Positions 1-29,965 of a stretch of 29,965 bases of DNA are shown here, one piece after another. The notes below the pieces were generated by a model, which was not told where the DNA came from, ran no database searches, and was given only the letters and a program-made list of their open reading frames with translations. The DNA comes from a virus. The stretch covers positions 1 to 29,965 of IMG/VR virus record IMGVR_UViG_3300017759_001836. One strand, written 5' to 3'. Made by a program: the position numbers and the translations under genes. Positions within the stretch are counted from its first letter, which is position 1. Each line of letters begins with the position of its first letter.

Positions 1-2
1 CA

Positions 3-440
3 GATGATGGTCGTTATATGTACACTAATGTGCTAAACGAAGCTTTCTTAGAAAGATTCCCTACAACTGAAGAGCAAGATTGGCCTTCAAGAAAGATTGA
101 GATTAACATTCTCAAAAAAGAATTAAATGGTCAAGATGATGATTTTGCTGAGAAGCTTGTCATTTGGGCTGAAGTTATCCGTAAAACATTTGAACAAGGT
201 GGTTGTGATGAGGTTATATCGACTAGACGATTGGTTCACATATCAAAGACCTTTGGTATATTCTCCGATAAGTTAAAGAGTATTGCTAAGTGTATTGCTC
301 GTTTTGACGAGGACACTAAGGCTACATTCTTAGACTTGTATACCAAAGTTGATTCTGGTGCTGATGTTGAATCACTACTCACAGCTGATGAAACTCCCGA
401 AACTCCCGAAGCTGATGAGTTGATTAATATATCATCATAA
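3..440 (+). CDS. CobS/MoxR-like AAA+ ATPase, C-terminal part (5' truncated)
   Basis: The reading frame is open from the window edge (first full codon at base 3), so the start and the Walker motifs lie upstream. Only about 145 C-terminal residues are visible. They begin DDGRYMYTNVLNEAFLERFP, which fits the sensor/arginine-finger part of MoxR/CobS-type AAA+ ATPases, where a 'N..LNEAFLdRF' segment follows the sensor. A later stretch (CDEVISTRRLVHISKTFG) matches the 'ST R.l..wa..f' segment of the lid domain. T4-like marine phages commonly carry such a gene, usually annotated cobS after the cobaltochelatase subunit; its role in phage is unsettled. The tail is acidic, with a repeated ETPE. A hairpin terminator follows the stop at once. 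Family assignment is moderate because the nucleotide-binding half is missing. Confidence 0.65.
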   Translation, partial: DDGRYMYTNVLNEAFLERFPTTEEQDWPSRKIEINILKKELNGQDDDFAEKLVIWAEVIRKTFEQGGCDEVISTRRLVHISKTFGIFSDKLKSIAKCIARFDEDTKATFLDLYTKVDSGADVESLLTADETPETPEADELINISS

Positions 441-461
441 CCACCGCCCCTATAAGGGAAC

Positions 462-490
462 GAGCAACCCCTTTAAGTGTTGCTCATTTT
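462..490 (+). terminator. Hairpin terminator after the CobS-like gene
   Basis: A perfect 7-bp stem GAGCAAC (462-468) / GTTGCTC (479-485) with a 10-base loop is followed by a T-rich run. It lies 21 bases after the upstream stop and just before the next gene's ribosome binding site. A small CCCT/AGGG hairpin precedes it at about 448-458. The T run is short, so termination may be partial. Confidence 0.6.
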
Positions 491-504
491 ATTTGGAGAT
501 GTTT

Positions 505-777
505 ATGTCAATAGAGAGCAAAATTATAAAGTATCTTTCTAAATCAGATGGGTACAATACTCTCACCGCCAGCCAAATGCGTTCTAAATTTGGTGTGAAA
601 AATCCATCAGCGATGGTGGATACCCTAAGAAAAAAAGGGTATGCAATATACCTTAATTCTAAAAAAGTAGCGAACGGTACCAAGGTTAGTTTTTATCGCC
701 TAGGTAAACCAACCAGAGCAATGGTAGCTGCTGGGGTTTTAGCCCTAAGGCAACATGGCGTTAATGCTTTTGCCTAA
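505..777 (+). CDS. Small winged-helix-like DNA-binding protein
   Basis: This 90-residue basic protein begins MSIESKIIKYLSKSDG. The start at ATG 505 is chosen because GGAG (495-498) sits 6 bases upstream; the frame can be extended to a TTG at 493, but that would swallow the ribosome binding site. The middle reads as helix-turn-helix plus wing: TASQMRSKFGV, then SAMVDTLRKKGYAIY, then a beta hairpin ending in SFYRLGKPTRAM. The pattern fits small winged-helix proteins found in T4-like marine phages. It could be a transcription modulator or accessory DNA binder; no target can be read from the sequence. It stands alone between two terminators, so it is probably expressed independently or by read-through. 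Confidence 0.7.
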   Translation: MSIESKIIKYLSKSDGYNTLTASQMRSKFGVKNPSAMVDTLRKKGYAIYLNSKKVANGTKVSFYRLGKPTRAMVAAGVLALRQHGVNAFA

Positions 778-799
778 AATAGTTGTTTAATTTTTGGTC

Positions 800-833
800 G
801 GGACTAATAAATATTATTAGTCCCACCTTTTTT
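800..833 (+). terminator. Strong hairpin terminator
   Basis: A perfect 10-bp stem GGGACTAATA (800-809) / TATTAGTCCC (815-824) with loop AATAT is followed by ACC and a T7 run. It is a typical intrinsic terminator after the winged-helix gene. The left arm and loop also contain a late-promoter-like AATAAATA. Confidence 0.85.
806..813 (+). promoter_or_regulatory. Possible T4-type late promoter inside the terminator
   Basis: AATAAATA matches 7 of 8 bases of the T4 late promoter TATAAATA and lies 32 bases upstream of the glycosyltransferase start at 845. It sits within the stem and loop of the terminator, so a transcript starting near base 819 would carry only the descending arm. A chance match is possible in such AT-rich DNA. 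Confidence 0.4.
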
Positions 834-844
834 ATGGAAAAATT

Positions 845-1663
845 ATGGAAATTCAAGTTAAAGTAGATGAATTGAGAAAACACAAAGTCTTTATCGCCAC
901 ACCAATGTATGGCGGTATGGCACATGGTCTATACATCAAGTCATGTTTAGACTTACAATCAACATTAAACAAATACGGAGTAGAATCTAAATTCTCATTC
1001 CTATTTAATGAATCACTAATTACAAGAGCAAGAAATTATTTGGTTGATGAGTTTTTAAGATGCGAAGGTTTTACTCACCTCTTGTTTATTGATTCAGATA
1101 TACATTATAATCCACAGGACGTTATAGCTTTATTAGCTATGAACAAAGAGGTATCTGGTGGTCCTTATCCAAAAAAATCTATCAATTGGGGTAACGTAGC
1201 TCATGCAGCTAGAAATAATCCAGATTTAGACCCTAAAGAACTTGAGGCTTTGGTTGGTGAGTATGTGTTCAATGTAGTAAAAGGAACTTCACAATTCCAA
1301 GTTACCGACCCATTAGAAGTGATGGAGATTGGTACTGGTTTCATGTTGGTTCAGCGTCAAGTATTTGACAAAATGAGAGAAGCATACCCTATGATTAAAT
1401 ATAAGCCCGATCATGTAGGTCAAGCACACTTTGATGGGTCGAGATATATTCATGCGTACTTTGATACTGTAATTGATGATAAAGATAGTATCACAGGCGG
1501 AGGTTCAGAAAGGTATCTAAGCGAAGATTATATGTTCTGCCAAATGTGGCGTAAGATGGGTGGTAAAATACATCTATGCCCATGGATGAAAACACAACAT
1601 ATTGGTACTTACGCCTTCTCTGGTAATATGCCAGCTGTTGCACAATATACTGGTAAACTATGA
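845..1663 (+). CDS. GT-A-fold glycosyltransferase-like protein
   Basis: The 272-residue protein starts with a short polar tail, then KVFIATPMYGGM, a first beta strand typical of GT-A nucleotide-sugar transferases. A DxD-type motif appears in FIDSDIHYNP (D83, S84, D85), which in this fold binds the metal and nucleotide-sugar. GGPYPKK and EIGTGFMLVQR further on fit acceptor-site segments, and SEDYMFCQMW supplies the usual catalytic-region acidic residues. The overall pattern matches GT2/Anp1-like phage glycosyltransferases. Donor and acceptor are unknown; it could glycosylate virion proteins or a host surface glycan. The start at 845 is forced, since the ATG at 834 is in a frame that closes within 11 codons. 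The gene overlaps the next by 4 bases (ATGA). Confidence 0.75.
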   Translation: MEIQVKVDELRKHKVFIATPMYGGMAHGLYIKSCLDLQSTLNKYGVESKFSFLFNESLITRARNYLVDEFLRCEGFTHLLFIDSDIHYNPQDVIALLAMNKEVSGGPYPKKSINWGNVAHAARNNPDLDPKELEALVGEYVFNVVKGTSQFQVTDPLEVMEIGTGFMLVQRQVFDKMREAYPMIKYKPDHVGQAHFDGSRYIHAYFDTVIDDKDSITGGGSERYLSEDYMFCQMWRKMGGKIHLCPWMKTQHIGTYAFSGNMPAVAQYTGKL

Positions 1664-1950
1664 CAATAGATTACAAATACAATGAAGATGTTTTGATAAA
1701 ACAGTTTCAAGAATATGTTGATAAAACATATGGCCAACATTATTCAAAAGATAGATTTCAAGCAACTGAATTTATAATTGATAGTGGGCATGGTGAAGGA
1801 TTTTGTATTGGTAATATTATGAAGTATGCACAAAGATACGGCAAAAAGAATGGGTATTGCCGCAATGATTTGTTAAAAGTGTTACACTATGGAATAATAG
1901 CATTACATAATCACGATTTATATAGAGGAACAGATGATGAAATTAAGTGA
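1660..1950 (+). CDS. DUF3310-like small phage protein
   Basis: This 96-residue protein contains a histidine-containing start (HYSKDRFQATEFI) and a central EGFCIGNIMKYAQRYGKKNG, followed by a lysine-rich helix (DLLKVLHYGIIAL). The order HY, then 'GFClGNviKY..Ry', then 'DL.Ka..Y' is that of DUF3310 proteins, which are common in phages and sometimes annotated as nucleotide kinases without firm proof. The start overlaps the preceding stop (ATGA), and its last codons overlap the start of the sliding-clamp gene, so it is translated within the replication operon. Function is unknown; a link to nucleotide metabolism is only a guess. Confidence 0.6.
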   Translation: MTIDYKYNEDVLIKQFQEYVDKTYGQHYSKDRFQATEFIIDSGHGEGFCIGNIMKYAQRYGKKNGYCRNDLLKVLHYGIIALHNHDLYRGTDDEIK

Positions 1951-2629
1951 TAAGACGTTAGGCGTCCTAAAAAATTATGCAAATATAAACCAAGGTATTA
2001 TGTTTAAGAAAGGTAAAGTTTTAAAGACTGTATCTTCACATAAAAACATTTTATCCGAAGCAAAAATCACAGAAGATATACCTGCTGATTTTGGTGTTTA
2101 TGATTTGAATAATTTTCTTTCAGTAGTATCTTTAGACCAAGATGATCCTGATTTTCAGTTTGATGATAAACACGTTGTAATAGTTGGTAGAAAAGGTCGT
2201 TCAAAAATTAAGTATCGTTTTTGTGAACCTACTATGATTGTTCTACCACCTGAAAAAGACTTTGTAATGCCAGAGCCTGAAATAAAGTTTAACCTTTCAG
2301 CAGAAGATTTTGATTGGATTACTAAGGCGAGTTCTGTTTTGAGTTCACCTCATGTTGCAATTGAATCTGATGGTATCACAATTAATGTAGTTACATTTAA
2401 TTCTCAAGATGATTCTGCTCATAGTGACGACCTTGAGATTTCAAAGTGTGATACTGGTGATAAGTATAAGATGATATTCAAGACCGAAAACCTTGTAAAG
2501 GTTATGGCTGGTAATTATGAAGTATCAATATCATCAAAGGGTGTTTCAGAGTTTAAGAACAAAGATGTACCTTTGACTTATTGGATATCAACTGAAACTG
2601 GTAGTAAATTTGTGGCGAAAGGTGAATAA
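1937..2629 (+). CDS. 45: DNA polymerase sliding clamp (gp45)
   Basis: The 230-residue product is close in length to T4 gp45 (228). It begins MKLSDKTLGVLKNYANINQG, parallel to the T4 start MKLSKDTTALLKNFATINSG, and FGVYDLNNFLSVVSL matches the T4 'VAIYDLNGFLGILSL' segment. This homology is the reason for choosing ATG 1937 over the adjacent ATG 1934; GAGGA (1925-1929) also spaces better to 1937. The protein forms a trimeric ring that holds gp43 on DNA and, in T4, also activates late transcription by contacting the late sigma factor and coactivator. That is relevant here because late-type promoters occur in this window. It is followed at TAATG by a small ORF and then by the clamp loader. Confidence 0.95.
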   Translation: MKLSDKTLGVLKNYANINQGIMFKKGKVLKTVSSHKNILSEAKITEDIPADFGVYDLNNFLSVVSLDQDDPDFQFDDKHVVIVGRKGRSKIKYRFCEPTMIVLPPEKDFVMPEPEIKFNLSAEDFDWITKASSVLSSPHVAIESDGITINVVTFNSQDDSAHSDDLEISKCDTGDKYKMIFKTENLVKVMAGNYEVSISSKGVSEFKNKDVPLTYWISTETGSKFVAKGE

Positions 2630-2928
2630 TGGCCACGTTCAGAAAGTTCAAAAACCATTTTAAAGGTAATGTAGGTTTAGATATATGGATAAACATAGAC
2701 CATATTGTTACGGTTTATGAATCTATTAGTCCTGAACCTGATACAAATTCAATACAACCGACTGTTACATTATATTCTGAAAGCGGTCAAACTTGGTTGG
2801 TTGATGATTCGATTGCTGAAGTTGCTGAAAAACTAAACGGTTCGGAAACGCTTCAAGATGGAATGAATAAACACTTTAGACGTTCAGTAAAAGCTAAAAA
2901 AAGTGTTGATGACTTAAAGAAACTTTGA
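2629..2928 (+). CDS. Small conserved-looking protein between clamp and clamp loader
   Basis: This is a 99-residue protein of unknown function. Its ATG shares one base with the gp45 stop (TAATG), implying coupled translation. The first 65 residues alternate short beta strands (WINIDHIVTVYES, TVTLYSESGQTWLV) and end in a helix (DSIAEVAEKLN). This loosely recalls small beta-rich FlbD-like proteins, but the match is weak. The tail is basic (RRSVKAKKSVDDLKK) and may touch nucleic acid. Its position suggests a role in replication or late transcription, but nothing in the sequence proves it. Confidence 0.6.
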   Translation: MATFRKFKNHFKGNVGLDIWINIDHIVTVYESISPEPDTNSIQPTVTLYSESGQTWLVDDSIAEVAEKLNGSETLQDGMNKHFRRSVKAKKSVDDLKKL

Positions 2929-2935
2929 TTATGAT
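2906..2935 (+). promoter_or_regulatory. Possible sigma70-like promoter ahead of gene 44
   Basis: TTGATG (2906-2911) and TATGAT (2930-2935) are separated by 18 bases, in one of the few non-overlapping gaps of the replication cluster. The -35 box is a weak match (4 of 6) and lies inside the upstream coding region, so this is tentative. Confidence 0.25.
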
Positions 2936-2955
2936 TTATTTTGTGAGGAGTTCCA

Positions 2956-3888
2956 ATGGAACATTTATTATGGACAGAGAAGTATCGGCCTCAGGCCGTT
3001 GGAGATTGCATATTACCTGATAGACTTAAAAAGCCTTTTCAAGAGTATGTAGACCAAAAAAACATACCAAACTTATTATTATCTGGTGGTGCAGGTGTTG
3101 GTAAAACAACCATTGCAAAAGCCATGTGTAATGAAATTGGTTGTGATTCAATCGTTATCAATGGTTCTGATGAATCAGGCATTGATACCTTCCGTGTTAA
3201 GATAAAGAACTATGCTTCGTCAGTTAGTCTTGCTGGTGGTCGCAAGGTCATCATCATAGATGAAGCAGATTATCTCAACCCTAATTCAACTCAACCTGCC
3301 TTGCGTAACGCAATAGAAGAGTTTGCAGGTAATTGTTCTTTTATATTCACTTGTAATTTTAAGAATCGAATTATAGACCCTTTACATTCAAGGTGTGCTG
3401 TTGTAGATTTTACATTACGCAATGGTGAAAAAGCCAAGATGGCATCGGCCTTTATGAAAAGAATTACAAAGATTCTGAAAGATGAAGGCATTGAGTATGA
3501 TGATAAAGTAATTGTAGAACTTATCAAGAAACATTTTCCAGATTTTCGTAGAGTTATAAACGAACTACAAAGATATTCCAGTTTTGGTAAGATTGATGTT
3601 GGTGTCTTATCTCAACTTGGTGATGTACCAATTGAGAAGATTATAGGTCACATTAAAGACAAAAACTTTGGTGATGTAAGAAAGTGGGTCGCTACAAATG
3701 ATGTTGATTCAACTACTCTATTTCGTAAAGTTTATGATGCACTCTATGATAAACTTAAACCACATTCAATACCAAAAGCAGTTTTGATACTGGCTGACTA
3801 TCAATACAAAGCTGCCTTTGTGGCAGACCAAGAGATTAACACGGTCGCCTGTTTAACTGAATTGATGGTAGAATGTGATTTCAAATGA
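2956..3888 (+). CDS. 44: Clamp loader large subunit (gp44), AAA+ ATPase
   Basis: At 310 residues the protein is close to T4 gp44 (319). It opens with LLWTEKYRPQAVGD, the usual start of clamp-loader ATPases. Walker A is GGAGVGKTT (G44-T52), Walker B is IIIDEAD (D102-D105), and the SRC motif with the arginine finger is LHSRC (R146). The N-terminal half is the AAA+ core and the C-terminal third is the collar domain. With gp62 it forms the ATP-driven loader that opens gp45 and places it on primer-template DNA. GAGGAG lies just upstream of ATG 2956. The gene overlaps gp62 by ATGA, as expected for subunits made in a fixed ratio. Confidence 0.95.
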   Translation: MEHLLWTEKYRPQAVGDCILPDRLKKPFQEYVDQKNIPNLLLSGGAGVGKTTIAKAMCNEIGCDSIVINGSDESGIDTFRVKIKNYASSVSLAGGRKVIIIDEADYLNPNSTQPALRNAIEEFAGNCSFIFTCNFKNRIIDPLHSRCAVVDFTLRNGEKAKMASAFMKRITKILKDEGIEYDDKVIVELIKKHFPDFRRVINELQRYSSFGKIDVGVLSQLGDVPIEKIIGHIKDKNFGDVRKWVATNDVDSTTLFRKVYDALYDKLKPHSIPKAVLILADYQYKAAFVADQEINTVACLTELMVECDFK

Positions 3889-4268
3889 GTCCATTCGATT
3901 TCGTAAAACAAATATTACAAGGTAAGAAACAACTCATTACTGATGATATAACAGAGAAAGAGTATGTACCATTTCTTGTAAATCGTTCACTAAGTTACCA
4001 CAAAGATTGTGTGCTCTTTGCAAATGAGATAAATCAAAGGCATTTTGTAGATAAAAAGATGCAGAATGACTTTTTACTAAATACAGTTAGATCACAAAGA
4101 AGAACTTTTGCAAAGTGGTTGAAGCCGGAGAAACGTGAGAATGTGGACTATATAAAGATTCTTTATAATATGTCAGAAGCAAAAGCACAAGAAGCTCTCA
4201 GAATACTCCCAAAAGAACAACTAAAAGAACTGAAAGAAAGGGCCGACACCGGCGGCACGAAAAAATAA
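3885..4268 (+). CDS. 62: Clamp loader small subunit (gp62)
   Basis: This 127-residue protein lies directly after gp44 with an ATGA overlap, the same place as gene 62 in T4. It is shorter than T4 gp62 (187), as in marine T4-like phages. Segments YVPFLVNRSLSYHKD and RRTFAKWLKP fit the 'F.vNralS...' and 'r.gKWaK' regions of gp62. The end is lysine-rich (ELKERADTGGTKK). It is the non-ATPase subunit that joins the gp44 tetramer. Divergence from T4 is high, so the call rests on position plus these segments. Confidence 0.85.
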   Translation: MSPFDFVKQILQGKKQLITDDITEKEYVPFLVNRSLSYHKDCVLFANEINQRHFVDKKMQNDFLLNTVRSQRRTFAKWLKPEKRENVDYIKILYNMSEAKAQEALRILPKEQLKELKERADTGGTKK

Positions 4269-4269
4269 A

Positions 4270-4677
4270 ATGGTAGACTTAACGAATTTTATAGAAGTTA
4301 TACTAAGTGAACAAGATGATTTTCTGAAGGTAAGGGAAACTCTTACGAGAATTGGTGTATCTTCAAGAAAAGAAAAAGTATTATATCAATCTTGCCATAT
4401 ATTACATAAACAGGGAAAATATTATATAGTACATTTTAAAGAATTGTTTGCACTAGATGGTAAGCCATCTAATATATCAGAGAATGATATACAAAGAAGA
4501 AATGCAATAGCTAAATTATTGGAGGAGTGGGGACTTCTTAAAGTTGACAATATGGACCGAATTGGTAATAATGTCGCCCCATTACACCAGATAAAGATTA
4601 TATCTTTCAAGGAGAAAGATGAATGGGATTTAGTGGCGAAATATAATATCGGAAAAAAAGCTGAAGATATTTCGTAA
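4270..4677 (+). CDS. regA: RegA translational repressor
   Basis: The 135-residue protein matches T4 RegA (122) almost throughout: DDFLKVRETLTRIGV, KEKVLYQSCHILHKQGKYY, IVHFKEL.. .LDG, and near the end IISFKEKDEWDLVAKYNIG. RegA binds the start regions of many early mRNAs, including those of clamp and clamp-loader genes, and blocks ribosomes. In T4 it is encoded between 62 and 43. Here gene 43 is about 3.1 kb further on, with Hsp20 and others in between. The start at 4270 lies one base after the gp62 stop. The short C-terminal extension (KKAEDIS) is not in T4. Confidence 0.96.
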   Translation: MVDLTNFIEVILSEQDDFLKVRETLTRIGVSSRKEKVLYQSCHILHKQGKYYIVHFKELFALDGKPSNISENDIQRRNAIAKLLEEWGLLKVDNMDRIGNNVAPLHQIKIISFKEKDEWDLVAKYNIGKKAEDIS

Positions 4678-4684
4678 CTAAATA
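4677..4684 (+). promoter_or_regulatory. Possible late promoter for hsp20
   Basis: ACTAAATA matches 6 of 8 bases of TATAAATA and overlaps the regA stop. It would start a transcript near base 4690, about 50 bases before the Hsp20 start. The match is imperfect, but the location in a 62-base leader is apt. Confidence 0.4.
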
Positions 4685-4688
4685 TAAT

Positions 4689-4707
4689 GTGTCGCCAAAT
4701 GGGACAC
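4689..4707 (+). promoter_or_regulatory. Hairpin in the hsp20 mRNA leader
   Basis: GTGTC-G-CC (4689-4696) pairs with GG-GACAC (4701-4707) around an AAAT loop, giving 7 pairs with one bulged G. There is no T run after it, so it is not a terminator. If the late promoter at 4677-4684 is used, the RNA would begin with this hairpin, which could protect its 5' end. Confidence 0.5.
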
Positions 4708-4739
4708 AATTGTTTAACTTGCTTAAAAGGAGATTTAAA

Positions 4740-5216
4740 ATGGTAGAGTTCGCTTTCGGGCCACACTTGGCTCATTCTACACTCGGTTTTGAAAGAATAT
4801 TTAACGACTTGGATAAAGTGTTAAATGACCGACAACAACAATCAACATTCCCACCACACAACATACTCAAGGTCGATAGAGATCATTATGTCGTTGAGCT
4901 TGCCGTTGCTGGTTTTGGTAAAGATGAGATTGATATTACAGTAGAAGATAATGTCCTTATTATTAAGGGTGTGAAGAAAGAGAAAGATGTTGAAGGTGTT
5001 GAATATATCCACAAAGGTATAGGCACACGTTCATTTACTAAAACTCTTACAGTAGCTGATACTTTAGAAGTGAAAGGCGCTGAATTTAATAATGGTATTT
5101 TAAGGGTTGGTCTTGTGAATGTAGTACCTGATCACAAGAAGCCAAGAAAGATTGAGATTGGCAAAGACCTGAAATTACTTGAGCCAAAACTTTTACAAGA
5201 AGAAGAAGCTAAGTAG
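4740..5216 (+). CDS. hsp20: Hsp20 small heat-shock protein
   Basis: The 158-residue protein has an alpha-crystallin domain: HNILKVDRDHYVVELAVAGF, DEIDITVEDNVLIIKG and a final strand FNNGILRVGL, which contains the 'NG.L.v.l' signature. The N-terminal arm (about 40 residues) and a short acidic tail flank it. ATG 4740 is preceded by AAAGGAG; the frame runs back to a GTG at 4689, but that falls inside the leader hairpin. Such ATP-independent holdases are common in T4-like marine phages and may protect folding of virion proteins during assembly. It sits alone between a possible late promoter and a strong terminator, so it is probably its own unit. Confidence 0.93.
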   Translation: MVEFAFGPHLAHSTLGFERIFNDLDKVLNDRQQQSTFPPHNILKVDRDHYVVELAVAGFGKDEIDITVEDNVLIIKGVKKEKDVEGVEYIHKGIGTRSFTKTLTVADTLEVKGAEFNNGILRVGLVNVVPDHKKPRKIEIGKDLKLLEPKLLQEEEAK

Positions 5217-5218
5217 GG

Positions 5219-5247
5219 GGTGAGGCATTTACGCCTCACCTTTTTTT
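5219..5247 (+). terminator. Strong intrinsic terminator after hsp20
   Basis: The perfect 8-bp GC-rich stem GGTGAGGC (5219-5226) / GCCTCACC (5233-5240), loop ATTTAC, is followed by seven T residues. It starts 3 bases after the Hsp20 stop. Confidence 0.92.
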
Positions 5248-5259
5248 GGAGATTATATT

Positions 5260-5421
5260 ATGTTAAGTAAAAAACCAAGTGGTAATTATAAAATGTCTAA
5301 ACAATGTAAAACTATGTTAGCAAATTTAGATGGTGATAAAAGAGTGTTGTATAAGAAAATGATTATTGAATCTGATAATGTACAATCTTTTGAAAGAAAA
5401 AGAAAAAAGGAAACTAAGTGA
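5260..5421 (+). CDS. Small basic protein, 53 residues
   Basis: ATG 5260 is preceded by GGAG (5248-5251) at 8-base spacing, and the stop TGA overlaps the next gene's GTG start (GTGA). The product begins MLSKKPSGNYKMSKQCKTML and ends in a run of lysine and arginine (FERKRKKETK). It has no recognised domain. The ribosome binding site, the coupling to the next gene and the absence of any competing ORF support a real gene. A role in nucleic acid binding is only suggested by the charge. Confidence 0.6.
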   Translation: MLSKKPSGNYKMSKQCKTMLANLDGDKRVLYKKMIIESDNVQSFERKRKKETK

Positions 5422-6218
5422 GTGTTTGTTTATATCCACATTTTCATAAACCTTTTCCATACAATCAAAACTCAAGTTGGATAAAACCATGTCATGTAGA
5501 CAATGTAGAGATTGGTAATAACTCTATATACATTGACTGGATTTTTGATGATTTGTACAAATACTATGAAGCAGAGGGTGTTTCAAAAGATGATTTTTTA
5601 AAGGCTCTTGGTCAACAAGCAACAGAGTATTATCTTTTAAAAAATCCACCAGATATGGAATACATTGGTTGTGTAACATATAGACGTATGCTTTCTTTTA
5701 GACCAGAAATTCCAATATATGAAAATGAAGTTACTATGCCTGCAAGTGAGGCTGTAAATTTAGGTACAGAAGGAGAGAAAAGAACTTTGTTACATTACTT
5801 ACGTTTTAATGATGTAATTACTAATGCTTCAACTGTTCTGCCTGGTTCTGTAGCACAACAATACTTAGAATCACAACCAAAAGAATATTGGGACCTCTTT
5901 TACGAATCTATTTGTAAAGTATGTCCTTATTATCATAGTAATGCCTTACAATGGTTTAATCAAAGTGTTATACCATTCACAACAAATTATATCTTTAGAA
6001 AAAAATACTTTTTAAGATATGCCTCAGAGTTGTTCCGAATACTTGAATACATATACATTAACAGTTCTAAAGTTTATCCAGTAAAAAAATCAGGCGATAA
6101 TTTTTCAGAGCCTTTGCCTTGGAGATATCCTGGTTTTATTGGTGAAAGATTTTTAGGATTTTTTATTCATGCAAACTCGTTGAAAAAACTAGAAGTGCCT
6201 TTGATATTTTTACAATAG
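5418..6218 (+). CDS. DUF4422-like glycosyltransferase
   Basis: The 266-residue protein shows the order of segments typical of DUF4422, a family found in capsule and polysaccharide loci: EYIGCVTYRRMLSF ('y.G..HYRRyf'), an asparagine-rich core with TTNYIFRKKYFLRYASELF ('N.fimkke.f..Y..wlF'), and RYPGFIGERFL ('R..GFlaErLl') near the end. The usual histidine of HYRR is threonine here. The GTG start at 5418 is supported by AAGGA 6 bases upstream and by the overlap with the preceding stop. It probably transfers a sugar, but donor and acceptor are unknown. It adds to the glycosyltransferases elsewhere in the window. Confidence 0.7.
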   Translation: MSVCLYPHFHKPFPYNQNSSWIKPCHVDNVEIGNNSIYIDWIFDDLYKYYEAEGVSKDDFLKALGQQATEYYLLKNPPDMEYIGCVTYRRMLSFRPEIPIYENEVTMPASEAVNLGTEGEKRTLLHYLRFNDVITNASTVLPGSVAQQYLESQPKEYWDLFYESICKVCPYYHSNALQWFNQSVIPFTTNYIFRKKYFLRYASELFRILEYIYINSSKVYPVKKSGDNFSEPLPWRYPGFIGERFLGFFIHANSLKKLEVPLIFLQ

Positions 6219-6226
6219 GAGATGAA

Positions 6227-6691
6227 ATGAAATTATCAGATAATTTTTCGTTAAAAGAAATGACGAAAAGCCAAACAGCAACAAGAAAAGATATTGATAA
6301 TGAGCCAGGCGAAGAAGAAATTGAAAATTTAAAACAACTTTGTGAACGTGTTTTACAACCAGTAAGAGAACACTTTGGTAAAGCAGTAAGAGTAAACTCA
6401 GGGTATAGAAGCCCAGAATTAAATTCTGCTATTGGTGGTTCTAAAACATCAGACCATTGTAAAGGTATGGCAGCTGACATTGAAATCAATGGTGTCGCAA
6501 ATGCTGATTTAGCAGAGTGGATAAAAGATAATTGTGAGTTTAGACAATTGATACTTGAATTTTATACACCAGGAATACCTGATTCAGGATGGGTTCATGT
6601 ATCACATGACTTAGATGATAATAGAAAAAAAGTTATGACTGCTATGAAAGAAGATGGTAAAACTGTTTACAAGGTCGGTCTTGTTGCATAG
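6227..6691 (+). CDS. M15-type peptidase (D-Ala-D-Ala carboxypeptidase/endolysin-like)
   Basis: This 154-residue protein has the zinc-site pattern of peptidase M15: RVNSGYRSPELN, then H77 and D84 in SDHCKGMAADIEI, then E111 and H124 in ILEFYTP / GWVHVSH. There is no signal peptide or membrane segment. The family cleaves peptide bonds in peptidoglycan stems, and single-domain phage members act as endolysins or as virion cell-wall enzymes. No holin is evident next to it. GGAG (6218-6221) precedes ATG 6227. Its end overlaps the next gene by one base. Confidence 0.85.
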   Translation: MKLSDNFSLKEMTKSQTATRKDIDNEPGEEEIENLKQLCERVLQPVREHFGKAVRVNSGYRSPELNSAIGGSKTSDHCKGMAADIEINGVANADLAEWIKDNCEFRQLILEFYTPGIPDSGWVHVSHDLDDNRKKVMTAMKEDGKTVYKVGLVA

Positions 6692-7290
6692 TGGATTTTC
6701 AAAACGATTATAATATTTGGCAACAGTTAAGTTGGAAATGGTTATGGGTTTATGACAAGTTAATACTTTCTAAAAAACTTGGCCATAAATGTGGGCCGGC
6801 TGGCATAACGGTGCCAGAATCGGGTGAATATGTAGTTAAACCAATTACAAATTTAGAAATGATGAGTAAAGGTGCAAGACTACAATGGCTAGAACCAGGT
6901 GATAACATTGAACCTGGATATTTTTGGTGTGAAAAGTTTACGGGTGAACATATTACAGTAGACTATAATTATGGAAAACAAAAAACTACAGCATTAGGAT
7001 TCCCTAGAGAAGGCAGACTTGACCGTTTTGATAAATGGGAACTTATAGACAGAGAGATACCATTTCCAAAAAAGTTGGATGATTTGTGGAATTGGCATCC
7101 ATGGGTTAATATTGAAATGATTGGTAGTAATGTGATAGAGATTCATCTTAGATATAATGATGATTTTAGAAATCATAAAGGCAAAGTGATTTATCCTGTA
7201 TGGAAAGACGAAGATTTGCCTCAACCAAAAGGTGGAATATGGTATGATAGTCCTTGTGGTGACAGAATAGGACATTGGGTAATAGAATGA
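6691..7290 (+). CDS. Conserved-looking phage protein, possibly ATP-grasp-like
   Basis: This is a 199-residue protein with a GTG start that shares its G with the upstream TAG stop. It is rich in tryptophan and aromatic residues. The run HKCGPAGITVP, EYVVKPITNLEMMSKGA, GYFWCEKFTGEHITVDY and WVNIEMIGSNVIEIHLRY resembles the strand and loop order of an ATP-grasp ligase, with 'E..G.h.svD' and 'vniE.ig..iiE.hlR'. I could not align a full ATP-binding site, so the suggestion is weak. It is translationally coupled to the M15 peptidase and to the next small gene, suggesting one transcript. Confidence 0.55.
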   Translation: MDFQNDYNIWQQLSWKWLWVYDKLILSKKLGHKCGPAGITVPESGEYVVKPITNLEMMSKGARLQWLEPGDNIEPGYFWCEKFTGEHITVDYNYGKQKTTALGFPREGRLDRFDKWELIDREIPFPKKLDDLWNWHPWVNIEMIGSNVIEIHLRYNDDFRNHKGKVIYPVWKDEDLPQPKGGIWYDSPCGDRIGHWVIE

Positions 7291-7538
7291 TTATAAACGA
7301 AGAAACAATGAATAATATAGAATTTAAAATTAGAAACAGAGATGAAATATCTCAACAATTAGTTTACATTCGAGTTTTATCTAGTGAAGCTAAAAGAGTG
7401 AGAACTTTTATAAAGAACGAGGAAGAAAAAGGTATCACAGGGCTTGGACATTTAAAAACAACAGCTCGTGTTTTAGAAGAAAGAGTTGACTTTTTAAAAG
7501 ACAAGATGTATAATATGGATTTGGGAGATTTATTATGA
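7287..7538 (+). CDS. Small helical protein of unknown function
   Basis: The ORF has 83 residues from ATG 7287, which overlaps the preceding TGA (ATGA); a TTG at 7275 in the same frame is less likely. It is almost wholly charged helix, with RNRDEISQQLVYIRVL and a second helix (LKTTARVLEERVDFLKDKMY), consistent with a coiled-coil hairpin. No known domain is recognised. It overlaps the next ORF by 4 bases. Confidence 0.6.
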   Translation: MIINEETMNNIEFKIRNRDEISQQLVYIRVLSSEAKRVRTFIKNEEEKGITGLGHLKTTARVLEERVDFLKDKMYNMDLGDLL

Positions 7539-7780
7539 GAAAAAGATGGAAACCAAATGCTAGGCAAGAACTTGCTAAGAAATTAGCAACAGAGTATAGG
7601 CTGCCTAGAGCCGAAAGATATGACATGGTCAGTAGAAGCTTCGACAAAAAAGTTGAAGTGATTGGTTATGTTCAAGACCCAACAAAAGACATGAACGATT
7701 TTCGTGGTCGTGAGATGTTGTTCCCAAAAAGATGGGTTACTATAGGTGTTTTTTCAGATGATGTTAAAGTACCAGTATAA
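7535..7780 (+). CDS. Small basic protein upstream of DNA polymerase
   Basis: This is an 81-residue protein beginning MRKRWKPNARQELAKKLATE, with a basic N-terminus and a beta-rich second half (VEVIGYVQDP, RWVTIGVFSDD). GGGAG lies upstream of ATG 7535, and the stop shares a base with the gp43 start (TAATG), so its translation is tied to that of the polymerase. No family is recognised. A regulatory or accessory role in replication is possible from position only. Confidence 0.6.
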   Translation: MRKRWKPNARQELAKKLATEYRLPRAERYDMVSRSFDKKVEVIGYVQDPTKDMNDFRGREMLFPKRWVTIGVFSDDVKVPV

Positions 7781-10302
7781 TGTCAAAACATTATACGAAT
7801 GTTTTATGTCAAGGTAATAAAATACTTTATCGTGGTGTTAATAATGGTAAGAGAGTAAAAGGTAAAGTAGACTATTCACCTAGTTTATTTCTCAGGTCTA
7901 AAGGTTCTAAAAGTGATTGGCATGGTATTCATGGAGAATCTTTAGATGCTATGAGATTTGATTCTATACGAGCTGCAAAAGACTTTCAAAGAAAGTATAA
8001 AGATATAGATAACTTTGATATTTATGGTATGGATCGTTTTGAATATGCTTTTATTGCTGACCAATTCAAGGGTCAAATAGAATGGGATATTAAGAACATC
8101 AACATAGCTATTATTGATATAGAGGTCAGTTCTCAAGATGGTTTTCCAGACCCGTATGAGGCGAGAGCACCAATCACAGCCATTTGTATTCGTGAGTTAA
8201 ATGGTAATTCAGTTGTCTTTGGTTGTGGTGATTATGATTGTCCAGAAAATGTGAGATACATCAAGTGTGCTGAAGAAAAAGATTTATGCAAACAGTTTTT
8301 ACAATACTGGCAATCGGATTATCCTGATATTATATCTGGTTGGAATACAAACTTCTTTGATATACCTTATATCATCAATCGTTTTCGTATGCTGTTCGGT
8401 GAAGAGTATGCAAAAAAACTTTCGCCTTGGAATAATATATGGGAAAGAAAAGTTGTATTGAATGGCCGTGAACTTATATCATATCATTTATCTGGCGTTA
8501 ACTCATTAGATTATATTGAACTATACAAATGGTATGCACCAGGTGGTAAATCTCAAGAATCATATAAGTTAGATGCAATTGCCAATGTAGAACTTGGTGA
8601 GAGAAAATTATCGTATGATGAGTATGATAGTTTGCATAATCTATACCAAGAGAACTATCAGAAATTTATTGATTACAATATCAAAGACGTTGACTTGATT
8701 ATTAAACTAGAAGATAAGTTAAAGTTGATTGAAATGGCAATCACTCTGGCTTACGATACAAAGTCAAACTTTGAAGATGTATTTGCACAAACAAGAATGT
8801 GGGACTCTTTGATATACAATCATTTACTACCACAAAAGATTATTGTACCACCAAAAAAATTCAAAAAGAAAGTATCTGCCTTTGAAGGTGCTTATGTAAA
8901 AGAACCTCAAGTTGGTATGCACGATTGGATTGCATCATTTGACTTGAACAGTCTATATCCACATTTGTTAATCATGTATAACATTAGTCCAGAAACTATT
9001 GTGAATAGTGAAGAGTATACAAAAGATATGCAAAAGGTTCTTATGCAAGAAGTAAATGTAGAGTCTTTATTGCATCAAAAGATTGATACAAAGAAATTAG
9101 ATGGTGTAACACTCACACCAAACGGCCAGTTTTTTAGAACAGATAAACAAGGTTTCTTACCAAAGATGATGGAAGAAATGTATGAAGATCGTAAGAAGTT
9201 TAAAAAACAAATGATACAGGCTCAAAAAGATTATGAGAAAAGACCAAGTAAAGATTTAGAAAAACTTATATCAAAACTGAATAATCTACAACTTGCAAAG
9301 AAAGTATCACTAAACTCTGCTTATGGTGCTCTTGGTTCACAATACTTTAGATTCTATGACCTAAGACAGGCACTTGCAGTTACTTTGGCTGGTCAGTTAT
9401 CTATTCGTTGGATAGAAAACAAACTGAACAGGTACATGAATGACTTACTTAAAACAGAGGAAGATTATGTTGTTGCTTCAGATACAGACTCAATTTATCT
9501 TAGGCTTGGTGGTCTTGTTAATAAAGTATTTAAGGAAAAACCATCAGCTGACGAAGCAATCAAATTCATGGATAAAGTATGTGATGGAAAGATTCAATCT
9601 TTTATTGATAAAAGTTATAAGGATCTTGCTGACTATGTATCTGCATATGACCAAAAGATGGTAATGAAAAGAGAAGCACTTGCAGACAAAGGTCTTTGGA
9701 CTGCCAAGAAAAGATATATTCTAAACGTATATGATAATGAAGGTGTTAGATATACAACACCTAAATTAAAAATCATGGGTCTTGAGATGATTAAATCATC
9801 AACGCCTTATGCGATTCGTGAGAAGATGAAAGAGCTTACTAAGATTATTGTTACAAAAGGTGAAGATGAAGTTCAAGAATTTATTGCAAAGTTCAAAGAA
9901 GAATTTAAGAATTTACCACCAGAAGAAATATCTTTTCCTCGTGGTGTGAATGGTATGAAAACATATGTAGATTCTAATTCAATATACAAAAAAGGCACAC
10001 CAATTCATGTGAGAGGTGCATTGATATACAATCACAATGTTAAAAAATTAAATCTTGATAAAAGATATCCTATGATTCAAGATGGTGAAAAGTTGAAGTT
10101 TACATATGTTAAACAACCAAACCCATTGAAAGATAATGTCATATCTTTTCCAACAAGAATACCAAAAGAGTTTGACTTACAAAAGTATATTGATTATGAT
10201 ATACAATTTCAAAAAGGTTTTATAGAACCAATCAAATTTATACTTGAGTGTATTGGCTGGGAAATAGAAAAGACAAATTCATTGGAGAATTTTTTTGGCT
10301 AA
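7780..10302 (+). CDS. 43: Family B DNA polymerase (gp43)
   Basis: The 840-residue replicative polymerase is a little shorter than T4 gp43 (898), as usual for marine relatives. The N-terminal 3'-5' exonuclease has Exo I IIDIE (D113, E115), Exo II GWNTNFFDIPY and Exo III YNIKD. The polymerase domain has motif A FDLNSLYP (D388), motif B KVSLNSAYG (K508-G516) and motif C SDTDS (D568, D570), followed by KKRYI. All catalytic residues are present, so both polymerization and proofreading should work. The extreme C-terminus (LENFFG) resembles the clamp-binding peptide by which gp43 contacts gp45. It overlaps the next gene by 8 bases. Confidence 0.98.
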   Translation: MSKHYTNVLCQGNKILYRGVNNGKRVKGKVDYSPSLFLRSKGSKSDWHGIHGESLDAMRFDSIRAAKDFQRKYKDIDNFDIYGMDRFEYAFIADQFKGQIEWDIKNINIAIIDIEVSSQDGFPDPYEARAPITAICIRELNGNSVVFGCGDYDCPENVRYIKCAEEKDLCKQFLQYWQSDYPDIISGWNTNFFDIPYIINRFRMLFGEEYAKKLSPWNNIWERKVVLNGRELISYHLSGVNSLDYIELYKWYAPGGKSQESYKLDAIANVELGERKLSYDEYDSLHNLYQENYQKFIDYNIKDVDLIIKLEDKLKLIEMAITLAYDTKSNFEDVFAQTRMWDSLIYNHLLPQKIIVPPKKFKKKVSAFEGAYVKEPQVGMHDWIASFDLNSLYPHLLIMYNISPETIVNSEEYTKDMQKVLMQEVNVESLLHQKIDTKKLDGVTLTPNGQFFRTDKQGFLPKMMEEMYEDRKKFKKQMIQAQKDYEKRPSKDLEKLISKLNNLQLAKKVSLNSAYGALGSQYFRFYDLRQALAVTLAGQLSIRWIENKLNRYMNDLLKTEEDYVVASDTDSIYLRLGGLVNKVFKEKPSADEAIKFMDKVCDGKIQSFIDKSYKDLADYVSAYDQKMVMKREALADKGLWTAKKRYILNVYDNEGVRYTTPKLKIMGLEMIKSSTPYAIREKMKELTKIIVTKGEDEVQEFIAKFKEEFKNLPPEEISFPRGVNGMKTYVDSNSIYKKGTPIHVRGALIYNHNVKKLNLDKRYPMIQDGEKLKFTYVKQPNPLKDNVISFPTRIPKEFDLQKYIDYDIQFQKGFIEPIKFILECIGWEIEKTNSLENFFG

Positions 10303-10927
10303 AGTAGATTACAAAATTTTACCTCTCTTTAGTACACCAATTTTTGTAAAAGAAAATTTACCAATTACCGAAGAAGAGATTAATTATTTAAAATCTACTA
10401 AGTTTCAAAGAATGTCCTCAGAAAATGGTGATTATTCAATAGATAAATATGTGTTAGATAACCCACAGACTCAAAAACTCAAACAACATATCTTACATAA
10501 TGTAAATAGATTTGTATTTGATGAACTTAAAGTCAACTCTAATATTGAGTTTTATATGACAAATTCGTGGGTTGTAAAACATAGTAAAGGGGATTGGGCT
10601 CAAAATCATGTGCATACAAACTGTATCTTATCTGGCATATATTATTTTGATGTAACTGATAATTCAGGAGATATCCATTTTGCTAAAGAATATAATCACA
10701 CAACAGTTTTTCCAATGCACTTAGATTTGGACTATACTGAATGGAATTTACTTAATTGTAAGTCATGGAGTTTTAAGCCAAAAAATAATGAACTCTATCT
10801 TTTTCCTCCTTGGTTAGGTCATTCTGTATCAGACAATGAATCAGATCTTGATAGATACTCTATTGCTTTTAATTTTTATGTAAAAGGTAAGATAGGTTCT
10901 CAAGAGTATCAATTGGAAATAAAATGA
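10295..10927 (+). CDS. 2OG-Fe(II) oxygenase-like protein
   Basis: The 210-residue protein uses a TTG start (10295), supported by GGAG (10284-10287) at 7-base spacing. The N-terminal ILPLFSTPIFVKENLP matches the opening of the phage 2OG-Fe(II) oxygenase family ('l.lFptpi....l'). The core has W.QNHVHTN (H105, H107), then LSGIYYFD, then FPPWLGHSV (H176) and DRYSIAFNF (R187 and S189 for 2-oxoglutarate). The usual iron triad is HxD...H; here the middle residue is His, as seen in this subgroup. The substrate is unknown, and hydroxylation of protein or nucleotide is possible. Such genes are frequent in marine T4-like phages. Confidence 0.8.
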   Translation: MAKVDYKILPLFSTPIFVKENLPITEEEINYLKSTKFQRMSSENGDYSIDKYVLDNPQTQKLKQHILHNVNRFVFDELKVNSNIEFYMTNSWVVKHSKGDWAQNHVHTNCILSGIYYFDVTDNSGDIHFAKEYNHTTVFPMHLDLDYTEWNLLNCKSWSFKPKNNELYLFPPWLGHSVSDNESDLDRYSIAFNFYVKGKIGSQEYQLEIK

Positions 10928-11748
10928 CACAAGCCATTTTACCTTTTCTCACAGCAATTGCTTTATCAGCGATTGCAGCTTACTACTCAGTTATAGGTTT
11001 AGCACAGATTTTTCCAGGTTCATTTTGGCCAATTATTGTAATGGGTACAGTATTAGAAATTGCCAAATTAGTTACAGTATCTTGGTTATATAATAACTGG
11101 AAAGAAACTATTTTGGTTATGAAAGTATATTTTATCACAGCTATTATACTTGTGATGTTAATTACTTCTATGGGTATATTTGGTTTTCTTTCAAGAGCTC
11201 ACATTGAATCTAACATAATAGTTGGTGCAAATTCTGTACAAGTGAAACAGATAGAACAAAGAGAAAAGTTAATTAGAGAAAGATTAACTTACTTGTATAG
11301 GCAGGCAGGTGATGACCCAGAAAAAGTGGCAAGAACAACTGATAGACAAATACGAAATGCACAAGCACAATTAGTAGAACTTACAAAAGAAAAATTACCA
11401 TTATTGAGAGAAGAAAATATATTAAGGGCAGAAGTAGGGCCAATCATGTTTATCGCCGAGTTATTATATGATAAAGATGATACAAAGTTTATAGATAAAG
11501 CCGTAAGATTTGTTATATTCATAATTATATTTGTGTTCGACCCGTTAGCAGTTTTACTTTTGATAGCTGCAAATCAATCTTACAAAAAATATAAAATAAA
11601 ACCAAAACCACCAGCACCAGTAAAGAAGGCAAATCGAAAGAAAAGGCTTGACTTACCAGCTAGTCCTAGTTTAGAATCCTTCTTTATAGATAAAGATAAA
11701 ATGTTGGTGCCTAAAAATCAAATTGCAAAAGTGAGAGGAATGAAATGA
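10924..11748 (+). CDS. Membrane protein with central coiled coil
   Basis: The 274-residue protein has three N-terminal membrane spans (about residues 5-27, 35-56 and 64-90), a charged helical stretch (about 105-170, with KQIEQREKLIRERLTYLY), a fourth span (about 193-216, FVIFIIIFVF), and a basic proline-rich tail (KIKPKPPAPVKKANRKKR). It is coupled by overlap to both neighbours, the oxygenase and UvsX, so it is made together with replication proteins. No enzyme motif is seen. It could anchor replication to the inner membrane or act on the host envelope or superinfection, but these are guesses. Confidence 0.75.
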   Translation: MTQAILPFLTAIALSAIAAYYSVIGLAQIFPGSFWPIIVMGTVLEIAKLVTVSWLYNNWKETILVMKVYFITAIILVMLITSMGIFGFLSRAHIESNIIVGANSVQVKQIEQREKLIRERLTYLYRQAGDDPEKVARTTDRQIRNAQAQLVELTKEKLPLLREENILRAEVGPIMFIAELLYDKDDTKFIDKAVRFVIFIIIFVFDPLAVLLLIAANQSYKKYKIKPKPPAPVKKANRKKRLDLPASPSLESFFIDKDKMLVPKNQIAKVRGMK

Positions 11749-12809
11749 GCTTATTAGACAAATTAAAAAAGAATACTACGATTAAAGAATCGTCAATACT
11801 TTCTAAGTCAAAATTCTTTAGTCAAAAAGATATGGTACAAACAGAAGTACCAATGATTAATGTTGCCCTTTCAGGTTCACTTGATGGTGGCATAACACCA
11901 GGTTTAACAATGTTGGCAGGGCCATCAAAACACTTTAAGAGTGCATTTGGTTTATTACTTGCCTCTTCATACTTAAAAAAATATAAAGATGCAATTGTAT
12001 TGTTTTATGATTCAGAATTTGGCACACCACAAAAATACTTTGAAACATTTGATGTTGATATGAATAGAGTTTTACATACACCGATTACAAGTGTAGAAGA
12101 ACTTAAAATTGATATAATGAATCAGTTACAAGATATTTCAGCTGAAGATAAAATAATTGTTATTATAGATTCTATTGGTAATCTAGCTTCAAAGAAAGAA
12201 GTTGATGATTCAATAGAAGGTAAAACAGTTGCTGATATGACAAGAGCTAAAGGTATAAAGTCTTTGTTTCGCATGATAACACCTCACCTCACTATCAAAG
12301 ACATACCTTTAGTTGTTGTCAATCACACATATAAAGAAATTGGAATGTTTCCAAAAGACATTGTTGGCGGTGGTACAGGTTCTTATTACTCTGCTGACAC
12401 AATCTGGATTCTTGGTAGACAACAAGATAAAGGTAAAGATGGTTTACAAGGTTATAACTTTATCATCAATGTAGAAAAATCTAGGTATGTAAAAGAGAAA
12501 TCTAAAATACCAATCACAGTATCATTTAATGGTGGTATGCAAAAGTATTCTGGTTTATTAGATTTAGCAATCGAAGCTAAGTTTGTAACGAAGCCATCAC
12601 CAGGTTGGTATGCAAAGATAGACCGTAAAACGGGCGAAGTTGGTGCAAAAGTACGCTTAGATGCCACACAAACAAAGGAATTCTGGTATCCTATACTAGA
12701 GGACAATCAGTTTAAAACATTTGTACAAGAAAAATATCAAATAGGTTATGGGAATATATTGAATGATGAGATTAGAACAGACGATACTAAAGAACTTAGT
12801 TTACAATGA
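11745..12809 (+). CDS. uvsX: UvsX RecA-like recombinase
   Basis: This 354-residue RecA/RAD51-family protein carries the UvsX-type Walker A GPSKHFKS (59-66), like T4 UvsX GPSKSFKS, and a Walker B region VIIDSIG. VVVNHTYKE and GGGTGSYYSADTIW fit the L1/L2 and filament segments. The C-terminus is acidic (NDEIRTDDTKELS), as in T4. UvsX forms filaments on ssDNA and drives recombination-dependent replication. It overlaps the helicase gene by 47 bases. Confidence 0.96.
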   Translation: MSLLDKLKKNTTIKESSILSKSKFFSQKDMVQTEVPMINVALSGSLDGGITPGLTMLAGPSKHFKSAFGLLLASSYLKKYKDAIVLFYDSEFGTPQKYFETFDVDMNRVLHTPITSVEELKIDIMNQLQDISAEDKIIVIIDSIGNLASKKEVDDSIEGKTVADMTRAKGIKSLFRMITPHLTIKDIPLVVVNHTYKEIGMFPKDIVGGGTGSYYSADTIWILGRQQDKGKDGLQGYNFIINVEKSRYVKEKSKIPITVSFNGGMQKYSGLLDLAIEAKFVTKPSPGWYAKIDRKTGEVGAKVRLDATQTKEFWYPILEDNQFKTFVQEKYQIGYGNILNDEIRTDDTKELSLQ

Positions 12810-14154
12810 AGAATTTACAAGGAAAGTATTACCTTTTATTCAGATAGAATACTTTGCTGATTCAATAGAAAGAAAAGTATTTAAAGAGATACAAGAGTTT
12901 GTAAATCGTTATGAGAAGTTACCTTCACATGAAGCTCTTGTAATTAACTTTACAGAGAAAAAAGAACTCACAGAAGATGAGGTTTCAAAATCAGTAGAGC
13001 TTCTTCATGAACTCAAAAAAACAAAAGATGAAAAAGTAGATATTACTTGGCTTACAGAACAGAGTGAAAAGTTTTGTCAAGACAAAGCTATCTACAATGC
13101 AATCATGGATTCGGTTGCAATACTAGATGATAAAAGTACAAAGAAAGCAAAAGGTGAAATACCAAAACTATTGAGTGATGCACTTGGTGTTTCATTCGAC
13201 AGGCACGTTGGTCATGATTACATGGACGATTACAACGAAAGGTATGACTTCTATCATAAAGTAGAAAGTAGAACGAAGTTTGACCTTGACTTGATGAACA
13301 AGATTACAAAAGGTGGTCTACCAGATAAAACTTTGAATGTATTGATGGCAGGTACTGGTGTTGGTAAAAGTTTGTTTATGTGTCATATGGCATCAGCTTG
13401 TTTATCTCAAGGTGATAATGTTTTGTATATTACATTAGAGATGGCTGAAGAAAAGATTGCAGAAAGAATTGATGCAAACTTATTGAACATTAGTTTGAAT
13501 GAACTTAGGTCCGTATCAAAAGAAGATTACGAAAACAAATTCAAAGTGTTGAGGTCTAAGACACAAGGTAAGTTAATCATCAAAGAATATCCAACGGCAG
13601 CTGCTTCAACATTACATTTCAGAGCCTTGTTAAGTGAATTGGCGATGAAGAAACAATTTAAACCAAATATTATATTTATTGATTACTTGAATATTTGTTC
13701 ATCATCAAGAGTAAGACCAGGTGGTACAATCAACTCTTATGTGTATGTAAAAGCAATTGCAGAAGAACTCCGTGGTCTTGCAGTTGAGTATGAACTACCA
13801 GTTGTATCAGCAACACAAACAACAAGGTCTGGTTTTACAAATTCAGATCCAGGTCTTGAAGATGTTTCAGAATCATTTGGTCTACCAGCGACTGCTGACT
13901 TTATGATTTCTTTAGTATCAAACGAACAACTTGAAGAACTAAATCAGATAATGGTCAAACAACAAAAGAATCGTTACAATGACCCAAGTTATTACAAGAA
14001 GTTTATTCTTGGTGTTGATAGAGCTAAGATGAGATTATATGATGTAGAACAAGGTGGTCAAGATGATATATTAGATGCAGGTCAAAATAACGGTCCTGAT
14101 AAACCGCTAAATACATTTGGCACAAAAGAAAAATTTGATGGATTTAAAGTATGA
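12763..14154 (+). CDS. 41: Replicative DNA helicase (gp41)
   Basis: This 463-residue DnaB-family helicase has the T4 gp41 layout: an N-terminal domain (about 1-150, beginning RLEQTILKNLVYNEEF), then the RecA-like ATPase with VLMAGTGVGKS (Walker A, G197-S203), VLYITLEMAEEKIAERID (Walker A-prime region) and IIFIDYLNIC (Walker B). KAIAEELRGLAVEYELPV and a switch glutamine in VSATQTTRS follow. FDRHVGHDYMDDYNERY in the linker strongly matches T4 'FDSYVGHDWMDDYEARW'. It forms a hexamer that unwinds the fork with the gp61 primase, which is not in this window. The start lies inside uvsX; ATG 12763 and the adjacent ATG 12766 are both possible. Confidence 0.96.
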   Translation: MMRLEQTILKNLVYNEEFTRKVLPFIQIEYFADSIERKVFKEIQEFVNRYEKLPSHEALVINFTEKKELTEDEVSKSVELLHELKKTKDEKVDITWLTEQSEKFCQDKAIYNAIMDSVAILDDKSTKKAKGEIPKLLSDALGVSFDRHVGHDYMDDYNERYDFYHKVESRTKFDLDLMNKITKGGLPDKTLNVLMAGTGVGKSLFMCHMASACLSQGDNVLYITLEMAEEKIAERIDANLLNISLNELRSVSKEDYENKFKVLRSKTQGKLIIKEYPTAAASTLHFRALLSELAMKKQFKPNIIFIDYLNICSSSRVRPGGTINSYVYVKAIAEELRGLAVEYELPVVSATQTTRSGFTNSDPGLEDVSESFGLPATADFMISLVSNEQLEELNQIMVKQQKNRYNDPSYYKKFILGVDRAKMRLYDVEQGGQDDILDAGQNNGPDKPLNTFGTKEKFDGFKV

Positions 14155-15269
14155 AAATAACTAGAGAACAAGCATTACATGGCGCCAAAGCCTTTTCAGA
14201 TTACTTTGATCGTTTTAAAAGTATCGCTGATTATATGCGAGATCAAAAACTAAATGCAGTTTCGGATATGCCTGTTGGTCTTCCAGGTATGGGGCCTGAA
14301 CTAGATTTGTTTAATGACTATGATATGCACCCAGAAGATATGAATATTGAGGTTCATAGAATGAAACAAGGACTGTGGGATAATTATCTATCAATCATTA
14401 CATCACATTCAAACATGGTAAGTGTACCAGGTAAAGAATTAAGATTAGGTGTATTAGAAAAGAATACAAACAAATGGCTTGGTTTCATTCGTCTTGGTTC
14501 ACCAGTAATCAACATGAAACCTAGAAACCAATTACTTGATTGTGTATTCACTCAAGATGCAAAAACAGCCAGATCATTTAATCAGACAACTGTTATGGGC
14601 TTTTCTATTGTACCATCACAACCATTTGGTTTCAATACACTTGGTGGTAAATTACTTGCAGCTATATGTTGTTCACACCATGTTCGTGAAATGATGAACA
14701 AGAAATATCCAGGTATGAATGTGTGTTTGTTTGAAACGACCAGTTTGTATGGGTCATCAAAGTCTAGTTCACAGTATGATGGTATGAAACCATTTCTCAG
14801 ATTCAAAGGTCTTACAGACTCTAATTTTTTACCATTGATGCACGGCAAACCATATGAAGATTTAAAAGATTATATGGAAGGTGCAGTTGGTGGTCCGGTT
14901 GTACCAGAAGATGCTTCATCAAGAAAACTTAAAATGTCTACAAAAATACAGGCTCTTATCAAGGCTAGTTTAGATGGCGAAGATTTGAAACGATACAATG
15001 ATACAATTAAGAATGCTCTTAATTTGACTGAAAAGAAACGATATTACGCCTCTTCCTATGGTTTCTCAAACTTTGTTGATGTAGTGACTGGTAAGACAGA
15101 TAAGTTGGTTCCAGACAAGGAGAACTACGATAAGCACCATCTGGAGAACGTAATTAAGTGGTGGAGAAAGAAAGCATCAAACAGATATGTGTCACTTAAA
15201 AACGACAAAAGACTTAGAAAAGAGTTAGAAGTATGGACAGGAGATAAAGAGATTGATATTATTCGGTAG
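14151..15269 (+). CDS. DUF4338/DruA-like protein
   Basis: The 372-residue protein overlaps gp41 by ATGA. The middle carries the segment order of DUF4338 (DruA family): LRLGVLEKNTNKWLGFIRLGSP, LLDCVFTQDAKT, FNQTTVMGFSIVPSQPFG, LGGKLLAAICCS, then MNVCLFETTSLYGSSKS and LRFKGLTDS. This corresponds to 'R.nl..vvnN.RFLilP.....nLas..La' followed by 'P.LlETfv....f.GtcY..aNw'. The C-terminal 100 residues are basic. DruA is the marker protein of the Druantia anti-phage system; a copy in a phage replication operon must do something else or act against competitors. This family call rests on pattern memory, so confidence is moderate. It is the last gene before a late promoter. Confidence 0.55.
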   Translation: MKITREQALHGAKAFSDYFDRFKSIADYMRDQKLNAVSDMPVGLPGMGPELDLFNDYDMHPEDMNIEVHRMKQGLWDNYLSIITSHSNMVSVPGKELRLGVLEKNTNKWLGFIRLGSPVINMKPRNQLLDCVFTQDAKTARSFNQTTVMGFSIVPSQPFGFNTLGGKLLAAICCSHHVREMMNKKYPGMNVCLFETTSLYGSSKSSSQYDGMKPFLRFKGLTDSNFLPLMHGKPYEDLKDYMEGAVGGPVVPEDASSRKLKMSTKIQALIKASLDGEDLKRYNDTIKNALNLTEKKRYYASSYGFSNFVDVVTGKTDKLVPDKENYDKHHLENVIKWWRKKASNRYVSLKNDKRLRKELEVWTGDKEIDIIR

Positions 15270-15278
15270 TTGTGTTAT

Positions 15279-15286
15279 CATAAATA
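15279..15286 (+). promoter_or_regulatory. T4-type late promoter
   Basis: CATAAATA matches 7 of 8 bases of TATAAATA. It sits in a 47-base intergenic gap, 38 bases before the next start, and separates the replication cluster from genes of probable virion function. Confidence 0.65.
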
Positions 15287-15316
15287 CAATAGTTACTACA
15301 ATTAAGGAGAAAAATT

Positions 15317-16621
15317 ATGGTAATGGCAGCTACAGCAGAAGCGGAAGGAGCACAGGCTTTGTTTTCATACATCGCTGATGTTTTAGGTACGGTAAAAGTA
15401 AACCGATTATGGAAACCTTATTTGAAAGGTGAAAAAAACTACACACAATTTAAGGAAGAGTTTAAAAGTGAAATAGACACAGGTTTTAGGACTAAGGCCA
15501 TAGAAACTGATTTACCAAAATCTCAAATTTTATCTTACTTAGGTAAAGATAATACAGGCAAGTCCTGGTTCATATCATCTCTTCTGATAGCCGAAAAACT
15601 AATTAAAGATATTGATAAAATTGATTCTAATTTTAGATACATTAAGAGACCGGGTTGGGGTGATGTTTTTTACGCAAGAGGTGATAAAGAGGTCATGGGT
15701 GTATTATCTAAATTATTTAAAGTAGCTAATGATTTTTCAAAGAAAGAGGATGGTAGGCCTTTTTTTGGTGACATAAACAAGTGGTCGCCAGCTGACATTT
15801 ACTTTGCGACCGATAAGGCTAAAAAAATGTTGAAATCTACATTATCTGATCCTCAAACAAAAGCTGGTAATTTTAGATTCGCTGAATTAAATGAAATGAT
15901 TTTTAAATTAATAGACAAAGGTCAATTACTGCCCTTATCATTAAAAAAAGTAGAAAGAACAGCAAACATAGTTGAAGTAAATTTCAATCGAAAAAAAGAG
16001 GAAAAATTACTTGCAGATACATTTGTTGTCGGTCCACAAAAATTTAATTTGATGACTGGTAAATACCAAATTAATAAACAGAAAAAAACTTTTGCATGGG
16101 TCAAGGATTATCCTATTGGCAAAGGTGCTTTTAGAGAAATAAAAATAGATGTTAAATCCGGGAACAAAGATGGTTTTATTCAGATAAGACATACTCCGGC
16201 CTCAAAAGGTAAACCACAAAAAGGTGTCAAGGTTATATTTGGATATAAAGGTGATGCAGCTCTAGGTGGTCAGTTAGTTGGTATACCGCTATTTACTAAA
16301 CAAATTTCTTTGATAGATAAAGGTTTTGCTAAGAAATTATCAGATACATGGAATCAAAACTACAAAAAGTTTGAAGAAGATGCAAACATTTATATAAAAT
16401 CAATTGGTGGTAGATTGTATAAAGGTAATAAAGAACAAAGAGAAACATTTAATAATGATATGGGTGCTATAAGTGGTCTAACAGTTATGAATGCTATTAG
16501 ACCATTAATTAGTGCTTATTTTAAAAATCCAAAGGAGAAACAACATAAGGTTCTAAGAGCTTTATTTGCTTATGTAACATCTAGGTCGATAAATTCTAGT
16601 CCTTTTGTAATCGCAAAATGA
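15317..16621 (+). CDS. Late protein of unknown function, possibly nuclease-like
   Basis: The 434-residue protein starts at ATG 15317, with AAGGAG (15304-15309) at 7-base spacing. It starts MVMAATAEAEGAQALFSYIA and contains RPGWGDVFYARGD. A central segment reads INKWSPADIYFA, then FAELNEMIFKLIDKGQLLPLSLKK. The order 'K.sPaDIwf ... lN......G.liplSLKK' recalls PD-(D/E)XK-like nucleases, with D and K residues at the expected spacing, but the fit is loose. It is placed under a late promoter and overlaps the ligase-fold gene by ATGA. A virion-associated protein without enzyme activity is equally possible. Confidence 0.5.
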   Translation: MVMAATAEAEGAQALFSYIADVLGTVKVNRLWKPYLKGEKNYTQFKEEFKSEIDTGFRTKAIETDLPKSQILSYLGKDNTGKSWFISSLLIAEKLIKDIDKIDSNFRYIKRPGWGDVFYARGDKEVMGVLSKLFKVANDFSKKEDGRPFFGDINKWSPADIYFATDKAKKMLKSTLSDPQTKAGNFRFAELNEMIFKLIDKGQLLPLSLKKVERTANIVEVNFNRKKEEKLLADTFVVGPQKFNLMTGKYQINKQKKTFAWVKDYPIGKGAFREIKIDVKSGNKDGFIQIRHTPASKGKPQKGVKVIFGYKGDAALGGQLVGIPLFTKQISLIDKGFAKKLSDTWNQNYKKFEEDANIYIKSIGGRLYKGNKEQRETFNNDMGAISGLTVMNAIRPLISAYFKNPKEKQHKVLRALFAYVTSRSINSSPFVIAK

Positions 16622-17847
16622 ATTTCACAGAATTTTTACAAGAAGCCAGACAAGACAAGAATCTTCACTTAGAACATTTAGAAGATAATATCTTGAATCG
16701 TGGTGTCGCTGGCGCCAGAGAGTCAATCAACTTTTTACAATCGTTGAGAGATATGCTTGCAGGTAAATCATCATCTAAAATAAATGTTACAACAAAATGG
16801 GATGGTGCCCCAGCTGTTTTTGCTGGTATAAATCCTGCAAATGGTAAGTTCTTTGTTGGTACTAAATCAGTATTCAATATAACACCTAAATTAAACTACA
16901 CAGATAAAGATATAGATAAGAACCACCCAACTGGTGGTCTGAATGAAAAACTTAAAACAGCCTTGGCATTTATACCAAAACTTGGTATCAAAGGTGTATT
17001 ACAAGGCGACATGATGTTTACAAAAGGAGATATAAAGAAAGAAACGATTGAAGGTGAAAGATACATTACATTTCAACCAAATACTATTGTCTACGCTGTG
17101 CCAGAAAATTCTATCTTAGCTAAGAAAATGCAGGCCGCTCAACTAGGTATTGTTTTTCATACCTCCTACTCCGGTAGGACACTCAGCACAATGAAGCCAT
17201 CTTTTAACATAGACATTGGTAGATTACAACCAACAAAAGATGTTTGGTTTCGTGATGCTTCTTTCACCGACGCCTCTGGTACCGCCACATTTACAGAGGC
17301 TGAAACAAGACAGATTACAAATATACTCTCTCAGGCAGGTAGAACATTCAGAACAATTAGTCCATTAGTGTTAAATCGTTTATCACTTAATGATAAAATA
17401 TTGATGGAAATAAAAACATTTAATAATAAATCAGTTCGTGCAGGTCAAAAGATAAGAAACACAAATGTACATACAATAAACTTAATAAGATTTGTTGAAG
17501 ATAAATTAAATAAAGAAATACTTAAAGCAAAAAGAGCCGACACAAAAAGAAAAAGGCAAAAAGAAAAAAGTGAAATGATGAGATTTTTTAGATCATCAGC
17601 GATGCAGTTAGTACAGATATTCAATCTAATGAATCAAATTGTTGATGCTAAACTAATTATTATTCGTAAGTTACAAGAGATGCGACAAGTTACAAATTCA
17701 TTTGTTAGAACAGATGATGGTTTCAAGATTACAAACCCAGAAGGTTTTGTTGCAGTTGACAAATTATCTGGTGGTGCATTGAAACTTGTTGATAGATTAG
17801 AATTTTCACACCAAAACTTCACAGTTAAGAAACAATGGGATAAGTAA
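16618..17847 (+). CDS. Ligase/nucleotidyltransferase-fold protein with capsid-targeting-like N-terminus
   Basis: The 409-residue protein carries the motif set of covalent nucleotidyltransferases (DNA/RNA ligases and capping enzymes): motif I TTKWDGAP (lysine K60, KxDG), motif III VLQGDMMF (G130, D131), motif IIIa-like IVFHTSY, motif IV EGFV (E375) and motif V GALKLVD (K389). In this superfamily K60 would be adenylated. It matches a family widespread in T4-like marine phages that I believe is DUF6267. Motifs III and IV are separated by a long basic helical insert (KRADTKRKRQKEK). The N-terminus MNFTEFLQEA resembles the T4 capsid-targeting sequence, with a possible cleavage after E9. Substrate is unknown: it may seal DNA or RNA ends or modify another molecule. 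Confidence 0.65.
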   Translation: MNFTEFLQEARQDKNLHLEHLEDNILNRGVAGARESINFLQSLRDMLAGKSSSKINVTTKWDGAPAVFAGINPANGKFFVGTKSVFNITPKLNYTDKDIDKNHPTGGLNEKLKTALAFIPKLGIKGVLQGDMMFTKGDIKKETIEGERYITFQPNTIVYAVPENSILAKKMQAAQLGIVFHTSYSGRTLSTMKPSFNIDIGRLQPTKDVWFRDASFTDASGTATFTEAETRQITNILSQAGRTFRTISPLVLNRLSLNDKILMEIKTFNNKSVRAGQKIRNTNVHTINLIRFVEDKLNKEILKAKRADTKRKRQKEKSEMMRFFRSSAMQLVQIFNLMNQIVDAKLIIIRKLQEMRQVTNSFVRTDDGFKITNPEGFVAVDKLSGGALKLVDRLEFSHQNFTVKKQWDK

Positions 17848-17848
17848 A

Positions 17849-18142
17849 ATGGCATACGATATAGACAAAATATTACATGAGTATGGAGATATTGACTTTG
17901 GCTTTACAGCTGTTGATGAAACAGAATACGAACAAGTCAAAGAAAAATTAGAGAAGGAAAGTTACCAGAAAGACATAACAGTAGAGCAATATAAAGAAAG
18001 AATGAAAGATTTAGAACAAATAATTATGCCTTTCCTAACTAACCTATATAAATCCAGAGAACAGGCTTATATTCATTGGCCTAATCGTGGTAATTTATTA
18101 GAAAAACAAATGCAAAAAGTTTTAAAATTAACGAGAGGATAA
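17849..18142 (+). CDS. Conserved small phage protein
   Basis: This 97-residue acidic-basic helical protein has one base between the preceding stop and its ATG (17849). The C-terminus YIHWPNRGNLLEKQMQKVLKLTRG matches a segment common in T4-like marine phages ('i.WPnR...le.Qi.k.L.iTrg'); these proteins are of unknown function. The stop shares a base with the next ATG. It is probably made from the same late transcript as its neighbours. Confidence 0.7.
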   Translation: MAYDIDKILHEYGDIDFGFTAVDETEYEQVKEKLEKESYQKDITVEQYKERMKDLEQIIMPFLTNLYKSREQAYIHWPNRGNLLEKQMQKVLKLTRG

Positions 18143-19227
18143 TGAGTAATCCAAGAATCGCAAGGAAAAAAGGTCAACCAGCAAAATCTAAAAAGCACTC
18201 AGACCTCTACACAGACGAGGATCCGAAAGGAACAATCCACGGACTTAAATTCGCAAGTAAGTCTGATGCAGAAGCTTCAGTACGAAAGATTAAGTCAAGC
18301 GGACGATCCCACGCCCATAAGATTCAAGCAGCGATAGCTATGGAACAAAGAGCTAGAGTGATGGGTAAAACCGGTGCGGCTGCCGTATATCGTTCTTTCA
18401 TAAATTCTATGAAAAGAAAAACTAAAAAGATGAATGAAGCTGCATACAAAGGAAATTTAGGTGTTATGGAGTTAGTAAACTTCCATTCTAAGGCAACACC
18501 AGAACAAAAGAAACAATTAAGTTCACATATGAAGAATAAAAAACATAAAGAGTTTAGAGATTTAATTCATAGTGTTACTGGTGTAAAATTACATAAGAGT
18601 GTAAATGAAGATAGTTCACCATACAATGAGTGGACATATGCCGAACCTGTTAAGTATTCAAAGCATCTAACCAAAACATTTGGTCAACCTGATGAACTTA
18701 CTGGTGAAAGAGCAGTTTGGTATGGTAAAGATGGATTTAAAAGAATTGTGGTATTAGACGAACACATATTACATGGTTCTCCTGCACCACATTATGATTT
18801 TGTTTATAGTTACATTGATCTAAAAGTACCACATGAATTTGCAGAAGATATGGTAAACAGTAGTGAGTCAATACTTTTAGACTTTCTTAAAAACGAAGTT
18901 GGTGCAAGGTGTGGTTCACTTACAGCAAATGCAGTAACACTTAATTATGTTTTAGATGTAGTCGCAGGTCGAGTAAAACCAAGTAAGAAAGAGTATGAAA
19001 AAAGAATTTTAGAAATGAGAAAGATGTTTGAAACTGGTAAGACATACACAAATGATTGGTGGCCAGATGAAACAAAAGATGCAGACCCTAAGAACCCATA
19101 TTACAAAGAAGGATCAGTAGAAGAAGAATATGGTGCAGGTGAAGAAGGCACAAACAAGGTTGTAAAAAAATATATGAGTGATACACCTTTCTCAAAGATG
19201 AAAAAATTTAAGAACTATATAAAATAA
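18142..19227 (+). CDS. Two-part conserved phage protein with basic N-terminal domain
   Basis: The first about 95 residues of this 361-residue protein are basic and conserved-looking: KHSDLYTDEDPKGTIHGLKF, RSHAHKIQAAIAMEQRA and YRSFINSMKRK. They match a domain seen in many T4-like marine phages (I think DUF5824). A linker with KMNEA follows, then a second domain from about residue 160, with ERAVWYGKDGFKRIVVLDE and SPAPHYDFVYSY, a beta-rich unit of unknown role. The C-terminus is again lysine-rich. DNA coding for the first domain is clearly richer in G+C than the surroundings. Function is unknown; DNA binding in the virion is plausible from charge and position. Confidence 0.65.
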   Translation: MSNPRIARKKGQPAKSKKHSDLYTDEDPKGTIHGLKFASKSDAEASVRKIKSSGRSHAHKIQAAIAMEQRARVMGKTGAAAVYRSFINSMKRKTKKMNEAAYKGNLGVMELVNFHSKATPEQKKQLSSHMKNKKHKEFRDLIHSVTGVKLHKSVNEDSSPYNEWTYAEPVKYSKHLTKTFGQPDELTGERAVWYGKDGFKRIVVLDEHILHGSPAPHYDFVYSYIDLKVPHEFAEDMVNSSESILLDFLKNEVGARCGSLTANAVTLNYVLDVVAGRVKPSKKEYEKRILEMRKMFETGKTYTNDWWPDETKDADPKNPYYKEGSVEEEYGAGEEGTNKVVKKYMSDTPFSKMKKFKNYIK

Positions 19228-19243
19228 AAAACTGGAGTTTATT

Positions 19244-20116
19244 ATGAGAAATTTGATTATAGGTTGTGCTAGCAACTACGATTGGTCTACTTTACAATAT
19301 TGGTGTAACTCAATCAATCAATCTGGCTTTAAAGGTGACAAAGTTTTAGTCTTGATGAATTGTGATAAAGATACAGTTGTCAAAGTTGAACAGGCCGGTT
19401 TTAAAATCATAGGCTTCAACAAAGATAATGATGGTAATTTAGTGCATGACTCAAAAATGCCACCTCATGTTGAGAGATTTTTACATATTTACGAATACCT
19501 AAGAAGAGCAGAACCATATGATTGGGTTGTTACAACTGATGTAAAAGATGTAATCTTTCAAAGTGATCCATGTAAGTTTCTTGAAGATGAACTTTCAAAA
19601 AGCTATGAAAATGGTGACATCATGAGTGTATTACACGACTTAGCTTTTGCCTCAGAAAGTATATTATATAAAGATGAACCATGGGGTAATCAAAATCTAC
19701 TTGATACTTTTGGTCCTTATGTTCACGATATTTTCAAAGAGAATGAAATCTATAATGTAGGTGTTTTAGGTGGCACAGGTGAGGCTATGAAATCTTTGAT
19801 GATTAATATATTCTCAGCTTGTATGGGTAAACCAATATCAATTTGTGACCAATCTACATTTAACTTTATGATCTCACAACCCCCTTACAAAAGAACTTCA
19901 AAGTATTATAAGTCCGAAGATGGTTGGGCTTGCCAATTAGGCACGACTGTTGACCCAGCTAAGATAGAAGATTTTAAACCGAAACTATTAGAGAAATCAC
20001 CAATAATGGAAGCGGGCACAGTTAAAACTTCTACAGGAAAACCCTTTACAATTGTTCATCAATATGATAGGGTACCAGCATGGCGTCACATAATAGAAAT
20101 GAAATATGCAAAATGA
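19244..20116 (+). CDS. Glycosyltransferase-like protein
   Basis: This 290-residue protein begins NLIIGCASNYDWSTL and carries VVTTDVKDVIFQSDP, a DxxD metal-site variant like that of GT-A enzymes, followed by EIYNVGVLGGTGEAM and FTIVHQYDRVP (His and Asp near the end, as in GT8-like proteins). GGAG lies 9 bases before ATG 19244. It heads a run of eight tightly packed sugar-related genes. Donor and acceptor are unknown. The 16-base gap before it holds no clear late promoter (TATATAAAATA is only a loose match). Confidence 0.7.
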   Translation: MRNLIIGCASNYDWSTLQYWCNSINQSGFKGDKVLVLMNCDKDTVVKVEQAGFKIIGFNKDNDGNLVHDSKMPPHVERFLHIYEYLRRAEPYDWVVTTDVKDVIFQSDPCKFLEDELSKSYENGDIMSVLHDLAFASESILYKDEPWGNQNLLDTFGPYVHDIFKENEIYNVGVLGGTGEAMKSLMINIFSACMGKPISICDQSTFNFMISQPPYKRTSKYYKSEDGWACQLGTTVDPAKIEDFKPKLLEKSPIMEAGTVKTSTGKPFTIVHQYDRVPAWRHIIEMKYAK

Positions 20117-20820
20117 AAATAGCTTTATGTATATCTGGGCAACCTAGATGTTTTGAAAAAGGTTATGAATATCACTACAAAAACATCATAGAAAATAATG
20201 ATGTTGATGTTTTTATTCATACATGGAAATCTGCTAGTTTAAATGAGTTGATAGACCTTTACAGACCAAAAGGTAGTATGATAGAAGAGTCGGTGAAACC
20301 AAACTTATCAAAATATACAAGGGTACCACCGCCTCAACCAAATTGGAAGGTTAAGAATCCAGCTCTTTCAACTTATGCACAACTATATGCAATTAAAAAA
20401 TGTAATCAACTTAAAGTACAAGAAGAGATTAAAACTAAAATAGTTTATGATTGGGTCATACGTTCAAGATTTGATTTTGCAATTAATGTTCCTATACCTT
20501 TTGATGAACTAGATAATAATAAATTACATATACCAAATTGTAGAATGACACCCGAAAGAGATTTTGGTAATGACCAGTTTGCTTTTTCTGGTTCAAGAGT
20601 AATGAACGCCTATACTAAAGCATTTGATTATATTGATTATCATTATGACAAAGGCACACAAATGATGTGTGAAGATTTAATGAGTGCTAATTGGAAATAT
20701 CATGACATGATTGGTGAAAACTTAGTTTATTGTAACATCAATCATCCTTTTCCTCCAGGTAAATACAACGGAACTTGGCACTCTTTGATTAGAGAGGATT
20801 TTGAACAATGGGCAGTTTGA
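20113..20820 (+). CDS. Putative glycosyltransferase (second in cassette)
   Basis: This 235-residue protein starts at ATG 20113, overlapping the previous stop (ATGA); an upstream ATG at 20080 in the same frame lies inside the previous gene and is rejected. The N-terminus MKIALCISGQPR plus VDVFIHTW is typical of a phage and bacterial polysaccharide family whose members usually start 'kiAlCisGq.R'. YDWVIRSRFDFAI contains an RxRFD motif, and NDQFAFSGSRVM follows. It probably adds a sugar to a surface glycan. It overlaps the next gene by 13 bases. Confidence 0.65.
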   Translation: MKIALCISGQPRCFEKGYEYHYKNIIENNDVDVFIHTWKSASLNELIDLYRPKGSMIEESVKPNLSKYTRVPPPQPNWKVKNPALSTYAQLYAIKKCNQLKVQEEIKTKIVYDWVIRSRFDFAINVPIPFDELDNNKLHIPNCRMTPERDFGNDQFAFSGSRVMNAYTKAFDYIDYHYDKGTQMMCEDLMSANWKYHDMIGENLVYCNINHPFPPGKYNGTWHSLIREDFEQWAV

Positions 20821-21548
20821 TTATATGTATGGCTGGTTTAAATACTAGATTTCATGATGTTGGTTTTGATGTACCAAAATACTTATTACCATGGCGTGAT
20901 ACTTGTATTGTAGCCGCAATTGTTGATGAGTTTCAAAAAGATTATAAGTTTGATGATGTAATATTACTTGCAAATAAAAGAGATGAATATTTTAAAGACG
21001 ATTTAGTCAAAGAAATAAAAAAGATAGGTCTTTCAGAAAAGAATATACATTATGTTGGTGATACAAATGGTCAAGCACACACAGCTTATATTGGTGCGAC
21101 ATTAGTTAAAGATGAACAAAAACCAATATACATTCATAATGCAGATACATTTCTAACAAATAGAGATTTTAAAGATATAGAAGATAAGTTAATTGGCATA
21201 ACTGGTGCGAGAGCTTATGTTGATATATTTGTTGCAAATAATCCTAATTACTCATATGTCAAAAAAGAGGGTGAACATATTTTAGGTATAGTAGAGAAGG
21301 ATGTAATTTCACCATTTGCAAGTTCTGGTTTATATTGTTTTCATTCAGCTTGGGAATATAAAGATTGTTTTGAGAATATAAATAATTCTAAAGAGATATA
21401 CATAGCAGATATAATATCTAGTGTATTGGATATGAATAGTAAAGTTATGACAAATGAGTTAGTAACAAATCAAGAAACTATTGTTCTTGGTTCACCTGAA
21501 GAATATAGCATGGAATATACAAAATGGCAAATAAAGAAACGAAACTAA
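20808..21548 (+). CDS. Sugar-1-phosphate nucleotidyltransferase-like protein
   Basis: The 246-residue protein carries the nucleotidyltransferase signature MAGLNTRFHDVGFDVPKYLLP (M8 onward, with R14 and K24 as the nucleotide-contacting residues), then YIHNADTF, which supplies the metal-binding aspartate. ILGIVEKD and SSGLYCF fit the sugar-binding half. Such enzymes make NDP-sugars from sugar-1-phosphate and NTP. It overlaps both neighbours and sits just before a kinase and a cyclase, so its substrate may be the product of those enzymes. The nucleotide is unknown. Confidence 0.8.
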   Translation: MGSLIICMAGLNTRFHDVGFDVPKYLLPWRDTCIVAAIVDEFQKDYKFDDVILLANKRDEYFKDDLVKEIKKIGLSEKNIHYVGDTNGQAHTAYIGATLVKDEQKPIYIHNADTFLTNRDFKDIEDKLIGITGARAYVDIFVANNPNYSYVKKEGEHILGIVEKDVISPFASSGLYCFHSAWEYKDCFENINNSKEIYIADIISSVLDMNSKVMTNELVTNQETIVLGSPEEYSMEYTKWQIKKRN

Positions 21549-22498
21549 AAGGCGGGTCGTTAAGTTCAACAACTTTAATTGATTATGGCGACAAAAAGAT
21601 TGTAAGAAAAAAAGTATCTCTTTTTAAAGACCGTGAGTATGGTTATGTGAGATGGTATAGCCAACTTAAAAAACTACAAAAGTTTGAATCTGATTTACCA
21701 GGTTTATTTCCTAGAATCTTAAATGTATCTTGTGATGAACACAACGCATATTTTGATTTAGAGTATCTTCAAAACTACAAAAACATATCTGAAATATTAT
21801 CAGATGCAAGTTTAGCCGAATATGAGGTTGAAAAAATATACCATGCCTTTGTAACTGGTCTTAGAGCAATACATAAAATTTCATATGCACCTAATCCAGG
21901 AGCACCTCTTTTATATTTCAAAGAAGAGGTAGAACAAAAAATAGATGATGCTAATAAATTTGAAGCTTTTTTTAATTTCTATAATTTAGGAACATATGAG
22001 TATGATGGCCGGATAGTTCATGGTATCACTAATTACTTTGATGAACTTAGAAACTATTTTACTGAATTAGAATTAGAAAGTGAAGAGCAAATACATGGTA
22101 ATCCTACCCTTGAAAATACAATGTATTCTTTCGTAGATGATAAAGTTGTATTCATAGACCCATATGAAGAGAGTATAATTGATACTAAGTTTTTGGATTA
22201 TGCAATGGTTCTTCAAAGTAGTCGTAGTCATTATGAAATATATAATAAGGGTTTTGTTAGATATGAAGATGAAATGCCAATGATAATTATAGATGGTGTC
22301 ATACCAGAACCATTAAAACATTTTAATCATTTGTTTCAATCTGATTTGAAATCAGAAGATAAAAGACTTGTTGATATTTTAGAAGCTACACAATTCATTC
22401 GTATGTTACCATTTAAATGTGCAGCTGGTCATTTATCACACGCTAAATATTTTTATCTTCATGCCTGTAAACTATTGGGGAATTGTTTTAGTGAATAA
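21524..22498 (+). CDS. APH-type kinase-like protein with altered active site
   Basis: The 324-residue protein is built like aminoglycoside/choline phosphotransferases: TLIDYGDKKIVRKKV at the start (lysine K29 region), FDLEYLQNYKNIS (hinge), and the catalytic pair HGNPTLEN (H191-N198) and VFIDPYE (D212). In active members the first motif is HGDxxxxN; here the catalytic Asp is Asn193. The second Asp (metal binding) is kept. The protein may be a kinase with altered chemistry or may have lost activity. In a sugar cassette it would phosphorylate a sugar or cyclitol. It overlaps the nucleotidyltransferase gene by 25 bases and the cyclase by 8. Confidence 0.65.
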   Translation: MANKETKLKGGSLSSTTLIDYGDKKIVRKKVSLFKDREYGYVRWYSQLKKLQKFESDLPGLFPRILNVSCDEHNAYFDLEYLQNYKNISEILSDASLAEYEVEKIYHAFVTGLRAIHKISYAPNPGAPLLYFKEEVEQKIDDANKFEAFFNFYNLGTYEYDGRIVHGITNYFDELRNYFTELELESEEQIHGNPTLENTMYSFVDDKVVFIDPYEESIIDTKFLDYAMVLQSSRSHYEIYNKGFVRYEDEMPMIIIDGVIPEPLKHFNHLFQSDLKSEDKRLVDILEATQFIRMLPFKCAAGHLSHAKYFYLHACKLLGNCFSE

Positions 22499-23627
22499 TC
22501 TTTTAGTGAATTTTAATCAATCAAAAAGAACTTGGCAAGTAGATGCCTCCTTACCAATCTCATTTACAATACATTATTCAAAAGATATTTTTGATCCTAA
22601 AAATCATGACTTAATCAATTATAGTGATGGTAAAAGATCATTGATTATTTGTGATGAAACTGTATATGATTTGTATGGTGAACAAATCACAAATTATTTT
22701 ACTACGATAAAACAAGATTATGATCTATTGAATATTGGTTGTTCTGAAGCAAATAAAACATGGAACACAACAAATAAAATATTAGAGTTCTTTGAAGAAA
22801 ATGAAGTAGCAAGAAGAGAACCAATTATTGCAATAGGTGGTGGTGTTTTATTAGATATTGTTGGTTTTGCTTGTAGTATATTCAGAAGAGGGATACCTTA
22901 CATAAAAATACCAACAACTCTTTTGGCCATTGTAGATGCCTCAGTTGGTGTAAAAGTTGCAACAAATCATTTTGAAAGAAGAAATAGACTAGGTGCATAC
23001 TACCCACCAATTGCAACACTCATAGATAAAAAGTTTGTAAAGACTCAAGATGAAAGAGAAATAGTAAATGGTCTTGCAGAGATATTTAAATTAGCTGTAA
23101 TCAAATCTGAAGAATTATTTGATTTGATGGAAGAAAATAGTCATCAGTTAATTGAAGAGAAGTTTCAATATGGCGCTGTACCAGTTCGTGTAATCAATCT
23201 TGCTATAACAGAAATGATAGAAGAGTTATCACCTAATTTATGGGAAAAGAATTTAGATCGTTGTGTAGATTTTGGACATACATTTAGTCCACTTATAGAA
23301 ATGAGAAACATGGAATATTTGTTACATGGTGAAGCCGTAACATTAGATTGTTTGTTTAGTTCTTGTATTGCATATCATAGAAACTTACTTTCACATACAG
23401 ATTTGATGAGAATATTTAACTTAGCCAAAAATCTAAAATTACCTACAAGACATCCAGCTTTTATGAATAGTGATGAGATTAAAGAGTCATTATCTGATAC
23501 TATGAAACATAGAAATAATAAACAAAGAATACCGGTACCTGTGAGTATTGGTAATTATAAATTTATAAACGACCTTTCAGAACAAGATATACTCAAGGTT
23601 ACAAAAATTTATGAGGCACTTTCATGA
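22491..23627 (+). CDS. Sugar-phosphate cyclase, EEVS-like (AroB superfamily)
   Basis: The 378-residue protein is a dehydroquinate-synthase-superfamily enzyme. It has the NAD site IAIGGGVLLDIVGF (G116-G118) and zinc ligands E197 (GLAEIFK), H263 (FGHTFSP) and H279 (LLHGEAV). Several positions follow 2-epi-5-epi-valiolone synthase rather than 3-dehydroquinate synthase: CSIFRRGIPYIKIPTT, VGVKVATN with RRNRLGAYYPP (AroB has GGKTGIN and KN.IGAFYQP), and GHTFSP in place of GHTFGHAIE. EEVS cyclizes sedoheptulose-7-phosphate. The start is taken as GTG 22491, preceded by GGGG and overlapping the upstream stop; an ATG at 22419 would lie deep inside the kinase gene. A shikimate-type or other cyclase role remains possible. 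Confidence 0.75.
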   Translation: MNNLLVNFNQSKRTWQVDASLPISFTIHYSKDIFDPKNHDLINYSDGKRSLIICDETVYDLYGEQITNYFTTIKQDYDLLNIGCSEANKTWNTTNKILEFFEENEVARREPIIAIGGGVLLDIVGFACSIFRRGIPYIKIPTTLLAIVDASVGVKVATNHFERRNRLGAYYPPIATLIDKKFVKTQDEREIVNGLAEIFKLAVIKSEELFDLMEENSHQLIEEKFQYGAVPVRVINLAITEMIEELSPNLWEKNLDRCVDFGHTFSPLIEMRNMEYLLHGEAVTLDCLFSSCIAYHRNLLSHTDLMRIFNLAKNLKLPTRHPAFMNSDEIKESLSDTMKHRNNKQRIPVPVSIGNYKFINDLSEQDILKVTKIYEALS

Positions 23628-24322
23628 CTATAAAACCAAATATATTTAAGAAAAGAGTTTTAGTTACGGGTTCAACAAAAGGTATTGGTAGAGCCATAAC
23701 AGAAAAATTTTTAAATGAAGATTATGAGGTTGTAGGTTTTGCTAGAAGTGGTGCTAATAAATTAACTCACGAAAGTTATCAGCATTGTACTGCCGATATT
23801 GGAATTCCAGATATGGTTGAAGCTTTATCTCATAGATTATCCGATAAGAAGATTGATATATTGGTTAACAATGCAGCTGTTTTTGAATACAAACCTTTTG
23901 TTGATATGAATTGGCAAGAAATACAATACATGGTAGATGTTAATTTAAAAGGTGCTATGTATGTTACTAAGTATTTTTTACCTTTGATGAATGATGCCTC
24001 TAAAATATTTTTTATAAACTCAGTTGCAGGTCTTGAACAGTTAGAAAATCAATCTGTATATTGTGCAACAAAACATGGTCTTACAGCTTTTGCTGGTATT
24101 CTTGGTAAAGAATTAAAAGAAAGAAAAATTAAAGTAACAAGTATACATCCAGGTGGTGTCAATACACCAATGTGGAAAGACAATGTAGATTTTCACGATA
24201 AGTTAGATGAGTTATTGAGACCTGAAGATGTAGCAGATATGGTTTACTATATCTCACAACAACACTATAATGTAGAAACTAAAACAATTAAAATGTACCC
24301 AGAGATAGAATGGCATCAATAG
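23624..24322 (+). CDS. SDR-family oxidoreductase
   Basis: This 232-residue classical short-chain dehydrogenase has the cofactor loop TGSTKGIGR (T15-R23), NNAA in ILVNNAAVF, a catalytic serine in FINSVAG, and YxxxK in YCATK (Y146, K150), followed by IHPGGVNTPM. R11 and R23 near the cofactor loop would allow NADP(H). The enzyme likely oxidizes or reduces a sugar or cyclitol hydroxyl. It overlaps the cyclase by ATGA and is followed within the same transcript by a glycosyltransferase-like gene, so it should act on the cyclase product or a derivative. Confidence 0.9.
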   Translation: MTIKPNIFKKRVLVTGSTKGIGRAITEKFLNEDYEVVGFARSGANKLTHESYQHCTADIGIPDMVEALSHRLSDKKIDILVNNAAVFEYKPFVDMNWQEIQYMVDVNLKGAMYVTKYFLPLMNDASKIFFINSVAGLEQLENQSVYCATKHGLTAFAGILGKELKERKIKVTSIHPGGVNTPMWKDNVDFHDKLDELLRPEDVADMVYYISQQHYNVETKTIKMYPEIEWHQ

Positions 24323-25020
24323 TACCTGATAAGAATTTATTTATTGTAACTTCAGCTTTAGAACCTACAATTGGTGTGATAAGTAAAGAAGATAGATTTA
24401 AACAAACTATTGCAACTTTAGAAAATTTAAGAGAGAAAGTACCAAACGCCTTTATCTTATTTTCTGATGGTTCACCAGGTGCCTGTGATGATAATAGTAT
24501 GAAACAGATTGCTAAGTTTATTAACGGTGCTGTATATTGGGCCCATGATGAACAGATAAGAGAGTTATCTCAAACTGGTAGAAAGAGTGAGGCTGAAATT
24601 GCTCTATTACTCAAAACACTTTTCTTATTAAAACAACATCCAGATTTAAGTAAGTTAATGTATTCTGTAAAAAGAATTTTTAAGTATTCAGCTAGATCAT
24701 TACTACAAAATAAATTTAAAATCAGCATTTATGACAATGCTAAATTATATGGTAAATATGTTTTTAAAGAAAGATTACCAAGTTGGACAGATAAGAGTAT
24801 AACAGATCATTTATTCATTACTAGATTTTTTTCTTTATGTCCATCTTTGGTGGATGATTATATTAGAACTTTAAATAAGGCCCTAAACACTTGTATGACT
24901 CATGGTATAGATACAGAACACGCACACTTTAAAGAAACAAATAAAAAATATGTAGTAGAGCTTAGACGTATTCACGTTGAGGGTATTATGGCTGGAACTG
25001 GAAAAAAAGAGGAATATTGA
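24310..25020 (+). CDS. Unknown cassette protein, glycosyltransferase-like
   Basis: This 236-residue protein starts at ATG 24310, overlapping the SDR by 13 bases. It begins with a beta strand (NLFIVTSALEPT), then IATLENLREKVPNAFILFSDG, an arrangement like a GT-A N-terminus but without a clear DxD. RIFKYSARSLLQNKFKI resembles 'fKlSGRY.L...F' of glycan-related proteins in T4-like marine phages. EHAHFKE near the end may hold catalytic residues. I cannot name its substrate. Confidence 0.55.
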   Translation: MASIVPDKNLFIVTSALEPTIGVISKEDRFKQTIATLENLREKVPNAFILFSDGSPGACDDNSMKQIAKFINGAVYWAHDEQIRELSQTGRKSEAEIALLLKTLFLLKQHPDLSKLMYSVKRIFKYSARSLLQNKFKISIYDNAKLYGKYVFKERLPSWTDKSITDHLFITRFFSLCPSLVDDYIRTLNKALNTCMTHGIDTEHAHFKETNKKYVVELRRIHVEGIMAGTGKKEEY

Positions 25021-25021
25021 T

Positions 25022-25753
25022 ATGAATTTATGGAAATACTTTTTAGAAAATGATGGTAATAAAATTACAAGATGGACTCATTACTTTCCGATTTATGAAA
25101 AACACTTTGAAAGGTTTAAAAATAAACCAGTAAAGATATTAGAGATTGGTGTTTTAAATGGTGGGTCTTTACCAATGTGGCAAAAATATTTTGGCCCACT
25201 TTCAAAGATAGTTGCAATAGATATAACACCATCTTGTAAAAATTATGAGATACCTGGTACAATAGTTCGTATAGGTGACCAATCAGATGAAAAATTTTTA
25301 CAAGAGTTAGTAGATGAATTTGGTGAATTTGATATTATCATAGATGATGGTAGTCATCAAGTCGCTCATGTAAACAAAACATTTCAGTATTTGTACCCTA
25401 GAATGTCTAAGAACGGAGTTTATCTTGTTGAAGATACACACGCAGCTTATTGGGAAGATACTCATGGTGGTGGTTTAAATGAGCCAGAATCAATTATAAA
25501 TGTATCTAAAAACTTGGTAGATAAACTTAATGCAGACCATACAAGAGGTCAAGTAGAACCAGATGATTTCACTAGGTCTACTCAATCAATTACATTTTAT
25601 GATAGTGTAATTGTATTTGAAAGAGGTGAGATACATTGGAAACAACCATTAGAGTTTGGTAAAAACACACCGATGGATTATGCACCTAATCCTGAACTAG
25701 AACAAGCTAAAAACTCAGCGCCAGATATGGGAGATTTCACCATAAAAACCTAA
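25022..25753 (+). CDS. Sugar O-methyltransferase-like (SAM-dependent, MycE/TylF-type)
   Basis: This 243-residue class I methyltransferase starts at ATG 25022 with AGAGGA upstream; an earlier ATG at 24977 is inside the previous gene. Motif I is ILEIGVLNGGS, a second acidic motif is VAIDIT, and IIIDDGSHQVAHV with VYLVEDTHAAYW provides the metal/SAM-site aspartates and histidines. This DDGSH...ED(T)....Y order is that of macrolide sugar O-methyltransferases such as MycE. It probably methylates a sugar or cyclitol hydroxyl, as expected for capping of a glycan. It closes the cassette. Confidence 0.8.
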   Translation: MNLWKYFLENDGNKITRWTHYFPIYEKHFERFKNKPVKILEIGVLNGGSLPMWQKYFGPLSKIVAIDITPSCKNYEIPGTIVRIGDQSDEKFLQELVDEFGEFDIIIDDGSHQVAHVNKTFQYLYPRMSKNGVYLVEDTHAAYWEDTHGGGLNEPESIINVSKNLVDKLNADHTRGQVEPDDFTRSTQSITFYDSVIVFERGEIHWKQPLEFGKNTPMDYAPNPELEQAKNSAPDMGDFTIKT

Positions 25754-25756
25754 ATG

Positions 25757-25764
25757 TATAAATA
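25757..25764 (+). promoter_or_regulatory. T4-type late promoter, perfect match
   Basis: TATAAATA is an exact match to the T4 late promoter, followed by CC. It starts 4 bases after the methyltransferase stop and 41 bases before the next start, in the only gap of this region. Confidence 0.8.
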
Positions 25765-25797
25765 CCAGGAAATTTAACTTAACAGCTGCAGAGGCTT

Positions 25798-27618
25798 ATG
25801 AAATTCCTAGACTACATACAGGAAAACAAAGATAAACACGCCGTTTTATCATTCGGTAGAATGAATCCGATTACAAAAGGGCATGAAAAACTTGTTAATA
25901 AGGCACAACAAATTGCCAGACAAGTTGGTGGCTCTCATCATATCGTGTTATCTCATAGTCAAGACAAGAATAAAAACCCACTTAAACCAGCTGATAAGTT
26001 AAAACACGCCAAGAAGGCATTTCCACGTGCCAATCTATCTACCTCAGATAAAGAAAGTCCAAACTACCTAACACAGGCAGCTAAGTTACATAAGAAAGGT
26101 GTATCACACCTACACGTTGTCGCAGGTTCAGACCGTGTTTCAGAGTTTAAAAACACTCTCAATAGATATAATGGTTCACATTCAAAAGCATTATATAATT
26201 TTAAAAATATAAAAGTACACTCATCTGGTGATAGAGACCCAGATAGTCATGGTACATCTGGTATGTCAGGTACAAAGATGAGAGGTCATGCAGCTTCAGG
26301 TAATTACAAGGCATTTAAGTCTGGTGCACCATCAGGTATGAGTGATAGTCATGTAAAACATATGTACAATGATACTCGTAAGGGTATGAAGATTGCAGAA
26401 GATGTTGCAGTATTTTTGATTGGTGGACCTGGTTCAGGTAAAGATTTCATATTTAAAACCATAATGGAAGATTTTGGTCTTTCAGAAATGAATACAGATA
26501 AGGCCTTTGAGTATCTTATCTCAGAGAGTTATAACACACATAAAAGAACAAACATTGTCATCAACGGCAATGCACATGAGATAAAAATATTAGAACAAAT
26601 AAAAGAAAGATTGGAAGAACAAGGTTATAAAACAGCGATGGTTCTTGTTTCTACATCTGATGAAGTATCAAAGCAGAGAAATGAAAGTAGAAAAAGAATG
26701 ATGAATGAAGAATTAAGATTTAAGAAATGGAACCTCGTAAATATGGTCAAACCATATTTTGAAGATGTGTTTAAAGACGATTATATTGAGTTTGATAATT
26801 CAGATGAAATATCTGATGAGAGTATTATCGACCTCAAAGAATGGTTGGAGAGTAGAATGTCAAATGATATAAAAGATATTGATGAAATATTTGAAGATTA
26901 TTTTGATGAGGATTTAAGAAAATGGTTTTCTAAAGATCACCCTACTGGTGATTGGAAGAGGATCGATTCCAAGGGCAACGTAGCAGGCCCTTGTGCAAGG
27001 GAACCAGGTGAACCAAAGCCTAAATGTATGTCAAAGGCAAAAAGAGCTAAACTTTCTAAGAGTGAACGTGCAGCTGCTGTAAGAGCTAAACGCAAACATG
27101 ACCCAGTTGCTAATAGAGCTGGTAAAGGTGGTAAACCAATAAATGTTTCCAATTTTGGTAAAGGTAAATTGACAAAGGAGGCAGTAGATGATAGGCAATA
27201 TGATTCGCAAATTAGTGAAAGAAGAGTTAGTGAAAATGTTGGTGGAAATATTTCCAGAGAAAAGAAAGGCAATATCAACAAAGATTTTAACGCCTGGTAT
27301 GCAGGCTCCAACACTAGCAAATACTTCAAACCGGACGAACTCTCGGAGGAGAACAGCGAACACAGCATCACAGAGAAAACGCAGGCAATATCGACAAAGA
27401 AAATCGAAGAATCAATCGATCGAGGTATAGAACCTGGTATGGCTCTGAACTCTTTTTCTAAAGAGTATAATAATCGGCGCAAAGGAGGAAAAGTGGTGCC
27501 GTTCAAAGAACTAACGGGCGACACCACTACAGCCTCAATTGGGGCACAGAAAGAAGATGAGTTAAAGAAAAAAGGTATAAATTTAAAAACATTTAGAGCA
27601 AAAAGGCCAATTGGATGA
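25798..27618 (+). CDS. Nucleotidyltransferase/P-loop fusion with capsid-targeting-like N-terminus
   Basis: The 606-residue protein is probably multi-domain. Residues 1-9 (MKFLDYIQE) resemble the T4 capsid-targeting sequence. About 14-185 form a cytidylyltransferase-type domain: SFGRMNPITKGH (T26, G28, H29), VAGSDR (110-113) and SGTKMR (157-162, like ISSTxxR). At 209-216 is GGPGSGKD, a P-loop whose last residue is Asp instead of Thr/Ser, followed by kinase-like segments. About 360-450 is a basic conserved module (DLRKWFSKDHPTGDWKR, KCMSKAKRAKLSKSERA), then a tail ending in ELTGDTTTASIGAQKEDEL. The domain order recalls NadR (NMN adenylyltransferase plus kinase), but substrate is unknown. Bases 27301-27420 are near 46% G+C, well above the surrounding sequence. 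Confidence 0.7.
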   Translation: MKFLDYIQENKDKHAVLSFGRMNPITKGHEKLVNKAQQIARQVGGSHHIVLSHSQDKNKNPLKPADKLKHAKKAFPRANLSTSDKESPNYLTQAAKLHKKGVSHLHVVAGSDRVSEFKNTLNRYNGSHSKALYNFKNIKVHSSGDRDPDSHGTSGMSGTKMRGHAASGNYKAFKSGAPSGMSDSHVKHMYNDTRKGMKIAEDVAVFLIGGPGSGKDFIFKTIMEDFGLSEMNTDKAFEYLISESYNTHKRTNIVINGNAHEIKILEQIKERLEEQGYKTAMVLVSTSDEVSKQRNESRKRMMNEELRFKKWNLVNMVKPYFEDVFKDDYIEFDNSDEISDESIIDLKEWLESRMSNDIKDIDEIFEDYFDEDLRKWFSKDHPTGDWKRIDSKGNVAGPCAREPGEPKPKCMSKAKRAKLSKSERAAAVRAKRKHDPVANRAGKGGKPINVSNFGKGKLTKEAVDDRQYDSQISERRVSENVGGNISREKKGNINKDFNAWYAGSNTSKYFKPDELSEENSEHSITEKTQAISTKKIEESIDRGIEPGMALNSFSKEYNNRRKGGKVVPFKELTGDTTTASIGAQKEDELKKKGINLKTFRAKRPIG

Positions 27619-27923
27619 AAACATTTGCACAATTTATAAATGAAGATAAATCACCTGCGTGGACAAGGTCCGCTGGTAAAAATCCAGAAGGTGGTTTAAA
27701 TCAAAAGGGTGTTGAGTCTTATCGCCGTGAAAACCCTGGTTCAAAATTAAAAACAGCAGTTACAACAAAACCAAGTAAATTGAAAAAAGGTTCTAAAGCT
27801 GCTAAAAGAAGATTATCATTCTGCCGGAGAATGAAAGGGATGAAAAAGAAGCTAACCTCAGCCAAAACAGCTAGAGATCCAGATAGCCGAATTAACAAAT
27901 CATTAAGAAAATGGAACTGCTAA
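27615..27923 (+). CDS. Small basic protein with capsid-targeting-like N-terminus
   Basis: The 102-residue protein overlaps the previous stop (ATGA). Its first ten residues, MKTFAQFINE, line up with MKTYQEFIAE, the T4 internal-protein capsid-targeting sequence as I recall it: six identities plus F for Y. Cleavage after E10 would leave about 92 residues, rich in Lys and Arg. The body reads PAWTRSAGKNPEGGLNQKG, then a basic stretch (KLKKGSKAAKRRLSFCRRM), and ends ARDPDSRINKSLRKWNC. It belongs to a conserved marine T4-like family (I think DUF6321). It probably binds DNA inside the head. The terminal Cys and the Cys in SFCRRM are conserved-looking. Confidence 0.75.
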   Translation: MKTFAQFINEDKSPAWTRSAGKNPEGGLNQKGVESYRRENPGSKLKTAVTTKPSKLKKGSKAAKRRLSFCRRMKGMKKKLTSAKTARDPDSRINKSLRKWNC

Positions 27924-27938
27924 ACATAGGAGAAAGTA

Positions 27939-29965
27939 ATGCAACACGATAATAAAGTAACTAGAAACGTAGCTGATGCGGCTCTCAAGGTATTGATGGG
28001 AGAAGAGCCAGATAACCAGCAGTTTACTCAAGAGCTAGAAAAGAACAAGGTCAAAGCTTCTACGAAGAAATCTCCTGAAGATGAGGCTAGGGTCGCTAAA
28101 GGTAATGTTGATGCTGTTGACACCGTAAAAGAAGAGCTTAAAGGTGGTCAAAAGAATATTGACATGAATAAGAACGGTAAGATAGATGCAGAAGATTTTA
28201 AAATGCTTCGCAAGAAAAAGCCTGCAAAACGTGTTGTTCACTCAGATAGACCTGATAGTCTAGTTAGTATGAAAGTTTCTAAAGAAGAAGTTGAAGAGTT
28301 AGATGAACTATCACCAAAAACTTTAGGTTCTTATGCAACAAAAGCCGGTATGGATGCAAGAAGTAGAGCCGCTCATGGAGCTGGTGCTTACATGATGGGC
28401 TCAACGGGAGAGGCAAAACAACAAGCAGATAAAAGTGATAAACGTATGGCAGGTGTAAAGAAAGCAATAAACAAATTAACTAAAGAACAAGATGAGAGCT
28501 TAGAAGAAGGTAAACTTAAAGACTTGGTCACAGGACATATGGACGATGGTCACTCATTTGATACAGCTATGAAGAAGGCACAGGCTGACTTAAATAAGAT
28601 GGCAGTTAAGAAGGCATCTGATGAACATCCAGAGGCTAAGTTTAGAACTAACCCATTGAAACCAGTTATGTCAAAGTCTGATAGAGAGTCATCAAAGAAG
28701 AACTTAGGAAAACTTCTGAATAAGAAGATGCAGAAAGAAGCAAACAAACCATCGCCTGCTATGGCAGATGCTTTTGCAAAGTTAAGAGCTGGTGGTTCTC
28801 GCATACAAGATGGACCATCTAATGTTACGAAAACATCAACTGGTCTTATACACAGAGCTAAATTAGCAAAAGGTCCAAAATATGGTGTAACTGATTTCAC
28901 AAAGAATGTAGAAGATAGTGAGGCAGAAGGACCAAAGGGCACTAAGAGAAAAGGTTATGGTGCTAGACAAAACAAAGTTCGCAGTACCAGAGTAAGTGGT
29001 AAAGATGTGAATGAGAGTTTTGGTTTTACCGCTATGTTAGAGTCATATCAAGAAAAAGGTCTTGGTTTCATTAAACAAATGAATGAAGAGATTGAACTTT
29101 TAGATGAAAAGAATAAACCAACAAATCCAGCATTATGGGCTAGGGCAAAGGCAGCTGCAAAGTCTAAGTTTGATGTATACCCATCAGCATATGCAAATGG
29201 TTGGGCCGCCAAATGGTATAAGAAGAGAGGTGGTGGTTGGAAATCTGTGAAAGAAGAAGTTGAGCAAATAGAGGAGGCCACTCCCACAAAAAAAGAAGTT
29301 AAGCAGGGTATTGGGATAGCTCGTGATAAAAGATATGCAAAAGGTAATATGTCTGGTGCTGTAAAGGCTATGGACAAGGTCAATAAAGGTATCGCACAAC
29401 ACCCTGCTGTAGCAAAAGAGTTGAGAAAGCAAAACGAGAGCTCTAACTTTAAAGATTTAAGACATCAATTAGATGAACTATCACCAAAGACTCTAGGGTC
29501 TTATGCTCAAAAATCTGTAAGAGATTTAGAGAAACGTGATAGGGCCATGGGTAAGGCAACACAAAGAGATAGAGAAGTTGTGGATCCAGAAACAAGCAAA
29601 CCTTTTCAAAAAATGGCTAAGAGAAGGTCTGGGTTGACAAAAGCGATAAACAGATTATCTAAAGAAGAAGTTGAACAGTTAGATGAACTATCACCAAAGA
29701 CTTTAGGTTCTTATGCTAAAAAAGCACAAAGACAAACCATGAATACAAATATGGCAATAGGTGCTAATTCTACTGATAATCCAGTTACACGAAGAGAAAA
29801 GGCCTTTGCTAAGAAAAGAAAAGAAGGTGCTAGTAGAGCGATTGGTAAGTTAGTTCAAAAGAAAATGTCTAATGAAGATGTAGAACAGATTGATGAACTT
29901 AAATCAAAAACGCTAAAGAGTTATATAAGCAAAGCAGGTAAAGATTTATCAAAGAGAGTTGCAGA
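27939..29965 (+). CDS. Large repeat protein with EF-hand loop (3' truncated)
   Basis: The frame is open from ATG 27939, preceded by AGGAGA, to the window end, giving about 675 residues with the stop outside. Residues 75-86 (DMNKNGKIDAED) form a full EF-hand calcium loop pattern. From residue 121 a module begins LDELSPKTLGSYATKA and ends in KKAINKLTKE; a long middle follows with LESYQE and a conserved PTNPALWARAK...DVYPSAYANGW segment (about 394-436), then three more copies at 511, 581 and 651. The protein is lysine-rich, with no signal peptide or membrane span, and is probably a late virion or internal protein. Similar repeat modules are common in T4-like marine phages. Function is unknown. 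Confidence 0.75.
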   Translation, partial: MQHDNKVTRNVADAALKVLMGEEPDNQQFTQELEKNKVKASTKKSPEDEARVAKGNVDAVDTVKEELKGGQKNIDMNKNGKIDAEDFKMLRKKKPAKRVVHSDRPDSLVSMKVSKEEVEELDELSPKTLGSYATKAGMDARSRAAHGAGAYMMGSTGEAKQQADKSDKRMAGVKKAINKLTKEQDESLEEGKLKDLVTGHMDDGHSFDTAMKKAQADLNKMAVKKASDEHPEAKFRTNPLKPVMSKSDRESSKKNLGKLLNKKMQKEANKPSPAMADAFAKLRAGGSRIQDGPSNVTKTSTGLIHRAKLAKGPKYGVTDFTKNVEDSEAEGPKGTKRKGYGARQNKVRSTRVSGKDVNESFGFTAMLESYQEKGLGFIKQMNEEIELLDEKNKPTNPALWARAKAAAKSKFDVYPSAYANGWAAKWYKKRGGGWKSVKEEVEQIEEATPTKKEVKQGIGIARDKRYAKGNMSGAVKAMDKVNKGIAQHPAVAKELRKQNESSNFKDLRHQLDELSPKTLGSYAQKSVRDLEKRDRAMGKATQRDREVVDPETSKPFQKMAKRRSGLTKAINRLSKEEVEQLDELSPKTLGSYAKKAQRQTMNTNMAIGANSTDNPVTRREKAFAKKRKEGASRAIGKLVQKKMSNEDVEQIDELKSKTLKSYISKAGKDLSKRVA
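28161..28196 (+). other. EF-hand calcium-binding loop in the repeat protein
   Basis: The twelve codons for DMNKNGKIDAED place Asp, Asn, Asn, a backbone position, Asp and a final Asp at the usual EF-hand positions 1, 3, 5, 7, 9 and 12, with Gly at 6 and Ile at 8. Only one loop is seen, as in dockerin-like or unpaired EF-hand proteins. Confidence 0.6.
28299..28490 (+). repeat. Repeat module copy 1 (LDELSPKTLGSY)
   Basis: This is the first of four in-frame copies, about 64 codons, starting with L121. It shares a 59-base near-identical stretch (28278-28336) with copy 3 (29658-29716), differing at two bases, 1,380 bases away. The ending KKAINKLTKE recurs in the later copies. Confidence 0.85.
29469..29965 (+). 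repeat. Tandem repeat copies 2-4, 70-codon period
   Basis: Copies start at 29469 (codon 511), 29679 (codon 581) and 29889 (codon 651), exactly 210 bases apart. Copies 2 and 3 keep LDELSPKTLGSYA; copy 4 is diverged (IDELKSKTLKSY) and runs off the window. Each unit ends with a basic 'R..G..kAI.kL' helix and EE/ED-VEQ. Confidence 0.9.

Follow-up and report, generated by a model that had tools for sequence, protein, structure and literature searches.

The prohead protease gp21 of bacteriophage T4 cleaves after L/I-X-E, and processing is blocked when the IPIII tag carries Asp at that position (PMC9026906). The T4 internal proteins are described as diverse defence proteins in which the targeting sequence alone is conserved (PMC3012670). 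For the polyvalent proteins of phages and conjugative elements, an analogy to polyproteins was drawn by the authors themselves (PMC5512222). The literature compared here, each paper represented by a part of its text, includes PMC9026906, PMC5694885, PMC5512222, PMC10665884, PMC9964418, PMC9602691, PMC9503650, PMC3012670, PMC12085832, and PMC9004378. T4 internal proteins and core proteins cut at multiple sites are already known; a cargo polyprotein that is shuffled and cut by the prohead protease was not found described in these parts of the literature, which lies mostly outside subscription journals.

The window analyzed here is the whole 29,965-nucleotide stretch of a viral contig. Analysis of its gene content revealed a T4-like neighborhood with a DNA polymerase (phrog_262), which is about 50% identical to its best matches, from cyanophages, UvsX (11745-12809), and a DnaB-type helicase. 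After the helicase gene, a DruA-like protein is encoded at 14151-15269 inside the phage replication region (matches to Pfam DruA [PF14236, E=1.5e-8] and phrog_19197, full length). At the window end, a modular ORF (27939-29963, plus strand; ORF 27939) was located, of which 675 aa are visible. The first-pass annotation had stated that this frame continues beyond the window, and indeed no stop occurs up to the contig end. Judged from its sequence, ORF 27939 probably encodes a head-targeted polyprotein, the phage being a Kyanoviridae-like marine phage of the T4 type. Cleavage of this polyprotein by the prohead protease would yield small basic internal proteins, and shuffling of the modules would diversify them. 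The coordinates of the features are given in Table 1.

Table 1. Module, repeat and neighboring features of the window
Feature	Position	Strand	Remark
phrog_1462-like protein, S-SCSM1 ORF90 homologue	15317..16621	+	
DUF6267 protein, start MNFTEFLQE	16618..17847	+	
TATAAATA, presumed T4-type late-promoter sequence, in gap before 25798	25757..25764	+	weak
Cytidylyltransferase/NMNAT-like, kinase-like and module regions, start MKFLDYIQE	25798..27618	+	
DUF6321 protein, start MKTFAQFINE	27615..27923	+	
Modular ORF, putative polyprotein	27939..29965	+	675 aa seen, runs past contig end
N-terminal segment ending ..LMGE	27939..28004	+	sequence; proposed head-targeting propeptide, role inferred
59-base repeat copy A (linker plus LSPKTLGSY)	28278..28336	+	
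LDE junction 1	28299..28307	+	
LGSY module 1, closing in LEE junction	28308..28508	+	
HMDDGH / GARQN stretch (200 aa), closing in LDE junction	28509..29108	+	
SAYANGW module, closing in IEE junction	29109..29276	+	DUF5872-like, below Pfam cut-off
KQGIGIARDKR (KQG) module, closing in LDE junction	29277..29477	+	
LGSY module 2, closing in LDE junction	29478..29687	+	
59-base repeat copy B	29658..29716	+	
LGSY module 3, closing in IDE junction	29688..29897	+	predicted helical hairpin
LGSY module 4 (LKSKTLKSY), incomplete	29898..29963	+	

Tandem modules of 70 codons, four in all with three spaced exactly 210 bases, and a 59-base direct repeat had been annotated in this ORF. Four LGSY-type copies were located, starting at 28278, 29448, 29658, and 29868. 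Their spacings of 1170, 210, and 210 bases confirm the tandem for copies 2 to 4 and remove copy 1 from it; about 1 kb of other modules separates LGSY module 1 from module 2. The 210-base array was not reported by Tandem Repeats Finder. The 59-base repeat was found as described, with copies 1 and 3 differing at 2 of 59 bases and lying 1,380 bases (460 codons) apart in frame. Copy 4 is divergent (69% to the reference) and truncated by the contig end. Splitting of the ORF at its seven [IL]xE motifs gave the order LGSY, 200-aa stretch, SAYANGW, KQG, LGSY, LGSY, and partial LGSY. The protein is lysine-rich (K+R 142 versus D+E 97). Assuming cuts at the junctions, the segments from LGSY module 1 on have a net charge of +3 to +12 and the stretch before module 1 a net charge of 0; if cut in this way, ORF 27939 would give the small basic products typical of T4-type internal head proteins.

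The raw count of [IL]xE motifs in ORF 27939 is not above chance (7 versus 4.5 expected, P=0.16). All seven have the form [IL][DE]E, of which 0.7 were expected (0 of 2,000 shuffles reached 7), and all seven are positioned at module junctions. The L/I-x-E signature of gp21-processed proteins was found at 7/7 junctions, which by sequence look like gp21-type prohead protease sites. The N-terminal site of the ORF itself is LMGE, with M at P3, at the end of a 22-aa segment; the corresponding segments of relatives close with MLGE or MIGE. Enrichment of [IL]xE was also detected in the neighboring ORF 25798 (15 versus 4.9 expected, P=0.0005) and in relatives L005 (two ORFs), L006, and L007 (P=0.0035 to 0.022), in which [IL]xD is not raised. 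The same shuffle comparison revealed no [IL]xE enrichment in the DNA polymerase, UvsX, the helicase, or ORFs 15317, 16618, and 18142.

Conservation of the junctions was then analyzed in three module families. Before counting, ORFs shorter than 60 aa, proteins containing X, modules too near the ORF start, and linker-plus-module stretches identical to one another were removed. A first set of 53 distinct SAYANGW modules had E at P1 in every case (P3 L in 31, I in 19, and F in 3), with mixed P2 residues and varied upstream contexts. Because the linker had been part of the query used to rank these loci by similarity, the test was redone with a DNA pattern restricted to the module core. In this core-anchored set of 90 distinct placed modules (8 further modules were unplaceable), E was found at P1 in register in 76, with L, I, F, or M at P3. 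The exceptions, read by eye, comprised 8 modules with the junction E displaced by a few residues and 6 without it (L167, L173, L183, L259, L266, and L272). All 35 LGSY modules had E at P1 and either I or L at P3, including 14/14 from loci fetched without the LGSY pattern; in a wider ORF set, E was present in 37/37. KQG modules were preceded by [ILF]xE at the expected distance in 30 of 41 cases, and the remaining 11 all had E by eye (P3 V in 7, M in 2, Q in 1, and one shifted I-E-E). Asp was common at P2 and was found at P1 in none of the SAYANGW, LGSY, and KQG sets. Part of this linker conservation could reflect shared descent.

Analysis of related records revealed an S77 prohead protease in 7/12 and 12/22 module-bearing records, many of which are fragments. 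The protease was found in 0/5 records without the linker Glu versus 12/17 others, a weak contrast because those five records are short (4 to 62 kb). Inspection by eye of capsid proteins from related records predicted a maturation site of the form [LIFM]xE in 12/12 (e.g., FLSE|A, MLTE|A, LLSE|A, and LINE|A). Neither a protease nor a capsid gene was found among the window ORFs, which were scanned in part with family libraries. Tracking of the capsid-site P3 by the linker P3 was considered and discarded, since the linker group with F at P3 has L in its capsid sites and no covariation is shown. The KNCPTDP-type loci (L213, L175, and others) form a separate phage group with FLE instead of [IL]xE before SAYANGW and with larger gp23-like capsid proteins.

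These data bear on the explanation that ORF 27939 encodes an uncut modular repeat protein, with acidic linkers that serve as flexible joints or binding motifs and repeats that merely vary the length. The repeats and the shuffling are real, and junction cleavage is so far a prediction; both points would fit an uncut chain. Glu, not Asp, is nevertheless present at P1 in three module families with P2 free, and the capsid propeptides share the motif, which a plain acidic joint would not need. We consider an uncut protein quite improbable.

Module number and order were compared among relatives. The number varies, as the first-pass annotation had suggested: of 26 distinct complete ORFs, 20 contain one LGSY module, 3 contain two, and 3 contain three. 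Order and content differ among the window, L005, L006, L007, and L252. Modules of close relatives are 95 to 97% identical with swapped order; in L006, the counterparts of window modules 3 and 2 stand the other way round, with 171/180 and 175/180 identical bases. The KQG modules of the window and L006 share 147/162 bases. Because the LGSY count varies and near-identical modules are reordered in the closest relatives, the constant module number that would have spoken against length variation was looked for and not encountered. Exchange by UvsX, which the annotation had proposed and which this phage encodes, is a possible route. The earlier description as a repeat protein is correct for the repeats and the length variation and has to be modified in that the repeat combines a motif of the prohead-protease cleavage type with one of several modules that are interchangeable. 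A module protein of 1,173 aa was also found on a 524-kb viral contig (L056:5227-8748), so the modules reach jumbo-sized phages too.

Structural models were generated for LGSY module 3 and the KQG module (mean pLDDT, 79.0 and 78.7; pTM, 0.58 and 0.46). LGSY module 3 was modeled as a hairpin of two helices, with pLDDT values below 50 for its final four residues, which form the junction, and the KQG module was modeled as helical. Comparison of both models with PDB folds revealed generic helices and nothing at E<=0.001. A tblastn search of the phage collection with LGSY module 3 alone gave no matches. Dockerin and EF-hand matches were below the Pfam cut-off. The SAYANGW module (29109-29276) resembles DUF5872, a domain annotated also in an alga-infecting giant virus in the part of PMC12085832 consulted; SAYANGW-type modules are possibly shared between phages and giant viruses.

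The domain searches also address the possibility of a polyvalent effector (Iyer et al. 2017), i.e., a multidomain protein injected whole or cut by its own peptidase. ORF 27939 would resemble such proteins in being multidomain, likely virion-borne, and shuffled. Its visible part, the ORF being incomplete, contains no Pfam peptidase or effector domain and so lacks the embedded peptidase or effector domains that characterize polyvalent proteins, for which the processing described in the available text is by an embedded metallopeptidase (PMC5512222). We consider a polyvalent effector highly improbable.

The genes adjacent to ORF 27939 were inspected for N-terminal tags. ORFs 16618, 25798, and 27615 have tags of roughly 10 aa that end in [I/L]xE; in ORF 27939, the N-terminal segment has 22 aa and ends in LMGE. 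The start of ORF 27615 is like that of T4 IPII and IPIII (MKTYQEFIAE). In a sample of ORFs of at least 150 aa from the fetched loci, [ILF]xE ended at residues 7 to 16 in 60/163 module ORFs versus 368/1,519 others (Fisher P=0.0009), and a stricter CTS-like pattern was present in 33/163 versus 83/1,519; some of the control ORFs are surely not genes. The CTS-like N-terminal motif is only moderately commoner in module ORFs than in others. The element TATAAATA, which we take to be a T4-type late-promoter sequence, has just 2 matches in the window, a number below chance expectation, and is weak evidence. ORF 25798-27618 contains a cytidylyltransferase/NMNAT-like domain, homologues of which occur in 533 phage records; a Zeta-toxin/AAA-like kinase region and a module-like tail come after this domain. 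Between the module-gene regions lies a sugar cassette (19244-25753) with a nucleotidyltransferase-like protein, a kinase-like protein (by eye), an SDR oxidoreductase, an AroB-related sugar-phosphate cyclase (22419-23627), and others. This cassette may modify a surface glycan.

Homologues of the neighbors of ORF 27939 and of one module type were found in published cyanophage virion proteomes. Purified S-CREM2 virions yielded 4, 3, and 7 unique peptides of ORFs 137, 154, and 160, respectively, and peptide coverage of the homologous virion proteins was low, at 4 to 13% (PMC10665884, Table 3, in the part of the paper available). ORF 137 matches ORF 27615 of the window (46% over 95 aa), ORF 154 matches ORF 25798 (33% over 209 aa), and ORF 160 matches the module stretch of ORF 25798 (40% over 72 aa). 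The match of ORF 160 to ORF 27939 itself (48% over 27 aa, E=0.007) is the sole direct link of the latter to a protein detected by mass spectrometry. In S-SCSM1, ORFs 89 to 93 are located downstream of the uvsX and helicase genes and are virion proteins according to the record annotation. Mass-spectrometric detection is given in the available text for ORF91 (PMC9602691), and ORFs 89, 90, 92, and 93 are assigned by record labels. ORF90 matches ORF 15317 of the window, ORF91 matches ORF 25798, and the linker NKEEVELDE is present in ORF92.

Presence in virions would distinguish the proposed cargo from assembly core. The same junctions could be cut if the modules were a scaffold, mostly degraded and expelled like gp22, gp67, and gp68. 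T4 core proteins are reported to be cut into multiple fragments that are mostly removed (PMC9026906, in part), and a lysine-rich protein with modules predicted to be helical would suit this role. Homologous modules and neighbors are, however, present in purified virions, the module makeup varies strongly among close relatives, unlike that of conserved core genes, and one neighbor has enzyme-like domains. A core or scaffold function appears unlikely.

For the head-targeted polyprotein, the following mechanism is proposed. The late gene product would enter the prohead core, probably via its N-terminal propeptide, and a phage S77 prohead protease (gp21 type) would cut after each [I/L]-x-E junction, as in the capsid protein. 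Separate small modules of about 20 to 90 aa, mostly net basic, would be released. At least some of them would remain with the packaged DNA and behave like T4 internal proteins, binding DNA and/or acting in the host after ejection. Because near-identical linkers precede the modules, recombination could add, drop, or permute modules with the frame kept. The junction motif, its E-specific conservation, and the protease in related genomes are backed by sequence and published data, as are the capsid motif, the shuffling of modules, and the finding of homologues in virions; for ORF 27939, we infer cleavage, targeting, retention, ejection, module functions, and the recombination route. More tentatively, with somewhat less than even confidence, we suggest a combinatorial cargo of interchangeable modules that are reshuffled by recombination at their linkers, cut inside proheads, and brought in together with the DNA as varied anti-defence or takeover proteins. 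Among the hypothetical proteins of abundant marine T4-like phages, many may be such head-cargo chains with boundaries readable from sequence. If true, unannotated ORFs could be converted into predicted mature proteins, cyanophage virion proteins without assigned function would make sense, and a testable case of an injected protein arsenal diversified without added genes would be available.

The locus was compared with known systems. T4 gp22 and gp67 are likewise single proteins with several cuts by the same protease type; they are conserved scaffolds, whereas the modules described here vary in number and order and have homologues in mature virions. Ejection proteins of phiKZ-like phages and SPN3US are, in the texts available, likewise carried in the head, and a gp21 relative cleaves them on the C-terminal side of Glu. 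Their sites are S/A-x-E or A-x-E, long N-terminal propeptides are removed, and a chain of interchangeable modules was not found described there. Polyvalent proteins of phages and conjugative elements also combine several functions in one injected chain, as far as described in the available part of PMC5512222, but they carry effector domains and an embedded peptidase, neither of which was found in ORF 27939. With T4 IPI, IPII, IPIII, and Alt, the locus would share the proposed N-terminal targeting tag ending in [I/L]xE (neighbor 27615), gp21-type cutting, and mostly basic and small products. Sequence homology is claimed for the tag alone. T4 encodes one small internal protein per gene, whereas here many shuffled modules with internal junctions are joined in one ORF. 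By analogy, a diversity of the T4 internal protein type could here be packed into one chain.
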